Positions 1-64,000 of a stretch of 64,000 nt of DNA are shown here, piece after piece (within the stretch, counting starts at the first letter, position 1; each line of letters begins with the position of its first letter). The position numbers and the translations under genes were made by a program. The notes under the pieces were generated by a model, which saw only the letters and a list, made by a program, of their open reading frames with translations, had not been told where the DNA came from and made no database searches. Source of the DNA: Akkermansiaceae bacterium (lineage in GTDB: Bacteria; Verrucomicrobiota; Verrucomicrobiia; Verrucomicrobiales; Akkermansiaceae); NCBI GenBank assembly GCA_017798145.1, contig CP059069.1:2341226-2405225 (forward strand), in the 5' to 3' direction.

Positions 1-1
1 C

Positions 2-670
2 CGCCCGGAGCCGTTCGACGACTGGCGCATGTCGGAGAGCGAGCTGCCGGAGTATTTCGATTGGATAGACCGCGCGAAGCAGGCCGCCGGAGACCGCATA
101 AAAACCCGCGCGGGGATGGAATGCGATTGGCTGAAGGGTTGCGAGGGTTTCATCGAAGAGCTGGCCGGAAAATACGATTGGGACTACCTGATCGGCTCCG
201 TCCACTACCTCGGCGACTGGGATTTCGATAACCCCAAATGGCTCGGGAAATGGGCGGAAACCGATGTCGAGGCCGTTTGGGCGGAGTATTGGAAAACCTA
301 TGCGCAGATGGCGGAGAGCGGCCTCTTCGACATCCTCGCCCACCCGGATCTGGTGAAGAAATTCTCCTACGCCCCCGCAGGCGACCTCGACCGCTTCTAC
401 GATCCAGCCATCGAGGCCATCGCCGCCAACGGCTCGGTGATCGAGTTCAACACCGCCGGCTGGCACAAGCCCTGCGCCGAAGCCTACCCCGCGCCGCGTT
501 TCCTCGAGCTGGCCGCCTCGGCGGGCATCGGCCTCGTGATTTCCTCCGACGCCCACGCCCCTTCCGAGATTGCCCGCGATTTCGGAAAAGCCCGCCCCCT
601 CGCCAAGGCCGCCGGATACCGTGAGACCCAGCGTTTTGAGAAAAGGAAACGCAGTGATGAGATCCTTTGA
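2..670 (+). CDS. PHP-family histidinol-phosphatase, C-terminal part (5' end outside window)
   Basis: The reading frame is open to the left edge, so the gene starts upstream and only about 222 residues are seen. Visible metal-binding signatures of the PHP fold are GMECDW, the SVH segment of IGSVHYLG, the HPD of ILAHPDL, the Asn of EFNTAG and the SSDAH near the end. This order (E, H, H, N, DxH) fits the HisJ/HisK-type histidinol-phosphate phosphatase, the penultimate step of histidine synthesis in the cytosol. Other PHP phosphoesterases share the motifs, so the substrate is inferred. No other his gene is in the window. The final residues (about RFEKRKRSDEIL) are charged and probably lie outside the fold. 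Confidence 0.8.
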   Translation, partial: RPEPFDDWRMSESELPEYFDWIDRAKQAAGDRIKTRAGMECDWLKGCEGFIEELAGKYDWDYLIGSVHYLGDWDFDNPKWLGKWAETDVEAVWAEYWKTYAQMAESGLFDILAHPDLVKKFSYAPAGDLDRFYDPAIEAIAANGSVIEFNTAGWHKPCAEAYPAPRFLELAASAGIGLVISSDAHAPSEIARDFGKARPLAKAAGYRETQRFEKRKRSDEIL

Positions 671-755
671 TTTTCACCTCAGAGCCGCAGAGCCAGTCCT
701 CTGAAACCTTTTGGAATGCTGTGATCCGGGCGCTTGCGGAAACGATTCCTCCGCG

Positions 756-786
756 TCCCTTTGCGACCTTTGCGGCTTTGCGGTGA
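756..786. repeat. degenerate short tandem repeat (CTTTGCG units)
   Basis: Three imperfect copies of a CTTTGCGG/A-like unit lie head to tail just upstream of thyA (read on the minus strand as GCAAAG units). Arrays of this kind are common intergenic sequence in Verrucomicrobia-like and planctomycete-like genomes, as I recall. The function is unknown. The surrounding 671-829 gap shows no open gene. Confidence 0.5.
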
Positions 787-829
787 AAAATCCTTCCTCA
801 CCACCCCGGCAAAAGGTTGAATCGACGCC

Positions 830-1642
830 ATGAAAGCATATCACGACCTCCTCACCGACGTCCTCGAAAACGGCGAGGAGCGCGGCGACCGCACCGGCAC
901 CGGCACGCTCTCGGTCTTCGGCAGGCAGGCGCGCTATGACCTGAGGAAAGGTTTCCCCTGCCTGACCACGAAAAAGCTCCACCTCCGCTCCATCATCCAC
1001 GAGCTGCTGTGGTTCTTGAAAGGAGAGACCAACATCTCCTACCTCAAGGAAAACGGCGTCACCATCTGGGACGAGTGGGCGGACGAGAACGGCGAGCTCG
1101 GCCCCGTCTATGGAAAACAGTGGCGGCGCTGGGAAGGTGCGGGCGGCGCGGTGATCGACCAGATCGCCCTGCTCATTGACGGCCTCGTGGGCAACCCGCA
1201 GTCCCGCCGCCACATCGTCTCCGCATGGAATGTCGGCGACGTGCCGGACATGGCTCTTCCGCCCTGCCACCTGCTGTTCCAGTTCTACGTCCACGAGCCA
1301 GTCGGAAACGGCAAGCCCGGCCTTTCCTGCCAGCTCTACCAGCGCAGCGCGGACCTGTTCCTCGGCGTGCCGTTCAACATCGCCTCCTACGCCCTTTTCA
1401 CCCACCTCGTCGCCCAGGTCTGCGATTACGAAGCCCGCGACTTCGTCCATACCTTCGGAGACCTGCACCTCTACAAGAACCACCTCGACCAAGCCCGCCT
1501 CCAGCTCAGCCGCGAGCCCCGCCCCCTCCCCACCCTCCGGCTCAATCCCGCCGTAAAAACCATGGCCGACTTCACCTTCGACGACATTTCCCTGGAAAAC
1601 TACGATCCCCATCCGACGATCAAGGCTCCCATCGCCGTATGA
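830..1642 (+). CDS. thyA: thymidylate synthase
   Basis: A 270-residue protein of the usual ThyA length. It converts dUMP to dTMP using methylenetetrahydrofolate as methyl and hydride donor, in the cytosol. Visible signatures are [14 protein letters not shown] near the N-terminus (dUMP phosphate-binding Arg), [10 protein letters not shown], the catalytic Cys at about residue 146 in [34 protein letters not shown], and the C-terminal PTIKAPIAV typical of the family. folA starts 57 bases downstream, and the two are functionally paired because ThyA makes the dihydrofolate that FolA reduces. They are probably cotranscribed. Confidence 0.97.
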
Positions 1643-1699
1643 CTCATCCGGTATCTTCAGCCGCCCCGATCACTGTTCACCCGGCATCAGCCACTTCCC

Positions 1700-2170
1700 A
1701 TGCCCCACCTCACCGCCATCGTCGCCATGGATCCGAACCGCCTCATCGGCGCGGGCGGCAAGCTCCCATGGCACCTCCCCGAAGACCTCGCGTTTTTCAA
1801 GAAAACCACCCTCGGCCACCCCGTCCTCATGGGCCGGAAAACCTTCGAGTCCATCGGCCGTCCACTGCCGAAGAGGAAAAACATCGTCCTCACCCGCGAC
1901 AAGACATGGTCGCACGAAGGCGTCGAGGTCATCCACAGCCCGGACGAGATCGCGAACATGGACGGCCGGATTTTCATCATCGGCGGCGCGGAAATCTACA
2001 GGGCGCTCTCCCCGCTCATCGACGAATGGCTCGTCAGCCACATCCACCACAGCCACGTTGGCGACACCTACCTTGATCCCTTCGAAATCGACTTTCCCCA
2101 TCACGAGGAAGTGGAGGGCCACGAGAATTTCACCGTGAAACGCTATCTGCGCGGCCATGAACCCGCCTAG
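1700..2170 (+). CDS. folA: dihydrofolate reductase
   Basis: A 156-residue DHFR of standard size. It begins with a typical LTAIVAMDPNRLIGAGGKLPWHLPEDL block in which the IGxxxxLPW loop and the acidic ED position that protonates folate are present. The NADPH-binding segments GRKTFESIGRPLP and FIIGGAEIY are also present. It regenerates tetrahydrofolate from the dihydrofolate produced by the upstream thymidylate synthase. The gene follows thyA on the same strand with a 57-base gap. A third folate gene, folC, lies at 19.7 kb, separated from this pair by the island. Confidence 0.97.
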   Translation: MPHLTAIVAMDPNRLIGAGGKLPWHLPEDLAFFKKTTLGHPVLMGRKTFESIGRPLPKRKNIVLTRDKTWSHEGVEVIHSPDEIANMDGRIFIIGGAEIYRALSPLIDEWLVSHIHHSHVGDTYLDPFEIDFPHHEEVEGHENFTVKRYLRGHEPA

Positions 2171-2309
2171 GAGAGCAATCCATGCATGGTTTTCCAAAAA
2201 TAACGCCCCTTGCGCCGAAAGGCATTTCAGACTACAAGACATCGATCGCCGAAGCGGAGTGCCCCACCGAGGGAGCCCGCCCGGCACATCCCAGCAACCC
2301 ACTCACATC

Positions 2310-3431
2310 ATGTTACGCATACCCTACGAACGCGTGAACTGGACAACCTCCAGCTTCCTCATCGGCACGGCTCTCATCGCCCTCATCGGCGCACCGATCT
2401 ACCTCTACCACCACGGCCTCGACTGGTTCCAGTTCGGCATGTTCTTCTTCTACCTCTGCGCGACGATGATGAGCATCACCGTCGGCTACCACAGGCTTTT
2501 CTCCCACCTGTCCTTCAAGGCGAAGAAGCCGGTGAAATTCTTCACCCTCATCTTCGGTGCCTGCGCCTTCGAGAACTCCTGCCTGAACTGGTCTTCCGAC
2601 CACCGCCGCCACCACAAGCACGTGGATCACGACGAGGATCCGTATGATATTTCCAAGGGCTTCTTCTGGGCTCACATCGGCTGGCTTCTCTTCAAGCTCG
2701 ATCCCAAGCCACCCATGGACAACGTGGCCGACCTCCGCAAGGACAAGCTGGTTATGTGGCAGCACAGATACACCCATTGGATCGGCCTCGGGATCGGCCT
2801 GATCCTACCCGCGGCACTCGGCTACGGCTACAACTCCCTCATGGGGCTCGATCCGATGACCGGCGCGCTCGGCGGCTTCCTCATCGCGGGCGTCACCCGC
2901 ATTGTGATCGCGCAGCACTGCACCTTCTTCATCAACTCGCTCTGCCACACCGTCGGCAGCCAGCCCTATTCCAACAGCCACTCCGCCCGCGACAGCGCGG
3001 TCATGGCCTTCCTGACCTTCGGCGAGGGTTACCACAACTACCACCACGAGTTCCAGCACGACTACCGCAACGGCGTGAAGCCATGGCAGTGGGATCCCTC
3101 GAAATGGACGATCTGGACGCTCTCCAAGCTTGGCCTTGTCGAAGGACTCCGTCGCGTGCCGGACAGCAAGATCCTGCTTGCGGAAATGGGGCAGGCCCGC
3201 CGCACGGCGGAAGCGAGGATCAGCGAGATCCAGGCCATCCCCGGCTACTGCCAGCGCAGCGCGGAAATCCTTGCACAGGTTTCCGAGAAGCTTGCCGCAA
3301 ACTACCGCGAGCTCGAGCAGGCGGTCGCGGATCGTGTCCAGCTCTCCAAGGAAGCCCTGCAAAGCTGGCAGGACGAGACCCGCGCCCTGATGCGCCAGAT
3401 CTCACAGATCGCACAGCCTGCGATGGCATAG
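2310..3431 (+). CDS. acyl-CoA/acyl-lipid delta-9-type fatty acid desaturase
   Basis: A 373-residue membrane di-iron desaturase. The start was placed at the ATG at 2310 (MLRIPYERVN) because the in-frame extension back to 2157 has no family character and overlaps folA. Three histidine boxes are present: HRLFSH at about 61-66, HRRHH at 98-102 and HNYHH at about 242-246. Hydrophobic segments lie between them as expected for four membrane spans. The protein introduces a double bond into saturated acyl chains at the inner membrane and so controls lipid fluidity. The last 80 or so residues form a charged helical, probably coiled, tail beyond the catalytic domain. A strong terminator follows immediately. 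Confidence 0.9.
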   Translation: MLRIPYERVNWTTSSFLIGTALIALIGAPIYLYHHGLDWFQFGMFFFYLCATMMSITVGYHRLFSHLSFKAKKPVKFFTLIFGACAFENSCLNWSSDHRRHHKHVDHDEDPYDISKGFFWAHIGWLLFKLDPKPPMDNVADLRKDKLVMWQHRYTHWIGLGIGLILPAALGYGYNSLMGLDPMTGALGGFLIAGVTRIVIAQHCTFFINSLCHTVGSQPYSNSHSARDSAVMAFLTFGEGYHNYHHEFQHDYRNGVKPWQWDPSKWTIWTLSKLGLVEGLRRVPDSKILLAEMGQARRTAEARISEIQAIPGYCQRSAEILAQVSEKLAANYRELEQAVADRVQLSKEALQSWQDETRALMRQISQIAQPAMA

Positions 3432-3452
3432 TCTCGCCGAAACATTTTCCGG

Positions 3453-3481
3453 AAAGGGAGGCAGGAATGCCTCCCTTTTTT
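3453..3481 (+). terminator. Rho-independent terminator after the desaturase gene
   Basis: An 11-bp perfect stem (3453-3463 with 3468-3478) closes a GGAA loop and runs into a T-tract. It separates the desaturase gene from the peptidase gene that starts 20 bases later. Confidence 0.92.
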
Positions 3482-3501
3482 CGTATCACCCCAACGCATA
3501 C

Positions 3502-5550
3502 ATGACCCGCACCGCTTATCTACTGCTCGCCACCTCCCTGTTGCAGCCCGCCGCATTCGCCGAACACGGCGGCACCGCAGGATGGATGCGCGAGACCGAT
3601 GCCACGAGGAAAGAACTCGTCTCGAAAGTCCACAACGAACGGATCGCCCACAAATGGTCCGAGGACGGGAAATCGTTTTTCGCCCGCATCCACGAGGCCG
3701 GGCAAGGCGAACGCTGGTATGCGTACGATCTCACCACCGGAGAGAGGGAAGCACTCGAAAAGGCACCCGGCGGGAAAGCCTCCCTTGAAAAATTTCCGGC
3801 AAGGAACCAGCCAGCCCACCGCAAACCGGTATCCCCGGACAAGCGCTGGACCGCCTCCCTGAAAGACGGGTTGCCGCTGCTCACCCCCGCCGAGGGGGAG
3901 CCGCCCGCCGTCGCCTATCCACTGCCGGAGGGAATGGTTTGGCAGTCGAATTTCCTCTGGGCGCCCGATTCCTCCGCAGTCGTCCTCATGGCAAACACCA
4001 CCTTTCCGGTCCGCAAGGTGACGTATGTCCGCTCCAGCCCGGAAAAGAAGATCCAGCCCGAGCATTTCACCAACGACTATCCAAAGCCCGGCGACAAAAT
4101 CAACGTCCCCACTCCGGTCATCTTTTTCACGGACGGCTCGCCGCCCCTGCCACTCGATCCGGAGCTTGCGAAGAACCCTTTCCAGATCAGCGACCTCCGC
4201 TGGCACCCGGATTCCGGATCCCTGACCCTCGCTTACATCGAGCGCGGATTCGGCAAGTACCGCATCATCGAGATCAGGCCTGCGGAACGAGCCCAGCGCA
4301 TCCTGCTCGCCGAGGAATCGGACAAATTCGTCTACGCATATGGGAACTGCCATTGCCAACACCTCGCCAACGGCAAGGAAATCCTATGGCTCTCCCAGCG
4401 CACCGGCTACAACCACCTCTACCTCGTCAAGCGCCAGACCGGCGAAACGATCCGCCCGCTCACCTCCGGGAATTTCGTCGTCCGTGAAGTCATCCATGTC
4501 GATGAGGCGAAACGAGCCGCCCTGCTGTCCGTTTCCGGCCTCTATCCGGGGCAGGATCCCTACCTCATCCACTTCATCCGCGTTGACCTCGATACCGGGA
4601 AAGCCACCGCCCTGACGGATGCCGACGGCACCCACTCCCTGAAATTTTCCCCGGACGGATCCCATTACCTCGCCGTCTGGTCGCGTGTCGATCACCCGCC
4701 CGTCCACGAGATACGCCGCAGCTCGGATGGGAAGATGGTTGCCACCCTCCCTGTCCCGGACCTAACGGAGCTGCTGGCCACCGGATGGCAGCTGCCTCAG
4801 CCCTTCGTCGCGAAGGACAGGAACGGGAAATTCGACATCCACGGGGTCATCTTCCGCCCCGCAGGCTTCGATCCACGGAAAAAACACCCGGTCATCGAGA
4901 ATATCTACGCCGGCCCGCACGACTCGTTCGCGCCGAAGTCATGGAGCATCTGGAGCGGACACAGGTCGGAGATGACGGCGGCGGGCTTCATCGTCGTCCA
5001 GATCGACGGGCTCGGCACGAACAACCGGGGCAAGGAATTCCATGAGCATTCCTACAAGAACCTCATGGACGCCGGCCTGCCGGATCGGATCAAGTGGATG
5101 AAAGCGGCAGCGGGAAAACATCCAGAAATGGACATAAGCCGCGTCGGGATCTACGGCGGTTCGGCAGGCGGGCAGTCCGCACTCGCCGCCCTTTTGAACC
5201 ACCCGGATTTCTACAAGGCCGCCGCCGCCGACTGCGGATGCCACGACAACCGCATGGACAAGATCTGGTGGAACGAACAATGGATGGACTGGCCCGTCGA
5301 TGATTCCTATGTCCAGAACTCGAACCTCACCCACATCGCGAAACTGAGGGGCGAGCTGATGCTCACCGTCGGCGAGGTGGATACCAACGTCGATCCCTCA
5401 AGCACCTACCAGATCGTCAACGCGCTGATCGAGGCGGACAAGGATTTCGAATATTACATGGTGCCCAACGGCGGCCACGGCATCGGTGAGTCCCCCTACC
5501 TGCGGCGCAAGCGCATCGGGTTTTTCCGGAAACACCTCGAGCCGGAGTGA
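3502..5550 (+). CDS. secreted S9 family prolyl oligopeptidase / dipeptidyl-peptidase IV-like protein
   Basis: 682 residues with an N-terminal signal peptide ending near PAAFA|EHGG, so it is exported. The first two thirds look like a DPP-IV type beta-propeller, with repeated segments such as SGNFVVREV and LKFSPDGSHYLAVWS. The C-terminal third is an alpha/beta hydrolase. The catalytic triad is readable: Ser554 in YGGSAGGQS, Asp627 in GEVDTNVDP and His659 in NGGHGIGES. It should cleave peptides after proline or a similar residue in the periplasm. The gene sits alone between a terminator and the convergent pilus block. Substrate preference cannot be told from sequence. Confidence 0.88.
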   Translation: MTRTAYLLLATSLLQPAAFAEHGGTAGWMRETDATRKELVSKVHNERIAHKWSEDGKSFFARIHEAGQGERWYAYDLTTGEREALEKAPGGKASLEKFPARNQPAHRKPVSPDKRWTASLKDGLPLLTPAEGEPPAVAYPLPEGMVWQSNFLWAPDSSAVVLMANTTFPVRKVTYVRSSPEKKIQPEHFTNDYPKPGDKINVPTPVIFFTDGSPPLPLDPELAKNPFQISDLRWHPDSGSLTLAYIERGFGKYRIIEIRPAERAQRILLAEESDKFVYAYGNCHCQHLANGKEILWLSQRTGYNHLYLVKRQTGETIRPLTSGNFVVREVIHVDEAKRAALLSVSGLYPGQDPYLIHFIRVDLDTGKATALTDADGTHSLKFSPDGSHYLAVWSRVDHPPVHEIRRSSDGKMVATLPVPDLTELLATGWQLPQPFVAKDRNGKFDIHGVIFRPAGFDPRKKHPVIENIYAGPHDSFAPKSWSIWSGHRSEMTAAGFIVVQIDGLGTNNRGKEFHEHSYKNLMDAGLPDRIKWMKAAAGKHPEMDISRVGIYGGSAGGQSALAALLNHPDFYKAAAADCGCHDNRMDKIWWNEQWMDWPVDDSYVQNSNLTHIAKLRGELMLTVGEVDTNVDPSSTYQIVNALIEADKDFEYYMVPNGGHGIGESPYLRRKRIGFFRKHLEPE

Positions 5551-5749
5551 GCAACCCTTTCATCAGTGCGGTCAGACGGAGCCGCTTCGCGCTCACCGGC
5601 CGTGCCTCCGCGAATTCACAGGCGGAAAAGTTGCTCGGGCAAGACCCACTCTCGCCCATAGCCAGGGATCCCTTCGGTTGCGGATGCCTATCCGCTCCCT
5701 CATCGCGCCTTGGGCTCGGCCTTTTCGGCAATTGCTTTTGGCAAAAGGT

Positions 5750-6214
5750 CTAACCCAGCGGCTCCCAATGCGAGAAGGCGGCAGCCTGTCCGATGCGCTT
5801 TCCCTGCTCATCGCTCACGTTCCAGACCGTGGCATTGCATATCCTGAATCGCCGCCCGTCCGCCGCGATGCGGATGCCGGAGTAATCGTCGATGAATCCG
5901 CTTTCCGCCACGCGTCGCAGCAGATCCTCACGCTCCGTGCGCTCGGGAGCCTCCGCCGTTTCCCGCGAGGGAGTGCCGACCAGGCTCCCCCAATCCATGG
6001 CGAAGAGATCCTGCGCCGCGAGATTCCCGTAGCTGAGCAAGGGGGGGTCTGCGCCATCATGCGAGAGCAGGACAAAGGGCGCATCATAGGCCAGCCGCGC
6101 CGCATCACCCGCCGGTGGGATGAGGTGTTTCCCTGTCAGCGCATGGTGGCTGCGCAGCAAGTCCGCCACATGCCCGGCGTGAAAGCCGTTTTCCGCATCC
6201 GGCTCCGGAAGCAT
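5750..6214 (-). CDS. MEKHLA domain-containing protein
   Basis: 154 residues, starting one base after the stop of pilC/gspF, which indicates translational coupling. The sequence resembles the MEKHLA domain, a PAS-like fold seen alone in bacteria and at the C-terminus of plant HD-ZIP III proteins. Supporting segments are APFVLLSHDGADPPLLSYGN, AAQDLFAMDWGSLVGTPSR and ICNATVWNVSDEQGKRIGQAA. There is no signal peptide or membrane segment, so it is cytosolic. Its role is unknown. As the last gene of a pilus or secretion operon it may be a small ligand-sensing accessory protein, but this is inference. Confidence 0.7.
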   Translation of the reverse strand: MLPEPDAENGFHAGHVADLLRSHHALTGKHLIPPAGDAARLAYDAPFVLLSHDGADPPLLSYGNLAAQDLFAMDWGSLVGTPSRETAEAPERTEREDLLRRVAESGFIDDYSGIRIAADGRRFRICNATVWNVSDEQGKRIGQAAAFSHWEPLG

Positions 6215-6215
6215 C

Positions 6216-7496
6216 TCAGCCGTTGAGGTTCGAGATCGTCTGGAAAATCGCGGTGATCATCAGGTAGGCGAAGGAGCCGATGAGCAGCGCCATCAGGATC
6301 AGCACGGTGGGCATGATGAGCGCCATTACCTTCTTCAGGTCGTTGTCGAGCTCCTTGTCGTAGCGCTCCGCCGCGCGGCGCAGCGATTGGTCGATCTTCC
6401 CCGTCTGCTCTCCCACCGCGATCATGTCGATGAGCAGGGGCGGGAAACTTTCCGAGCGTATCATCGCCTTGGAAAAGGCGCGCCCGTCGCCCACCTGGTC
6501 GATGACGCCGTTGAGCCGGTTCCGCAGGGAAATGTTCTGTGTGGCATCGCGGGAAAGCTCCAGGGCGCGGAGCAGGGGCAGGCCGTTGCCTACGAGGTTC
6601 GCCATGGTTTCAAGGAACTGGACGTAGAACCGCGAGGAGATCACCGCACCGGCCAGCGGCATGTTGAGTTTCATCTCGTCCCACTTCGGCTTGTTCGCAT
6701 CGTTGTCCTTCCAAGCCTTGAAAAACAGGCCGCCGCCGACAAACACGAGCAGGATCACGATCCACCAGCTTTTGATGAAATCGGCGAAGCCCATCATCAT
6801 GCCGATCGCGAACGGGATCTTCCCTCCGGGTGTGCTCTTGATGAGCTCCGTGAGCTGGGGGATCAGGGTGGTGACGAAAACCACGCCCACGCCCAGCCCG
6901 ACGAGGATCAGGAAGGCCGGGTAGATCATCGCGATGATGAGGCGGCTCTGCAGCTCGGCGAGCGTCTTGAGATAATGCGCCTGCCGTTTCAGGATCGTAT
7001 CGAGAGCACCGGAGGCCTCGCCCGCCGCCGCCAGCGAGCAATACAGCGGCCCGAAGCTGGGGCTGACCTTTTTCAGGGCGACGGAGAAATTCACACCGTC
7101 GCGCACGATGGTGCGGATGCGCTGGGAAACCGCCTTGAGGCTGCCGAGTTCCTGCCGGTTCTCCATGGAGCGCAAAGCCGGCTCAAGCTGCAGGCCGGCA
7201 CCGAGCATGTCTGACAGCTCCTCGGTGAAAAGGATCACCTCCGCCCGCTTGAGCTTCAGCGGCCCGTCGGATATCTCTTCTTCCTTGCCGGTGGATTTCT
7301 CCTTCCTGCGCGGAACCGTCGTCTCCTTCTTGTTGGCCGACTTCACCGGCGCCGCCTTCGACGACTCCTTCAGGTTCACAGGCTGCAACCCGCGCTTGTC
7401 CAGAACACGGAGAGCCTCGGGACGATCCGATGCCTCGATCTCGCCGGTTGCGACTGTGCCGTTGGTTGAAAGGGCTTTGTAGGAGAAGAGGGGCAT
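6216..7496 (-). CDS. pilC: type IV pilus / type II secretion inner-membrane platform protein
   Basis: 426 residues, the normal size for PilC/GspF. The N-terminus MPLFSYKALSTNGTVATGEIEA is the usual opening. A Lys-rich, low-complexity insert follows at about 45-80, then two copies of the T2SSF helical domain with membrane spans (for example LIIAMIYPAFLILVGLGVGVV and the C-terminal VMALIMPTVLILMALLIGSFAYLMI). It anchors the assembly ATPase and the growing pilus or pseudopilus at the inner membrane. The ATPase gene lies upstream on the same strand, but hicBA and an orphan gene intervene. GspF and PilC cannot be separated by sequence alone; the symbol follows the PilB-like partner. Confidence 0.88.
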   Translation of the reverse strand: MPLFSYKALSTNGTVATGEIEASDRPEALRVLDKRGLQPVNLKESSKAAPVKSANKKETTVPRRKEKSTGKEEEISDGPLKLKRAEVILFTEELSDMLGAGLQLEPALRSMENRQELGSLKAVSQRIRTIVRDGVNFSVALKKVSPSFGPLYCSLAAAGEASGALDTILKRQAHYLKTLAELQSRLIIAMIYPAFLILVGLGVGVVFVTTLIPQLTELIKSTPGGKIPFAIGMMMGFADFIKSWWIVILLVFVGGGLFFKAWKDNDANKPKWDEMKLNMPLAGAVISSRFYVQFLETMANLVGNGLPLLRALELSRDATQNISLRNRLNGVIDQVGDGRAFSKAMIRSESFPPLLIDMIAVGEQTGKIDQSLRRAAERYDKELDNDLKKVMALIMPTVLILMALLIGSFAYLMITAIFQTISNLNG

Positions 7497-7517
7497 GAGA
7501 CGTTCAGGTGAAAGAGA

Positions 7518-8207
7518 CTAGGTGCATCCGACGAAAATGTAAGCCTGGGTTTTCGCGGAGTCGGTGATGAGGTACATGAACCAGTGGGATTGGCCGTCCA
7601 TCCATCTGTACTGCTTCGCGCCTTCCCAATCGTTGAAATCCGGCCAGTCCGCAGGGGGCTTGACAGGGGTGGATGACATCCCTTCCTTGCCGAAGAATTC
7701 GTCCTCCTCCATCCCCTTTTCGCGGATGATGCGGCCGATCTCGTCGGAGGTTGTTCTGAAATAATAGGTGTCCCCGTAGTCGGCGAATCCGCCGCCGGTG
7801 AATTCGGTGCTCAGCCCTTCGGCTTCGCTTGGGAAACCAACCTTCGCCAGCCGTTCGAACCGCTTCTTTGGTGTCGGGTAATCGAAGGCCAGGCCGCCAA
7901 GAAAAATGATGAACACAATCCATGCCGGAGCCAACATCCACCGGGTGCGCCGGCTTTTGTCCTGCCTCTTGCGGAAGCCTAAGAAGACGGCGGTGCCCCA
8001 TGGGATGAAAAGCATGGCCCAGCCGAACACGAAAAACAGCGAGTGGATCAAGCCGTTGGCAAAACCGGCGAGGTGATTGGACCAACTCAACGCCTGGGAA
8101 ATGACGAACCCGGCATTGAAGATGACAAAGGAAAGCATCAGCGCCGCGGCGAAGTGCATCGGTTTTGCGGGATCCACTTCCTCCAAGGCGTCGGTCTCCG
8201 GATTCAT
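7518..8207 (-). CDS. unknown membrane protein
   Basis: 229 residues with no family I recognise. The N-terminal half holds three likely membrane spans (about 19-41, 49-75 and 90-108). A soluble, acidic C-terminal half rich in aromatic residues follows, with segments EFTGGGFADYGDTYYFRTTS and WMDGQSHWFMYLI. It lies between the broken hicA gene and pilC on the same strand, 21 bases before pilC, so it may be cotranscribed with the pilus genes. Whether it belongs to that machine or arrived with the toxin-antitoxin pair cannot be told. Confidence 0.6.
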   Translation of the reverse strand: MNPETDALEEVDPAKPMHFAAALMLSFVIFNAGFVISQALSWSNHLAGFANGLIHSLFFVFGWAMLFIPWGTAVFLGFRKRQDKSRRTRWMLAPAWIVFIIFLGGLAFDYPTPKKRFERLAKVGFPSEAEGLSTEFTGGGFADYGDTYYFRTTSDEIGRIIREKGMEEDEFFGKEGMSSTPVKPPADWPDFNDWEGAKQYRWMDGQSHWFMYLITDSAKTQAYIFVGCT

Positions 8208-8240
8208 CGTTTTACTTGATTTCTAGTCCGCCCCAAGGCC

Positions 8241-8400
8241 CTACAGGATCTTCTTCGCCAGATTCTCCTTCACTTCCGTGTGCCTGGGCACGGTTTCCGT
8301 GATGCCAGTCCCCGGGTTGATCCAAATCGAACGGGAACCTGCTTCGCGCTTCAGGTGACAGCCGGCCACACATCTTCTTTTCCAAATCCCGCCGTTTCAT
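8241..8400 (-). pseudogene. hicA: frameshifted HicA toxin gene
   Basis: The start overlaps the hicB stop as ATGA. The first ten codons read MKRRDLEKKM, the normal HicA opening. After that the family-like sequence continues only in the +1 frame from about 8369: AGCHLKREAGSRSIWINP, then GITETVPRHTEVKENLAKKIL and a stop at 8241. One extra base near 8365-8371 therefore splits the gene; without correction the frame yields a non-HicA 62-residue product. The conserved histidine of the dsRBD-like RNase site (usually GSH or GNH) also reads GSR here. The toxin is probably dead on two counts. A sequencing error could explain the frameshift but not the histidine change. Confidence 0.8.
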
Positions 8401-8615
8401 CCGATCATCACTTTCTCGCGGATCGCGTCCTTGGGAAGCCCTCTCAGGATATCCCCCATCCTGTCCTCAAGGAGCAGCTCGATGGCCTCCTTCAGGCTGG
8501 ACTTCGCTTCCTCAACCGCTTCCCCCTGTCCGTTCGCACCCGGAATTGCCGGGCAGATCGCCCAGCAACCCCCTTCTTCGGCGGACTCGATGATGGCTGT
8601 CAATTCGGCTTTCAT
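8397..8615 (-). CDS. hicB: HicB-family antitoxin
   Basis: 72 residues matching the short HicB antitoxins: YxAIIE-like start (LTAIIESAEEGGCWAICP), then AIPGANGQGEAVEEAKSSLKEAIELLL and a LRGLPKDAIREKVMIG tail. HicB proteins of this type carry a degraded RNase-H fold that caps HicA, and some add a DNA-binding tail; none is seen here. The order hicB-hicA with a 4-base ATGA overlap is one of the normal arrangements. Because the partner toxin looks inactivated, this may be an orphan antitoxin kept by chance or still able to neutralise a related HicA elsewhere. Confidence 0.85.
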   Translation of the reverse strand: MKAELTAIIESAEEGGCWAICPAIPGANGQGEAVEEAKSSLKEAIELLLEDRMGDILRGLPKDAIREKVMIG

Positions 8616-8654
8616 GAATGGTAAATTAGTCGGGGAGAAACATCAGAACAACGG

Positions 8655-10370
8655 CTAATCCGCACCACCGATATCGGATGACGTGACCGAGATGACTTCC
8701 TCGATGGTGGTTTCCCCCTGCATGACCTTGTGCCAGCCGTAGGTGCGCATGGGGATGTAGCCGTCGCGGTGCGCCTGGGCTTTCATCTCCGCAATCGGGC
8801 GGGAGTGGGCGACGAGCTCCTGCATTTTCTGGCCGAGTATGACCACTTCGTAGATCGCGAGACGGCCGGAGAAACCGGTCATGCGGCACTTGTCGCAGCC
8901 TTTCGGTTGGAAAATCCGGCCTTCGATGTCGCGGGGGATTTCCAGGTCGATGATGTCCTGGGTCGAGATCTCGCGCGGCACCTTGCAGTGCGGGCAGAGG
9001 CGGCGGACGAGGCGCTGGGCCAGGAAGGCGCGGACGGCTGCGGAAACGAGGAAGGGCTCCACGCCCATATCGACGAGGCGGGATATGCCGCCCATCGCGT
9101 CGTTGGTGTGGAGGGTTGAGAATACCAGGTGCCCGGTAAGTGAGGCGCGGATCGCGATCTCGGCTGTCTCGAGATCCCGGATCTCCCCGATCATCACGAT
9201 GTTCGGGTCGGCGCGGAGAATGGAGCGAAGGGCGGTGGCGAAGGTCAGGCCGATCTCTGATTTCACGGCGATCTGCATCACGCCGGTGAGCTTGTTCTCC
9301 ACCGGATCTTCCACGGTTACGATGCGCTTGTCCGGGCTGTTCACCTCGCTCAGGAAGGAATACAGGCTCGTCGATTTCCCCGAGCCGGTGGGGCCGGTGA
9401 TCAGGATGATGCCGTTGGGGAGGTGGAGCAGGCTCTCGATTTTTTTCTGCACGAAAGGCTCCATCTGGAGCTTGGCGAGGTTGAACTTTTCCTGGTTGAG
9501 GAGGCGCAGGGAAACGCTCTCGCCCTCCACGGTGGGCACGGTCGCGACGCGGACGTCGATGGTCTGGCCCTCGAACTGGAGGTTGATGCGGCCGTCCTGC
9601 GGCACGCGGCGCTCCGCGATGTCCAGGCGGGACATGATTTTCAAACGGGCGATGACCGAGCTTTGCAGCGCCTTGATGTTTTCCGGCACGGCGATCTCCA
9701 GCAAGCGACCGTCGATGCGGTAGCGGATGCGGAGGTTGTTCGCCAGCGGCTCGACATGGATGTCGGTCGCGCGCTGGTCGAGCGCCTCGCGGATGATCTG
9801 GTTGACGAACTTCACCACGCTGGCCTCCTCGTCCTCGTCGGCGTCGATGACGTTCGCCTCGTCCTCGGAATCGGAGAGCTGGTCGTAATCGAGATCCCGG
9901 CCTTCGAGAATCTGCTCAAAGGTGTCGGCACCGACCCCGTAGAGCCTGCGAAGCGCCTCGTGGATGCGTTTCCGCGAGGCCATGCACCACTCGAAGGGCA
10001 TGTCCAGCTCCTGCGCTGCCGCCTGGTGGGCGATGAGGTTGAAAGGGTCAAAGGTGGCGAGCAGGAGCTTCGGGCCATCGCCATCATCCTCGATGGCGAC
10101 AGGCAGGAGCCGATGGCGCAGTGCGATGCGCGGGCCGCAGGCCTCGCGGAGGGGTGTGGTGTTTTCCTCCGTCGGGATCTGCGCCAACCATGGCAGGTCC
10201 AGGTCGCGGGCGAGTTCCCGGAGGTAATTTTCCTCATCCACCACATTGGCATCCAGCAGGTCGTCGATGGGCGAGCGCTGGCGCTGGGCGGCTTCCTTGA
10301 TCAGCTCGCCGACGGCAGGCAAGTCATCGCATCCGGCGCGCCGGGCGGGTTCGAGTAAGAGTTGGGTCAT
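8655..10370 (-). CDS. pilB: type IV pilus assembly / type II secretion ATPase
   Basis: 571 residues, standard for PilB/GspE. The N-terminal third is the MshEN/GspE-N region (LDLPWLAQIPTEEN and following). The ATPase core shows Walker A GPTGSGKS at about 326-333, the Asp box EDPVENKL, Walker B with IVMIGEIRDLETAEIA and the His box LVFSTLHTNDA. A four-cysteine zinc site follows (CPHCKVP ... CDKCRMTG). It is the cytosolic motor that powers pilin or pseudopilin assembly, working with the PilC-type protein encoded downstream. It is the first gene of the minus-strand block; its start lies about 160 bases from tRNA-Ser on the other strand. Confidence 0.92.
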   Translation of the reverse strand: MTQLLLEPARRAGCDDLPAVGELIKEAAQRQRSPIDDLLDANVVDEENYLRELARDLDLPWLAQIPTEENTTPLREACGPRIALRHRLLPVAIEDDGDGPKLLLATFDPFNLIAHQAAAQELDMPFEWCMASRKRIHEALRRLYGVGADTFEQILEGRDLDYDQLSDSEDEANVIDADEDEEASVVKFVNQIIREALDQRATDIHVEPLANNLRIRYRIDGRLLEIAVPENIKALQSSVIARLKIMSRLDIAERRVPQDGRINLQFEGQTIDVRVATVPTVEGESVSLRLLNQEKFNLAKLQMEPFVQKKIESLLHLPNGIILITGPTGSGKSTSLYSFLSEVNSPDKRIVTVEDPVENKLTGVMQIAVKSEIGLTFATALRSILRADPNIVMIGEIRDLETAEIAIRASLTGHLVFSTLHTNDAMGGISRLVDMGVEPFLVSAAVRAFLAQRLVRRLCPHCKVPREISTQDIIDLEIPRDIEGRIFQPKGCDKCRMTGFSGRLAIYEVVILGQKMQELVAHSRPIAEMKAQAHRDGYIPMRTYGWHKVMQGETTIEEVISVTSSDIGGAD

Positions 10371-10531
10371 GCTTTCGCGGGCAGTCTCACCTCAAATGCC
10401 CGCCGCGTGCAACCTTGTCGGTGAAAACAAGCGCCGGCCGAATCGCGCGAAGATTTCCGGGATCTTTCAAACCCCATACTTGACGGAAGCCGCTTCCCAT
10501 GGTCAAAACACCTCGACCCGCTTGTTTTCAC

Positions 10532-10621
10532 GGAACGGTGGCTGAGTGGTCTAAAGTACTCCCTTGCTAAGGGAGCGTAGGGGTGACTCTACCGAGGGTT
10601 CGAATCCCTCCCGTTCCGCCA
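10532..10621 (+). tRNA. tRNA-Ser (anticodon GCU)
   Basis: A complete class II tRNA with CCA encoded. The acceptor GGAACGG (10532-10538) pairs with CCGTTCC (10611-10617). The anticodon stem CTCCC/GGGAG (10559-10563 with 10571-10575) closes loop TTGCTAA with anticodon GCT at 10566-10568. A variable arm (about GTAG/CTAC) and a T arm GAGGG-TTCGAAT-CCCTC follow. Its 3' end is the integration target implied by the repeated copies listed below. Confidence 0.96.
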
Positions 10622-10622
10622 T
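10603..10622 (+). repeat. tRNA-Ser 3'-end repeat, copy 1 (left attachment core, inside the tRNA)
   Basis: The 20-mer AATCCCTCCCGTTCCGCCAT is the 3' end of tRNA-Ser plus one base. Its last 17 bases recur exactly at 19584-19600, and diverged copies occur at 10791-10810 and 14629-14648. This is the pattern left by an integrative element that uses a tRNA 3' end as its attachment site. Confidence 0.75.
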
Positions 10623-10654
10623 CACCCGACCCCAGTCTGCTGGGGTCGGGTGAT
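10621..10654 (+). terminator. perfect 14-bp inverted repeat after tRNA-Ser
   Basis: The arms 10621-10634 and 10641-10654 are perfectly complementary with a 6-base loop. The left arm begins with the A of the tRNA CCA. There is no T-tract, so it could be a tRNA processing or termination hairpin, or part of the island end. It is strong and GC-rich. Confidence 0.6.
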
Positions 10655-11022
10655 GGCGTTTCAGGGGAAGGTAGTCCCGTTCCGAAGCGAAGCGCAGGAG
10701 GGTTTGAATTCGGGAAGTCGTCCTCGACGACGGCGTCCTTCTGGTGCGCGGCGCGCACCGAAACTGGAATGGCCGGAGTGGAACGAAGGCAATCCCTGCC
10801 GGTCCGCCATTTCTCAACACTTCCCAAGACTTCTCGCCGCTTCTCACAGCTCAGCGTTGATGCAAGGGTAATTGGAATTACAAGAGCACCGCGATTGATC
10901 AGGGCTCTGGGAAGGAGCCGCACGCTGATCTGCAGTAAGAGGATCGGGACGACTTCAATTGTCGACAATTATGACAGCGCCATGACAATCGACACCGGCG
11001 AATCTGCTGCCATAGCTGCGTT
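10655..11022. other. non-coding left end of the island
   Basis: About 370 bases between the tRNA hairpin and the first island gene. Apart from the attachment-like copy at 10791-10810, no convincing gene is visible; the overlapping frames have no family character. An AT-richer stretch near 10955-11010, just before the ATG at 11023, may hold the promoter of the kinase operon, but no clear -35/-10 pair stands out. No integrase remnant is recognisable. Confidence 0.4.
10791..10810 (+). repeat. tRNA-Ser 3'-end-like repeat, copy 2
   Basis: AATCCCTGCCGGTCCGCCAT matches the tRNA-Ser 3' end at 18 of 20 positions. It precedes the exported-protein/kinase/regulator module. Confidence 0.6.
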
Positions 11023-12057
11023 ATGAAAACACTGACCTACCTATTCAGCCTCACCCTCGCTTCCGTTTCCGCAGTCTCGGCCGACGAACTGTCGTTCAAG
11101 GACTCGCTTAACGAGGCTCTCTACGCCGAGAATGTCGCTCGCGACCTCGATGCCGCAGGCGAGGGCTACGGCCGGATCGTCGACTCCATCCGGAAAAACG
11201 GTTTCCCGGCCGAGGACCGGGCCCACGCCGCCACCGCCCTCTTCCGCCTCGCCGAGGTCCACGATCGCCAGGGTCGCGACGAGGAGGCGGAGAAACTCTA
11301 CCGGGAGTTCATCGAGCGCTTTCCCGATCAGAACGACCAACGCGCGCTGGCCATCGCAAAACTCGGTATCAGCGGCCCCCTGCCCCGACAGAGGCTCACG
11401 AAGGTGACCGGCACCGAAGAGGGTGCCGAAGATGCCCAGGTATCGGAAAACGTCTTCCGCGACCGCTGGCATTTCACCCGCGCCATGCAGCCGGATGAGT
11501 TGGTGCTGACGACCTTCCAGGTCAAGCATCAGGAAGGCCATGCCAACGAGGGGCTGCCGCCGGAGTTCGAAATCAAGACCCTGCACTACGCTCCCTCCGG
11601 AAAGTTCACGAAATGGTTCTCCCACACGCAGGTCTTCTGGACGAAAGAGGAACTGAAAAAGAGGTTTGAGGAGAACAAGAACAAGGGCCGGGCCGAGTGG
11701 CATGGAAACGACCGCCGGAACAGCGTCTCCGGATTCGGCCAGACCTACGTCGTGCCGGACGACCTGCACCACAGCGGTGGAGGTTGGGGTGATGCTTCGA
11801 TGGCGTTCTTCTTCACGGACGAGCACTCGGTGAGGGAAGACGGAGCTGAAGACTACGTGAAAGTCGAGGCCACCAAGTGCCTCACGGTCCGGCTGGCCTT
11901 CCAAGCGATGTCGCGGGACCGTGCCCAGAGGCTGTTGGCCGCGCCGCTCAAGCTGGAACTCCCCGAAATGGGTGACGAAGCCTGGTCTTACACCCTTCCG
12001 GTTTCACCCACCGAGTTTGAGGGAGTCAACCAGCCGAATGAGGACCCGAGCCGCTAA
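11023..12057 (+). CDS. exported protein with TPR-like N-terminal half, kinase-operon partner
   Basis: 344 residues starting with a signal peptide (MKTLTYLFSLTLASVSAVSA|DE). Residues about 25-110 form paired helices of tetratricopeptide type, including DLDAAGEGYGRIVDSI and AATALFRLAEVHDRQGRDEEAEKLYREFIERFP. The rest is an unrecognised domain rich in Asp, Glu and aromatic residues. The sensor kinase gene starts 5 bases after its stop, so the three genes form an operon. A periplasmic protein in that position may feed a signal to the kinase, but no function is known to me. Confidence 0.7.
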   Translation: MKTLTYLFSLTLASVSAVSADELSFKDSLNEALYAENVARDLDAAGEGYGRIVDSIRKNGFPAEDRAHAATALFRLAEVHDRQGRDEEAEKLYREFIERFPDQNDQRALAIAKLGISGPLPRQRLTKVTGTEEGAEDAQVSENVFRDRWHFTRAMQPDELVLTTFQVKHQEGHANEGLPPEFEIKTLHYAPSGKFTKWFSHTQVFWTKEELKKRFEENKNKGRAEWHGNDRRNSVSGFGQTYVVPDDLHHSGGGWGDASMAFFFTDEHSVREDGAEDYVKVEATKCLTVRLAFQAMSRDRAQRLLAAPLKLELPEMGDEAWSYTLPVSPTEFEGVNQPNEDPSR

Positions 12058-12062
12058 ACGGA

Positions 12063-13646
12063 ATGTCGAAGTCCCGGAAAGCGCAATCATCTTTGGCCGG
12101 CTGGGCGGTGGCGGTCACCTTGCCGCTCGTCGTCCTTGCCGCGGTGGCGGCCCTTGGGATCCGCGCCCAGAAGCAAGCCGCCCGCACGAGGGCGATGGAC
12201 GAGGCCGCCGTGGTTTCCGCGTCACAGGCCGACCCGCTCTCCCGGCAGTTGCAGGCCGCCATCGAGGAGTTTCCGCGCTTTCCCGATCCGCCGGTGCCGG
12301 GCAGCGGTTCGTCCCTTGAGGAAGACCTCGATGGATCCGACCTCGGGAAATTGTCCCGGCTGCGCGACAATCCCGAAGCCGGGAAGTCTGCGACGGGACT
12401 ACCACTCCGCGCCTTGGCCGCCCTGCGGATCGAGGCTCTCGCACCGGGGGAGCAGGCGCCGGACGAGATCGCAAGACTCCTGACCGTCGAGGCACCCTCC
12501 GTCCTGACCCTTCCCGCGCTCAAGCGCTTGCAGGACCGGCACCCCGGCTTCGAAATCCCGGAGGTCTGGCGACTCGTTGACAAACTCGACGAGGTGAGGG
12601 CCGGTCACCCCGACGGCGGCTGGATTTCTTTCGAGCAACGGTATTGGTGGATCTCGCCCGACGCGCGGCGGTTCCTGAGGCCGTCCGCCATCGGCACCGC
12701 CAGCCTCGAATTGCCTGCCCATGCCACGGCCCGCCTTTCTTCAAACGGGAAGCCGCTGACCCCACCGGCCAGCGGCGAAGTCCTCGCGAGCACCCCGGTC
12801 GACTTTCCCAGCCCGCTTGCCCTGGGTGGGTCCCTGTCCTCTCCGGACGCCCTCGCCGCGAACACCCGGCAGCAAACGCGCTGGACTCTCGCAATCGTGG
12901 GAACCTCGCTGCTGGTCTCGGCAATCGGGCTCTTCGCCATCCTGCGGATGGTTCGCGAGGAACGACGCCTCAGCCACCTCAAGGGCCAGTTCGTGTCGAG
13001 CGTTTCCCACGAACTCCGGGCACCGCTCGGGTCGATCCGGCTCATGGCCGAAGCGCTGGAAGACGGCCGGGTCGACGAACCGGGGGAATTCCATCGCCTG
13101 ATCGGTCAGGAATCCCGGCGTCTCTCGCATCTCGTCGAGAACGTCCTCGATTTCGCCCGCATCGAGGAGGGTCGCCGCCGCTATGACTTTGTGGAAACCG
13201 ATCTCGCCGCCCTCGTCGGGGAAACCGCCGAATTGTTCGGCCCCCGTGCCGCCGAATCGGCACACACGCTCGATGTCTTCGTGGAACCGGGCACGGCTTC
13301 CGTTGATCGCCATGCCGTGCAGCAGGCCGTGGCCAACCTCCTCGACAACGCCCTCAAGTTCTCGCCCCCCTCCACCACCGTTTCCGTCGTCCTGAGGTGG
13401 AGCGAGTCCGCGTGGTCCATCTCGATCATCGACGAGGGACCCGGCATTCCCGAGTCCGAGCGCGAGCGGATCTTCGAGCGCTTCCACCGCCTTGGAGACG
13501 AACTCCGGCGCGAGACCAAGGGCACCGGCATCGGCCTGAGCCTGGTCCGGCACATCACCGAGGCCCACGGCGGAACGGCGAGCGTGACCAACGGCCCCAC
13601 CACGTTTACCCTGAGCACTCCCATCCATCCCCCGGTGTCCCCATGA
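12063..13646 (+). CDS. membrane sensor histidine kinase
   Basis: 527 residues. TM1 is at about 11-33 and TM2 at about 274-296, leaving a periplasmic sensor region of about 240 residues with no family I recognise. The cytoplasmic part has a HisKA domain with the phospho-acceptor His316 in SVSHELRAP, and an HATPase_c domain with the N box NLLDNALKF at about 425-433, the G1 box IDEGPGIP and the GTGIGLSLV box. No HAMP or PAS domain is obvious. The stop overlaps the start of the response regulator gene as ATGA, so they are translationally coupled and surely partners. Confidence 0.9.
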   Translation: MSKSRKAQSSLAGWAVAVTLPLVVLAAVAALGIRAQKQAARTRAMDEAAVVSASQADPLSRQLQAAIEEFPRFPDPPVPGSGSSLEEDLDGSDLGKLSRLRDNPEAGKSATGLPLRALAALRIEALAPGEQAPDEIARLLTVEAPSVLTLPALKRLQDRHPGFEIPEVWRLVDKLDEVRAGHPDGGWISFEQRYWWISPDARRFLRPSAIGTASLELPAHATARLSSNGKPLTPPASGEVLASTPVDFPSPLALGGSLSSPDALAANTRQQTRWTLAIVGTSLLVSAIGLFAILRMVREERRLSHLKGQFVSSVSHELRAPLGSIRLMAEALEDGRVDEPGEFHRLIGQESRRLSHLVENVLDFARIEEGRRRYDFVETDLAALVGETAELFGPRAAESAHTLDVFVEPGTASVDRHAVQQAVANLLDNALKFSPPSTTVSVVLRWSESAWSISIIDEGPGIPESERERIFERFHRLGDELRRETKGTGIGLSLVRHITEAHGGTASVTNGPTTFTLSTPIHPPVSP

Positions 13647-14320
13647 GAATCCTGATTGTCGATGACGAAGCCCCGATGAGGGTCGCCCTCGAGCAGACCC
13701 TCCGCAGCGAAGGCTTCAAGGTCGCGAGCGCGGCCGACGGCGAGGCGGGTCTGGAGATGGCCCTCGCGGAACCCTTCGACCTCATCCTGCTCGACGTGAT
13801 GATGCCGAAGCTCGATGGCTTCGCGGTCTGCCAGGGCCTTCGCCGGCACGGCAGCAAGGTGCCCATCCTGATGCTCACCGCCAGGGGACAGGTCGATGAC
13901 CGCGTCACGGGGCTCGACAGCGGGGCCGACGACTACCTCACAAAACCCTTCAGTCTCAGGGAACTGCTCGCCCGGGTACACGCCCTGCTCCGGCGCTTCG
14001 AGCGCTCCGAACCCATCACCGATCCGTATCCGCTCGGTGATGGACAAATCCAATTCTCCAAACGCCGGTTCCAGCGCGCGGGCGAAGAGCATGAACTCAC
14101 GGAGAAGGAGGTTGGGATGCTCAAGCTGCTGATCGAGTCGAAGGGCGAGCCGGTCAGCCGCGAGAAGTTCCTCGACCATGTCTGGGGCTATGAGTCCTAC
14201 CCGAGCACCCGCACCGTCGACAACTTCGTCCTCGCCCTTCGCAAAAAGATCGAGCCTGATCCTTCGACTCCCCGGCATTTGCTCACCGTCCGAGCTTATG
14301 GATACCGCCTCGCCCGATAG
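13643..14320 (+). CDS. OmpR/PhoB-family response regulator
   Basis: 225 residues. The receiver domain has the acidic pair DDE at 7-9, the phospho-acceptor Asp51 in LILLDVMMP, Thr79 in MLTAR and Lys101 in YLTKPF. The C-terminal winged helix shows LTEKEVGMLKLL, VSREKFLDHVW, STRTVDNFVLALRKKIE and a final HLLTVRAYGYRL, all typical of the Trans_reg_C family. It is phosphorylated by the kinase encoded immediately upstream and should act as a DNA-binding regulator. The start is fixed by the 4-base overlap with the kinase stop. Its targets are unknown. Confidence 0.93.
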   Translation: MRILIVDDEAPMRVALEQTLRSEGFKVASAADGEAGLEMALAEPFDLILLDVMMPKLDGFAVCQGLRRHGSKVPILMLTARGQVDDRVTGLDSGADDYLTKPFSLRELLARVHALLRRFERSEPITDPYPLGDGQIQFSKRRFQRAGEEHELTEKEVGMLKLLIESKGEPVSREKFLDHVWGYESYPSTRTVDNFVLALRKKIEPDPSTPRHLLTVRAYGYRLAR

Positions 14321-14723
14321 AATACGATGCTTCGCCGGCACCGCGGCCGCAGGAGGCTCCGCCATCCGGTCCCGAAAAGCCCAAAGCCATCGGCCCTTGA
14401 TCCTAGTCACCGAGCTGGCAGACCTGTGAAAGATGAAAGGATCCTGCCGGAGCCGCTGCCGCCCAGAGGGTCCGGGGTTCGTTTCTGCCACTATCTGGGA
14501 CAAATTCCCCGGATTCAATGAGGATTTCAGCACAATGGCCGTGTCGGCGTGCGTCACCGTGCGACACCGGCAAATCCCCGTGACGCACCAATGCCCATGA
14601 ATACGAAGAAAAGCGCACCATCAGACGGAGTCCCTACCGCTCCGCCATCGTCTTCCATCGCCGTCACTCAGCGCGCTAAATGACAAAAATCCGCAGGGAA
14701 ACGATAAATTTGGGGGCCGTTTG
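14321..14723. other. non-coding gap between the two island modules
   Basis: About 400 bases without a convincing gene. It contains the attachment-like copy at 14629-14648 and, at about 14543-14590, an imperfect dyad built around GTGCGTCAC/GTGACGCAC. The stretch 14675-14722 is AT-richer and may be promoter sequence for what follows. Confidence 0.4.
14629..14648 (+). repeat. tRNA-Ser 3'-end-like repeat, copy 3
   Basis: AGTCCCTACCGCTCCGCCAT matches the tRNA-Ser 3' end at 17 of 20 positions. It lies between the kinase module and the sigma-factor module. Confidence 0.5.
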
Positions 14724-14894
14724 ATGCGGGATTCGTATCGAAATTGGTCGGCGTGCAAGGGCTTTGCACAGGGCATGCAGGATGACTGCACGAGTGGCCG
14801 AAACCTGGAAAACCAGCAGCAAAAGCAGGAAGAAATGCAGGCCGAGGCCGAGCGGATCAACCGGTCGCCGGATTCTACCGATGATACGGAGTGA
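14724..14894 (+). CDS. possible small protein, unknown
   Basis: An ATG-initiated frame of 56 codons. Its composition looks protein-like rather than random: a Cys-containing N-terminal part (NWSACKGFAQGMQDDC) and a Gln/Glu-rich amphipathic helix (ENQQQKQEEMQAEAERI). There is no obvious ribosome binding site and no family match I recognise. It lies directly upstream of the sigma-factor fusion gene. It may be a real small protein or a gene fragment. Confidence 0.3.
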   Translation: MRDSYRNWSACKGFAQGMQDDCTSGRNLENQQQKQEEMQAEAERINRSPDSTDDTE

Positions 14895-14985
14895 CGAAGC
14901 AGTCGGTTGAGGAATGAACTCGGCCCGGGACATCCCGAAACTTTTTTGGGACATTTCAGGCAGCGGCTTCGTGGTATACTGTGAA

Positions 14986-17340
14986 ATGCCTGTTTCGGAT
15001 CACAAGACGGACGCCAATTTGCTGAAGGAATTTTCCGGCAGCGGGAGCCATGCCGCTTTCGCCAGCCTGGTGAAGCGCCACGGCCCGATGGTCCACGCGG
15101 TTTCGATGCGGGTGTTGTCCAACCATCACGACGCGCAGGACGTGACCCAGGCCGCGTTCCTCGCCCTCGCCCGCGAGGCTGCAAAGTTGAGTCGCCAGCC
15201 CTCGGTGGCCGGTTGGCTCCACACGGTGTCCCGGCGCTTGTCGCTGGATGTCCGGAGGTCGAGGGAAAGCCGTCAGCGCCGTGAGCAAGCCGCCATGAAT
15301 GAATCCTTGAACTCCACCCCGGACGCCGCCCTGAGCGCCGGATTCCGCCGCGAACTGGATGCCGCGCTCGAGCGCCTGCCGGATCGCTACCGTCAACCGT
15401 TGGTGCTCTTCCACCTCGAGGGCGCTCCGCTCGACGAGGTCGCCCGCCGTCTTGATCTCCAGCCCTCCACCCTGCGCACCCGGCTGTCCCGCGCCCGCGA
15501 CATGTTGCGGGAAATCCTCGGCCGCCGGGGTGTCGAGGTGGCGTCGGTCGGGATGCTCGGAGCGCTCTTCACGGCTGAGGCCAAAGCGGCGACGTTCACA
15601 CCCACCCTTCTATCCACGGTGCTCGATACCGCGAACGGCACCGGCATTTCGCCCCGCATCATTGAACTGGCCGGCAAAGCGGCCGGCGCCAATGGCATCA
15701 CATTTTCCTCAACCTTCACCACCTTTGCCATCCTGATGAAAAGCAAAGCCACCGTCGTCTCCGCCATTGTGATCGCCCTGTTGGCTGTCGGAACCACTGC
15801 CTACGTCGTCAACCAAAGTGATGGCGCGAAAAGCAGGGAATCCCGCGCCGCCGGGCGCGATCTCTCAACGGTCGGGCCGCGCCAAGACCGCTTCAAGGCT
15901 TCGGAACGAATGCCAGTGGCCGCCCTCTCCGGGATCTCGTCCGAGGACGAGTTTTGGGCGCTGATGGAATCCGTGCTCCTGATCGGCGACGATGCCAAAC
16001 GCCTGGCGGCGATCCGTGATCGCCTGGGCATGGACATCTCGGACGCAGCTTACCGCGAAGCGATCACCGCCCACGGCTATGCGGTCGAACCGGAGAATCT
16101 GCTGACGATGCTGGCCGAAGCGTGGATCGGTGAAGATCCGGTTGCCGCGATGAGCTGGGCGCGGAAACTCCCGGATAGATTCGGGGACTGGTTCACCCGA
16201 AAGATGGTGGCCTGCTGGTTGACGAAGGATGAGGCCTCGGCCCGGGCATGGGCGAAAGATCATCTCGGACCCGAGGACCAGGAGATCATAAAGCAAGGAC
16301 TGGAGAGCCTTCAATCGAGACCCTCCCCTGATTCGTCCGCCGAGACTGCCGCGGGGCTGCGCCGGATGCAGGAGCAGTTGCTCGCCATCTCCGGCAGCGA
16401 CTCACAGGCACAGAAGGAGAGGGACGACTTCGGTGTCGAGTTCAACCGCGCCTTCAGCAAGTGGGCGGGGCGGGATCCTCGTCAGGCCATCGAATTCTGG
16501 GCGTCCATGGACGAGGATACCAAGAAGCGCGTGCCCGACATTGGTCATGTGTTTAGGATCTGGGCCCGCGCCGATCCCGATGCCGCTCTGGAACGGGCCA
16601 AGGCCATGGCCAACGCGAGCGAACGCGCCAACGCCCTCGTGGGAGTGCTCCCCGCATGGCAGCTCAAGCACCCGGACAAGACCATCGCAGAGGCCGCCGA
16701 CCTGAGCGTGATCCCCGATGAACGCTACGAAGTTCTCGTCCACAGGATCGTGAGCGACTGGGCCACCGCCGATCCTTCCCGTGCCCTTGACTTCGCCATG
16801 GCCATCGAGGATCCCGGCCAGCAGAAGCGTGCGGTGGGTGTCGTCGTCAAGTCATGGGTCCGGAAAACGCCGGAGCAGGCCCGCGAATGGGTGACGGCCC
16901 AGCCCGCCGGAGACATTCGCGACGCCGGCTTGAGCGAGATCAGCGACCGCCTTGCCCATACCGACTTTGTCTCCGCCGATCGTCTAGTCCGGGAGATCAA
17001 GGATCCGGAAGTGAAGCGAAACACGATCGACAGCATCATGAGCACCAGCGACTCGCTCGCGAACCACTTGCCCGAGGCGCTTCGCCTGGCCCAAGAAGAA
17101 GTGCCCCGGATGGATTACATGACCCTGAACGTGTGGGCAAGCAAGGTGGCGCCCCAGGATGTCCCGCGGTTCCGTTCCTGGCTGGAGGAAGCCAACGCCG
17201 CGGGACGCATCCAGTTCAACACCTATTCCAACCCGGATGGTGTCGATCCCGAAACGGTGAAGCGATTCAACGAGCGGTCCGCCCAGCAAGGGTATCGCTT
17301 CATCCTTGAGGGCCTCAAGACCGCGGAAGAGAAAAAGTGA
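14986..17340 (+). CDS. ECF-type sigma factor fused to a transmembrane segment and large exported domain
   Basis: The start was placed at ATG 14986 (MPVSDHKTDANLL), giving 784 residues; an in-frame ATG at 14914 would add 24 unlikely residues. Residues about 10-95 are sigma region 2 (AFASLVKRHGPMVHAVSMRV, DAQDVTQAAFLALAR, GWLHTVSRRLSLDVRR). Residues 120-178 are sigma region 4 (LPDRYRQPLVLFHLEG, DEVARRLDLQPSTLRTRLSRAR). A single hydrophobic span at about 255-276 follows. About 500 residues then lie beyond the membrane, a helical solenoid-like region with recurring DPxxAxxWA-type segments. The layout implies a membrane-tethered sigma factor that needs proteolysis or a conformational signal to act. 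No separate anti-sigma gene is adjacent. Confidence 0.85.
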   Translation: MPVSDHKTDANLLKEFSGSGSHAAFASLVKRHGPMVHAVSMRVLSNHHDAQDVTQAAFLALAREAAKLSRQPSVAGWLHTVSRRLSLDVRRSRESRQRREQAAMNESLNSTPDAALSAGFRRELDAALERLPDRYRQPLVLFHLEGAPLDEVARRLDLQPSTLRTRLSRARDMLREILGRRGVEVASVGMLGALFTAEAKAATFTPTLLSTVLDTANGTGISPRIIELAGKAAGANGITFSSTFTTFAILMKSKATVVSAIVIALLAVGTTAYVVNQSDGAKSRESRAAGRDLSTVGPRQDRFKASERMPVAALSGISSEDEFWALMESVLLIGDDAKRLAAIRDRLGMDISDAAYREAITAHGYAVEPENLLTMLAEAWIGEDPVAAMSWARKLPDRFGDWFTRKMVACWLTKDEASARAWAKDHLGPEDQEIIKQGLESLQSRPSPDSSAETAAGLRRMQEQLLAISGSDSQAQKERDDFGVEFNRAFSKWAGRDPRQAIEFWASMDEDTKKRVPDIGHVFRIWARADPDAALERAKAMANASERANALVGVLPAWQLKHPDKTIAEAADLSVIPDERYEVLVHRIVSDWATADPSRALDFAMAIEDPGQQKRAVGVVVKSWVRKTPEQAREWVTAQPAGDIRDAGLSEISDRLAHTDFVSADRLVREIKDPEVKRNTIDSIMSTSDSLANHLPEALRLAQEEVPRMDYMTLNVWASKVAPQDVPRFRSWLEEANAAGRIQFNTYSNPDGVDPETVKRFNERSAQQGYRFILEGLKTAEEKK

Positions 17341-17378
17341 CATCTTCCCCCGCCTCGACGATCAATCAAACCGCCAAC

Positions 17379-18119
17379 ATGAAAACTGTTAAACCATCTT
17401 CTCCATTCCCGCTGCTCGGCATTGCAGTCTTCGGGCTTGTTGCGGTCACCAGCGCCGAACCAAACACGGGCGAATCATCAGGCAAACCTCCGGTCGATGG
17501 TGGCAGCGACAAGAGCGTCAGATACATTCCAGTTTGGAAGGACTGGCAGAGGGACATCGCCAGGTTCGATGCCATACTTCGGAAGCTCGTTGAGACGGCG
17601 GATATTCCGAAGGAAGAGGAATTCAAAAAGCGACTTGAAGGCGAATCGGGGTGGGTTGAAGTCATCACCGATGGCTACGGCGGCGTGGTGGATTTCAATG
17701 CCGCCAAAGGCACGATCCAATACGAAGCATCTGAGCTGATTGGCTCCGGGGGACCCTACATCGACTGGGAATTCGAGCTCGCAAGCGACGCCAAGGCCAG
17801 CTACGACAAGTCCATGGAGTTCATCCCCAAGTTCGCCACGGTTGCGAATGGCGGAGAGGAGAAGAGTGGGCGATTAGGATTTTCCATCACTATCGCTGAG
17901 ATTGATGATGTTGCCTTCAAGGCTGGCGAACGGATCAGGCTGCGTGCCGCGATTGACGATTTCTCGCGCTTCAAAAAGCGGTATTCGAAAGCCATGGGCC
18001 TCGTCGCGATCTATTACCTGGAAGAGTCCCCCAACCCTGTCTTCAACCTCAGGTTGGACAAGGCGGACGTCACCCGTCTGGAACCGAACAAAGGAGAACA
18101 AGGTGGCGCTGGAAAATGA
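17379..18119 (+). CDS. exported protein of unknown function
   Basis: The ATG at 17379 gives 246 residues with a signal peptide (VKPSSPFPLLGIAVFGLVAVTSA|EP). The mature part is mixed charge, without cysteines or recognisable motifs. It includes DWQRDIARFDAILRKLVETA and a later beta-rich half ending with EESPNPVFNLRLDKADVTRL. It starts 38 bases after the sigma-factor fusion stop and may be cotranscribed with it. Codon use is noticeably less GC-rich than in flanking core genes, consistent with acquired DNA. Confidence 0.6.
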   Translation: MKTVKPSSPFPLLGIAVFGLVAVTSAEPNTGESSGKPPVDGGSDKSVRYIPVWKDWQRDIARFDAILRKLVETADIPKEEEFKKRLEGESGWVEVITDGYGGVVDFNAAKGTIQYEASELIGSGGPYIDWEFELASDAKASYDKSMEFIPKFATVANGGEEKSGRLGFSITIAEIDDVAFKAGERIRLRAAIDDFSRFKKRYSKAMGLVAIYYLEESPNPVFNLRLDKADVTRLEPNKGEQGGAGK

Positions 18120-18164
18120 ACAGATCCTCTTGACTGAAAAACACAATAGCACCACAAAAAATAT

Positions 18165-18383
18165 ATGAAGAACAATCCACTTGCCTTACTCTGCATCTTC
18201 GCTTCGATCGGATCGATTTTGACAGGTCTTGCATTAATGATCACAGCATTAAGCCCGAAAGTGTCATCAAGTTGGGGAGAGGTCGCCGCAGGTTTTACTC
18301 CTCAGGCGATACTAATCGCAGGAGGTTTGCTTTCTCTGGCAGTTTGCAGTTCTAAAAGCAATAATAGCGGCGGAGGCGAATAA
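18165..18383 (+). CDS. small membrane protein, unknown
   Basis: 72 residues with two hydrophobic segments (about 7-28 and 47-60) and a short Ser/Asn/Gly tail. Base composition is AT-richer than the chromosome average. There is no recognised family. It sits 45 bases after the exported protein gene in the island. Confidence 0.5.
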   Translation: MKNNPLALLCIFASIGSILTGLALMITALSPKVSSSWGEVAAGFTPQAILIAGGLLSLAVCSSKSNNSGGGE

Positions 18384-18509
18384 TAGTCCGGCAAGACAAT
18401 TTCCCAGCACACCACATTGAGTGGAAACCAACGGTCAGGTAACGTCTCTCGTTCGCTGCGCCCTGCAAGTCCAACCTATCCTTTCCTCATTTTTGAAGTT
18501 CTCTACAAT

Positions 18510-19046
18510 ATGAAAATCACAATACCCATCATCGCCTCCATAGTCGTTGTTATCTCCCTTGTTGGCTGCAACAAAAGCAGCTCATCACTCGAAGTCGCAG
18601 CAATGACTGGAGATATTGACTCGGTGAAAGCACAAATTGACGCTGGGGCAGATGTCAATCTTCCCGCAGACAAACCTCCCCTCTATACTGCGACTGCGTT
18701 CGCTGGAGATCTTCTACGGGACCCCCGTCCGGATATGCAGGCCAGGGAGAAGAGTTACACCAAGATAGTGGAGTTGTTGGTCTCGGCAGGCGCCGACCTT
18801 GATGCACAGGATAGCGCAGGCGATGCGGCATTAGCCCGTGCGGCAAGAAGTGGTCACAAGGAAATTGTGCAGCTATTGATTTCAAAAGGTGCCGATGTGA
18901 ATCTTATGTTGTATTCGGGTCGGACACAAACTGCGCTGGATAGAGCAATGTCCGCAGGGGAACCAGAGACAGCAGCTCTTCTTCGCAAACATGGCGGCAA
19001 GACGAGGGCGGAATTGGAGGCTAGCGAATCGGGTCCCCGTGACTGA
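18510..19046 (+). CDS. ankyrin-repeat lipoprotein with altered C-terminus
   Basis: The ATG at 18510 gives 178 residues. The N-terminus is a lipoprotein signal peptide with lipobox LVGC (Cys19 or so), so the protein is anchored to a membrane. About three ankyrin-type repeats follow, seen as EVAAMTGDIDSVKAQIDAGADV, KIVELLVSAGADLDAQDSAGDAALARAARSG and KEIVQLLISKGADVN, then ALDRAMSAGEPETAALLRKHGG. The last few residues (GPRD) and the stop codon are encoded by the antisense of an intron-like element, so the original C-terminus may have been different. Confidence 0.75.
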   Translation: MKITIPIIASIVVVISLVGCNKSSSSLEVAAMTGDIDSVKAQIDAGADVNLPADKPPLYTATAFAGDLLRDPRPDMQAREKSYTKIVELLVSAGADLDAQDSAGDAALARAARSGHKEIVQLLISKGADVNLMLYSGRTQTALDRAMSAGEPETAALLRKHGGKTRAELEASESGPRD

Positions 19047-19104
19047 CTCCGAGAGCCAGCCACGGGTCCCATACCAGCGTGCGTACGGGTCCGTACACGG
19101 CGGT
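19027..19104 (-). mobile_element. group II intron domain V-VI remnant (antisense to the ankyrin gene end)
   Basis: Read on the minus strand, 19104-19073 (ACCGCC ... GCTGGT) folds like a group II intron domain V hairpin, resembling the CGC-triad class C version but with one C-C mismatch. It is followed at 19070-19031 by a long hairpin like domain VI: GGG/CCC at the base, an internal loop with an unpaired A at 19034, then a 14-bp stem with two G-U pairs. That A lies 8 bases from the proposed 3' end (GATT at 19030-19027), where a branch-point A is expected. No reverse transcriptase frame is visible, so this is a remnant or a short ORF-less intron. Confidence 0.5.
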
Positions 19105-19107
19105 TCC

Positions 19108-19583
19108 GTTCAGACGCGGGACGAGCCCGCGTGAGGAGCGGGCCGAAGCCCGTCCTGAGCATCCACATGCTTCCCATCGAACCAGCTATCGTCCATCCCT
19201 CGCCGTCTGGCGTTTTCGGCTGGGGCGTCTGGTTCGCGGTTAGGACACTCCCATTCGGTTCTGCCCTTCGCTGTGTTGTGCCAGCTCGTCGTGCCGTAGA
19301 GGCCCATTTCGGCAACCAGCCCTTGATCGAAGGCACCAATCTGGCAGACGTGCGACGGATGGACGAAAACCTGACCAGAAAAGCCAGCCACCGGATTTCC
19401 GGGAAGCCGGCTCCTGTCGGCCCGTGTTTCAAATTCATCCGCCCTTCCGGGACAGAATGGCGGTTTTTCTGACGGATTTCTGACAAAGTCATGTGTCGTC
19501 ACCTGTCATTCTGGGTAACCCGGAAAATCCAGTTGCCCAAAGAATCCTATGATATCCATAGATTCCCCACCCTGTAAGGGCTC
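19108..19583. other. non-coding right end of the island
   Basis: About 475 bases without a gene I can support. Long overlapping minus-strand frames exist here but show no family signature; they would correspond to the body of the intron-like element if it extends this far. A typical 5' intron end was not found. The right boundary is the tRNA-like repeat at 19584-19600. Confidence 0.4.
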
Positions 19584-19600
19584 CCCTCCCGTTCCGCCAT
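19584..19600 (+). repeat. tRNA-Ser 3'-end repeat, copy 4 (right attachment core)
   Basis: CCCTCCCGTTCCGCCAT is identical to 10606-10622 (17 of 17). Both copies are also followed closely by GACCCCAG (10628-10635 and 19601-19608). It marks the right end of the tRNA-Ser island; the folC gene begins 141 bases later. Confidence 0.7.
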
Positions 19601-19741
19601 GACCCCAGCCGGCATTGGGCAAAGTCTTGCGAGGTTTGCCGAATGTGGCTTGAGCGGGTCCCTTGCCCGGAAACCCGGCGTCCGATTGTTGAATTTTGGA
19701 TTTTGAATTCCGATTTTTTGGGGGAGCCTAGCGGCAGGCAC

Positions 19742-20959
19742 ATGGACTATGAGGAAGCGATAGATTGGCTGTTCGGGACGCAGACCTTCGGGATCAAGCT
19801 GGGGCTGGATGGGCCGAGGAACCTGCTGAAGGAATGCTTGGCCTTTCCGGCGCACGGGGTGCAGGTGGCACATGTTGCGGGGACGAACGGGAAGGGTAGC
19901 ACCTGTGCGATGATGGACAGCGTGGCGCGGGCTTGCGGGAGGCGCACGGGGCTTTTCACCTCCCCGCACCTGATCGACTACCGGGAGCGGATGCGGGTTT
20001 CCGGCCTGATGATTCCGAAGGAACGGTGTGCGGAGCTGCTGACGGAGGTTCGGGCCGTATGCGAGCGGCTGGAGGTGCACCCGACGTTTTTCGAGATCAG
20101 CCTGGCGGTGGCTATGCGCTGGTTCCGCGAAAGGGACTGCGAGCTCATCATCCTGGAGACCGGGATGGGCGGGCGGCTGGATGCGACCACGGCGGTGCCG
20201 GCGGATGTCTGCGTGATCTCGCCGATCGGGCTGGATCACATGCAGTGGCTGGGCGACACCTTGGGGAAAGTGGCGGCGGAGAAGGCGGGGATTTTCCTGG
20301 AGGGGGTGCCGGCCGTTTCGTCGCCGCAGGATACGGAGGCGAAGCTTGTGCTGGAGAAGGAGGCGAACGAGCGCAGGACGCCGCTGGATTTCATCGGGGC
20401 GCCGCTGGAGGGATATGGGATCGGCCTTGCTGGGGAGCACCAGAAATGGAACGCCGCGCTGGCGCTGGCCGCGCTGCACAAGCTGGGGATGAGGCTGGGA
20501 TATGAAAGCGTCGTGGAGGGGCTGGGCAAGGTTTCGTGGCCCGGGAGGTTCGAGAGGATCCTTTCGGAAGGCACGGAGGTGATCCTCGATGGCGCCCACA
20601 ATCCCCATGCGGCCAAGGTGCTGCGGCAGACGTGGCTGGCGGAAATCGGCGGGGGAAAAGGGACCTTGCTCTTCGGCGCGGTGGAATCGAAGGACGTTTC
20701 CGGGATACTGGCGGAGCTGGCCGGGCTGACGGCGCGGATGATTTTCTGCAAGGTCGGAACCATGCGGGGCTTGCCGGTGGAGGATTTGCTCCATGCATTG
20801 CCGGAGGGGGCGGAGGCGGATTGCCACGGGAATTTCCACGATGCGATGGAAGCGGCGCGGAAACACGGCGGCCCGGTGCTGGTGGCCGGATCGCTCTATT
20901 TGGTGGGTGAGGCGCGCGCGGAGTTGCTGGGCGGGGAGTTTTTGGCGAGCGCGCAGTAG
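19742..20959 (+). CDS. folC: bifunctional folylpolyglutamate / dihydrofolate synthase
   Basis: Start at ATG 19742 (MDYEEAIDWLFGTQTFGIKLGLD), which matches the usual FolC opening; 405 residues. The ATP-binding P-loop is HVAGTNGKGST, followed by GLFTSPHLIDYRERMRV, the ETGMGGRLDATTAV motif, ISPIGLDHMQWLGDT and, in the C-terminal domain, DGAHNPHA. It adds glutamate to folates in the cytosol, supporting the thyA-folA pair at 0.8-2.2 kb. It is the first core gene to the right of the island. Confidence 0.95.
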   Translation: MDYEEAIDWLFGTQTFGIKLGLDGPRNLLKECLAFPAHGVQVAHVAGTNGKGSTCAMMDSVARACGRRTGLFTSPHLIDYRERMRVSGLMIPKERCAELLTEVRAVCERLEVHPTFFEISLAVAMRWFRERDCELIILETGMGGRLDATTAVPADVCVISPIGLDHMQWLGDTLGKVAAEKAGIFLEGVPAVSSPQDTEAKLVLEKEANERRTPLDFIGAPLEGYGIGLAGEHQKWNAALALAALHKLGMRLGYESVVEGLGKVSWPGRFERILSEGTEVILDGAHNPHAAKVLRQTWLAEIGGGKGTLLFGAVESKDVSGILAELAGLTARMIFCKVGTMRGLPVEDLLHALPEGAEADCHGNFHDAMEAARKHGGPVLVAGSLYLVGEARAELLGGEFLASAQ

Positions 20960-21152
20960 TTCTCTCTCCTTTCACCGAAATTCCATGTCGTCATCCCAAA
21001 GGAAGTCCGAGGAGCCATGGCGCTTTCTGCGGGGGATGGGATCAACCGCATCACCGCGATGGAATGGCCTGCCAGGCCTTTGATGGAGGACGGGGGTGCG
21101 GAAGGGCTCGCAGGCGTGTCGCATTTCCGGCATCCTGGTCGGAAAAGGTTCC

Positions 21153-22004
21153 CTAGAGAACCTCGCTGACGAAGCGGTCTTTTGCGAAAACGGAGAACGC
21201 CTCCGGTTCCTCGCCGGTGCCTATGAAGCGGGGCACGATGCCGAGCTGTTCGTAGATGTTGAAGGCGATGCCGCCTTTGCCGGAGCCGTCGAGCTTGGTG
21301 ATGATGAGGCCGTCCAGCGGGCTGGCCTTGTGGAATTCCCTGGCTTGGTTGAGGGCGTTGGAGCCGGTGGAGGCATCCACGACAAGCAGGGTAATGTGGG
21401 GTGCGGATGGATCCTGCTTGGCGAGGGTGCGGCGGATTTTCCCGAGTTCCTCCATGAGGTTGTGGCGGGTGTGGATGCGCCCGGCGGTGTCGCAGATGAG
21501 GAAGTCCGCTTGTCCGGCGACGGCCTTTTCGTGGGCGGCGAAGCAGACGGAAGAGGGGTCGGAGTTGGGTTTTCCGGTGATGACGGGGATGTCGAGGCGT
21601 TCGCCCCAGCGCTGGAGTTGCTCGACGGCGGCGGCGCGGAAGGTATCCGCGGCGGCAAGCATGACGGAGTGGCCGCGGTGTTTCAGCCACAGGCCGAGCT
21701 TGGCGGAAGAGGTGGTTTTGCCCGTGCCGTTGACGCCAACCACGAGGATCACCGTGGGTTTCCCATCGGCGCGCGGGGCGGGCGGGGGGAGATCGGCGGG
21801 AAGCAATTCCGAGAGCCGCCTGCGGGTGACTTCCACCACATCCCCGGCGGAGATTTCGCGCCCGAGATCGTGGAGTTCGTCGGTGATGCCCGTGGCCAGC
21901 TTGGCGCCAAGGTCGGCGGCGATGAGGTTGGCCTCCAGCTCGTCCCAATCGACATCGGCGCGGTCGGTGATCGCGTTGAAGAGTTTCCTGAAAAAGCCTG
22001 CCAT
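21153..22004 (-). CDS. ftsY: signal recognition particle receptor FtsY
   Basis: 283 residues: a short N domain without the long acidic A domain found in some proteobacteria, then the SRP GTPase. G motifs are GVNGTGKTTS at about 90-99, DTFRAAAVEQL at about 120-130 (the SRP insertion box), DTAGR at 172-176, TKLDGSGKGG at 236-245 and a final FIGTGEEPEAFSVF. It docks ribosome-SRP complexes at the membrane for cotranslational insertion. The gene is alone on the minus strand; the 190 bases between folC and its 3' end show no gene. Confidence 0.95.
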   Translation of the reverse strand: MAGFFRKLFNAITDRADVDWDELEANLIAADLGAKLATGITDELHDLGREISAGDVVEVTRRRLSELLPADLPPPAPRADGKPTVILVVGVNGTGKTTSSAKLGLWLKHRGHSVMLAAADTFRAAAVEQLQRWGERLDIPVITGKPNSDPSSVCFAAHEKAVAGQADFLICDTAGRIHTRHNLMEELGKIRRTLAKQDPSAPHITLLVVDASTGSNALNQAREFHKASPLDGLIITKLDGSGKGGIAFNIYEQLGIVPRFIGTGEEPEAFSVFAKDRFVSEVL

Positions 22005-22096
22005 GTGTGGCGGGAAGCTAGCGGGTGGCGGCGGCGGGTCAAGGTGGTATGGAGGCGCCCCGTCTCAAGGGGACGGGGCGCGCGGAGGGATGCCGG

Positions 22097-24841
22097 TCAC
22101 TGCCTGACGTATATATGGAATCCGCAGTGCCAGTCCGCAGGCACCTTGGCGGTCGCCTGCTCCTCGGTGACAGGGGCGACATTGTAGCCGCCCTTTTCGA
22201 TGATGAGGAAATCCACGCCGTCGACCTTGCGAAGCTCCATCTTGAGCGCCTGGCCGTCGTTGTCGCCGATGAGCATGTCGCCCGACCAGAAATAGCCGCC
22301 GAAGTATTTCGACCTGGCGGTTTTCCCGCCATCGAGGAGCTGGAGCGTATCCTTGGAACCCTCGACCTTGGTGGGATCCTTGCCTTTTTTCCCCTTGAGA
22401 TAGTTGGCGATGCACTTGTCGATTTCGGACGGGTTCGCCGGTTGCGGCCAAACCGCCCATGCCCAGGTGCCGACAAGCGCCGGGTTGGGGATGAATTTCC
22501 CGTCGTAGGAATACATGTCCTCATCCTTGCCGCTGATGTATGAGGCGAGCGTGGTTTTGGGGATACGGTGGACGAATTCCTCGCCGCCGGGTGTCTGCCG
22601 CAGTACATCGCCGATCCGGGAGCGGACGACCCTGCCGCCTCCCCCGAGGACGGCGCCCGTGTTCGGCTCCGCGAGCACGGGCGGCATGGATGCGTAGGTT
22701 TCCTTGAGCAGCGCGGAAGCAAAGGCTTTCACCTCGGGGCTGGCTGTTTTCAATGCATCGGAGATGGCCTTCGAGGTCTGGTATGAGGCGTGATCCACCC
22801 GGAAAGCGGACGATACCCTGACGATGGCCGGCAGCACGGTTTTGTAATGCGCGGGGTCGGTGGCGATCTTCGAGAGGGCGACCACGGCGGCGGGCTGCAA
22901 CCATGTGCATTTGTAGTCGAGGAATTCCAGCAGGCGCTCGCGGTGCTTGGCGATCACCTCGGGGTTGGCGCGGGCCAGGGCATTGATGGCGTGTAGGGCG
23001 ACCCACCACGATTCATCGGGGTTCTCGACCATACGTCCGGCGAGATCCAGCATTTCGGGAGTCACCTTGTCGGGCGGAAGGGGGCTGCCCTTGAACATCC
23101 CGGTCAGGGCCAGCAGGCCCGCCTGGCGCAGGCGCGGGTCGTCGGATTTCAGCAGAGGGACGACCAGCTCCACCTTGCCGCGCCGCACCACCTGATCCAT
23201 GGCCATGCTGCGGAGGTCGTATTCCGGGTGCTGGATGTAGCGGAGGAGGGTTTCGTCGGCCAGATCCGGGGCGGTGAGCGCGGCGATGGCAGCCACGGAT
23301 GCGTCCTTCACCACGGTCTCGTTGAGCAGGTCCTCAAGGGTGAGCGGTCCGCCGCCGGGGATGGGTTCGATGGAGTGGAAGGCGTCGTCGGCCGCGTTGC
23401 CCCAGGGGCGCTCGAGGGGCATGTTTTTCGCGAACTTGCTGCGGGGTGCGCCGAAGAGCTGGAGTGTTTTGCGGGGGTAGGTGTAGGTGAGGGCGAAAAA
23501 GGTGCCCCAGTCCATGTTGTCCTCGGTGGCGGAGCGGTCGTAGCGGTCGTCCATGCCGGCGATGCCGATGCCGCCGTCGAAGCGGCGGGAGAGATCCATG
23601 ACCCAGCGGCGGGTGTCGAGGTAGGAGCGGTAGGGAGTGGGGCGTTTCTCGCGCATCTGGCTGACGGCGGCGTGGTGCCAGATCTCGCCCATGCCGCCGC
23701 CGGTGTGGGCGGCGTGGAACCAGTTGGTGGCGTAGAAGGCTTTCATCGCCGAGTTGTCGCGGGCTTTTGCGAACACCGAGTCCTCGCCCTTCGGGTCAAC
23801 CATGGCCGCAGCACCGAGCCCGAGCGCCAGGCCGCTGGTCTTGCCGTTGTCGCGGAAGCCGCCCTCGGGGAGGGTGTTTCCGTAGGCGACGTTGCCGTGG
23901 CCGGCGAAGCGGTAGAACTGTGAGAAAGTCTCATCGAACATGTATTTGTCCACCTCCACGCCGCAGAGCTTGGCCATGATGAGGAAGGTCATGCAGTTGA
24001 CACCGGAGGCGTGGACCTGCCCGGTGCCGACGGAGTAGGTGAATGACGCCGGCGCACCGCGTCCGCTCCAGCCGCCGCTGAACATGTGCTTCCTGAGTTC
24101 CTCGGTCTCTTGCTTGATGATGGGGAGCACGCTCGCGTCGCCGGTGCGCAGGTAATATTCGCAAAGCCCCCAGCCCATGTAACCCCTCGACCAATTCATC
24201 CCGCCGAGGTTCTTGATGTCCTTCATCCAGCGTTTCACCACCTCGAGATCCTTGTCCTCGCCGGTAGAGAGCAGGAAAATGACCGAGCCCCATTTGGGTG
24301 CGTCCTGTTTCGCGATGAGGTCGGCGAGGTTCCTGACAATCTTATCGGACTTGGGGCAGTTGACCGGCCATGTGGGGCTGTATGCGCCCATCACCGGGAT
24401 GTTCACGGTGACATCGCCCTCATCCTTGATTTTCAGGACAACACTGCCGTCCTTCGCCTCGGCTTCGGTGATGATGTCGCCGAGGATGATGCGCGGATCG
24501 ATTTTCTCCAGCACCCTGCCGTTGATGCTCTCGATGATCTGGCCTTTCTTGAGCTTGCCGGTCTTTTCGGCAGGGGAGCCGGGCTCCACGTTGTGGATCT
24601 GCATGGTCATTCCGGGGCGGATCAGGTTGATGCCGATCCCGACCGGGCCGAGGTTCCTGACAAGCCATGGCCTGCTGCCGTTGCGGCCGGTGTTTTCCGG
24701 AAAGGGGTTGAAAATCGGTGTGTTCTCCGGCGTGTAGTAGTTCTGCTCGCCCTGTGCCTGTGCGGAGGGTGCGAATGCGAGGGCGATGGCTGCCCAGGAG
24801 GCGGCGATGGCCCGTGGGGATTGTGGTTTGGCCTGTTTCAT
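22097..24841 (-). CDS. exported PDZ/HEAT protein, DUF6288-like
   Basis: Start at 24841 (MKQAKPQSPRAIAASWAAIA), giving 914 residues with a signal peptide ending near AQA|QGEQN; the longer frame adds 50 residues without support. Residues about 50-150 form a PDZ domain (GPVGIGINLIRPGMTMQIHN, then VEPGSPAEKTGKLKKGQIIE). A large alpha-helical region follows (about 180-560), perhaps a toroid (YMGWGLCEYYLRTGD, AAHTGGGMGEIWHHAAV), then HEAT-like repeats at about 600-760 and a C-terminal beta domain with YFGGYFWSGDMLIGDND. I recall DUF6288 proteins with this layout in Verrucomicrobia and Planctomycetes. The function is unknown. Confidence 0.75.
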   Translation of the reverse strand: MKQAKPQSPRAIAASWAAIALAFAPSAQAQGEQNYYTPENTPIFNPFPENTGRNGSRPWLVRNLGPVGIGINLIRPGMTMQIHNVEPGSPAEKTGKLKKGQIIESINGRVLEKIDPRIILGDIITEAEAKDGSVVLKIKDEGDVTVNIPVMGAYSPTWPVNCPKSDKIVRNLADLIAKQDAPKWGSVIFLLSTGEDKDLEVVKRWMKDIKNLGGMNWSRGYMGWGLCEYYLRTGDASVLPIIKQETEELRKHMFSGGWSGRGAPASFTYSVGTGQVHASGVNCMTFLIMAKLCGVEVDKYMFDETFSQFYRFAGHGNVAYGNTLPEGGFRDNGKTSGLALGLGAAAMVDPKGEDSVFAKARDNSAMKAFYATNWFHAAHTGGGMGEIWHHAAVSQMREKRPTPYRSYLDTRRWVMDLSRRFDGGIGIAGMDDRYDRSATEDNMDWGTFFALTYTYPRKTLQLFGAPRSKFAKNMPLERPWGNAADDAFHSIEPIPGGGPLTLEDLLNETVVKDASVAAIAALTAPDLADETLLRYIQHPEYDLRSMAMDQVVRRGKVELVVPLLKSDDPRLRQAGLLALTGMFKGSPLPPDKVTPEMLDLAGRMVENPDESWWVALHAINALARANPEVIAKHRERLLEFLDYKCTWLQPAAVVALSKIATDPAHYKTVLPAIVRVSSAFRVDHASYQTSKAISDALKTASPEVKAFASALLKETYASMPPVLAEPNTGAVLGGGGRVVRSRIGDVLRQTPGGEEFVHRIPKTTLASYISGKDEDMYSYDGKFIPNPALVGTWAWAVWPQPANPSEIDKCIANYLKGKKGKDPTKVEGSKDTLQLLDGGKTARSKYFGGYFWSGDMLIGDNDGQALKMELRKVDGVDFLIIEKGGYNVAPVTEEQATAKVPADWHCGFHIYVRQ

Positions 24842-25131
24842 GTCTTGGGATGTTTGCGTGCGCGCGATTGCCCGGAAGATAGCAGGGGCTGCGATCAAAG
24901 GAAGGGTGAAAGGCGGCCGGAGCCGTGAGGGATGCGATGCAGGGCGCCCATCCCTTGGAAGCGATAGGCTTTGGGCAGGATGTGGCCGCAAAAAGGCGGA
25001 AAAAATGCGTGGATGAACGGAGCGGTGGAGGCTGTGGCTGCCAGCGCCGCGACCTTGGAAGCCAATAATCCGCTTGTCCCGGTCTGTGCTGCGGTTCTAA
25101 TCGAGCTTCCGCAGCAACCCACTTCCACAAG

Positions 25132-25929
25132 ATGATCCAAACCAACGGCCAAACGATCCTTCCCATGCCCCAGACGCGGCCAGGCCCGTCCGGCCTTTCG
25201 ATCGCATCGCTCGTGCTCGGCATCATCGGCATGGTTCCCTGCCTGTCGTTGTTCCTTTCGCCGCTGGCGCTGATCTTCGGGATCATCTCCCTGGTCTTGG
25301 CCAAGCAGGGCCAGAGACCCAAGGGCATGGCCATCGCGGGAACGGTTCTGGGCGCGTTCGGGATCCTGTTTTTCGGCGTCCTGATGGTTTTCGCGCACCT
25401 TTCCACAAAGCCGAAGCCCTTCGTGGCATCGGCCCCGGAATACGAGACGATGATCGGTGAGGGCTTGTCAGGCTCGGGGTTTCACTTCGAGAGCGGCGGC
25501 AAGCGTTTCATCGCCTGCTCGCTCCATCAGTTTGATGGCAAGGCGCCGGCCACGATGCTGGCGCCGGATCTTGAGACGGACATCCCGATCACCGGGCAGG
25601 TGCATGAGGGAACCGACATCCAGGTGCTTTCCTATGACGAGAAGGTTTTCCCGGATCCATCGCCGCTCATCCATGACGGCAATCCGAGCGTGTCGGTGGG
25701 CGATCCGGTGTTTCTGCTGATCGATGACAAGGCCGTGAAGGCGCATGTCACCCGCTATTCCTTCTTGGAAGGGCACTGGTTCAGTGCGGAGAAACCGTTC
25801 GTCGGCCAGGGAGGGAGCGGCTCGCCGGTGGTATCCGGCCTGACGGGAAAAGTGATCGGCGTGTTTCTCGGCGGAGAGGGCGGGGATATGATGACCGAAG
25901 GTTATTTCGAGGACTTGGAAATGCCTTGA
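25132..25929 (+). CDS. membrane-anchored trypsin-like serine protease candidate with DUF4190-type N-terminus
   Basis: 265 residues. The N-terminal 90 residues hold two membrane spans of DUF4190 type (GLSIASLVLGIIGMVPCLSL ... KGMAIAGTVLGAFGILFFGV). The remaining 170 residues have features of a trypsin-like fold: IACSLHQF as a possible His site, GTDIQVLS as a possible Asp site, and GQGGSGSPVVS resembling the GDSGGP nucleophile loop, so Ser in GGSGSP would be the nucleophile. A later in-frame ATG at 25165 is an alternative start. It is divergent from the DUF6288-like gene across a 290-base gap with no visible gene. Substrate unknown. Confidence 0.65.
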   Translation: MIQTNGQTILPMPQTRPGPSGLSIASLVLGIIGMVPCLSLFLSPLALIFGIISLVLAKQGQRPKGMAIAGTVLGAFGILFFGVLMVFAHLSTKPKPFVASAPEYETMIGEGLSGSGFHFESGGKRFIACSLHQFDGKAPATMLAPDLETDIPITGQVHEGTDIQVLSYDEKVFPDPSPLIHDGNPSVSVGDPVFLLIDDKAVKAHVTRYSFLEGHWFSAEKPFVGQGGSGSPVVSGLTGKVIGVFLGGEGGDMMTEGYFEDLEMP

Positions 25930-25999
25930 GATTCCCATGGCCGCGCAGGGGGGGGCGGGCTTATTGCCAGGTGCCCGGATATCGTTGGGATCACCCTGT

Positions 26000-27328
26000 T
26001 CAATGCCCGGGATCGGTGGCTTTGGCGGAGTTCCTCCAGAACTCCAGCCTTTCCTTGATCCGTTTTTCGAGGCCTTGGTCGCCGGGGTGGTAGTAGGTGC
26101 GGCCTTCGGGGAGGTAGGCCTGGGGGACGTAGTGGCCTTCGTAATCGTGGGAGTAGAGGTAGCGCATGGCGTCCTCGGGCTTGCCGGTGAGTTTCTTCGA
26201 GGTCGGGGTGCGGAGGCGCTCCGGCACGGCGAGGGTGCGGCCGGTTTCCACATCCGAGATCGCGGCCCCGAGGGCTTTGTAGGTGGTGTTGGATTTCGGG
26301 GAGGTCGCCAGATAGACGGTGGCGTGGGCGAGGGGGATGCGGCCTTCGGGCATGCCGACGAATTCGAGGGCGTGGTGGGCGTCGAGGGCGACCCTCAGGG
26401 CTCCGCTGTCTGCAAGGCCGATGTCCTCGGAAGCGGAGATGACGAGGCGGCGGGAGATGAAGCGCGGGTCTTCGCCGGCGTGGAGCATCTTGGCGAGCCA
26501 GTAGAGGGCGGCATCGGGATCGGAGCCGCGGATCGATTTGATGAAGGCTGAGATCGTGTCGTAGTGGCCGTCCTCGCCGTAGTGGACGGCCTTGCGCTGG
26601 ATTGATTCCTCGGCGATGGCGAGGGTGATGTGGATGTTTCCCCCTGGGGAAACGGTGGCGAGCTCAAGGGCGGTGAGTGCTTTGCGGACGTCGCCGTCGG
26701 AGAGCTTCGCCAGATGGGCGAGGGCTTCCGGTTCGTGGGTGATTTCCATTTTCCCGAGGCCGCGTTCGGGATCGGCGATGGCATTTTCCAGGAGCTTCCT
26801 GATGGAACTTTCATCGACGGCCTCCAGTTGGAAAATCTGGGAGCGGGATACGAGGGGGGAGTTGACGTAGAAGTAGGGGTTGTGGGTGGTTGCGCCGATG
26901 AAGCGGACGGTGCCGCGCTCCAGGTGGGGCAGGAGGACATCCTGCTGGGCTTTGTTGAAGCGGTGGATCTCGTCGATGAAAAGGATGGTTGTCTCTCCGC
27001 GCAGGTCTTGGTTCATCTTCGCCTGGGCGATCTTTTCGCGGATTTCGGCGACGTTTGACTCAACGCCGTTGAGCGACTCGAAGCGCGAGCCGGTGGTCTT
27101 GGCGATGACATTGGCGAGCGAGGTTTTCCCCGTGCCCGGCGGGCCGTAGAAGATGAGGGAGGCGAAGCGGTCCGCCTCGATGGCGCGGCGGAGGAGCTTG
27201 CCCTCACCGAGGATATGATCCTGGCCGAGCACCTCGCCGAGCGTGCGCGGGCGCATCCGGGCGGCGAGCGGCTCGCGGATTTCCGCCTTGCCTGTTTTCG
27301 GCTGGGGGCTGGAGAAAAGATCGGACAC
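26000..27328 (-). CDS. rarA: replication-associated recombination protein A (AAA+ ATPase)
   Basis: 442 residues matching RarA/MgsA/WRNIP1. The opening RPRTLGEVLGQDHILGEGKLLRRAIE is typical. Walker A is GPPGTGKTSLA, Walker B is ILFIDEIHRFNKAQQD, sensor 1 lies in IGATTHNPYF, and the C-terminal tetramerisation region includes GSDPDAALYWLAKMLHAGEDP and YPHDYEGHYVPQAYLP-like sequence. It acts at stalled replication forks. A methyltransferase gene lies 44 bases downstream on the same strand. Confidence 0.95.
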   Translation of the reverse strand: MSDLFSSPQPKTGKAEIREPLAARMRPRTLGEVLGQDHILGEGKLLRRAIEADRFASLIFYGPPGTGKTSLANVIAKTTGSRFESLNGVESNVAEIREKIAQAKMNQDLRGETTILFIDEIHRFNKAQQDVLLPHLERGTVRFIGATTHNPYFYVNSPLVSRSQIFQLEAVDESSIRKLLENAIADPERGLGKMEITHEPEALAHLAKLSDGDVRKALTALELATVSPGGNIHITLAIAEESIQRKAVHYGEDGHYDTISAFIKSIRGSDPDAALYWLAKMLHAGEDPRFISRRLVISASEDIGLADSGALRVALDAHHALEFVGMPEGRIPLAHATVYLATSPKSNTTYKALGAAISDVETGRTLAVPERLRTPTSKKLTGKPEDAMRYLYSHDYEGHYVPQAYLPEGRTYYHPGDQGLEKRIKERLEFWRNSAKATDPGH

Positions 27329-27372
27329 TGCCGGAAACCTTAATTTCTAAACTTCAAACTCCAAGGAAGAGT

Positions 27373-28125
27373 TCACCTCAGTTTCCGGCCCGTGATGCGG
27401 TTCCAGAACATGCGGTCGCGCCAGTCGGTGAAGGCTCCGGCATGTCGCCGCAAGGCCGATCCGGCGGCAACGTTTTCCCCGGCAACCAGGATCTCGTTCA
27501 TGCTTTCCTCGGAGCGCAGCGAGCGGACACAGGGGAAACGCCCGCAGATGAGCCTGCGCGTCGCGCTTTGCTTCGCCCGGTGGCCGGAGCCGGTGACAAG
27601 GTTGATCGCAAGGATGCCGCCGGGTGCCAGGGAGCGCTGTGTGAGCCCGAGCCAATTCCCATCGCAGGTTTCCGCGCGGAACACATCCTCATCGCCCGCA
27701 AGGTAGAGATCGTCGATGATGACATCGAACTTCCGGGTGTTGGATTTCATCCAGGAGTAGGCATCGGCGATGACGATCTCCGCGCCGCTTTCCCCGAGTT
27801 CCATCTCCTCGCGGGCGAGGGCGATGAGCTCGGCATCGAGATCGATGCCGGTGAGCTCAGCCTCCGGCAGCAGGTGGCGCAGGGTGCGCAGCGCGGTTCC
27901 GCCCGCAACGCCGAGCATTAGTACGGATGCGGGTTTCCCGGAGGGGTGGAGCAGCGCACCCGCCGCAATGAGATCCCAGGCAAGGCCGGTGAGGAAACGT
28001 TTTTGGTGGAACGAGGCATGGATGGCCCCGGCCACGCGGAACTCGGTGGAGAGAGGCGATTTCCAGACGGAGATCTTCTGGAAGCGGGTCTGGAAATCGC
28101 CGGTCTTTCTCACGTCGAGGAACAC
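27373..28125 (-). CDS. spermidine-synthase-like class I methyltransferase-fold protein
   Basis: 250 residues with a Rossmann-type SAM-binding fold. Motif I is SVLMLGVAGGTALRTLRHL, the acidic end of strand 2 is LTGIDLDAELIALARE, and DVIIDDLYLAG resembles the acidic active-site segment of spermidine synthases. It lacks the full N-terminal beta-strand domain of true SpeE proteins, so a fused or generic spermidine-synthase-like methyltransferase is more likely than a confirmed aminopropyltransferase. It follows rarA on the minus strand. Confidence 0.65.
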   Translation of the reverse strand: MFLDVRKTGDFQTRFQKISVWKSPLSTEFRVAGAIHASFHQKRFLTGLAWDLIAAGALLHPSGKPASVLMLGVAGGTALRTLRHLLPEAELTGIDLDAELIALAREEMELGESGAEIVIADAYSWMKSNTRKFDVIIDDLYLAGDEDVFRAETCDGNWLGLTQRSLAPGGILAINLVTGSGHRAKQSATRRLICGRFPCVRSLRSEESMNEILVAGENVAAGSALRRHAGAFTDWRDRMFWNRITGRKLR

Positions 28126-28325
28126 CTAAGGGAATGGCGAGCCGCAGGGAAGCAGGAATTCCAGCCCCGGCCTTGGGAAAGGTGGTGACGGAACGGCCAT
28201 CCGCGGAGGCTCCGGGGCAGCATGAAATGCACAGCCATGGGGAGGCGCTGCGTAGCGCGCATGGCGTGGGAAAGGTATCCTGATCCCGCACCGGATGATT
28301 CCGACGCGATTTATGCAAATTTTTT

Positions 28326-28355
28326 TTGACACCCCTTAAAATGCGATTAGATATT
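28326..28355 (+). promoter_or_regulatory. candidate promoter of the 28.4 kb exported protein gene
   Basis: A consensus -35 TTGACA (28326-28331) is followed after 16-18 bases by weak -10 candidates (TAGATA or GATATT) in an AT-rich stretch that stands out from the GC-rich surroundings. The coding start lies about 70 bases further. Confidence 0.4.
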
Positions 28356-28362
28356 CGCGCAT

Positions 28363-28394
28363 TCTCATTCACGAAAAAATTTACGTGAATGAGA
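28363..28394. promoter_or_regulatory. 11-bp perfect inverted repeat upstream of the 28.4 kb gene
   Basis: TCTCATTCACG (28363-28373) and its exact complement CGTGAATGAGA (28384-28394) flank a 10-base A/T-rich centre. It lies just downstream of the candidate promoter and 28 bases before the ATG. It may be an operator for a dimeric regulator or a 5'-leader hairpin near the ribosome binding region. Confidence 0.55.
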
Positions 28395-28422
28395 TTGCAT
28401 AAGATTCACCAAACATAACCAC

Positions 28423-29385
28423 ATGAAAAACAGATACAAGACAGCAATGACAGCGGGCATCCTGGCGGCTTTCGCAGGCCAGGCATATTCGGGAAGCATC
28501 ATGGAAGTCCCGGTGGCGGCCGGCGATCCGGAATCGGCATTCGAGGGGGTTCGCCGCCCGATATCGAACCCCACCCTGTTCGACCTCGCCCTGCCGACGA
28601 CGAACATCCACCCGATCTTCATGCACCACAACCTGCCGAGCACGGTGAACACCACGCCGCTCGGCAACCTGCCCATGGGCGGGGATGTTCAGGTCTATGC
28701 GCTGCAGTTCGAGTACGCCCTGAGCGAGCGGCTCTCCATCGTCGCAACGAAAGACGGTTTCGTCGATATCAACCCCGGCAACGGCCTGTGGGGCAACGAA
28801 TCCGGCTTCGCCAATCTCGGAGCGGGCCTGAAGTACGCCTTCATCTACGATCCGGCCAATGAGTTCGTCCTCAGCGGAACAGCCGTTGTCGAATTGCCGA
28901 CCGGCAACGACGATGTCTTCCAAGGCCAGGGAGAAGGGATGGTGAACCTCATCGTTTCCGCACTGAAAATGTACGACGATCTCCAGCTGGCCGGTGCCGT
29001 TGGCGGGCGTTTCGCAGTCAGTGACGACCAGTCGTCCAGTTCCTTCGTCAGCATGCACGCCAGCTACGAGGTCACGCCGTGGTTCATCCCTCTCGTAGAG
29101 CTGAACTGGCACCATGTCCTGAGCCCCGGTGATGGTGCCGGTGCATTCAATTCGCAGGCAGGCGGCCTCGTGCCGGTGGTGGCGACCTTTGAGGGCTCCG
29201 ACCTGCTGAATTTCGGTGCGGCCAACTCCGGCTCAAACCGTGATCTGGTCACCGCCGCGTTCGGTTTCCGCTCGCGCGTCGCCGACGGGGTCGACCTCGG
29301 ATTCGCCTACGAGATCCCGCTCACTCCCGAGGACGACGGCATCATCGAAGATCGCATCACGCTCGATCTTGTCTGGAGATTCTGA
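28423..29385 (+). CDS. exported beta-rich (outer-membrane-like) protein
   Basis: 320 residues with a signal peptide (ending near AGQAYS|GS). The mature part alternates polar and aromatic residues with Gly-rich turns (QFEYALSERLSIVATKDGFV, GLKYAFIYDPANEFVLSGTA, TLDLVWRF at the end). The terminal Phe after alternating residues is typical of outer-membrane beta-barrels. No specific family was recognised. The AT-rich promoter and inverted repeat upstream suggest dedicated regulation. Confidence 0.65.
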   Translation: MKNRYKTAMTAGILAAFAGQAYSGSIMEVPVAAGDPESAFEGVRRPISNPTLFDLALPTTNIHPIFMHHNLPSTVNTTPLGNLPMGGDVQVYALQFEYALSERLSIVATKDGFVDINPGNGLWGNESGFANLGAGLKYAFIYDPANEFVLSGTAVVELPTGNDDVFQGQGEGMVNLIVSALKMYDDLQLAGAVGGRFAVSDDQSSSSFVSMHASYEVTPWFIPLVELNWHHVLSPGDGAGAFNSQAGGLVPVVATFEGSDLLNFGAANSGSNRDLVTAAFGFRSRVADGVDLGFAYEIPLTPEDDGIIEDRITLDLVWRF

Positions 29386-29461
29386 TTTTTGTTGTGACGG
29401 CGAGTCCCGGGGGGAAGCTTCCTCCCGGGATTTTCCGTGTCCGGATATAGGGCTCCCGGTT

Positions 29462-30514
29462 TCAGAAAAGCTCCATCTGCTCCGCTTCCGGCAGATCGTG
29501 GAAGCGGACGCCGACGCCAAGCAGCCGGCTGGGCTTGCCGCCGGAGCGCGATTCCGCCTCTTCCAGCAGCTCGCGGAAAATCCCGGCGTCCATCTCCCCA
29601 TGCGCGCGTTCCGCCGTGGTGCGCTGGAAGTCGGAAAACTTCAGTTTCACCACAAGCGACCGCACCTTGCGATCCGCATGCCGGGTTGCGAGCTTCACTT
29701 CCAGCTCATCGAGCATGGCCTTCATCTCCCGGCCAAGCGCCGCGAGTCCGTGGAGGTTTTCGGAAAAGGTGTTTTCGATGCTCAGGGATTTCCGCGGGCT
29801 GTCTGGGTTAACCGGGCGCTCGTCGCGTCCCCAGCAGCGCTCCCAGAGCTCCGCCCCATAACCGCCAAGCCGCCGAACCCACTCGAATTTGTCCGTGCTG
29901 CGGTATCCGTGGCATGTCTCAACACCCATCCCCGAAAGCTTCTCGGCCATCTTGCCGCCGACCCCGGGGATTTTCCGCAGCGGCAATCCGCGCATGAACT
30001 CCGCGGCATCCGCCGGTGAAACGGTGAACTGCCCGTCGGGCTTTTTCCAATCGCTGGCGATCTTCGCGATCAGCTTGTTTGGCGCGATCCCGGCGGAGGC
30101 GGTCAGCCCCGTTTCCTCCCGGATGAGCTGGCGGATGCGCGAGGCGATGATGGTGCCGGGCTCCGGGTTGTGGCTCACATCCAGATACGCCTCGTCGAGC
30201 GAGAGCGGCTCGATGAGGTGGGTGAAACGCGAGAGGATCTCCCGGATCCGGGCACTGTCGCGTTTGTAAACATCGAAGCGCACCGGCACGATGCGCAGCT
30301 CCGGGCATTTCTCCAATGCCATGAAAACCGGCATTGCCGAGCGGCATCCGGACTTGCGCGCCTCGTAGTTCGCCGTTGTGAGCACACCGCGCCTGCCGTT
30401 CCCGCCGACGCCCAGCGGCTTGCCGCGCAGTGAGGGGTCATCGCGTTCCTCGATGGCCGCGTAGAAGCAATCCATGTCGATATGGATGATCTTCCGGGCA
30501 CTGGCCGCCACCAT
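29462..30514 (-). CDS. dinB: DNA polymerase IV (Y family)
   Basis: The start at 30514 (MVAASARKIIHIDMDCFYAA) gives 350 residues, the normal Pol IV length; the frame extends further upstream without family character. Catalytic residues are readable: the first Asp in HIDMDCFYAAIE and the SLDEAYLDVS motif. GLTASAGIAPNKLIAKIASD and the helix-hairpin-helix IPGVGGKMAEKLSGMG are also present, with the little-finger domain beyond. It performs translesion synthesis in the cytosol. It lacks an obvious beta-clamp peptide, though the tail ADLPEAEQMELF-like end (FHDLPEAEQMELF) could serve as one. Confidence 0.95.
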   Translation of the reverse strand: MVAASARKIIHIDMDCFYAAIEERDDPSLRGKPLGVGGNGRRGVLTTANYEARKSGCRSAMPVFMALEKCPELRIVPVRFDVYKRDSARIREILSRFTHLIEPLSLDEAYLDVSHNPEPGTIIASRIRQLIREETGLTASAGIAPNKLIAKIASDWKKPDGQFTVSPADAAEFMRGLPLRKIPGVGGKMAEKLSGMGVETCHGYRSTDKFEWVRRLGGYGAELWERCWGRDERPVNPDSPRKSLSIENTFSENLHGLAALGREMKAMLDELEVKLATRHADRKVRSLVVKLKFSDFQRTTAERAHGEMDAGIFRELLEEAESRSGGKPSRLLGVGVRFHDLPEAEQMELF

Positions 30515-30632
30515 GCCGCAAGCTAACGCGCAGACCCCGCGGGGCGCAAGTTCGCCCGCAAGCCATGCCATTCATTTCACCCCATCGCCAGCCCGCGTCC
30601 CCCGCGGCATCCCAAAAAAACAAGGATTCTCC

Positions 30633-30661
30633 TTGACCTGGCCCGCGCCCGAGCCTAAATC
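30633..30661 (+). promoter_or_regulatory. candidate sigma-70 promoter of rplI
   Basis: TTGACC (30633-30638), a 17-base spacer and TAAATC (30656-30661) lie about 33 bases before the rplI start. The -35 is good; the -10 is weak. Confidence 0.5.
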
Positions 30662-30693
30662 CGCCGCCCGTTTCCCAACAAAACACTCCCACC

Positions 30694-31164
30694 ATGGCCA
30701 ACGCACAAGTCATCCTCAAAGAAAAAATCGAAGGCCTCGGAGCCGAAGCAGACGTCGTGAAAGTCCGCGCCGGATACGCACGCAACTATCTCGTCCCGCA
30801 AGGCATGGCCTATGAGGCCACCAAGGCGAACCTCCGCCACGTCGAGGCGCTCAAGTCCGCCCGGGCCCAGCGTGAGGCCGAGGAACTCGTCGTCGCCCAG
30901 GAGCTCGCAACCAAGATCGGCAAGCTCAAGCCGTCCTTCACCCTTTCCACCGGCCAGGGCGGCAAGGCCTTCGGATCCGTCACCAGCATCGACATACACA
31001 AGGAGCTCGAGGCCGCTGGGATCAGCGTGGACCGCCACACGATCCAGCTCGAAAAACCGATCAAGACATCCGGCAAGACCGTGGTGGAGATCAAGCTCAA
31101 CCCGCAGGTCAGCGCACAGCTCACAATCACCGTCGATGCCGGCGATGTGGCCGAGGAGGCCTGA
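30694..31164 (+). CDS. rplI: 50S ribosomal protein L9
   Basis: 156 residues. The N-terminal domain begins ANAQVILKEKIEGLGAEADVVKVRAGYARNYLVPQGMA, the highly conserved L9 rRNA-binding face, then a long connecting helix and the C-terminal domain (GKAFGSVTSIDIHKEL, GKTVVEIKLNPQVSAQLTI). It is part of the large ribosomal subunit. Here it is not next to rpsF/rpsR as in many bacteria but stands alone with its own promoter candidate and a strong terminator. Confidence 0.97.
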   Translation: MANAQVILKEKIEGLGAEADVVKVRAGYARNYLVPQGMAYEATKANLRHVEALKSARAQREAEELVVAQELATKIGKLKPSFTLSTGQGGKAFGSVTSIDIHKELEAAGISVDRHTIQLEKPIKTSGKTVVEIKLNPQVSAQLTITVDAGDVAEEA

Positions 31165-31188
31165 CTTCCAATCTTCAGCTTTCAGCAA

Positions 31189-31222
31189 AAAAAAGCCGGT
31201 TCCGATTGGAACCGGCTTTTTT
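31189..31222 (+). terminator. Rho-independent terminator after rplI
   Basis: A perfect 9-bp GC stem (31195-31203 with 31208-31216) with loop GATT. It is flanked by an A-tract before and a T-tract after, so it could work in both directions. Confidence 0.93.
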
Positions 31223-31282
31223 GTTGGTTTGCCCGGGGAATTGGAAATTGATTGTTGAAACTCCAACGTCGATCATCGCCGG

Positions 31283-32299
31283 ATGATTCAGGCGCGCAAG
31301 ATCATGTATCCGGTTTCCCAGCCGCTGCGCCAGTATCTTTATCGCTTCGACCGCCTCCGGGACATCCCACGCGTATATGCGGAGCTGACCCGCTTCACCG
31401 GCGCGGTGCCCTATGATGATCCGCAGGGCAGGGAAACCCTCTGGCTGACCGTAATGTACCCTCCCGGGGTGCTCGAAGAGCTCCAGCACCGGCTGATCTG
31501 CATCTACAGCGAGCTGAAAATCGGGCGCAACGCCGTCGAGCACGACCACCTCCTTGTGGATCGCATCGACTTCGGCGATTTCGGCAATTCCAAGCCCTTC
31601 CGCATCCGAGTCACGAACCTGTTCAACGACAACTCCGACTACTTCTACGTGAAGCAGGCGGATGCCTCCCGCATCTACGGCCTGGAGCTGGAGCACATCC
31701 TCTCGCCGAACCGGATCAACTACATGGTGAAGGGCAACACCCTCATCGAGGAGCACATCGCCGGCGTCCCGGGCGATGTGTTCCTGCGCGATTACCTCCC
31801 GGACCCGAAGCTCAACAAGGTGCGCATCGCCAAGGAATTCACGAAATTCACCGAGCGCTCCTTCATCCGCCTGCTCGGCGACATGCGCAGCGTGAACTAC
31901 ATCGTCGACATCACCCCGGATTTCGAGGAGGTGCAATACCGCGTCCGCCCCATCGACTTCGACCAGCAGTCCTACGAGGGCAGCGGAAACATCTACCTCG
32001 CCTTCCGCTTCAACTCGAACCGCCCCGTAACCCGCCTCGCCTTCGATGTGCTCAACCGCAAATCCATCGACCAATACGTCAATGAGGAGCACTCCCAGAT
32101 GGCACGGCGGGCGAAAGTGGAATCGACGCGCCTGCGCGCCCTTCTCGGGATCATGCGACGCGAGGAGATCGCCCCGGCGGAACACGTGGAGAGGCTTGCC
32201 AAAGACCTCGACCGCATGCACGGCACCAGCGATTTCCGCGACTGCAAGTCCATGGGCGAGCTGACCGCAGAGCACATCTCCCTGATGCTCGGGGTGTGA
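31283..32299 (+). CDS. conserved-looking cytosolic protein, unknown
   Basis: 338 residues, well formed, with no signal peptide or membrane span. No family was recognised. It is rich in Arg, Asp and aromatic residues, for example QPLRQYLYRFDRLRDIPRVY, FRIRVTNLFNDNSDYFYVKQ and YRVRPIDFDQQSYEGSGN, and ends with a helical region holding many Arg residues (HSQMARRAKVESTRLRALLG). The mixture of basic helices and acidic loops may indicate nucleic acid or ribosome contact, but this is speculation. It follows the rplI terminator, so it has its own transcription signal, and it is convergent with coaX. Confidence 0.65.
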   Translation: MIQARKIMYPVSQPLRQYLYRFDRLRDIPRVYAELTRFTGAVPYDDPQGRETLWLTVMYPPGVLEELQHRLICIYSELKIGRNAVEHDHLLVDRIDFGDFGNSKPFRIRVTNLFNDNSDYFYVKQADASRIYGLELEHILSPNRINYMVKGNTLIEEHIAGVPGDVFLRDYLPDPKLNKVRIAKEFTKFTERSFIRLLGDMRSVNYIVDITPDFEEVQYRVRPIDFDQQSYEGSGNIYLAFRFNSNRPVTRLAFDVLNRKSIDQYVNEEHSQMARRAKVESTRLRALLGIMRREEIAPAEHVERLAKDLDRMHGTSDFRDCKSMGELTAEHISLMLGV

Positions 32300-32310
32300 G
32301 GGGCGGCGGC

Positions 32311-33066
32311 TTAGCTTTTGCCAGGCCCCTCGCAAAAGATCCGCCTCGCGACGAGCCGTATCCCCTCCAGCGTGAGATCCGGGTCAACGGCTCCGATTTC
32401 GCCAAGACCCCTGGCCGCGAATGCCGCCCCCCCGCCCGTCGCGACCACTTTCGTCCCCGCAGGCATCCCGGAAAGCATTCCCCGGAGTATCCCCGCCACC
32501 ATCCCCCGGTGGCCGAAGACCGCCCCGGCCTCCATGGCTTCGACGGTGGTTTTCCCGATCGCGGAGACCGGCTCGCCGGCCTCGATGGACGGCAGCTGGG
32601 CGGTGCGTCCGGCCAGGTAGGAAGTCATCGCGGCCATCCCCGGTGCGATCGCACCTCCCAGGAAATCCCCATCCGCGGAAAGCGCGCTGAATGTCACAGC
32701 CGTGCCAAAATCCACCGCGATCCCGGGAAACCCGTGCCTCTCGCGCAGCGCCACGGCGTTGGCAAGTCGGTCGCTCCCGATCTGGTCCGGGTGCTCCAGG
32801 CAGAACCGGTAACCGAGCGGGCTCTCATGGTTGATGAAATGAACCGGTTTCTCCCCGCCGAAGTGTGAGGCGATCAGCCCGGCCTTCCCCGGAACCACGG
32901 AGGCCACCGCCACGGCCTCGAAACCAAGCCCGGCAAGCACCTTGTCCAGCGAGGCTGCACCCAGCTCCGCCGTCGGGAGCACCGCCCGCCAGTCCAGCAA
33001 TCCCCTGCGGTCGCCAAGGGCGAGCTTGGTGCGGCTGTTCGAATTGTCGATCAGAAGCCAAGCCAT
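32311..33066 (-). CDS. coaX: type III pantothenate kinase
   Basis: 251 residues of the ASKHA-fold CoaX family. PHOSPHATE 1 motif LLIDNSNSRTKLALG, pantothenate-binding GSDRLANAVALRER, PHOSPHATE 2 / catalytic region AVDFGTAVTFSALSADGDFLGGAIAPGM, and the ADENOSINE segment VVATGGGAAF. It catalyses the first step of coenzyme A synthesis and needs a monovalent cation. The gene overlaps the 3' end of the upstream membrane-anchored protein gene by 16 bases, so they form an operon. Confidence 0.93.
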   Translation of the reverse strand: MAWLLIDNSNSRTKLALGDRRGLLDWRAVLPTAELGAASLDKVLAGLGFEAVAVASVVPGKAGLIASHFGGEKPVHFINHESPLGYRFCLEHPDQIGSDRLANAVALRERHGFPGIAVDFGTAVTFSALSADGDFLGGAIAPGMAAMTSYLAGRTAQLPSIEAGEPVSAIGKTTVEAMEAGAVFGHRGMVAGILRGMLSGMPAGTKVVATGGGAAFAARGLGEIGAVDPDLTLEGIRLVARRIFCEGPGKS

Positions 33067-33521
33067 GATTTCCCCCAGTCCGCCGATTTGAAAACCGCCT
33101 TGCCATCGCTGCCGAGGGAAGGCGGCCCGCTGTTCGTTTTCACCCGCAGCGAGCCATCGTTGGCGCGAAGATCCAGCTTTCCTTCGAGATCCCTCTCCGC
33201 CAGCCAGAACTTGAACCAGATATCGGTGAAACCCTTTTCGGGGCTGCCCGCGAAAGTCGTGTCCGCCGGCTCGTGCTCCGTGCCCTCCGCAGTCACCAAA
33301 CGCACCCGCTTCCGCAGGTCATGTTCCGCATCGCCGCTCCTCTTCAGGTGCACTTCCACCCAGCGGTAGCCCTTGTCGCTGCTGACCTGCGCCGCAACCA
33401 CCACGAAACGCGCCTTTGGGTCGGGTTCGCTGTCATACTCCGCCGTCCAGATCCGGGCGGCGGCGAATGTCAGCGCGACGATCAGCCCCGCAAGCAATCC
33501 CCGTAACATCTGGCGTTTCAT
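33051..33521 (-). CDS. membrane-anchored protein of unknown function
   Basis: Start at 33521 (MKRQMLRGLLAGLIVALTFAAARIW), 156 residues; an in-frame ATG 36 bases upstream is possible. One N-terminal span or uncleaved signal, then a soluble beta-rich domain with FVVVAAQVSSDKGYRWVEVH, GFTDIWFKFWLAERDLEGKL and a final SADWGKSWLGF. No family recognised. Its 3' end overlaps the start of coaX. Confidence 0.6.
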   Translation of the reverse strand: MKRQMLRGLLAGLIVALTFAAARIWTAEYDSEPDPKARFVVVAAQVSSDKGYRWVEVHLKRSGDAEHDLRKRVRLVTAEGTEHEPADTTFAGSPEKGFTDIWFKFWLAERDLEGKLDLRANDGSLRVKTNSGPPSLGSDGKAVFKSADWGKSWLGF

Positions 33522-33560
33522 CCCGGCCATTCCTAGCCCATACCCCGCCATCGGCAAACG

Positions 33561-33595
33561 AAAACGGGCGACCCCTCGCAGGAGCCGCCCGTTTT
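33561..33595 (-). terminator. Rho-independent terminator after amt
   Basis: A 10-bp stem AAAACGGGCG/CGCCCGTTTT (33561-33570 with 33586-33595) with a 15-base loop. Read on the minus strand it ends the amt transcript with a T-run. Confidence 0.8.
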
Positions 33596-33617
33596 GTGAA
33601 AACCCGTTGGGTTGGGA

Positions 33618-35108
33618 TTATGCGTGGCTGTCGGTGTAGGCGGGTGACCCGTGCTCGGCAACGTCGAGACCTTCCGCTTCCTCCTGTGCATCCACTCGGA
33701 CACCTAGGGTGACCTTGAGGATGATGAAGAGGATCAGCGAGGCGATGAACGCGAAGGCGGAGATCGAAACCGTGCCGACGAGCTGTGTCATGAAGCTGAT
33801 CTCGCCCCCGTTCAATCCGTCCTGGCCGAAGATGCCGACGGCCAATGTCCCCCACACGCCGCAGACGCCGTGGACGGAAATCGCACCGACAGGATCGTCG
33901 ATCTTGATTTTGTCAAAGAAGAGCACGGAAACGACAACCAAAGCACCAGCGATGGCTCCCACAAGGACGGAACCCCAAGGGGTGATCGCACCGGCACCGG
34001 CCGTGATTCCGACGAGACCGGCAAGCATGCCGTTGAGCCCCATGGAGAGATCAGGCTTTTTGAGAACGATCCACGAAGTGAAGATCGCGGCAAGGCCGCC
34101 ACCGAATCCGGCCATTGCGGTCGTGACAAACACTCGCGACACTCCCTCTGGGTCGGCGCTCAGGACGGAACCGCCGTTGAAGCCGAACCAACCGAGGAAT
34201 AGGAGGAACACACCGATTGCAGCAAGCGGAAGGCTATGGGGAAGGATTGGCTTGACGCCATCCTTGGTGTATTTGCCGGCACGTGGGCCGAGGACGATGA
34301 CAGCTGCGAGTGCAGCGAAGCCTCCGAAGGCATGGACGAGGGAGGAGCCTGCGAAGTCAACGAACTCGCCGCCGAATTTCTCTGCGCCGACGGTGTTGAG
34401 CCAGCCACCGATACCCCATTCCCAGGAGCCGGTGATCGGGTAAATGAAGGTCACGAGGAGCGTGGCGTAGATCATGAAGGATCCGAGCTTCACACGCTCG
34501 GCAACCGCTCCGGAAACGATGGTTGCAGCAGTAGCGGCAAACATGGCCTGGAAGATGAAGTCGGACCAGATGGTGTAACTGCCGTATTCGCCGGTGACAT
34601 TCGCTGTGCGGGTCGCGTCGTCCGCGAAGCCGTTCATGAGCGGTCCGCCGACCGCAAAGAAACCGTTCCAGGCCCCGGCGGTGGCGTCCCCCGGATACAT
34701 CGCGTTGAACCCATAGATCATGTAGCCCAACGCACCGATGCATACGATGAAGACGTTCTTGAACAGGATGTTCACAGTGTTTTTCTTCTGGCACAGGCCG
34801 GATTCAACCGTGGAGAATCCGAGGTGCATGATGAAGACCAAGGCGGCGGAGATCAGGATCCACAGGTTGTTGACCGTGAACATGGCTGCGTCCGGGCCGG
34901 CCATGAAATCCGCGTAGCCATCCGGCTCGGCTGCTTCCTCGGCCGCCGGGGCATCTGTTGCAGGGGCTGCTGGTTCCGCCACCTCTTCGGTTGGCGCCGG
35001 GGCCGCCTCATCCTGACCGTAGCCGGTCGTTGGCATGAGGGGGATTGCGAAGCAAGCCACCGCCGCAAGGGCTAGGGCTCGCAATGTCATTGGATGTCGT
35101 CTGGTCAT
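33618..35108 (-). CDS. amt: ammonium transporter (Amt family) with N-terminal signal peptide and acidic linker
   Basis: Start placed at 35108 (MTRRHPMTLRALALAAV); ATGs at 35162 and 35090 are alternatives. About 496 residues. A cleavable signal peptide ends near TTGYGQ, an Ala/Pro/Glu linker of about 30 residues follows, then eleven membrane spans. Amt signatures are FSTVESGLCQKKNTVNILFKN, DFAGSSLVHAFGGFAAL (first pore His), FGFNGGS and ISVHGVCGVWGTLAVG (second pore His). It imports ammonium/ammonia across the inner membrane. A near-perfect sigma-54 promoter lies upstream and a terminator follows. No glnK/glnB gene is adjacent in this window. Confidence 0.93.
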   Translation of the reverse strand: MTRRHPMTLRALALAAVACFAIPLMPTTGYGQDEAAPAPTEEVAEPAAPATDAPAAEEAAEPDGYADFMAGPDAAMFTVNNLWILISAALVFIMHLGFSTVESGLCQKKNTVNILFKNVFIVCIGALGYMIYGFNAMYPGDATAGAWNGFFAVGGPLMNGFADDATRTANVTGEYGSYTIWSDFIFQAMFAATAATIVSGAVAERVKLGSFMIYATLLVTFIYPITGSWEWGIGGWLNTVGAEKFGGEFVDFAGSSLVHAFGGFAALAAVIVLGPRAGKYTKDGVKPILPHSLPLAAIGVFLLFLGWFGFNGGSVLSADPEGVSRVFVTTAMAGFGGGLAAIFTSWIVLKKPDLSMGLNGMLAGLVGITAGAGAITPWGSVLVGAIAGALVVVSVLFFDKIKIDDPVGAISVHGVCGVWGTLAVGIFGQDGLNGGEISFMTQLVGTVSISAFAFIASLILFIILKVTLGVRVDAQEEAEGLDVAEHGSPAYTDSHA

Positions 35109-35183
35109 ATTGGTCGGGGTTGTCGGATATTGTGTGCCTTGCACGTGGGGATAGTTCGCCAAGTGTGCGGCGAAAGACCCCTA

Positions 35184-35200
35184 AGCAAGCCGCGTGCCAA
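35184..35200 (-). promoter_or_regulatory. sigma-54 (RpoN) promoter of amt
   Basis: On the minus strand the sequence TTGGCACG-CGGC-TTGCT (35200 to 35184) matches the -24/-12 consensus at every defined position, with the GG and GC elements separated by 10 bases. Transcription would start near 35173, about 65 bases before the amt ATG. This implies control by an NtrC-type activator under nitrogen limitation. Confidence 0.85.
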
Positions 35201-35523
35201 CCTGGCTGGCTGCTCTTTTTGGAAGTGCCGGCACGCCCCCATCCGTGCTGGAGGCGTTGGACATCGCTGCGCTTCGCCATTCAGGCCGCGCTTTCGGAAT
35301 GGACGCCCTCACCCGCTTGTTCCCCGCTTTCCATGGAACTCGGTGACCGCCCCTGTCAGGACTAGGGGAGAGCCCTCACGATTTTGAAAAAATATCTTGC
35401 AAGAGCCGTCTGCCATCCGGTAGATACCCGCCGTGCGGCAGTGAATAGCTCGCCAAATAATGTTCTGGACAATTCCTTAGCTTTTGTTAAAGAAAGCCCG
35501 GCGAATCGCACCGGAAACAAAAT
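35201..35523. other. non-coding region between divergent amt and porin genes
   Basis: About 320 bases with no gene I can support. If both flanking promoters are sigma-54 dependent, activator-binding sites should lie here. A GTGCCGGCAC palindrome at 35226-35235 is a candidate half of such a site but does not match the classic NtrC box. Confidence 0.4.
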
Positions 35524-35540
35524 CTGGCACGCAAAACGCT
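35524..35540 (+). promoter_or_regulatory. candidate sigma-54 promoter of the porin gene
   Basis: CTGGCACG-CAAA-ACGCT has a perfect -24 element and keeps the GG-N10-GC spacing, but the -12 element has AC instead of TT. The start point would be near 35551, about 66 bases before the ATG at 35617, mirroring the amt promoter. Confidence 0.6.
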
Positions 35541-35616
35541 ACCCACAAAACACCCTTCTCTGGATCCCAACGGTTCAGTCAAGGGCGCTACCAGCAACCG
35601 AAACAACAACAACACT

Positions 35617-36336
35617 ATGCAAAACTACTGCAAAACAATTGGCGCCCTGGCCGCTGCCTCCGCCCTCGCGGCTGGCAACGCCTCGGCTGAAATCGAATAC
35701 GAACTCCACGCCGGATACTCCACCGACTATCTGTTCCGCGGGATTGATCTCGGCAACGACCTCGTCGAAACCGGTCTCAACCTCTCCACCGAATGGAACG
35801 GCCTCGACCTGAGCGCCGGTGCTTGGTATGGCGCATTCGAATCGAACAACGATGATTTCTCGGAGCTCGACCTCTACGCCGAGGCCTCCAAGGACTTCGG
35901 TTTCCTCACCGCAGCCGTCGGATACATCTCCTACCAGAACATGAACTCGACCTTCCGCGTCGACGATACCCAGGAGCTGTATCTCTCCCTTTCCAAGGAG
36001 TTCTTCGGCCTTGACACCTCCCTCACCTATTTCTGGGAGATCGAGGATTCCGGATCCGGCACAGGCGGTTACCTTGAGGCAGCTGTCGGCAAGAGCTTCG
36101 AGCTCAGCCCATGCCTCACCCTGAATGCAGGTGCTGCGCTCGCTTACCTCGTTGAGGAAAGCGAATTCGCACACATCACCACCAAGGTTTCCCTTGACTG
36201 GGCATTCACCGAGACGGCTACCCTCTCGCCGTACATCGCCGCTTCGTGGGGCCTCACCAACGATCCTCGTTCGGCAGCATACAACAACGTGAACGAAGAA
36301 TTCGTCGGTGGCACCATGCTCACCGTCAGCTTCTAA
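35617..36336 (+). CDS. TorF-like putative outer-membrane porin
   Basis: 239 residues with a signal peptide (ending near GNASA|EI). The mature sequence begins with YELHAGYSTDYLFRGIDLGN, close to the TorF/Gcw_chp family opening, and continues as alternating beta-strands ending in a terminal Phe (GGTMLTVSF), the outer-membrane barrel signature. It would form a channel in the outer membrane. It is divergent from amt, with a similar sigma-54-type element, so it may admit ammonium or small nitrogen sources for the transporter; that link is inference. Confidence 0.8.
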   Translation: MQNYCKTIGALAAASALAAGNASAEIEYELHAGYSTDYLFRGIDLGNDLVETGLNLSTEWNGLDLSAGAWYGAFESNNDDFSELDLYAEASKDFGFLTAAVGYISYQNMNSTFRVDDTQELYLSLSKEFFGLDTSLTYFWEIEDSGSGTGGYLEAAVGKSFELSPCLTLNAGAALAYLVEESEFAHITTKVSLDWAFTETATLSPYIAASWGLTNDPRSAAYNNVNEEFVGGTMLTVSF

Positions 36337-36362
36337 TCTGAAGTTTACGAGCTAAACAATCC

Positions 36363-36394
36363 AAGGGCGGTTGCTTCGGCAGCCGCCCTTTTTT
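36363..36394 (+). terminator. Rho-independent terminator after the porin gene
   Basis: A 12-bp stem with one T-G pair (36363-36374 with 36379-36390) closed by a TTCG tetraloop and followed by a T-run. Confidence 0.93.
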
Positions 36395-36438
36395 CGTTTC
36401 GCGCTTGAATGCTGCGCCCATCCCGGAAAACTCCCGCC

Positions 36439-37986
36439 ATGTTCCTCGGGATCGATTCCTCCACCCAATCCGTCAGCGCACTCATCATCGATCCCGCCTC
36501 TGGGGCGGTCGTGGCGGAAGGGTCGGTGAACTTCGGCAACGACCTCCCGCAATACGGCGCTCCGAGCGGCTTCATCCCCGGCGGAAAGGGCGGCGAGGTT
36601 CACTCCGATCCGCTGATGTGGCTCGATGCGCTCGATCTCCTGTTCTCCAGGCTCTCGGCAAATACCGATCTCTCGGCCGTCCGCATCATCGCAGGCTCCG
36701 GCCAACAGCACGGCTCCGTGTATCTCAATGCCGGATTCGGGAAAGCCATCGGCGGTCTCGATCCTTCGCGAGGCCTCGCCGCACAGCTTGCGCCCACACT
36801 TTCCCGTCCCACCTCGCCGATCTGGATGGACACCTCCACCGGCGCGGAGTGCTCGGAGATCACCGCCTCCCTTGGCGGGGCTGATGAGGTCTGCGCCCGC
36901 TCCGGCTCCATCGCCATCGAGCGCTTCACCGGCCCGCAAATCCGGAAATTTTCCAAGGAACATCCGGAAGGCTATGCGGCGACGCAGGACATCCATCTCG
37001 TCAGCTCCTTCATCGCCTCGGTGCTTGCCGGGAAATCGCTGCCCATCGACTACGGCGACGGAGCGGGTATGAACCTGATGAACCTCGCGGAGCTGGCATG
37101 GGATGGAAGGCTTCTCGAAGCCACCGCGCCCGGCCTTTCCGCCCGTCTTCTGCCACCAGCCTCCTGTCTCCAGCCCCAAGGCACGGTTTCCGCCTACTTC
37201 GTCTCGAAATACGGCATTTCCAGTAGTTGCAAAATCTGTCCGTTCACCGGGGACAACCCGGCATCCCTCGTCGGCATGGGCGCCACCACGGCCGGGCAGG
37301 CGGTGATCTCGCTGGGCACCAGCGACACCTTTTTCGCGGCCATGCCGGAGGCGAAGACCGATCCGAACGGATACGGCCATGTCTTCGGGAACCCGGCGGG
37401 CGGCTTCATGTCGCTCATCTGCTTCCGCAACGGCTCCCTCGCCCGCGAGGCTCTCCGCGACGGGCTCGGCGTGGACTGGGATGCATTCGAAAAGGATGCG
37501 CTCGCCGCCACCTCGGCATCCGCGGGGAAAAACCTCACCCTCCCGTTCTACGGCCCGGAAATCACGCCGCGCTTCGATTTCGCGGAACCGGTTGCCTCAT
37601 TTGCCGAAGAGCCCACCCCCGCGCTGCGCATACGCTCGCTGCTGGAAGGGCAGTTCCTCAACATGCGCCTGAACTCCTCATGGATGGGCGTCGCCACGGA
37701 CCGCATCCGCCTCACCGGCGGCGCATCGAAGAACGACGGCATCGCCCAGATCGTCGCCGATGTTTTCCAGGCACCGGTCGAGCGTTTCGAGGTGGCGAAT
37801 TCCGCCGCGCTCGGTGCCTCCCTGATCGCCGCCACGGCGGGCGGACATGGTCTCGTGGAACTCCAGCACACATTCTGCAAACCATCGCCCGGATCGCTCA
37901 TCGAGCCGGACACATCTCTCGCAGGGAAATACTCGACCGCGCTCGCGGAATTCGGGAAGCTTCTCCAGCAAACCACCCAAGCCTGA
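36439..37986 (+). CDS. xylB: FGGY-family carbohydrate kinase, xylulokinase-like
   Basis: The ATG at 36439 (MFLGIDSSTQSVSALIID) gives 515 residues. FGGY features: the N-terminal phosphate loop GIDSSTQS, GSGQQHGSVYLNAG (sugar contact), PIWMDTSTGAECSEI, SLGTSDTFFA and the C-terminal GGASKNDGIAQIVADVFQAPVER adenosine site. It phosphorylates a ketose in the cytosol, most likely D-xylulose from xylose, feeding the pentose phosphate pathway. There is no xylose isomerase in the window, so the exact sugar is inferred. fabG starts 8 bases after its stop. Confidence 0.8.
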   Translation: MFLGIDSSTQSVSALIIDPASGAVVAEGSVNFGNDLPQYGAPSGFIPGGKGGEVHSDPLMWLDALDLLFSRLSANTDLSAVRIIAGSGQQHGSVYLNAGFGKAIGGLDPSRGLAAQLAPTLSRPTSPIWMDTSTGAECSEITASLGGADEVCARSGSIAIERFTGPQIRKFSKEHPEGYAATQDIHLVSSFIASVLAGKSLPIDYGDGAGMNLMNLAELAWDGRLLEATAPGLSARLLPPASCLQPQGTVSAYFVSKYGISSSCKICPFTGDNPASLVGMGATTAGQAVISLGTSDTFFAAMPEAKTDPNGYGHVFGNPAGGFMSLICFRNGSLAREALRDGLGVDWDAFEKDALAATSASAGKNLTLPFYGPEITPRFDFAEPVASFAEEPTPALRIRSLLEGQFLNMRLNSSWMGVATDRIRLTGGASKNDGIAQIVADVFQAPVERFEVANSAALGASLIAATAGGHGLVELQHTFCKPSPGSLIEPDTSLAGKYSTALAEFGKLLQQTTQA

Positions 37987-37994
37987 AATAAGAA

Positions 37995-38738
37995 ATGCAA
38001 TTCAAGGACAAGATCGTCGTCGTCACCGGAGCCGGAAGGGGCATAGGCCAGGAAATCGCCCGCTCCTTCGCAGCCGGGGGCGCCAAGGTCGCACTCATCA
38101 GCCGCAGCGAATCGAGCTGCGGCGGCGCGGCGGAGGAAATCAACAAAGCCCACCCCGGATCCTGCACCGCCTACGCGGTCGATGTTTCCTGCCATGATGC
38201 CGTGCAGGAAACCGCCAGGAAAATCGGCGAGGAGCTCGGTGCGGTGAACATCCTGGTCAACAACGCGGGCGTCACCCGCGACGGCCTACTGATGCGCATG
38301 AAGGAGGAGGACTGGGACACAGTGCTGGACACCAACCTCAAGGGTGCCTTCAACACCGTCAAAGCCTTCATGCGCCCGCTGATGAAAGGGGAGAACTCTC
38401 GCATCATCAACATCGCCTCCGTCATCGGCCTCATCGGCAACGCGGGCCAGGCGAACTACTCCGCCAGCAAGGCGGGGCTGATCGGTTTCACCAAGGCAGT
38501 CGCCCGCGAGCTGGCCGGCCGCGCCGTCACCTGCAACGCGATCGCCCCCGGCTTCATCACCACCGACATGACCGATGAGCTGCCGGAAAGCGTCAAGGAA
38601 GCCGTGATCGGGAAAATCCCGCTCGCCACCTTCGGCACCACCGATGACATCGCCAAAACCGTCACTTTCCTTGCCAGCCCGGACGCCCGCTATATCACCG
38701 GCCAGGTGATCGCCGTCGATGGCGGGATGACGATGTAG
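37995..38738 (+). CDS. fabG: 3-oxoacyl-[acyl-carrier-protein] reductase
   Basis: 247 residues, a classical short-chain dehydrogenase. The NADPH site is VVTGAGRGIGQEIARSF, followed by NNAG in ILVNNAGVTRDGLLMRM (strongly FabG-like), catalytic Ser in INIASVIGLIGN, YxxxK in ANYSASKAGLIGFTKAVARELA, and the C-terminal YITGQVIAVDGGMTM. It reduces beta-ketoacyl-ACP in fatty acid elongation. It sits just after the sugar kinase gene rather than with other fab genes, so a sugar alcohol dehydrogenase role is possible, but the motif set favours FabG. Confidence 0.88.
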   Translation: MQFKDKIVVVTGAGRGIGQEIARSFAAGGAKVALISRSESSCGGAAEEINKAHPGSCTAYAVDVSCHDAVQETARKIGEELGAVNILVNNAGVTRDGLLMRMKEEDWDTVLDTNLKGAFNTVKAFMRPLMKGENSRIINIASVIGLIGNAGQANYSASKAGLIGFTKAVARELAGRAVTCNAIAPGFITTDMTDELPESVKEAVIGKIPLATFGTTDDIAKTVTFLASPDARYITGQVIAVDGGMTM

Positions 38739-38829
38739 CCTGCGCGGGGTTGGAAGCCATTCGTGAGATGCTCCGCGTTTGCAGAAACAGATCCTCCCAA
38801 ATAACCTCTAACAAATAACGAATAGCCAA

Positions 38830-39315
38830 ATGCAACTGATCCTTCTCCGCCACGGCCAGGCCGAGGATTATGCGTCAGATGGCGGCGGCGATTTCTCACG
38901 AGTGCTGGTGGATAAGGGCATAGCCCAGGCTCGCAACGCGGCCCGCGTCCTTGCGGCGGCGGATTCCCTGCCGGACATCGTCCTGAGCAGCCCGGTGCTC
39001 CGCGCCAAGCAAACCGCCGAGGAATTCACGCAGGCGGCGGGAATTCCGGGGCCGGTGATGCAGAGCTGGCTGTCCTGCGGGATGTCCCCTGGTGCCGCGC
39101 TCACGGAGCTGGCCGGCTACACGGACTTCGGGCGCGTCATGATCGTCGGCCACGAGCCGGATTTCTCCCAGTTCGTCCAGCAGGCCCTGGGCTCCGCCGC
39201 AGGCACCGTGGAGATCCGCAAGGGTTCCATCACCTGCCTGGGGATCAATCCGCCCTCGCCGCGCGCCACCCTGCATTTTCTCTTCCCTTTCCGGATCGGG
39301 AAGCACATGGAGTGA
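38830..39315 (+). CDS. sixA: SixA-like phosphohistidine phosphatase
   Basis: 161 residues of the histidine phosphatase superfamily. The catalytic RHG motif is in [15 protein letters not shown], the [14 protein letters not shown] segment supplies a second Arg, and the second catalytic His is in [15 protein letters not shown]. The short length and these blocks match SixA, which removes phosphate from His in phosphorelay HPt domains (in enteric bacteria, PTS components). The target here is unknown. The next gene, aroC, lies 55 bases downstream. Confidence 0.83.
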
Positions 39316-39370
39316 ACTTCCCCTTCATTGGGGTTTCGAATTTCGGATATCAGGTTTAAAGTCCCCGCAC

Positions 39371-40453
39371 ATGTCATCCACCTTCGGCGAAGTTTTCCGC
39401 ATCCACACCTACGGCGAATCCCACGGCGGAGGTGTCGGCGTCATCATCGACGGCTGTCCGCCGCGCATTCCCGTTTCCCTGGGAAACATCCAGAGTGAGC
39501 TGGATCGCCGCCGCCCCGGCCAATCCGAGATCGTCACCCCGCGCAAGGAGGCAGATACCGCCGAGATTCTCTCCGGCCTTCATGACGGGCAGACCATGGG
39601 CACACCCATCAGCATCCTTGTCCGCAACACTGACCAGCGGCCGGGCGCCTACGAGGAAATGGCCGTGAAATACCGTCCATCCCATGCGGACTACACCTAC
39701 GATGCGAAATACGGCATCCGCGCACCTTCCGGCGGTGGCCGAGCCTCCGCCCGCGAGACGATAGGCCGTGTCGCCGCTGCGGCCGTCGGGAAACAGGTGC
39801 TCGCGGCGCTCAGCCCCGGCATCGAGGTCATCGCATGGGTCAGCACGATCCAGCACATCCACGCGAACGTCGATCCCGCGACGATCACCGCCGGGCAAGT
39901 GGAGTCGAACATCGTGCGCACCGGGGATCCCAAGGCGGTCGAAACCATGATCAGCCACATCAAGAAGATCCGCTCGGAAGGGAACTCGGTGGGAGGCATC
40001 GTCGAGTGCGTCATCCGCAACTGCCCGCCCGGCCTCGGCGAGCCGATCTTCGACAAGCTGGAGGCGGAGCTCGCCAAGGCCATGCTCTCCATCCCGGCCA
40101 CCAAGGGCTTCGAGATCGGCTCGGGCTTCCAGGGCACCCTCCTGACCGGCAAGGAGCACAACGATCCCTTCGAGATGCGGGACGGGAAGATCCGCACCGC
40201 CACGAACCGCTCCGGCGGCGTCCAGGGCGGCATTTCCAACGGCGAGGACATCGTGTTCCGCGTCGCATTCAAGCCCACCGCCACGATCATTTCCGAGCAA
40301 TCGACCGTCACCGACCAAGGCGAGCCGACCACCCTCATGGGCAAAGGCCGCCACGATGCCTGCGTCCTTCCCCGCGCCGTGCCCATCGTCGAGGCGATGG
40401 CCACCCTCGTCCTGACCGACCACCTCCTCCGCCAGCGGGCGATGCGCGGCTGA
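39371..40453 (+). CDS. aroC: chorismate synthase
   Basis: 360 residues with all three AroC signatures: [17 protein letters not shown] near the N-terminus, [14 protein letters not shown] ... [21 protein letters not shown] in the middle, and [15 protein letters not shown] with the C-terminal [18 protein letters not shown]. It catalyses the FMNH2-dependent conversion of EPSP to chorismate, the last shared step of aromatic synthesis. A sugar-phosphate cyclase related to AroB lies 1.5 kb downstream. Confidence 0.97.
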
Positions 40454-40484
40454 CACTGATTCCGGCGTTTCAGCATTCACCCAA

Positions 40485-41258
40485 TTGGACACCCTACCGG
40501 AAATCTCCCTTGGCACGGCCGCCCTGATCATCTTCGCGTGCTGCGCGGGATACATGTTCATCCGGGGCATCGTGCGCACCATCGTCAATGCCGCATGCCT
40601 CACGCTGAGCGCATGGGTCGGCTTCCGCGTCTGGCAGCAGGCGCCCGCTCTGGCCATCGACTGGTTCGGGAAACCCTCCGAACTCATCGCCACCGGCCTG
40701 CCAATCCTTGCCTTCCTCGCCTCCCTGATGGTGCTGCGCCGCATCATCCGTTTCTTCCGCGCTCCAGTCCCGAAGCTGGCCGAGGAAATCGCTCCGAAAT
40801 CCCCCGGGCAGCTCGTTTTCCGTCTCCTCGTCACGGTCATTCCCGCCGCACTGCTCTGCCTCACGGCCGCCACCTTCATCCACCACGCCAGCTCGGTCGC
40901 GGAAATCCGCAACTCCGCCGAATACGGCACCAGCTCCCCGCCCAGCCCCAGCCTGCCGGAGCGGCTGAAAAATTCCCTCTCCGTCGCCGTGCCGGAGAAG
41001 CTGATGGATTGGCTCGATCCGCTCACCACCGAACCGCGCCTCCAGCTTGCGAAAATGATCGCCGCCAGCCCGAACAAACCCCTCGAACCCATCGTCGATC
41101 CCGAGACCGGCAGGCCCTACCCCCGAGCCATCATCGTCGATGACCCGGAGCTCGTCTCCCTCGCCCACAAGGGACGCTTCAGCACCCTGCTGCGCCACCC
41201 CCTGCTTTCCGAGGCGCTCAAGGATCCGTTGATCCGCCAGGCCCTCGGGCTGGACTAG
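40485..41258 (+). CDS. CvpA-like membrane protein
   Basis: 257 residues from a TTG start at 40485, the only start that keeps the first membrane span. Three or four hydrophobic spans fill the first 130 residues (ALIIFACCAGYMFIRGIVRT, AACLTLSAWVGFRVW, LIATGLPILAFLASLMVLRR, LVFRLLVTVIPAALLCLTAA), followed by a soluble helical tail. The arrangement resembles CvpA-family proteins, whose roles in envelope stress and colicin V production are poorly defined. Its stop codon shares a CTAG with the stop of the convergent NUDIX gene. Confidence 0.55.
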   Translation: MDTLPEISLGTAALIIFACCAGYMFIRGIVRTIVNAACLTLSAWVGFRVWQQAPALAIDWFGKPSELIATGLPILAFLASLMVLRRIIRFFRAPVPKLAEEIAPKSPGQLVFRLLVTVIPAALLCLTAATFIHHASSVAEIRNSAEYGTSSPPSPSLPERLKNSLSVAVPEKLMDWLDPLTTEPRLQLAKMIAASPNKPLEPIVDPETGRPYPRAIIVDDPELVSLAHKGRFSTLLRHPLLSEALKDPLIRQALGLD

Positions 41259-41779
41259 AAAGCGATCCCCGCCGCAGCAAGGGCGGCATGGATCTTGAAA
41301 TCCAGGAAGGCGCCCCCGGCTTCCTTTTCCGCGAGGAATGCGCGTAGCCCGGATAGGGGCACGATGTGGACCGTGATGTCCTCGCCGGCTATGCCGCCGC
41401 CTTCGCTTTCGGGGTGCAGGCCGGTGGCGTGGAAAAGGTGGGTGATCTCCGGGGTCATGCCGGCCGAGGTCGGCGAGGAAAGCAGGGGCACCACGCTTTC
41501 CGCTCGGTAGCCGGTCTCCTCCAGCAGCTCGCGGCGCGCCGTTTCCGAGAGATCCTCGCCCTTGTGCTCCGGCTCGTCGCCCACCAGGCCCGCCGGGATC
41601 TCGATGACGCGTTTCCGCACCGGGATGCGGAATTGCTCGATCAGCACCACCTCGTCGCGGTCCGTGACGGCAAGGACGCCAACGCAGGCATCGGAGTTCG
41701 GGCGGCGGACATAATCCCAGTGGCCTGTGCGGTAGAGTCCGAGCCATTTCGATTCGTAGAGCGTGATCTCCTCGGGCAT
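41255..41779 (-). CDS. NUDIX hydrolase, ADP-ribose pyrophosphatase-like
   Basis: 174 residues with a Nudix box in the GDEPEHKGEDLSETARRELLEETGYRAE region (Gx5Ex7REUxEExGU with the REUxEE core intact). The preceding VVLIEQFRIPVRKRVIEIPAGLV is typical of ADP-ribose pyrophosphatases (NudF type). It would hydrolyse nucleoside diphosphate sugars in the cytosol. Its last codons overlap the tail of the CvpA-like gene; the gene is otherwise isolated. Confidence 0.85.
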   Translation of the reverse strand: MPEEITLYESKWLGLYRTGHWDYVRRPNSDACVGVLAVTDRDEVVLIEQFRIPVRKRVIEIPAGLVGDEPEHKGEDLSETARRELLEETGYRAESVVPLLSSPTSAGMTPEITHLFHATGLHPESEGGGIAGEDITVHIVPLSGLRAFLAEKEAGGAFLDFKIHAALAAAGIAF

Positions 41780-41910
41780 GGGGCTTGGATAGACGCGCGG
41801 AGGCGCTTTGCAGAGGGAAAATTTCCGGAAAGCATGGCCGCCATGGGAAAGAAAGGTTGGCGGAGGCGGGTATTCCGGCGTATCAAACCGCCCCCGCAGG
41901 AAAAGACCTC

Positions 41911-43065
41911 ATGGATCGCCACGACTTCGATATCCCCGTCACCTTCAGGCACCGGGTGATCTTCACCCGGGAGGCCTTCGCAGCGGACAACGCCGCGCTG
42001 GCCGACGTCCTTGCGGAAGGCGGCGGCAGGAGGGTTCTGGTTTTTCTGGAAACGGCGGTCGCTGAGTCATGGAAAGGCCTTTCCGAGCAGATCCAGGCCT
42101 ACTTCGGGAGACTAAACCTCGACTTCCGGGGCGTGAGGATTTTCACCGGCGGGGAAGCCTGCAAGGCGGATGAGGATCTCGTCCACGAGGTCTGGCGTGA
42201 GATCGATTCCGGCCACATCGACAGGCACTCCTACGTGCTCGTGATCGGCGGAGGGGCATTCCTCGATGCCGTCGGCTTCGCCGCATCGACCGCCCACCGC
42301 GGCGTACGCCTCGTCCGTTTCCCCACCACCACCCTCTCGCAGGACGACAGCGGGGTGGGCGTGAAAAGCGCGATCAACGCCTTCGGAAAAAAGAACTGGG
42401 TCGGCTCCTTCGGGGTGCCTTTCGCGGTCGTCAACGATTTCCGTTTCCTCGAAAGCCAGGATCCCGAGGAGAGCCGCGCGGGGCTCATCGAGGCGGTGAA
42501 GGTTTCGCTCGTGAAGGACGGGGAATTCTTCGCGTGGATCGAGGCGAACGCCGCCGCCCTCGCAAAACTGGAGCGCGGCCCCTTCGAGGAATGCGTGCGC
42601 CGTTCCGCGCTCCTCCATGCCCGCCACATTGCGCTGGGCGGGGATGCCTTCGAGACCGGCTCCAGCCGCCCCCTCGATTTCGGCCACTGGGCCGCGCACA
42701 AGCTCGAGGCGCTCACCAAATACCAGCTCTCCCATGCCGAGGCGGTGGCGGTCGGCGTTGCGCTCGACACCGTCTATTCCCGGAAAAAGGGTCTGCTTTC
42801 GGAAACGGACGCCAACCGTGTGATCGCCGTGCTTTCTGCGCTCGGCCTCAAGACCTACCACCCTGCGCTCGACTGGACGGACAAGAAAGGGGTGCGCCGC
42901 GTGCTTTCCGGGCTTGAGGAATTCCGCGAGCACCTTGGCGGCGAGCTCACCGTCCTGCTCCTCGCCGGCCCCGGCAGCGGGATCGATGTGCATGAGCTCG
43001 ATATCCCTCTCCTCAACGGGAGCATCGCGGAGCTGCACTCGGCATGGGACGGCGGAAGCGCCTGA
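41911..43065 (+). CDS. 3-dehydroquinate synthase-family sugar-phosphate cyclase (EboD-like)
   Basis: The ATG at 41911 (MDRHDFDIPVTFRHRVIFTR) gives 384 residues. The NAD-binding GGGAFLDAVGFAASTAHRG and the VRFPTTTLSQDDSGVGVKSAINAFGKKNWVG active-site stretch place it in the AroB/EEVS superfamily. The motifs resemble EboD, encoded in the Ebo cluster, more than housekeeping AroB, whose usual sequence is GKN.IG. Metal-ligand Glu/His positions appear in ESRAGLIEAVKVSL, FGHWAAHKLE and LSHAEAVAVG. No other ebo gene is adjacent, so whether it makes dehydroquinate or another cyclitol is open. Confidence 0.78.
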   Translation: MDRHDFDIPVTFRHRVIFTREAFAADNAALADVLAEGGGRRVLVFLETAVAESWKGLSEQIQAYFGRLNLDFRGVRIFTGGEACKADEDLVHEVWREIDSGHIDRHSYVLVIGGGAFLDAVGFAASTAHRGVRLVRFPTTTLSQDDSGVGVKSAINAFGKKNWVGSFGVPFAVVNDFRFLESQDPEESRAGLIEAVKVSLVKDGEFFAWIEANAAALAKLERGPFEECVRRSALLHARHIALGGDAFETGSSRPLDFGHWAAHKLEALTKYQLSHAEAVAVGVALDTVYSRKKGLLSETDANRVIAVLSALGLKTYHPALDWTDKKGVRRVLSGLEEFREHLGGELTVLLLAGPGSGIDVHELDIPLLNGSIAELHSAWDGGSA

Positions 43066-43167
43066 GTTGCCACGCTGAATGGGAATCACCGCCAGGCGGC
43101 GCGGTGATGAAACATCCTCACCCGTCCGTCTGCGTTGTCACACGCCCTGGCCTGCGGATCGCTTGAT

Positions 43168-43971
43168 ATGGCGTGCATGAAAGACATAGGATTCCTTCTC
43201 GACATGGACGGCGTGATCTATTCCGGCACGCGCCTCATCCCCGGCGCGGCGAACTTCATCGCGAAGCTCCGCAACCACCGCATCCCCTACCGCTTCCTCA
43301 CGAACAACTCGCAGCGCGCCCGCCGCGATGTCGCCCTGAAGCTACGCCGCCTCGGCATCGAGGCGGAGCCCGACGATGTCTTCACCTGCGCCATGGCCAC
43401 CGCCCGTTTCCTCGCCTCCCAAAAGGCCGGCGGCACCGCCTACGTCATCGGCGAGAACGGCCTCGCAAACGCCCTTCACGTCAACGGCTACACCGTCGTC
43501 GACGACGATGCGGACTACGTGGTCGTCGGCGAAGGCAGGACACTGACCTTCGAAATGATCGAGCGTGGCGTACGCCTCGTGGAGCGCGGCGCCCGCCTCA
43601 TAGCCACCAACCTCGACCCGAGCTGCCCGACGGAAAGCGGCATCCGCCCCGGCTGCGGAGCCATCGTCGCCATGATCGAGAAGGCCACCGGCGTGAAAGC
43701 CTTCTCCGTCGGCAAGCCCAGCCCGGTGATGATGCGCGCCGCCCGCAAGGAGATGGGGCTCAGCAGCGAGCAGACGGTGATGGTCGGCGACACGATGGAG
43801 ACGGACATCCTCGGCGCGGTCCAGCTCGGCTACCGCAGCGTGCTCGTCCTCAGCGGCGGCACGAAGCGGGAGGATCTCGGGAAATTCGCCTACCAGCCGG
43901 ACATCGTCGTCGAGAACATCGGGGAGATCCCCGACGAGTTCCTGTTCGGCGCTGTGCGCCTGGCATGTTAG
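43168..43971 (+). CDS. HAD-IIA family sugar-phosphate phosphatase (NagD-like)
   Basis: About 267 residues; starts at 43168 or 43177 are both possible. Haloacid dehalogenase motif I DMDGVIY, motif II LTNNSQRAR, the C2 cap typical of class IIA, the conserved Lys in VGKPSPVMMRAA and motif III MVGDTMETDILGAVQLG are all present. The family removes phosphate from nucleotides or sugar phosphates (NagD, AraL, PGP). The downstream sulfatase gene is convergent, with 7 bases between stops. Substrate unknown. Confidence 0.88.
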   Translation: MACMKDIGFLLDMDGVIYSGTRLIPGAANFIAKLRNHRIPYRFLTNNSQRARRDVALKLRRLGIEAEPDDVFTCAMATARFLASQKAGGTAYVIGENGLANALHVNGYTVVDDDADYVVVGEGRTLTFEMIERGVRLVERGARLIATNLDPSCPTESGIRPGCGAIVAMIEKATGVKAFSVGKPSPVMMRAARKEMGLSSEQTVMVGDTMETDILGAVQLGYRSVLVLSGGTKREDLGKFAYQPDIVVENIGEIPDEFLFGAVRLAC

Positions 43972-43978
43972 AGTAAGC

Positions 43979-45622
43979 TCAGGGTTTCACGAACTCCTCG
44001 CGGGAGAGGAATCCGTCGCCGTCCCTGTCGAATTTCTGGAAACGCGGGCGGGCGTCATCGCCGTCGGGCTGGCGGGAGAGGAATTCCCCCATGGTCAGCC
44101 TGCCGTCCTTGTTTGCATCGCGGGAATCGAACATCGCGCCGCGATCCTGCTTGGGCTTTTGCCTTGTGGCGGGCTTCCCGCCCTTCGCCCTGAACTGCGG
44201 TTTCGCCTCGGGATATCTGGCGAGGATTTCCTTCATCCCCAGAAGCATCTCCGGATTCTTCGCGGCGATGTTTTCCTTTTCCAACGGATCCCTGAGGCAA
44301 TCGTAAAGCTCATACTCCGCCGTCTCCGGATCGGCTCCGGGGACTTTCCACTCGACCATGCGGTAATTGCCGGTGCGGATCGCGCGACCAAGCCTGCCGC
44401 CGCGCGGATAAACGTGAATGGCATGATCCATGGTGCCTGCGGATGGATCGGAAAGGGCTGCGAAAATGTCCGTGCCATCGATGCCAGCGGCGGGTGCAAG
44501 TCCCGCCATCGCACAGAGCGTGGGGAAAAGATCCACCGTCTCCACAAACGCATCGCTGCGCTTCCCTTCGCCCTGTTTCGCCCCCGCTTTCGCGATCATC
44601 AGCGGGATGCGGGCGGCCTGCTCGTAGTTCGTGTGCTTGCACCACATGCCGTGATCGCCTAGGTGCCAGCCATGATCGCCCCAGAGGACGATGATCGTGT
44701 TTCCGGAAAGTCCGCTCGCATCGAGCGCATCGATCACCCGCCCGATCTGTGCATCGACATAGCTGGTGGCGGCGTAGTAACCGTGGATGAGCAGCCGCTG
44801 GTAATCATCCGGCAGCACCGTTACGTCCGGCACATCCGAGTATTGCCGCAGCTCACCGCCGAACTGCAGGGCATACGGTGGCGCATCCTTCGGCACCTCC
44901 CGGAACTCGGCCAGCGGCATTTCCCCTCTCTCGTAGAGATCCCAATACTTCTTCGGCGCGACGAAGGGCAGATGCGGTTTCATGAAACCGACCGCCAGGA
45001 AAAACGCTTCGTCCGGTTTCCCGGCCGCAGCCTTGAGCCGGGCGATCGCCTCATCGGCGATCTTCCCGTCCGCATAGAAATCATCGGCCACCTCCGCGCT
45101 TTCGGTGGCGGCTCCCCTTGCTCCGTTTTTGCCCTCTTTCATCGTGGATGTGCTTTCCGGCAGCGCGAACTGGGGCGCCTTTGGTTTCCAGGGTTCCATC
45201 GACCACGAGGCCGCGTCCTCGCTGTTGCCGTGGCCGGTGTGCAGGATTTTGCCGAGCGCCTGAGTGCGGTAACCCGCTTTCATGAAAACCTGCGGCATGG
45301 TCACCGCATCCGGGGCCACTTTGCGAAAATTCGTCTCCAAATCGTAGATCCCCAGGGTGTCGGGGCGGAGGCCTGTGATGAGCGCGTTGCGGGACGGGGC
45401 GCAAACCGCCTGGTTGCAGTAGGCGCGCCCAAAGAGGGTGCTACGCAAGGCGAGGCGGTCGATCTGCGGCGTCTTCGCGATGGTGTCGCCATAGCAGCCG
45501 AGCGCGGGCTTGAGGTCATCCACACAGATGAGGAGGACATTTGGTTTTTCCGCCAAGGCGAAAATGGCGGAGCCCAGCAGGATCGCAGCGGCGGGGGTTT
45601 TCACGTGGCGCATGGGAGACAT
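43979..45622 (-). CDS. secreted sulfatase (iduronate-2-sulfatase-like) with C-terminal EF-hand pair
   Basis: Start at 45622 (MSPMRHVKTPAAAIL), 547 residues, signal peptide ending near FALA|EKP. Type I sulfatase signatures: VLLICVDDLKPALGCYGD (metal ligands) and CAPSRNALITG, where Cys74 is converted to formylglycine. Later IIVLWGDHGWHLGDHGMW provides the second metal site. The C-terminus carries two EF-hand loops, DANKDGRLTMGEF and DRDGDGFLSREEF, so it may bind calcium. It should desulfate a polysaccharide in the periplasm; the linkage cannot be read from sequence. Confidence 0.88.
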   Translation of the reverse strand: MSPMRHVKTPAAAILLGSAIFALAEKPNVLLICVDDLKPALGCYGDTIAKTPQIDRLALRSTLFGRAYCNQAVCAPSRNALITGLRPDTLGIYDLETNFRKVAPDAVTMPQVFMKAGYRTQALGKILHTGHGNSEDAASWSMEPWKPKAPQFALPESTSTMKEGKNGARGAATESAEVADDFYADGKIADEAIARLKAAAGKPDEAFFLAVGFMKPHLPFVAPKKYWDLYERGEMPLAEFREVPKDAPPYALQFGGELRQYSDVPDVTVLPDDYQRLLIHGYYAATSYVDAQIGRVIDALDASGLSGNTIIVLWGDHGWHLGDHGMWCKHTNYEQAARIPLMIAKAGAKQGEGKRSDAFVETVDLFPTLCAMAGLAPAAGIDGTDIFAALSDPSAGTMDHAIHVYPRGGRLGRAIRTGNYRMVEWKVPGADPETAEYELYDCLRDPLEKENIAAKNPEMLLGMKEILARYPEAKPQFRAKGGKPATRQKPKQDRGAMFDSRDANKDGRLTMGEFLSRQPDGDDARPRFQKFDRDGDGFLSREEFVKP

Positions 45623-45657
45623 GCTGGCATCCCGCCCGGCATCATGCAACAGCCGGG

Positions 45658-46158
45658 CTAGAATGATCCGGGTGGATCCGGCGCGGGTTCACCCAGCGGC
45701 CTGCCTGTCGCGGGATCGATGCCTAGCATCAGCCAAACGTCCTTGATGATGCGGGTCGAGGCTTCGCCGAGGACTTTGTTCTCATGCCCGGTTCCGCTCA
45801 GTCCCACATTGATCGATGGCACCTGGCCACCCGCAGGTGTCTTGGCCGTGCCCGCCTCAACGAAAAGGCGCTTGTCCAGCTCCTTGACCGCGGCGTCCTC
45901 CGTTGCTTGCCCGAATTTCTCCTGCAATCCGACATCGACCACCACCTGCCGCAGGATCGCATCGGTGCGCAGTTTCTCCGCGATCTGCTCCGCAAGCTTC
46001 TTCTGGTCCTCCATGGAGATATCCTCACGAAGGGCGAGCGGAACCCAGATCCTCGAAGGCTTGCCAAGGTGATATTCGCGCCAGGCAAACCTCGCCCCGA
46101 AGAACATCATCACTAGACCCACGATCCCGGCGGCCGCCCATAACATCCATCGTTGCAT
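45658..46158 (-). CDS. single-span membrane protein, unknown
   Basis: 166 residues: an N-terminal membrane anchor (MLWAAAGIVGLVMMFFGARF) and a soluble domain with a helical stretch (EDQKKLAEQIAEKLRTDAILRQVVVDVGLQEKFGQ). A Gly/Pro-rich tail follows. No family was recognised. It lies upstream of the sulfatase gene on the minus strand with 35 bases between, and is divergent from the M16 peptidase gene across a 46-base gap. Confidence 0.55.
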   Translation of the reverse strand: MQRWMLWAAAGIVGLVMMFFGARFAWREYHLGKPSRIWVPLALREDISMEDQKKLAEQIAEKLRTDAILRQVVVDVGLQEKFGQATEDAAVKELDKRLFVEAGTAKTPAGGQVPSINVGLSGTGHENKVLGEASTRIIKDVWLMLGIDPATGRPLGEPAPDPPGSF

Positions 46159-46204
46159 GACTAGCGTTTATGCTGCATCCATCCATCAGCCAAGCCGGAA
46201 ATCC

Positions 46205-48718
46205 ATGGAATACCCACTCACCCAAGCCACCCGCCACACCCTCCCAAACGGTCTCACCCTCATCCTCGATCCCGATCACGCCGCCCCGGTCATCAGCGTG
46301 CAGGCATGGGTCGCCACCGGCAGCATCCACGAGGACAGGCTCCTCGGCTCCGGCCTCTCGCACTTCCTCGAGCACATGGTCTTCAAAGGCACCCGCGACT
46401 TTTCCTCCGAAGGCCTCGCCCAGGCGGTGCAGGCGGGCGGCGGCCACTGGAACGCCTACACCACCTTCGAGCGCACGGTCTATTACATCGACGGCCCGGC
46501 GCAGTCCCTGGAAGTTTTCCTGAAATGCCTCACCGGACTGGTGTTTTTCCCGCTCATCCCCGAGTCCGAGTTCGAGAGCGAAAAGGACGTCATCCGCCGC
46601 GAGATCGACATGGGCTTGGACGATCCCGACAACGCCTCGATCCGCCTCCTGCTCTCCACCGCCTTCACCAAGGACGCCCGCCGCCAGCCTGTCATCGGCC
46701 ACCGCCACCTCTTCGATGAGATTTCCCATTCCGATCTGACAAGCTATCACCGCACCCGCTACACCCCGGAAAAAACCCACATCGTCATCTCCGGCGATTT
46801 CAATCCCAATGTGGCGCTCTCCCTCGTGACCTCCCTGACCGCCGACGCGAAAAACGCCTCCGGCGCCGAGCCCCACCTCCAGGCCGATCCCCCGCAGGTT
46901 GGGCCACGCGAGGGTTTTGAGACCTTCGATGTCCCCACCAGCCGCCTCTGCCTGTCATGGAAAACCCCGGCCATCCATCATCCGGATGCGCCCGCCTACG
47001 ATCTGCTCGCCGCCATCCTCGGCCGTGGCAAGGCCTCACGCCTCCACCGACGCCTCCGCGACCAGCGCGAGCTGGCACTGGAAATCTCCGCATGGACATG
47101 GATCGATCCCGGCTGCGAAGGCCTCATCGCCGTTTCCGCAGAATGCGCCCCTGAGAAACGCGATGAGCTGAAGGCCGCGATCCTCGCCGAGATCACCGAG
47201 ATCGCCGCCAGCGACCTCGACGCGGATCTCGCAAAAGCAAAGCGCCAGACCGCCGCCAGCCAGTTCAAGACACTCACCACCGCCTCCGGCCGCGCCTCCG
47301 ACCTCGCCTCGAACTGGCACGAGGCGCGCGAACTCGATTTCACCCGCTCCCACCTCGCCGCGATCAATGCCGTCACGCCCGCCGACATCCGCCGCGTCGC
47401 CACAAGCCTCACCGAAAGCCGCCTCACCTTCACCTCGCTCGATCCGGAAAATTTCACCCCCATCGTCGCCGAAAGGAAAGCCGCCGCCGCCGTGCAGGGC
47501 ATCACCACCCACACGCTCTCCAACGGCCTCCGCCTCGCCCTCCTGCCGGATCACCGCGTGCCGCTCATCCATTTCCAAGCCGCCGCCCGCGCCGGGCTGC
47601 CATCCGAAACGGCAGAGAACAACGGCCTCAACCAGCTCTTCGCCTCCACCCTCGCCAAAGGAACCGCCAGCCGCTCCGCCGACGAGATCGCCACCTCCCT
47701 CGAATCACTCGGCGCATCCATCTCCGCCACCGCCGGCAACAACGCCCTGCTCGTCCAGGCCGCCGGCCTCTCCGCCGACATCCTGCCAATCCTCGATGTC
47801 TTCGCCGACGTAATCCAGAACCCCAGCTTCCCCACCGATGCGATCCACCGGGAAAAGGCCAGCCAGCTCGCCTCCCTTGAGGAAGCCCTCGCCGATCCCC
47901 TGCACCGCTGCTTCAGGCAGCTCCGCCACAACCACTACTGCGGCCAGGGCTACGCCCTCGATTCACTCGGCACCCCGGAAACCCTCGCAAAACTCGGTCG
48001 TCTCGATCTCGCCGCCCACCACTCCCGCCACTTTTGCGCCGCCAATCTCACCCTCGCCGTCGCCGGCGATTTCGACCCAGCAGCCATGGTCGATCTGCTC
48101 GAAAGCCATTTCCAAAAACTCCACGCCGGGGAAGCATGGAACCCGCCCGAATCCACCAGATCCATCGGAGAGACAGCCACCGCCACCCTCCCCAAGAAAC
48201 AGGCCGTGCTCGCCATCGGCTATCCCGGCGCATCCACCGGCTCCGAGGAGCGCCACGCCCTCGCCTTCCTGCAGGAGCACTCTTCCGACATGGCAGGCCC
48301 CCTTTTCGGCCGCATCCGCGAGGAACTCGGCCTCGCCTACCGCGTCGGCGCCACCCAGTTCCTCGGATACGACAAGGGTCTGTTCACCTTCTACCTCGCC
48401 ACCTCCCCCGAGCAGATCGAGCTCGCCACCGGGGAACTGAAAAAGGAAATCGCAAAAATCGCCACCGAGGGCATTCCGGAAGACACCTTCGAGCGCGTCC
48501 GCTCCACCGTCCTCAGCGGCGCCGCCATCCAGCAGCAATCCCCCGCCTCCAACGCCCGCCACGCCGCCCTCGACCTCCTCTTCGGCCACCCCGCCGAAAC
48601 CCACCGCCTCCTTCCCGCCATCTACGCCGCCCTCACGCCGCAGCAGGTTTGCGAGGTCGCGAAGAGCGTTTTCTCCACGAAGCCCACAATTTCAGTGATC
48701 ATGGGGGAGAAGGCATGA
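46205..48718 (+). CDS. M16 family zinc peptidase (pitrilysin-like)
   Basis: The ATG at 46205 (MEYPLTQATRHTLPNG) gives 837 residues. The inverted zinc motif HFLEH is at 53-57, with the downstream Glu at about 133 in KDVIRREIDM, so the N-terminal half is the active domain. The C-terminal half repeats the fold without the zinc site (NNGLNQLFASTLAKG), as normal for M16 proteins. No signal peptide is visible from this start, so it may be cytosolic or need another start. It degrades small peptides. The gene is followed by a PEP-CTERM gene 53 bases later, probably separately transcribed. Confidence 0.9.
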   Translation: MEYPLTQATRHTLPNGLTLILDPDHAAPVISVQAWVATGSIHEDRLLGSGLSHFLEHMVFKGTRDFSSEGLAQAVQAGGGHWNAYTTFERTVYYIDGPAQSLEVFLKCLTGLVFFPLIPESEFESEKDVIRREIDMGLDDPDNASIRLLLSTAFTKDARRQPVIGHRHLFDEISHSDLTSYHRTRYTPEKTHIVISGDFNPNVALSLVTSLTADAKNASGAEPHLQADPPQVGPREGFETFDVPTSRLCLSWKTPAIHHPDAPAYDLLAAILGRGKASRLHRRLRDQRELALEISAWTWIDPGCEGLIAVSAECAPEKRDELKAAILAEITEIAASDLDADLAKAKRQTAASQFKTLTTASGRASDLASNWHEARELDFTRSHLAAINAVTPADIRRVATSLTESRLTFTSLDPENFTPIVAERKAAAAVQGITTHTLSNGLRLALLPDHRVPLIHFQAAARAGLPSETAENNGLNQLFASTLAKGTASRSADEIATSLESLGASISATAGNNALLVQAAGLSADILPILDVFADVIQNPSFPTDAIHREKASQLASLEEALADPLHRCFRQLRHNHYCGQGYALDSLGTPETLAKLGRLDLAAHHSRHFCAANLTLAVAGDFDPAAMVDLLESHFQKLHAGEAWNPPESTRSIGETATATLPKKQAVLAIGYPGASTGSEERHALAFLQEHSSDMAGPLFGRIREELGLAYRVGATQFLGYDKGLFTFYLATSPEQIELATGELKKEIAKIATEGIPEDTFERVRSTVLSGAAIQQQSPASNARHAALDLLFGHPAETHRLLPAIYAALTPQQVCEVAKSVFSTKPTISVIMGEKA

Positions 48719-48771
48719 GACCGGAGCGAAAAACATCTTTACATCCCGTCCTCAGCCTGAATAGTGGACAA

Positions 48772-49614
48772 ATGACGAAATTAAAAACCCTCCTGATTTC
48801 CATGACTCTCGGCGCTGGCATCTCCCAGGCGGCGACGACGGTCTTCTCCGATACCTTCAGCGATGGCGACCGCACCGATGGCGCGGATCTTGATGACATC
48901 CAGTGGTACGCGGGTCGCAACAATGTCGCCCTGTCCGTCGGCGCCGATGCCGGAATCGGCACCGGCGATGCGCTCCTGGTCAACAGCAGCACAACCTTCT
49001 CCCGCGTCGTCGGACTGTTTGGCTCGGCTGTCACCATCGGCGTTGGGGAAACGCTGCGTCTTTCCTTCGACATGCGCTTCCAAACCACGCCCGGCACCGG
49101 GAGCGGCCTGCTTCGTATCGGCATTTTCAACAATGGCGGAACGGCGATCACCGGCGATGAGGATCCCGGCGCCAACCAGAACAATCACTTCGGTTACGGC
49201 TTTTCCACAAATCCAGGGGCGGTTCTCGCTGGAGGAACCACCGTTACCACCGAGGAGGCGGGCAATTCCATACTCGGCGGCTCCAACCCTGGCGGCTTCA
49301 GCTCCACCGGGAGTGCGGGCGCTTCCATCGAATGGGGTACCACCGTGCATAACGGGGTGTTCAGCATCACACGCCTCGCGGACGGATCCATGGATCTCAG
49401 TGCCCGCATCGACGGGGGCACCGCCGCAACGGCCAACATCGCCGCCCCGATAAATAGCAGCTACACCTTCCACGAAGTCGCGTTCGGCCAAGGTAACATG
49501 AACATTGACTTCGCGCTGGACAATGTGGAGCTCTCCATCGTCCCCGAGCCGTCCACGTCCCTCGTCCTCGCGCTTGGCGCGCTGTGCTTTTTGCGCCGCC
49601 GCAGGCTTCCGTGA
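48772..49614 (+). CDS. PEP-CTERM sorting domain protein
   Basis: The ATG at 48772 gives 280 residues. A signal peptide (TKLKTLLISMTLGAGISQA) leads into a beta-rich, Gly/Asn/Thr-rich domain of jelly-roll appearance. The C-terminus is VPEPSTSLVLALGALCFLRR, the PEP motif, hydrophobic stretch and Arg run recognised by exosortase. Such proteins are sorted to the cell surface or extracellular matrix in Verrucomicrobia. No exosortase gene is in the window. Specific function unknown. Confidence 0.85.
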   Translation: MTKLKTLLISMTLGAGISQAATTVFSDTFSDGDRTDGADLDDIQWYAGRNNVALSVGADAGIGTGDALLVNSSTTFSRVVGLFGSAVTIGVGETLRLSFDMRFQTTPGTGSGLLRIGIFNNGGTAITGDEDPGANQNNHFGYGFSTNPGAVLAGGTTVTTEEAGNSILGGSNPGGFSSTGSAGASIEWGTTVHNGVFSITRLADGSMDLSARIDGGTAATANIAAPINSSYTFHEVAFGQGNMNIDFALDNVELSIVPEPSTSLVLALGALCFLRRRRLP

Positions 49615-49780
49615 AACGCGGGTTTCGGCGCGGAGCGCTTGCGCTTTTCTTGTGGCGGACGAGGCCAACACCTATGTCACCCGTGCGCGACGAATGCCGT
49701 TTGGCCTTGCCATCGCATAGCTGGAACCGTCGGGGATTCCGGCGAAAGAAACTTTCCACGGGACACGCGGACACGCATGC

Positions 49781-51076
49781 TTGGGCGTGCCAACCCTCCG
49801 CGAAGCGATCCGCTATTGGCTGAAGCTCGGCCTCATCAGCTTCGGCGGGCCGGCAGGGCAGATCGCGATCATGCACCGCGAGCTGGTGGAGAAACGCAAG
49901 TGGATCTCGGAAAGCCATTTCCTGCATGCGCTCAATTTCTGCATGATGCTGCCCGGGCCCGAGGCGCAGCAGCTGGCGACGTATCTCGGCTGGCGGCTGC
50001 ACGGCTGGCGCGGCGGGATGGCGGCGGGCGCACTGTTCGTGCTGCCCTCGGCGGTCATCCTTTACTTCCTGGGCTGGCTCTACATGGCGGGCGGGCATCT
50101 GCCTTGGCTGGCGGCGATTTTCCACGGGCTGCTCCCGGCGGTGATCGCGGTGATCGCGGCCGCGGTTCTCAGGATCGGCGGGAAAACCCTGCGCAGCGCC
50201 ACCCTCTGGGGCATCGCCGCGCTGTCCTTCTCCGCGATTTATTTTTTCGGGGTGTCCTTCGTGCTGATCATCGCCGCCGCCGCGCTGGCCGGCTGGGCCG
50301 GGCACCGGATTTCTCCTACGCAGTTTCCTCCGGGGAAATCCCACGGCGCGCTGGAGCATGATGATGATGCGGGCGTTCTGGTGCTTCCACCCGCCCCCCG
50401 CGCGAGCTGGAAGCGCACCCTGAAAGTTTCCGCCATCTGCATTTCCCTCTGGTTTCTGCCGGTGGTTGGGCTGGGTCTGTGGCTCGGGTGGGACAGCACG
50501 CCGGTCGCGCAGGGCGTCTTTTTCAGCAAGGCGGCGCTGGTCACCTTCGGCGGCGCTTATGCGGTGCTGCCCTACGTGGCGCAGCAGGCGGTGGAGCATT
50601 ACCAATGGCTCTCGCACCCCCAGATGATGAGCGGCCTCGCCCTCGCGGAAACCACGCCCGGGCCGCTGATCATCGTGCTGGAGTTCGTCGGATTTGTCGG
50701 CGGCTGGCAGAATCCGGGGAAATTCAGCCCGCTGGCCGGAGCCTCGGTCGGAGCCGCGATCACCGTCTGGGCGACTTTCCTACCCTGCTTCCTGTTCGTT
50801 TTCCTCGGCGCCCCGTACGTGGAGCGACTCCACGAACTCCCGCGACTCGGTGCGTGCCTGACCGCGATCACCGCCGCCGTGGTCGGTGTGATCCTGAACC
50901 TCGGGGTCGTTTTTGCGCAACACGCCCTTTGGCCGGAAGGCGGCTTCGATGCCTTCGTGGCCATCCTCGCCGCCGCCTCGTTCATGGCGCTGTGGCGCTT
51001 CAAGCTACCCTTCACGTGGATCCTAGCCGCCTGCGCGGGGCTGGGGCTGCTCGCGGGATGGGCGGGCTACGCCTGA
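49781..51076 (+). CDS. chrA: ChrA-type chromate transporter
   Basis: 431 residues from a TTG start at 49781; a GTG two codons later is equally possible. The two-domain long form: N-terminal CHR motif YWLKLGLISFGGPAGQIAIM ... LNFCMMLPGPEAQQLATYLGW, and the second half motif FFSKAALVTFGGAYAVLPYV ... ALAETTPGPLIIVLEFVGF. About ten membrane spans. It exports chromate or sulfate-like oxyanions across the inner membrane by proton antiport. No chrB regulator is adjacent. Confidence 0.9.
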   Translation: MGVPTLREAIRYWLKLGLISFGGPAGQIAIMHRELVEKRKWISESHFLHALNFCMMLPGPEAQQLATYLGWRLHGWRGGMAAGALFVLPSAVILYFLGWLYMAGGHLPWLAAIFHGLLPAVIAVIAAAVLRIGGKTLRSATLWGIAALSFSAIYFFGVSFVLIIAAAALAGWAGHRISPTQFPPGKSHGALEHDDDAGVLVLPPAPRASWKRTLKVSAICISLWFLPVVGLGLWLGWDSTPVAQGVFFSKAALVTFGGAYAVLPYVAQQAVEHYQWLSHPQMMSGLALAETTPGPLIIVLEFVGFVGGWQNPGKFSPLAGASVGAAITVWATFLPCFLFVFLGAPYVERLHELPRLGACLTAITAAVVGVILNLGVVFAQHALWPEGGFDAFVAILAAASFMALWRFKLPFTWILAACAGLGLLAGWAGYA

Positions 51077-51131
51077 AAACGAGCCGTTTAAAATGCTTGA
51101 ACGGCCGGGTGTGCCTGCCTACAGCCTCCGC

Positions 51132-51569
51132 ATGGCTCTTGAAACCACACTGATCCTCTTCAAACCCGACGCCGTCGCGAAAAACCTCACCGGCGAGGTG
51201 CTTGCCCGTTTCCAGAAGGAAGGCTTCCTCGTGCGCGGCATCAAGATGATGTCCCTCAGCGACGAGATCCTCGCCGAGCACTACTCCCACATCGCCGACA
51301 AGCCGTTTTTCCCCTCCGTGCGCGGATTCATGCAGGAAACGCCGGTCATCGCCCTCGCCCTCGAAGGTGAAGACGTCATTTCCCGCGTCCGCGACCTGCT
51401 TGGCCCGACCGATTCCATGGTCGCCGCACCCGGCACGATCCGCGGTGATTTCGGTTTCAAGGACGCCGATGCGAAGATGCGCAACGTCTGCCACGCCTCC
51501 GATTCCCCGGAAGCCGCCGCCGCCGAGATCAAGCGCTTCTTCAAGGACGGCGAGATCTTTTCCTACTGA
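51132..51569 (+). CDS. ndk: nucleoside diphosphate kinase
   Basis: The ATG at 51132 gives 145 residues, the normal length. The sequence opens LETTLILFKPDAVAKNLTGEVLARF and shows the catalytic His121 in NVCHASDSPEAAAAEIKRFF, the NxxH(G/A)SD signature. It balances NTP pools by transfer of the gamma phosphate via phospho-His. The next gene begins 8 bases after its stop. Confidence 0.95.
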   Translation: MALETTLILFKPDAVAKNLTGEVLARFQKEGFLVRGIKMMSLSDEILAEHYSHIADKPFFPSVRGFMQETPVIALALEGEDVISRVRDLLGPTDSMVAAPGTIRGDFGFKDADAKMRNVCHASDSPEAAAAEIKRFFKDGEIFSY

Positions 51570-51577
51570 CCGGAAAC

Positions 51578-52324
51578 TTGAGCTTTTCCCTCCTCCTCCA
51601 CGCGCTTGAGCCGAAGCCCGACCGCAAGGCTCTGGAGGAAATCACCGTCAACGTGCGTTCCGTGGCGCGCGCCGACGCGGCGGGGATTTTGCGGGGTTGG
51701 TTCGGCATCGTTTCCTCGGGGCTTTCGCTCGAAGACGCGACCGCCTTCCAAACCGGCCTGCGAACCCTCGGCTGCGAAACGGACATCGTGCCGGACGGGG
51801 ACATCCCTTCCCTGCACCCGGATTTCCGCTGCCAGCGGATCGACCTCACCCCGGAAACGCTGACACTCACCACCGCGATGAACCGCCGCCAGGTGCGCGG
51901 ACTCGGCGAACTGGTCTTTGCCGCCGCAGGCATGGTTGAGCGTGAAAAACAGGTCTCCGATTACGAAATGCAGACCGACGTACGATATTTCGAGGGCGGC
52001 GCGTACACCGTGCAGGTGCCCACGCGGATTACGAAATCCGTGGAAAAAACATGCTTCCGCATCGACCTCTTTTTCTCCGCGCCCATGCACCGCGTTTCCT
52101 ACGAGGTCGAGCGGGAGACCGTGATGTTCTACGGCGAGCGCCACATCCGCGTCGGCAACAAGGCGGAAAGCCTGGCCCTCATGGCGGATCTTTCCTCGCT
52201 GCTGCCGCCCGACCGCCTGAACCGCGGCCTGCGCGAGCTTTCCACGGAGCCGCTCTACCCCTCCCTGCAAGCCTATGAGGAGGAGATCCGCTGGGCGTTT
52301 CACCGCCTCGGCGCGAAGGGGTGA
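51578..52324 (+). CDS. conserved-looking cytosolic protein, unknown
   Basis: 248 residues from a TTG start at 51578, chosen because it keeps the frame tight to ndk (8-base gap). No signal peptide or span. The first 80 residues look like a small alpha/beta domain (RADAAGILRGWFGIVSSGLS, EDATAFQTGLRTLGCETDIV). The second part is beta-rich, with YFEGGAYTVQVPTRITKSVE and CFRIDLFFSAPMHRVSYEVE. No recognised family. Probably cotranscribed with ndk. Confidence 0.6.
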   Translation: MSFSLLLHALEPKPDRKALEEITVNVRSVARADAAGILRGWFGIVSSGLSLEDATAFQTGLRTLGCETDIVPDGDIPSLHPDFRCQRIDLTPETLTLTTAMNRRQVRGLGELVFAAAGMVEREKQVSDYEMQTDVRYFEGGAYTVQVPTRITKSVEKTCFRIDLFFSAPMHRVSYEVERETVMFYGERHIRVGNKAESLALMADLSSLLPPDRLNRGLRELSTEPLYPSLQAYEEEIRWAFHRLGAKG

Positions 52325-52382
52325 GTGCGGCGAAAAAAGATCGCCATGCCCGGCTATGCTCAGCGAAGATGACCTCAACGCC

Positions 52383-53387
52383 ATGAAACATCTCCTCGCC
52401 GCCGCCCTTCTCCTCGCCGCGCCCGTGCACGCCGCGCCGCTGAAAGTCTATATCCTTTCCGGGCAATCCAACATGCAGGGACACGCCAACGTCAGCACCT
52501 TCCCCTCGATGGCGCGGAATCCGGAAACCGCACCCCTGCTCAAGGAAATGACCGACGCCGAAGGCAAGCCGGTCGTCTGCGAGCGCGTCTGGATCAGCTA
52601 CCTTTCCGAGGGCAAGGGCGGCGTCACCGAACTCAGGGAGGGCCAACTCACCGCAGGCTTCGGCGCCGGCCCGGACAAGATCGGGCCGGAATTCACCTTC
52701 GGCCTCACCATGCAGAAGCACGTCAAGGAGCCCATCCTGCTCATCAAGACCGCCTGGGGCGGCAAAAGCCTGCACACAGATTTCCGTCCCCCTTCCGCAG
52801 GCGGCGAAGGCGCGGGCAAATACTACGGCCTGATGATGGAGCATGTGAAAAAGGTGCTCGCAGATCCCGGCAAGGTCGTCCCCGGCTACAACGCCAAGGA
52901 CGGCTACGAGCTCGCCGGTTTCGTCTGGTTCCAGGGCTGGAACGACATGGTCGATGGCGGTGCCTATCCCGACCGTTACAAGCCCGGCGGCTACGACCGG
53001 TATTCGGAAAACCTCGCCCACCTGATCCGCGATGTCCGCAAGGATCTCGACGCGCCCAAGCTTCCCGTCGTCATCGGCGTCCTGGGCGTCGGCGGGCCGA
53101 CGTCCATGTACGAGCAGCCGCGTTACGTGCAGGTGCACCAGAATTTCCGCGACGCCATGGCCGCACCGGCGAAGCTACCCGAGTTCAAGGGCAACGTCGC
53201 CAACGTCCTCACCGAGGAGTTCTGGGATCACGAACTCTCCAAGGTTCGTTCAAAGAAAGAGAAAACCCCGGAGGAAGAGGAAATTGCCAAAGGCGCATCC
53301 AACCAAGAATTCCACTACCTCGGCGCCTCGACCATCCTCGGCCCCATCGGGAAAGCCTTCGCCGATGCGATGGTTGGGATGAAGTGA
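52383..53387 (+). CDS. secreted SGNH hydrolase, sialate O-acetylesterase-like
   Basis: The ATG at 52383 (MKHLLAAALLLAAPVHA|AP) gives 334 residues with a signal peptide. The oxyanion and nucleophile block is VYILSGQSNMQGH (GQSN, Ser nucleophile). The Asn/Gly block appears in LIKTAWGGKSLHTDFRPP and VWFQGWNDM, and the His near the end is in EFHYLGASTILGPIGKAF. This pattern belongs to the SASA/DUF303 esterases that remove acetyl groups from sugars. The stop overlaps the GTG start of the following gene. It fits the polysaccharide-degrading theme of the right end. Confidence 0.83.
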   Translation: MKHLLAAALLLAAPVHAAPLKVYILSGQSNMQGHANVSTFPSMARNPETAPLLKEMTDAEGKPVVCERVWISYLSEGKGGVTELREGQLTAGFGAGPDKIGPEFTFGLTMQKHVKEPILLIKTAWGGKSLHTDFRPPSAGGEGAGKYYGLMMEHVKKVLADPGKVVPGYNAKDGYELAGFVWFQGWNDMVDGGAYPDRYKPGGYDRYSENLAHLIRDVRKDLDAPKLPVVIGVLGVGGPTSMYEQPRYVQVHQNFRDAMAAPAKLPEFKGNVANVLTEEFWDHELSKVRSKKEKTPEEEEIAKGASNQEFHYLGASTILGPIGKAFADAMVGMK

Positions 53388-54454
53388 GTCCGCTGCTTGC
53401 CAAGCGCACCCGGAAATCTGAAGATCGCCTCGTGTTCGAGACAAAGATCATTGAGGCGACCGACGACGGGATGAAGGAAGCGCAGAACGAGGCGGTCGCG
53501 CTTTTGCAAAAGGGCGAGGTCGTGGCCTTGCCGACGGAGACGGTGTACGGGCTGGCGGCGGATGCTTTCAATCCGGATGCCGTGGCGAAAATTTTCGCGG
53601 CGAAGGAGAGGCCGAGCTTCGATCCGCTGATCGTGCACATCGCCACGTTGCGTGATCTGGAGCGGGTGGCGGTGGTGCCGGAGGAGATCCGCACCATTGT
53701 GAACCAGCTCGCCAACGAGTTCTGGCCCGGGCCGCTGACGATCATTCTGCCGAAGACCCCGGAAGTGCCGGACATCGTGACCAGCGGCTTGCCGACGGTG
53801 GGCGTGCGGCAGAGCGGGCATCCGATTTTCCGCGCGATCAACAAGGCGCTGGGCAACCCCATCGCCGCGCCGAGCGCGAACCGCTTCGGGCGCATTTCCC
53901 CGACCTCCGCCTCCGCCGTGATGAAGGAACTGGGCGGGCGCATCCCGCTCATCGTCGATGCGGGAGCCTGCGGCGAGGGATTGGAAAGCACGATCATCCG
54001 CATCGAGCCGCGCGAGGGGAAAAAGCCGATTTTCCACCTTCACCGCGCCGGCCCGATCACCAAGGAGCAGCTCCAGAAATTCGGCAAGGTGGAGAAGGCG
54101 AAACCCGGCGACAAGCTGCTCGCGCCCGGGGAGCTGGAGAGCCATTACGCGCCGCTCACGCCCTTCCGCCTGATCGAAAAGCCGTCGGATTTCACGCCGG
54201 AAGTCGGCAAGACCTACGGCCTGCTCAGCTACACCGGCGAGGAGGGCGGCGAGTTCGTCCGCGCGCACCGCTGGGACAGCGTCGTCGCGCTCAGCCCCGG
54301 CAGCGGGAAACTCGCCGAGGCCGCGATCCGCCTGTTTTACGCGATGCGTGAGATGGACGAGATGGGGTTGGATGAAATCATCGCCGAGCCGGTCAGCGAG
54401 GTCGGCCTCGGTGTCGCGATCATGGATCGCCTGCGCCGCGCTTCGGCACGGTGA
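53384..54454 (+). CDS. L-threonylcarbamoyladenylate synthase (Sua5/TsaC)
   Basis: 356 residues from a GTG start that overlaps the previous stop as GTGA. The YrdC domain occupies about 35-220: GEVVALPTETVYGLAADAFN, KERPSFDPLIVHI, FWPGPLTIILPK, VGVRQSGHPIFRAI and IAAPSANRFGRISPT. The C-terminal Sua5 domain follows, with LAPGELESHYAPLTPF and TYGLLSYTGEEGGEFVRA. It makes threonylcarbamoyl-AMP for tRNA t6A37. The long form is Sua5. Its coupling to the esterase gene is probably only economical. Confidence 0.93.
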   Translation: MSPLLAKRTRKSEDRLVFETKIIEATDDGMKEAQNEAVALLQKGEVVALPTETVYGLAADAFNPDAVAKIFAAKERPSFDPLIVHIATLRDLERVAVVPEEIRTIVNQLANEFWPGPLTIILPKTPEVPDIVTSGLPTVGVRQSGHPIFRAINKALGNPIAAPSANRFGRISPTSASAVMKELGGRIPLIVDAGACGEGLESTIIRIEPREGKKPIFHLHRAGPITKEQLQKFGKVEKAKPGDKLLAPGELESHYAPLTPFRLIEKPSDFTPEVGKTYGLLSYTGEEGGEFVRAHRWDSVVALSPGSGKLAEAAIRLFYAMREMDEMGLDEIIAEPVSEVGLGVAIMDRLRRASAR

Positions 54455-54485
54455 AATACGGCTCGCAGGCGTCGGGGTCGGAACC

Positions 54486-56633
54486 CTACTCAACCGGCGA
54501 GGCGGCTCCGCCTCCATGCGGCGGCAGGGTCTTGCGGAACTCGTCCAGGCAGAGCCCCATCTTGGTCGTCGGAATTACCTCGAAACCTGGCACCCGGGTG
54601 AGCGACAGGTCTTTGCCAAGCAGCGCTGAAAACGGCTCCCCGTCCTTGAGCCCCGCATCGGCAAGTGACAGGGCACGGTTGTCCGCGATGTTGGAGAACC
54701 TCCGGTTTTCCTCCTTCCCGCTCAAATCCAACCGGGTTTCGCACTCCACCATGACATTGCGGGTGATCCGGTTGCCGGTGGGCAGTTCGGGATGCTCTTT
54801 CAGCAGGCGGAGCATGCCGGGATAGCGCTCCGACCATGGCGGCAAGGACGGTCGGACTTTTGCCAGCTGTCCCCCGAGCTGCTTGTGCTCCAGGGTGTAG
54901 CCGCGGGCGACCCCACGATCATCCAGGTGAACCGCCCTCTTGCACCGAATGAACACATTTCCCTCCACGATATTATCATGACCGCCGCCGATCGCGACCC
55001 CGCTGGCTACGTTCCAGGCGATGTTGCCGCGGATGGTGTCGCCACTGTCCCCGTCATCCATGTAGAACGCGACGGCGTTGGTGTCGGCGACGAGGTTGTG
55101 CCGCAGGACGTTGCCCCGGCTGGTCCAGTCGTGGGTGGTGTAAAACGCCCCGACGTCGCCCGAATCCAGCGCGATGCGCCAGACCTGGTTGTATTCGATG
55201 ATGTGGTCATTGCCGCCGTAGAGGACGGCGGCGTGGGGCAGGTCGTGGATCAGGTTATGGGCTAGCCGGCACCCAACCGCAGTGTAGCCGAAGGCGCCGA
55301 GCATGATGGCGGGCGCGTAGGTGGTCTGCGTCTGCCCGATGTGGTGGATATGGTTGTTCAAAACCACGTGGCCGGCGGGGGTGAGGCTCATGCGGTCGCC
55401 GCCTCCGACGTAGATCCCGCCCTGTCCGAGTTGATGGATGTCGCAACCGGCCACCCGGTGCCCGATCCCCCCGTTGAGAATGATCCCGGTGCCGCCCAGA
55501 TCATGGATCTCGCAGCCTGCGATCAGGACTTCGGAGGCGCCGGTGATTTCCACCCCGTTCCCAAGGCCTCCCTCCAGGGTGAACCCGCGGAAGGTCACGT
55601 GTCCGGCATCCTCGATCCTGACAAGCGGATCCTTCATGTCGGAGATCAGGGCGCTACCGCCCTTCAGATCCCGCGGCGGCCACAGGTAGAGCATTTTTGT
55701 CGGGAAACGCAGGCACCATTCCCCCGCGCGATCCAGTTCCTCGAGGAGGTTGAGCGCATACCAGTTCTCCTTGCCGTCGCCGGTCCGCGTGCCGTTGACG
55801 GTCTTGCTGTATTTCGAGCCGATGCCGCCGCCGACCCCACGGGCATGCGTGACCGTTCCGGCCTGAGGGTCGATCGCCGCCACACGCACCGTCTCCGGTT
55901 GCCATGGCACCCGCCAGAAACCCTTCAACCAGAGTCCGTCCTCCACGGCCTTCCCCCAGGTGCCGGGGCGGCCCCCCCGGTAGCGGAAAGTTCCCGGGCT
56001 GCTGCTCGAGCCGTTTTCCAGGACGCTTTCGATGGTGGTGTATTCCACGTCCGGCCAGCGGGCCAGCGGCAGGCGCTCACCGTCGATGAAAAGCTCGATG
56101 ATCCCGCCGCCGTCGCGGAACAGCTCCGGGAAAGGCCCGGCATTGCGGATGCCCAGCGCCTCCAGATCCAGTTCCACGACATGATCGCGCGCCGCCTCGG
56201 GCAGGCGCGCCTTCACGGCCGGATCCGAGACCGGGCGAAAGGCATCGCCTGCGATGACGCGGCCACCGACGAGCCGGACCGTCCCCTCCGCCTGATAGAC
56301 GATCCGCGCCTCCGCTGTGCCGCCGTCCTGCTTGTCCAGCCCGAAAGAACGGGTGCGCAGGTAGGTGCCGGCATGCACACGGACGACGGCCCCCGCGCCC
56401 TGCAAACCATCCGCCTTGCGCTGCCGCAGCAGGTCGCGGGCTTTTTCCAGGGTGGCGACGGGCAGCTCCGCGGTGCCCGGATTGGTATCGGCACCATCCA
56501 CGGCAACATGGATTTCGTGCGGTGCAGCCGGCGCCTCTCCCGCCCCGAGGGCAAGAAGAACGGCGGCGGTCACGGGCGCGAAGAAGCGGCGCGAAGATCT
56601 TGGGCCTTTTGAAATCATAGCTCTGTCTTTCAT
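54486..56633 (-). CDS. exported right-handed parallel beta-helix protein
   Basis: The start at 56633 (MKDRAMISKGPRSSRRFFAP) gives 715 residues with a signal peptide ending near GEAPA|AP; the longer frame to 57167 runs out of frame through the esterase gene and is not real. After an N-terminal HVAVDGADTNPGTAELP-type segment come many short repeats with NxI/HDL turns (VLIAGCEIHDLGGTGIILNG, RMSLTPAGHVVLNNHIHHIG), the ladder of a pectin-lyase-like beta-helix. Such proteins act as polysaccharide lyases or surface binding proteins. No catalytic residues can be assigned by eye. It lies downstream of the esterase gene on the same strand. Confidence 0.8.
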   Translation of the reverse strand: MKDRAMISKGPRSSRRFFAPVTAAVLLALGAGEAPAAPHEIHVAVDGADTNPGTAELPVATLEKARDLLRQRKADGLQGAGAVVRVHAGTYLRTRSFGLDKQDGGTAEARIVYQAEGTVRLVGGRVIAGDAFRPVSDPAVKARLPEAARDHVVELDLEALGIRNAGPFPELFRDGGGIIELFIDGERLPLARWPDVEYTTIESVLENGSSSSPGTFRYRGGRPGTWGKAVEDGLWLKGFWRVPWQPETVRVAAIDPQAGTVTHARGVGGGIGSKYSKTVNGTRTGDGKENWYALNLLEELDRAGEWCLRFPTKMLYLWPPRDLKGGSALISDMKDPLVRIEDAGHVTFRGFTLEGGLGNGVEITGASEVLIAGCEIHDLGGTGIILNGGIGHRVAGCDIHQLGQGGIYVGGGDRMSLTPAGHVVLNNHIHHIGQTQTTYAPAIMLGAFGYTAVGCRLAHNLIHDLPHAAVLYGGNDHIIEYNQVWRIALDSGDVGAFYTTHDWTSRGNVLRHNLVADTNAVAFYMDDGDSGDTIRGNIAWNVASGVAIGGGHDNIVEGNVFIRCKRAVHLDDRGVARGYTLEHKQLGGQLAKVRPSLPPWSERYPGMLRLLKEHPELPTGNRITRNVMVECETRLDLSGKEENRRFSNIADNRALSLADAGLKDGEPFSALLGKDLSLTRVPGFEVIPTTKMGLCLDEFRKTLPPHGGGAASPVE

Positions 56634-56656
56634 GAATCCGTTGCGGGATTTCCGCA

Positions 56657-57739
56657 TCAATCCGCGGTCCCGATCCCAAGACCCTCGGAGAGCCTCAGGA
56701 AATCCTCCTTGTCCTTGCCTTTCCAGAGGCCGTTCGACTTGGCGGCGGCGTGCCACGTTTCCGCAGCGTTCCTGCATTGTTCGAGCAGCTTGGCCGAGCC
56801 GGGCTTGTCCTTCCAGAGGACAGGCGGGTATTTCCGCATGAAGGTGAGCAGCTTGTCGGCCGGGATCTCCTCCGCGTTCGCTTTCGCGAACGCGGCCTTG
56901 GCGGTCGCATCGGGGATGGTCGGGACGGCTGGCGGCGCGGGCTTGGCGGGCGGGGTTGCTTTCGGGATGCCGTCGAGGTTCTTCCACTCGGCGCTGATCG
57001 CCACCTCTTGGGTCGCCGATTTTCCGGGAAGTCCGGTGGCGAGCTGGAAGCATTGCTGCGCGAAGTCCCATGCGCCGGGCGAGATGCTGTGCCCCACGCC
57101 CGGCCAGCTTGCGGCGATGTGGCAGAATCCCTTCTTGTCCAGCTCGTCGCGGAACCTGCCGAACCATTCGAGGCGGCCGTAGGGGGCTTCGCCGAAGGAT
57201 TTGCCCGTGTCGTTCTCCCCGCAGGAAATGGCGAAGGGGATCTTCTTCGCCGAATTACTAATGTTCCCGTAGTTGTCGGTGGCCCAGGTGCCGCCGGAAT
57301 GGGCGGAGACCCCGCAGACGAGTTTCGGATGGTTCATCGCGAAACGGTGGGTGAACTGGCTGCCGGCGGAAAAGCCGTGCAGGAACATCTTTTCGCGCAG
57401 CTTGTAGCGTTTGCCCAGCTCCTCGAAGAGATTGATGAGCTTCTCGGCGTGGACGCCGTTGCCGTTCTGGAATGGGTTCTCGTTTTTCGTGTCGAACGAC
57501 GGCCCGATGACGATCACATCGCCCCGTGCCGCCCAGCCTGCCGTTCCAGCCGCGCCTTTGCCGTTGCCACGGGCTCCATGGACGCCGACCACGAACTGGT
57601 AAGTCTTCGCGAGATCCACCGGATCGGGCGTGTAGACGTAGCAATCCATTCCCTGCGAGTCCCTGATCACTTCCTCGCCGGCTAGGGTGAGGACTGTGGT
57701 GATGGCGAGAGAGAGGGCAACGAAGAACGCATGCGGCAT
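56657..57739 (-). CDS. secreted alpha/beta-hydrolase esterase (PHB depolymerase/feruloyl esterase-like)
   Basis: 360 residues with a signal peptide (SLAITTVLTLAG). The nucleophile elbow is FLHGFSAGSQF (GFSAGS, Ser nucleophile). The oxyanion region is FVVGVHGARGNGKGAAG, and a His lies in WPGVGHSISPGAW. This pattern is of the esterase D / PHB depolymerase-like group. A Pro/Ala-rich linker precedes a helical C-terminal tail. The beta-helix gene starts 23 bases after its stop, suggesting an operon. It probably removes an acyl group from a carbohydrate outside the cell. Confidence 0.78.
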   Translation of the reverse strand: MPHAFFVALSLAITTVLTLAGEEVIRDSQGMDCYVYTPDPVDLAKTYQFVVGVHGARGNGKGAAGTAGWAARGDVIVIGPSFDTKNENPFQNGNGVHAEKLINLFEELGKRYKLREKMFLHGFSAGSQFTHRFAMNHPKLVCGVSAHSGGTWATDNYGNISNSAKKIPFAISCGENDTGKSFGEAPYGRLEWFGRFRDELDKKGFCHIAASWPGVGHSISPGAWDFAQQCFQLATGLPGKSATQEVAISAEWKNLDGIPKATPPAKPAPPAVPTIPDATAKAAFAKANAEEIPADKLLTFMRKYPPVLWKDKPGSAKLLEQCRNAAETWHAAAKSNGLWKGKDKEDFLRLSEGLGIGTAD

Positions 57740-57885
57740 GACTTTGATCGTAACGTAAGCTGCGACGGTGATTTGTCATCGTGCTGTAGGAGCATGCCGG
57801 GTTTCGCGCCCATCGGAAGGACACATTTTCCACCACAGGGATGTTTGTCCTTTTCGAATGCGCCGATCGGTGTTCGCATGATCCC

Positions 57886-59577
57886 ATGATTCGCGCCTCA
57901 TCCGTGGCCAGCGCCCTATTGGGCTTTGTGGTTGCGGCGCAGGGAGAGAGCCGCCCGAATCTCCTGATCATCCTAGCCGACGACTTGGGCTACTCTGACC
58001 TCGGCTGCTACGGCGGCGAGATCCGCACTCCGAACCTCGATGCGCTCGCATCGGAAGGACTGCGTTTCACCCAGACCTACAATTCCAGCCGCTGCTGCCC
58101 TACGCGGGCAAGCCTGCTGACCGGGCTTTACCCGCACCAGGCGGGGATAGGTCGTTTCGTGGGCGGAGGAAAGCAGCCGGGCTACCAAGGCCGCCTCACC
58201 GATCGCTGCGTCACCCTGGCGGAAGTGCTCCGCCCGGCGGGTTACGCGACCCTCGCCTGCGGAAAATGGCACGTGAACACCCCGGGGCCGACCGAACGGG
58301 GCTTCGATGAGTTCTACGGTTTCGTTCACGGCTACGGGGTCGATTCATGGGATCCAAAAATGATGATCCGCCTCCCCGAAGGCCATCCGCACCGCAAGTA
58401 TGTGGAGGGCGAGTATTTCGCCACCGACGCGATCACGGATCACGCGCTGGATTTTCTGGGAATCGCCCGTGAGAGCGGGAAGCCGTGGCTGCTCTACGTG
58501 GCTTACCAGGCACCGCATTTCCCGATCCAAGCGCCGGGGAGCCTCACGAAAACATACGTGGATACATATGCGAAAGGGTGGGACGCGATCCGGGAACAGC
58601 GCCTCGCCCGAATGAAGGAGCTTGGCCTCATCGCCCGTAGTATGCAGCTCCCGCCACGCGGGGCCATCGATCGGCCGGATGTCGCGGAGCGGATCGGATC
58701 GATGACGGCGGACGGGATGAACCCGGCATGGGAATCGCTGGACGAAGATCGCCGCGCGGATCTTGCGAGGCGTATGGCAGTCTATGCCGCGATGGTCGAG
58801 AACATGGACAGCAACATCGGGCGCCTGGTTCGCGATCTGGGTGCGAGCGGCGAACTGGACAACACGCTCATTCTTTTCCTCAGCGACAACGGCGCCTGCG
58901 CGGAGTGGGAGCCGTTCGGGTTCGATCTCGAAAAGGCGGACTACTCGGGCAACAAACCCGGCCACGGCATCGGTTCGGGCACGCCGAACAAGCCCAATGT
59001 CCTGCACAGGGGCGAGGAACTCGATCTGATGGGGGGCATGAACAGCCTGTTGAGCTACGGCTGCGCGTGGGCGAACGCCTGCAACACCCCGCTCTCGCTC
59101 TACAAGCACTATGCCCATGAGGGCGGCATCCGCACACCGATGATCGCCCACTGGCCGAAGGGGATCGCCGATCGCGGAAAGCTCCGCCCGCAGGTTTCCC
59201 ATGTCATGGACATCATGGCGACGTGCGTTGATCTCGGAGGTGCCAGTTATCCGAAGCATCGCAAAGGCGCGGACATCCCGCCGCCGGAGGGTCGCAGCCT
59301 CGTCCCCGCATTCGCCGGAAAACAGGATGAGCCGCGCACCCTGATCTTCGAGCATGAGCAGAATGCCGCCATCCGCCAGGGCGATTGGAAACTGGTTTCC
59401 GAAAATGGCCTTGGAAAAAGCGGAATGCGGCCGGGAGCCGCGTGGAGGCTGTATGATCTGTCGAAAGACCCTTCCGAGCAGAACGACCTCGCCCCGGAGC
59501 AACCTGATCGCGTCGAGGCGATGTCTGCGGAATTTCTCCGCCAGGCAGAGAGGACGCTGGTTTTCCCTGCGCCGTGA
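57886..59577 (+). CDS. secreted arylsulfatase-type sulfatase
   Basis: The ATG at 57886 (MIRASSVASALLGFVV) gives 563 residues with a signal peptide ending near AQG|ESR. Type I sulfatase motifs: LLIILADDLGYSDLGCYGG, the formylglycine signature CCPTRASLLTG with Cys70 as the modified residue (C-C-P-T-R), GKWHVNTPGPTERGFDEFYG and ILFLSDNGACAEW. A long C-terminal domain is typical of arylsulfatases. Divergent from the esterase gene and convergent with the next sulfatase. Together they suggest a sulfated-glycan locus. Confidence 0.9.
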   Translation: MIRASSVASALLGFVVAAQGESRPNLLIILADDLGYSDLGCYGGEIRTPNLDALASEGLRFTQTYNSSRCCPTRASLLTGLYPHQAGIGRFVGGGKQPGYQGRLTDRCVTLAEVLRPAGYATLACGKWHVNTPGPTERGFDEFYGFVHGYGVDSWDPKMMIRLPEGHPHRKYVEGEYFATDAITDHALDFLGIARESGKPWLLYVAYQAPHFPIQAPGSLTKTYVDTYAKGWDAIREQRLARMKELGLIARSMQLPPRGAIDRPDVAERIGSMTADGMNPAWESLDEDRRADLARRMAVYAAMVENMDSNIGRLVRDLGASGELDNTLILFLSDNGACAEWEPFGFDLEKADYSGNKPGHGIGSGTPNKPNVLHRGEELDLMGGMNSLLSYGCAWANACNTPLSLYKHYAHEGGIRTPMIAHWPKGIADRGKLRPQVSHVMDIMATCVDLGGASYPKHRKGADIPPPEGRSLVPAFAGKQDEPRTLIFEHEQNAAIRQGDWKLVSENGLGKSGMRPGAAWRLYDLSKDPSEQNDLAPEQPDRVEAMSAEFLRQAERTLVFPAP

Positions 59578-59683
59578 GAACGGGGAGCGGTTGACGCCCG
59601 CCTACCATTGGCCATGCTTGATTGGCTGGGTTTTGTGCGGCCAACCAGGCATCGTGCCATCATGATGTGGGGGATGCCTGGCT

Positions 59684-61096
59684 TCAGCGGCTTGGATTCG
59701 AGCCGGGCCTGGGTTTCTTCGGGGCGAGTGTGCGCATCGTTTCAATGGTGCTTGCTTGGGAGGGATCTTCGGCAAGGTTCGCGAATTCGTGGGGGTCTGC
59801 GGTGATGTCGTAAAGCTCCTCCCCGCCATCGGCGTAGCGGATGTAGCGGAAGCGCTCGCCTGAGACGGCGAACTCGCCGGGCTTGCCGAGCTGGGTGACG
59901 GAGACGTGCGGCCATTCCGCTTCGGGATTTGCGAGAAGGGGTGTCAGGTCGTTGCCTTCCACCGGTTGGCCTTCGCGATCCGGCACGCCGGTGAGCGAGA
60001 GCAGGGTGCGGAAGGTGTCGAAGGTGGAGACGGGGCTTTCGCAAATGCCGGGGGTGGTGCCGGCGGGCAGCCCCGGGCAGCCTTTCGGGACGGAGATGAA
60101 ATAGGGGACGCGGGTGCAGACGCGCCAGCCGGTGAATTTCTGCCAGTGCTCCTTTTCTCCGAGGTGCCAGCCGTGGTCGCTCCAGAGGACGACGATGGTG
60201 TTGTCGCGGCGCGGGGATTTTTCCAGGGCATCGAGCACGCGGCCGAGCATGGCATCGGCGAAGTGGATGGATGCGAGGTAACCCTGCACGCCCTGTCGCC
60301 ATTGGCCGTTCCAGTTGATGTGGGCGAAATAGCGGTTGCGGGCGAGGCGTTGTCCGGCGGGCGGGATGTCCTCGAGGTCGTCGGCGCGGTATCCGGCCGG
60401 GAGCTGGATCTGATCGAGGGGAAACGGCTCGAAGTATTTCTTCGGGACGAACCATGGCTCGTGCGGGCGGTAGAGGCCGCAAGCGAGGAAGAAGGGCTTT
60501 TCCGGAGGATGGGCGAGCTGCCCTGCAATCCATTCCGTGACCTTGTGATCCCCGCCGAACTCCTCGTCGGTGCAGTCGAGCGGGCCCCAATCGGTCTCCA
60601 TGTATTGCCATTCCCCGGCGCGCGGCAGGGAGACCGGGCGCTTCTTGGGATAAAGGGTGAAGGGGAACGGGTCGTCGCCATCCTTTTTCGGGAAATATTC
60701 GTCCCAGCTCGGCGGATCGATGACGTAGTGAAGGATTTTCCCGGAGCCGGCGGCGTGGTAGCCGTGGTTCGCGAAGTGCCGGGGCATCAGGGTGACGTCG
60801 GGCATCACGTCGCGGAGCTTCTGGCGGTTGTCGTAGAGGCCGGACTGCCACGGCGGGATGCCGCTCATGATCGCCGCGCGGACGGGGCCGCAGGAAGGGG
60901 CGATGCAGTGGGCGTTGGTGAAAGCGACGCTGCGTGCGGCGAGCCTTGCGAAGTTCGGGGTGACGGTCTGGGGGTTTCCGCCCAGCGGCGAGATCCAGTT
61001 GTTGAGGTCGTCGACGGCGATGAAGAGAATGTCGGGTTTGCGCTCGGCGGCGACGAGGCTGCCGGTGAGCAGGCAGGCAAGGAGGAGGGGTTTCAT
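59684..61096 (-). CDS. secreted sulfatase with a CGPVR formylglycine motif
   Basis: Start at 61096 (MKPLLLACLLTGSLVAA|ERK), 470 residues, exported. The metal-binding start ILFIAVDDLNNWISPLGG is present. The active-site block reads CIAPSCGPVRAAIMSG: Cys69 in C-G-P-V-R fits CxPxR, with Val instead of the common Ser/Thr, and a second Cys stands at 64. Later IVVLWSDHGWHLGEKEHW supplies further metal ligands. The family resembles iduronate/heparan-type sulfatases. Its gene diverges from blaI across 167 bases, so a shared control region is possible. Confidence 0.86.
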   Translation of the reverse strand: MKPLLLACLLTGSLVAAERKPDILFIAVDDLNNWISPLGGNPQTVTPNFARLAARSVAFTNAHCIAPSCGPVRAAIMSGIPPWQSGLYDNRQKLRDVMPDVTLMPRHFANHGYHAAGSGKILHYVIDPPSWDEYFPKKDGDDPFPFTLYPKKRPVSLPRAGEWQYMETDWGPLDCTDEEFGGDHKVTEWIAGQLAHPPEKPFFLACGLYRPHEPWFVPKKYFEPFPLDQIQLPAGYRADDLEDIPPAGQRLARNRYFAHINWNGQWRQGVQGYLASIHFADAMLGRVLDALEKSPRRDNTIVVLWSDHGWHLGEKEHWQKFTGWRVCTRVPYFISVPKGCPGLPAGTTPGICESPVSTFDTFRTLLSLTGVPDREGQPVEGNDLTPLLANPEAEWPHVSVTQLGKPGEFAVSGERFRYIRYADGGEELYDITADPHEFANLAEDPSQASTIETMRTLAPKKPRPGSNPSR

Positions 61097-61246
61097 GTTA
61101 GGGCTGAATCTATCCAACCCTTTGGTACAGGATACCAAGCCAACTGGCATCACCTTTTTTCCGCAGCGGCAAAATCCGCTTCCGGACAACTCCGAATCGA
61201 CAGTCACCCGGCTCATGAAATAAAAACTTAATTTTTAGTTTTACAG

Positions 61247-61254
61247 GTCGCGAC
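61247..61254. promoter_or_regulatory. palindrome GTCGCGAC in the sulfatase-blaI intergenic region
   Basis: An exact 8-base palindrome 9 bases before the blaI start, next to an A/T-rich stretch. BlaI-type repressors bind short dyads near their own gene, so this is an operator candidate. It does not match the classic TACA/TGTA site. Confidence 0.3.
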
Positions 61255-61263
61255 AATGCGATT

Positions 61264-61683
61264 ATGGCTTTCCGTATGGCACAGGAAAAATCGTCCCACT
61301 CACTCTCGAAGCTATCCCGGAGAGAGATCCAGATCATGGAGATCCTTTTTGCAAACGGGCCGATGACTGTAGCCGATCTCACGGAAAGGATGCCCGACGA
61401 CCTTTCGAGGAACGGCGTCCGGACATTCGTGACCATCCTCACCAACAAAGGCAAATTGACGCGGATCAAACAGGGGCGCGAGTTCATCTACGAGCCTGCC
61501 ATCGAGAAAGAGGCGGTGGCGAATAGCGCCCTCGGGAAATTGCTGGAAGTGTTCTTCAATGGCTCCCTGTCTGACGCGGTTGCCGCGAGGTTTTCCGGAA
61601 CAAGATCGAAAATCGACGAGCATGAGCTTGCCCGGCTCGAGCAGTTGATTTCCGAAGCCCGTGGCAAAAAATCCCGATCCTGA
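61264..61683 (+). CDS. blaI: BlaI/MecI-family winged-helix repressor
   Basis: 139 residues; ATG at 61264, with an alternative start at 61276. The winged helix shows LSRREIQIMEILFANGPMTV, ADLTERM and RNGVRTFVTILTNKGKLTRI followed by FIYEPAIEKEAV, which is the MecI/BlaI layout, with a C-terminal dimerisation helix. It should repress the adjacent pair until cleaved by, or in response to, the M56 protein. The M56 gene starts 12 bases after its stop. Beta-lactam regulation should not be assumed in this phylum. Confidence 0.9.
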   Translation: MAFRMAQEKSSHSLSKLSRREIQIMEILFANGPMTVADLTERMPDDLSRNGVRTFVTILTNKGKLTRIKQGREFIYEPAIEKEAVANSALGKLLEVFFNGSLSDAVAARFSGTRSKIDEHELARLEQLISEARGKKSRS

Positions 61684-61695
61684 CCATCCACCGCC

Positions 61696-63456
61696 ATGAA
61701 CAGTTTCAACTCCCACCCCGATCTGCTCCTCAGCCTCGCGAAGTTCACCTCGGCACTTCTGATCGCGCTCGCGGTGGCTCCCCTCCTCAAGCGCCCTGCG
61801 CTGCGTTCAACGTTCTGGGCGGCGATTTTCCTCATCCTCCCCGCAATGATCCTGGCCAGCCACGGCAGGAGCCTGCTGAACATCCTGCCCCGGTTCCCGG
61901 CGGTCGCGGAGATCGAGATCACCCAAGCGCCCACTCCCATCCGCGAGGCGGTCGCGGCGCCAGCGATTCCATCGGCCATGCCCGCTGGTCCCATTGAATC
62001 CATCGATGCCCGGGATCCGGCGCGCAGGGTCGATTGGGTCTCCGTGGTGTTTTCCGCCGGCCTGATCGTCTCCCTGCTTCCCATCCTGATCTCGATCCTG
62101 CGGATCCGGTTCATTCCGAAAAAACCCGCCTACGGTGTAACCTTGGAGGAATGGCTAACGATCAGGCCACAGAAACCGCATCCGGCTCCGCTCTACCTCA
62201 CCAGATCCCCTGCCGCCCCGTTCACCGCAGGATTCATCCGGGAATCGGTCCTATTGCCGGAATCCGCAGCCGGCTGGTCGATGCGCAGGTTGCGCTCCAC
62301 ACTCCACCACGAAGCCGCGCACATCAGCCGCAGGGATCCGCTGGTGCGCATGTTCGCGAGCCTTGTGCGGGCTGCGTTGTGGTTCCATCCGCTGATCTGG
62401 CTTGCCCACCGCCAATTGGTCGCCGCCCAGGAAGAGGCCTGCGATGAGATCGCCCTCGCCGCAGGCATTCCGGCGGATGAATACGCCGAGGATCTCCTCG
62501 AAACCGCCAGATGCTCGCAGGGCATCCTCGGGCACAGCCTTGGCATGGCCCGTTGGTCCCAGCTCGGCTCCCGCATCCGCTTCATTCTCGATAAAAGCGC
62601 AACCCAAACCAAACCATTGACTATGAAAACCAAAGCAATCGTCTCGCTCGGCATCGCCGCCGCCACCTTCGGCCTTTCAAGCCTGGGGTTCTCCGAAGCT
62701 CCCGATGCCGCTGCCCGGATTCCCGATGCAGCCGCGAAACCCGGGCAAGCGGGCATCGAAGCAAAGCTCAACCGAATTGTCATGCCGAGAATCGATTTCG
62801 AGGACGTCACCCTCGGCGACGCGATTGAATATCTCCGCATCCGGTCTGCAGAGCTCGATGTGGCGGAGAAAGATCCCGCGAGAAAGGGATTCAATTTCGT
62901 GATACAGGGAGCTCCGGGCGCCAAGGACGACGATGATCCGGAATCACGCCGCATCCCGGAACTCCGCCTCCGGAATGTCCCGATCGGCGTGGTTCTCGAT
63001 TACATCTGCAATGCAACTAGGATGGCCTACAAGGTGGACGAGTTTGCAATCGCCATCCGTCCCCTCGGCAATGCGGAAGGAGCCGACGCGGCCAAGCCTG
63101 CAAATGGTCCGGGTGCCGCGATCATCGCCAGGAAGCTTGAGCAAATCGTCATTCCGGCAATGCACTTCGACAACATCACCATTGAGGAAGCGATCGATTT
63201 TCTCCGCCTGAGGTCGCTGGAGCTCGATGTGGCGGAGAAAGATCCCGCGAAACGAGGATTCAATTTCGTGATCCGCAAACCGCTTCCCGCGAACAAAGAG
63301 GGGGATGGTGCCGCAGCCGGGGACGTGCCCCGCATTGCGGAACTCCATCTCCGCAACGTGCCGTTCGGTGCGACCCTCAAGTATGTCTGTGATGCGGCGA
63401 AGATGGATTACAAGATCGATGAGTTTGCGGTCACCATCATTCCTCGTGCCGACTGA
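61696..63456 (+). CDS. BlaR1-like M56 membrane metallopeptidase with two secretin-N-like repeats
   Basis: 586 residues. Membrane spans at about 16-31, 41-54 and 117-137 precede the M56 zinc motif HEAAH at 205-209 and the downstream AQEEACDEIAL. A fourth hydrophobic span follows at about 314-332. Beyond the membrane lie two homologous domains, at about 354-455 and 476-586, each with DVTLGDAIEYLR / NITIEEAIDFLR, the block AELDVAEKDPARKGFNFVI or its variant, and VDEFAIAI / IDEFAVTI. They resemble STN/secretin N-terminal domains. The protein would sense an external signal and trigger BlaI inactivation. Internal ATG 62623 could also start a separate secreted product. Confidence 0.8.
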   Translation: MNSFNSHPDLLLSLAKFTSALLIALAVAPLLKRPALRSTFWAAIFLILPAMILASHGRSLLNILPRFPAVAEIEITQAPTPIREAVAAPAIPSAMPAGPIESIDARDPARRVDWVSVVFSAGLIVSLLPILISILRIRFIPKKPAYGVTLEEWLTIRPQKPHPAPLYLTRSPAAPFTAGFIRESVLLPESAAGWSMRRLRSTLHHEAAHISRRDPLVRMFASLVRAALWFHPLIWLAHRQLVAAQEEACDEIALAAGIPADEYAEDLLETARCSQGILGHSLGMARWSQLGSRIRFILDKSATQTKPLTMKTKAIVSLGIAAATFGLSSLGFSEAPDAAARIPDAAAKPGQAGIEAKLNRIVMPRIDFEDVTLGDAIEYLRIRSAELDVAEKDPARKGFNFVIQGAPGAKDDDDPESRRIPELRLRNVPIGVVLDYICNATRMAYKVDEFAIAIRPLGNAEGADAAKPANGPGAAIIARKLEQIVIPAMHFDNITIEEAIDFLRLRSLELDVAEKDPAKRGFNFVIRKPLPANKEGDGAAAGDVPRIAELHLRNVPFGATLKYVCDAAKMDYKIDEFAVTIIPRAD

Positions 63457-63464
63457 GGTGTGGC

Positions 63465-64000
63465 TTACGCCAAGATCCCTTTGATCACCTTCGATGGCTC
63501 GACGCCGGTGAGCTTGTAGTCGAGGCCTTGGAATTTCCTGGTGAAACGTTCGTGGTCGATGCCGAAGCGATCCAGCAGGGTGGCGTGAAGGTCGTGGACG
63601 CTGACGGTGTCCTGGACGGAAGCGTAGCCGAGCTCGTCGGTGGCGCCGTGGACGTGGCCGCCCTTGATGCCCGCGCCGGCCATCCAGAGGGAGAAGGCCT
63701 TGATGTGGTGGTCGCGGCCGGTGCCCTGACCCATGGGGGTGCGGCCGAACTCCCCGCCCCAGATGACAAGGGTGTCTTCTAACATGCCGCGTTGCTTGAG
63801 GTCTTTCACCAAGGCGGCGGAGGCCTGGTCGGTGAGGGCGGCCGATTGCGGCATCCTTGTCTCGATGTCCGAATGCTGGTCCCAGCCGCGGTGGTAGAGC
63901 TGCACGAAACGGACGCCGCGCTCCAGCATCCGGCGGGCGAGCAGGCAGTTCGACGCGAAGGAGCCGTCGCCGGCCTCTTTCACGCCGTACATGTCGAGGA
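63465..64000 (-). CDS. DUF1501 protein, C-terminal part (5' end outside window)
   Basis: The frame is open to the right edge; about 178 C-terminal residues are seen. They include [39 protein letters not shown] and [27 protein letters not shown], the standard DUF1501 blocks. The family is related to sulfatase/alkaline phosphatase folds and in Planctomycetes and Verrucomicrobia usually pairs with a DUF1549/DUF1553 cytochrome-like partner, which would lie upstream beyond the window. It is convergent with the M56 gene, 8 bases between stops. Probably periplasmic polysaccharide metabolism. Confidence 0.88.

Follow-up and report, generated by a model that had tools for sequence, protein, structure and literature searches.

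An RtT-like repeat and two tandem elements without an integrase gene behind tRNA-Ser(GCU) in an Akkermansiaceae bacterium

In this study we show that the extra copies of the tRNA-Ser(GCU) 3' end in a 64 kb window (the whole stretch of DNA that was analysed, 64,000 nucleotides) are of two kinds: the copy at 10791 ends an RtT-like repeat, and the copies at 14629 and 19581 end two elements that lie in tandem. According to our best explanation the locus consists of the tRNA, its native trailer, an RtT-like repeat with a spare 3'-end copy and then the integrase-less elements I and II, with element I standing at the RtT copy instead of at the tRNA. The repeat itself would be a member of a family that is widespread in bacteria; in most cases its right end is a copy of the 3' end of the adjacent tRNA or tmRNA and pairs with the left arm. 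We put the probability of this explanation as a whole at about 0.68. The original prediction of two elements in tandem at one tRNA site is thus supported, by homologous right ends and by dispersed homologues in relatives. Its assumption that all copies are boundaries of one kind was not borne out, since the copy at 10791 is part of an RtT-like repeat, and such a repeat is also present behind tRNA-Ser(GCU) in relatives.

The tRNA gene, its 3'-end copies and the RtT-like repeat

The tRNA-Ser(GCU) gene (10532-10621, plus strand; ARAGORN and the Rfam tRNA model) encodes its CCA and is followed by a native trailer hairpin (10617-10658, plus strand), a perfect inverted repeat of 19+19 nt and likely a terminator. 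Positions 10468-10661, tRNA included, are 87% identical to the relative G007. With the 20 nt of the tRNA 3' end as reference (AATCCCTCCCGTTCCGCCAT, 10603-10622) we confirmed the predicted recurrences, all on the plus strand, at 10791 (2 mismatches), 14629 (3) and 19581 (3, with 17 exact bases at 19584-19600). No further match with up to 5 mismatches was found on either strand of the window, and 100 dinucleotide shuffles of the window gave 0 matches at up to 3 mismatches. The degenerate 17-mer TCCCTNCCGNTCCGCCA has three exact matches in the 4.39-Mb genome, all within the tRNA-Ser(GCU) locus. When 2 mismatches were allowed, 50 matches were counted genome-wide against 50 for the reversed control, hence the looser matches are, as a class, at chance level. 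On the shuffles, together with the pattern counts in window and genome, a chance motif was rejected as the source of the copies.

RtT (Rfam RF00391) is known from E. coli tyrT, and to our knowledge the function of the tyrT repeats has been open for decades. The repeat in the window (10655-10810, plus strand) was recognised by our model R1, which was built without window sequence. It is the sole match in the window at E<=10 with default filters (22.4 bits, E 3.9e-4, model spanning 10655-10809); on the scale of the genome the match is weak (E 0.026). The Rfam RtT model gave no match in the window up to E=5 and none in the host genome. The right end of the repeat (10791-10810, plus strand) repeats the adjacent tRNA 3' end with 18/20 identity, and this repetition is exact in G007 and G032. 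The left arm has decayed and does not pair properly with the copy: the terminal helix contains a gap as well as three non-standard pairs. A tRNA remnant at 10655-10810 was considered and rejected, as these positions fit the RtT-like model and no second tRNA is recognised in them by Rfam.

Behind tRNA-Ser(GCU) a 3'-end copy occurs at +147 to +170 in 6 of 32 loci, the window's included. In four relatives (G007, G032, G014, G020) the arrangement resembles that of the window, and the copies track the tRNA variants in the last three. In G007 neither an integrase nor element ends were found within the 15.5-kb contig that carries the repeat. These observations bear on a first alternative, in which three insertions at the tRNA 3' end made all extra copies alike and 10623-10790 is the smallest element. 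Three direct copies on one strand, and an integrase gene directly behind tRNA-Ser(GCU) in three relatives (G016, G005, G010), would be expected from such a history. However, 10655-10809 matches the RtT-like model, the trailer is native, the four relatives share the arrangement, G007 has the repeat with no element ends found on its contig, and the conserved element right end is present only at 14629 and 19581. We therefore regard three equivalent insertions as unlikely.

Elements I and II

Element I (10811-14648) begins directly after the RtT copy with a left end (10811-10848, plus strand) that it has in common with a sister element in the host genome. There the left-end sequence ACTTCCCAAGACTTCYCGCC has two exact matches, in element I and behind tRNA-Ser(CGA), each 9 nt after CCA, and the left end of the sister element lies directly after tRNA-Ser(CGA). 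Because the left end of element I abuts the RtT copy and that of its sister abuts a tRNA, the spare copy at 10791-10810 probably served as the attachment site of element I. Element I may have been placed at the RtT copy instead of the tRNA by a tyrosine integrase that worked in trans or has been lost in the meantime. The tRNA and its trailer would have been left intact because element I entered there, and element II would sit behind element I at a further copy.

Left ends of this family follow an RtT copy in two cases (the window and G017), a tRNA in two (the sister element of the host, and G020) and a further element in G004. The RtT concerned in G017 had no tRNA that could be found nearby, and in both G017 and G020 the left end is joined without the 9-nt spacer. 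In G020 it is the tRNA at which the element stands, an RtT-like repeat lying 9 kb off; G005 has the integrase at the tRNA and, on a separate contig, an RtT with a tRNA 3' end. Some ends of the same family also lie in opposite orientation beside tRNAs in G001, G012, G013 and G015, which simple site-specific integration does not explain.

Element I is small (3.8 kb). Its cargo, all on the plus strand, comprises a 344-aa TPR protein that is putatively exported (11023-12057, Pfam TPR_6, start judged by eye), a sensor histidine kinase (12063-13646, HisKA and HATPase_c) and a response regulator (13643-14320, Response_reg and Trans_reg_C). In the 58 other genomes the 344-aa protein is matched weakly and in part in 7, and not otherwise. 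Element II (14649-19600), also small (5.0 kb), carries on the same strand an ECF-type sigma factor whose C-terminal part is long (14986-17340, Sigma70_r2/r4_2, TIGR02937 above cut-off), an orphan with a signal-peptide-like start by eye (17379-18119, no Pfam or NCBIfam match) and an ankyrin-repeat protein with a lipoprotein-like start by eye (18510-19046, Ank_4 and Ank_2). No recognised left end follows 14648. The enclosed genes had been described as partly AT-richer; the region is so only in part, at 17-19 kb (57-50% GC), and the kinase module is GC-richer (66-67% GC).

The right ends of element I (14361-14648, plus strand, closing in the copy 14629-14648) and element II (19280-19600, plus strand, closing in the copy 19581-19600) are homologous to each other, with an SW score of 41 against a mean of 14.1 and a maximum of 25 in 500 shuffles. 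Both are homologous to dispersed ends in relatives, whose positions come from BLAST, a strict regular expression having recovered only one already-known end. The right end of element I has a homologue adjoining an integrase gene in G004. That of element II matches G036 with 84% over 280 nt and with 69% at a second place of the same genome, and has five matches in G022 and three each in G001 and G012.

Alternatively, the copies might be the remains of a three-unit tandem RtT array into which genes were placed later by rearrangement, with no integrase element involved. Such an array would have a parallel in the host genome, where three further 3'-end copies lie in tandem behind tRNA-Pro(UGG), and it would account for the tRNA-trailer-like sequence after 19600 (19601-19622, plus strand, part by eye; 10606-10632 and 19584-19610, copy included, are 89% identical, with likeness beyond that by eye). 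With filters off, however, R1 gave nothing convincing at 14629 (4.3 bits) or 19581 (6.6 bits), and the 260-320 nt upstream of these copies match dispersed element ends. An RtT half read by eye before 14629 was dropped on the same R1 score, its sequence matching instead the element right end in G004. We consider the array origin very unlikely.

The original prediction had also suggested looking for an empty site in which the tRNA is joined to the folC side, and no such site was found; the close relatives have folC and gspE on other contigs, and neither stands beside the tRNA in the relatives inspected. In the window folC (19742-20959, plus strand, TIGR01499 above cut-off, present in 55 of 59 genomes) forms the right flank. 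G007 keeps tRNA and RtT and continues with other genes, its flanks being rearranged. Five relatives have the order thyA-folA-tRNA, which the gspE block interrupts in the window, and folC lies elsewhere in those relatives. So mosaic a region would suit a third alternative, namely that the ends and copies were made not by integration but by tRNA-Ser loci recombining with one another, through gene conversion or block rearrangement. Against it, the ends are found at several loci and genomes, the cargo differs among the three host elements, and one end adjoins an integrase gene in G004; we hold this to be the least probable of the three alternatives.

An integrase was found neither among the six predicted proteins (Pfam, NCBIfam) nor in the whole window by tblastn with three genus integrases (nothing at E 1e-3), in agreement with the prediction. 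Of the integrase gene that stands behind tRNA-Ser(GCU) in G016, G005 and G010 no close copy is present in the host (best homologue 29% identity), and so the proposal that the elements were mobilised in trans or decayed stands. Like islands of tRNA-targeting tyrosine integrases, the locus has direct repeats of the tRNA 3' end at its borders, shared ends, lineage-specific cargo and tandem stacking. It differs from them in that no integrase was found inside, in its sizes of 3.8 and 5.0 kb, and in that the likely site is a spare repeat copy and not the tRNA.

RtT-like repeats in relatives and other bacteria

The repeats of this genus share with RtT RNA (RF00391) the position behind a tRNA, the 3'-end copy at the end, a GGAUGAGAACC...GGUUCGA core, a left arm complementary to the copy and tandem units. 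Unlike RtT RNA, they follow Ser, Pro and Lys tRNAs and do not reach the Rfam cut-off (gathering score 45 bits) in any of 39 relatives; in the window copy, moreover, the left arm is missing and an inserted element comes next. Weaker Rfam matches were seen in 11 genomes, the best in the order scoring 36.9 bits (G041), and three tandem units of G032 match RF00391 over 1-130 with 27.6-31.8 bits. At E<=0.001 R1 matched 25 of 59 genomes, and at the looser threshold of E<=0.1 it matched 28, counts that include the ten genomes which supplied model sequences. The Rfam model reaches its cut-off at 9 of 18 proteobacterial loci and at none of 19 loci that come for the most part from other groups, hence much of the RtT-like family may be unannotated.

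In Actinobacillus pleuropneumoniae, RtT-family sRNAs have been described from Northern blots and RNA-seq close to tRNA genes for Asn and Lys instead of Tyr (PMC4986893). The case differs from ours in that the organism is a gammaproteobacterium within the reach of Rfam, RtT is placed upstream of the tRNA genes, and the repeats are treated as sRNAs and not as integration sites. In the accessible portions of open-licence papers we found none in which RtT copies correspond to many different tRNAs or serve for integration.

The tyrT-repeat architecture spans several bacterial groups. In a pattern survey of public genomes (115 loci, 79 testable repeats, a good copy having at most 2/16 mismatches), 62 of the 79 repeats, from at least six bacterial groups, copy the 3' end of their own tRNA, 55 of them exactly. 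The architecture was found behind eleven tRNA isotypes and tmRNA, four repeats following tmRNA genes; 17 of the 79 are without a good copy, including three of four for both Phe and Arg. The summed mismatch was 118 against a permuted mean of 473 (minimum 417), and against 290 (minimum 236) when permuted within isotypes, with 5000 permutations each. It is conceivable, though we think it rather doubtful, that RtT is a genetic element found throughout bacteria, that its ends are rewritten so as to agree with the adjacent tRNA or tmRNA, and that one of its roles is that of a spare attachment site diverting tRNA-targeting integrases from the tRNA gene. The data raise the idea that either recombination or selection on the helix keeps the repeat in step with the tRNA, and the idea that it is a second landing site for elements attacking tRNA 3' ends.

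In a hand-chosen set of 21 repeats other than the window's, the left arm pairs with the right-end copy. Six helix pairs changed on both sides, a number not above that of the shuffles (141/500). The terminal helix is 91.4% paired and covaries with the tRNA 3'-end copy, the covariation score of the tested structure being 0.385 against 0.101 when shuffled (0/500) and 0.032-0.156 when slid.

Two integrase-less islands behind tRNA-Ser(GCU)

The locus behind tRNA-Ser(GCU) (10532-10621) consists of two small tandem islands without an integrase, stacked behind a decayed repeat that resembles RtT (Rfam RF00391). Recurrence of the tRNA 3' end at three sites, as the original prediction had it, was borne out: the last 20 bases are repeated at 10791 (2 mismatches), 14629 (3) and 19581 (3), all on the plus strand. 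Allowing up to 5 mismatches adds no other site in the window, and 100 shuffles gave none at up to 3. When the whole 4.39-Mb genome was searched for further copies, the shared 17-nt pattern had three exact matches, all at this locus; at up to 2 mismatches the count was at control level (50 matches versus 50 for the reversed pattern).

With the 20-nt copies excluded, 14361-14609 aligns with 19280-19562 at a Smith-Waterman score of 41, versus a mean of 14.1 and a maximum of 25 for shuffles and a maximum of 23 for random window pieces. The predicted tandem insertion is supported by two homologous right ends, each closing in a copy of the tRNA end. The copies at 14629 and 19581 end two related elements, I (10811-14648) and II (14649-19600). 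The idea that all copies are island boundaries of a single kind is not supported, the copy at 10791 being the right end of the RtT-like repeat. The right end of element II recurs at 84% in one relative (G036) and at 69% at another site of the host genome. G022 has five matches to it, and G001 and G012 have three apiece. In the loci L322 (contig C66 of G001), L327 and L325, this dispersed end of about 280 nt was seen three times on one contig and, at some tRNA-Ser genes, in reverse orientation immediately at the tRNA. Ends in the opposite orientation stand beside tRNAs in G001, G012, G013 and G015, an arrangement that simple site-specific integration would not account for.

The thyA-folA pair (821-2167 in the window) immediately precedes tRNA-Ser(GCU) in five close relatives (G007, G004, G032, G014 and G016), whereas in the window a gspE/gspF block (2174-10430) stands between them. 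The gspE block and folC lie on separate contigs from tRNA-Ser(GCU) in close relatives, except that the incomplete G007 yielded no folC. The window is thus a mosaic. The island genes had no close match at the 31 tRNA-Ser(GCU) loci inspected in relatives, many of which are short contigs; the sole matches there are to the kinase and regulator, in G014 and G022, at 30-39% identity. Of the 58 other genomes, 7 contain matches to the 344-aa protein of the first module, all of them weak and partial. The ECF-type sigma factor of element II (14986-17340) has a long fused C-terminal part that matches no Pfam family.

The first copy and the probable landing site of element I

In 6 of 32 tRNA-Ser(GCU) loci, the window's included, the 3' end of the tRNA is repeated 147-170 nt downstream. 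The copy is exact in G007 and G032, has 1 to 4 mismatches in the other four, and tracks tRNA variants in G032, G014 and G020. The stretch between tRNA and copy is similar across several of these loci and is multicopy, being found also behind Ser(GGA), Ser(CGA), Ser(UGA), Pro(GGG), Pro(CGG) and Lys(UUU) tRNAs. In G032 three tandem units match RtT RNA across the whole model at 27.6-31.8 bits, where the cut-off is 45. RF00391 exceeded its cut-off in none of 39 relatives; matches below it occurred in 11 of them and not in the host, and among 14 control genomes only E. coli passed. With default filters, a model built from 17 such repeats, the window's left out, had 10655-10809 as its sole match in the window (22.4 bits, E 3.9e-4). 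On genome scale the E of this stretch is 0.026, and its left arm has decayed, which makes it an RtT-like remnant. The model matched 25 of 59 genomes at E<=0.001 and 28 at E<=0.1, ten of the matched genomes having supplied its own sequences. Host tRNA-Pro(GGG) and tRNA-Ser(GGA) are followed by RtT-like repeats that lack an intact copy. Behind host tRNA-Pro(UGG) (L329, C1:1688000-1690000, minus strand) its own 3' end is copied in tandem at +168, +354 and +490, with RtT-like sequence between, and one unit reaches the model (E 0.0035).

The trailer between tRNA-Ser(GCU) and the repeat is native, 10468-10661 (tRNA included) matching G007 at 87%. The left end of element I lies at 10811-10848. Its sequence ACTTCCCAAGACTTCYCGCC has exactly two exact matches in the host genome, one 9 nt past the CCA of tRNA-Ser(CGA), the other in the window, where the RtT copy's CCA precedes it by the same 9 nt. 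Directly behind tRNA-Ser(CGA) lies a third host element without an integrase (3.3 kb, L318:5174-8593), which encodes a DUF1961 protein, shares the left end of element I and has a right end of the same type as elements I and II. With one mismatch, ACTTCCCAAGACTTCYCGCC has three matches in relatives: after an RtT copy in G017, where no tRNA was found nearby; after tRNA-Ser(GGA) in G020, both lacking the 9-nt spacer; and after the right end of another element in G004. Two mismatches give three matches, in G002, G003 and G038.

A tyrosine integrase of 440 aa starts 117 nt behind tRNA-Ser(GCU) in G016 (Pfam Phage_integrase), G005 and G010, its gene being interrupted by the contig end in the last. 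The host genome yielded no close homologue of this enzyme (29% at best). In G004 a right end of the element I type stands directly before another element with an integrase gene, whose product shares 86% identity with the G016 integrase. The simplest reading is that the spare copy in the RtT repeat served as attachment site for element I, and the spare tRNA end of the RtT-like repeat was probably the landing site of the islands. A strict decoy role, in which the RtT copy diverts integration from the tRNA, is argued against by G020, where the element sits at the tRNA itself and the RtT-like repeat is 9 kb away, and by G005, where the integrase gene adjoins the tRNA and an RtT with a tRNA 3' end is found on another contig.

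RtT-like repeats across bacteria

The RtT-like repeat family is the wider finding beyond the two islands. E. coli tyrT carries a 19-nt repeat. A Mangrovibacter tRNA-Tyr is followed by three RtT units (103-124 bits, 176-nt spacing), in agreement with the tyrT repeat. Published accounts place RtT near Asn and Lys tRNAs, with Northern blots (PMC4986893, which cites Bosl and Kersten 1991), and mention a tandem GA motif and covariation (PMC7657543, PMC8250186), rtT RNA as a change in repeat number (PMC2658671), attenuators similar to rtT (PMC2965389) and cold induction of the RtT sRNA (PMC8092127).

Scanning public genomes for GGATGAGAACCN{5,24}GGTTCGA, a pattern that does not contain the copy, gave at least 115 loci; among those listed were at least 134 pattern matches, at least 100 of them with a same-strand tRNA within 800 nt upstream (median gap 52 nt among those tested). 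At least four listed matches have a tmRNA gene upstream (L175, L222, L238, L247), and several of the other 30 resemble coding sequence by eye. By eye, too, the L222 repeat ends in the tmRNA 3' end.

Among the matches listed, 79 first units had enough sequence to be queried with the 3'-terminal 16 nt of the tRNA they follow, which were found exactly in 55 and with up to 2 mismatches in 62. The summed mismatch over these listed units was 118, versus 473 (minimum 417) for permuted pairs and 290 (minimum 236) within isotypes. All eleven isotypes among them had at least one match, the lowest being Phe and Arg (1/4 each). With group labels taken from record titles, the first 80 listed loci had the copy in 22/29 units of Proteobacteria, 4/5 of Bacteroidota, 4/4 of Verrucomicrobiota, 3/5 of Gastranaerophilales, 1/2 of CPR, 1/1 of Omnitrophota and 5/5 without a label; none of the own-tRNA copies in these 80 loci lies inside another tRNA gene. 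Identity to the tRNA begins within or 3' of the T loop in 41 of 41 aligned cases among the matches listed, and extends for a variable length into the trailer.

In 21 hand-chosen sequences 91.4% of the cells of the terminal helix are paired, and covariation over the whole tested structure scored 0.385 versus 0.101 when shuffled (0/500) and 0.032-0.156 when slid. Helix pairs changed on both sides number 6 of 10, a count not above shuffles (141/500). Of 18 proteobacterial loci, 9 reached the Rfam cut-off for RtT; of 19 loci mostly from other groups, none did. The RtT copy at L210:261-424 reads ...CCCACCA; it seems to have kept a CCA that is absent from the tRNA-Tyr gene of the genome, which ends ...CCCAA.
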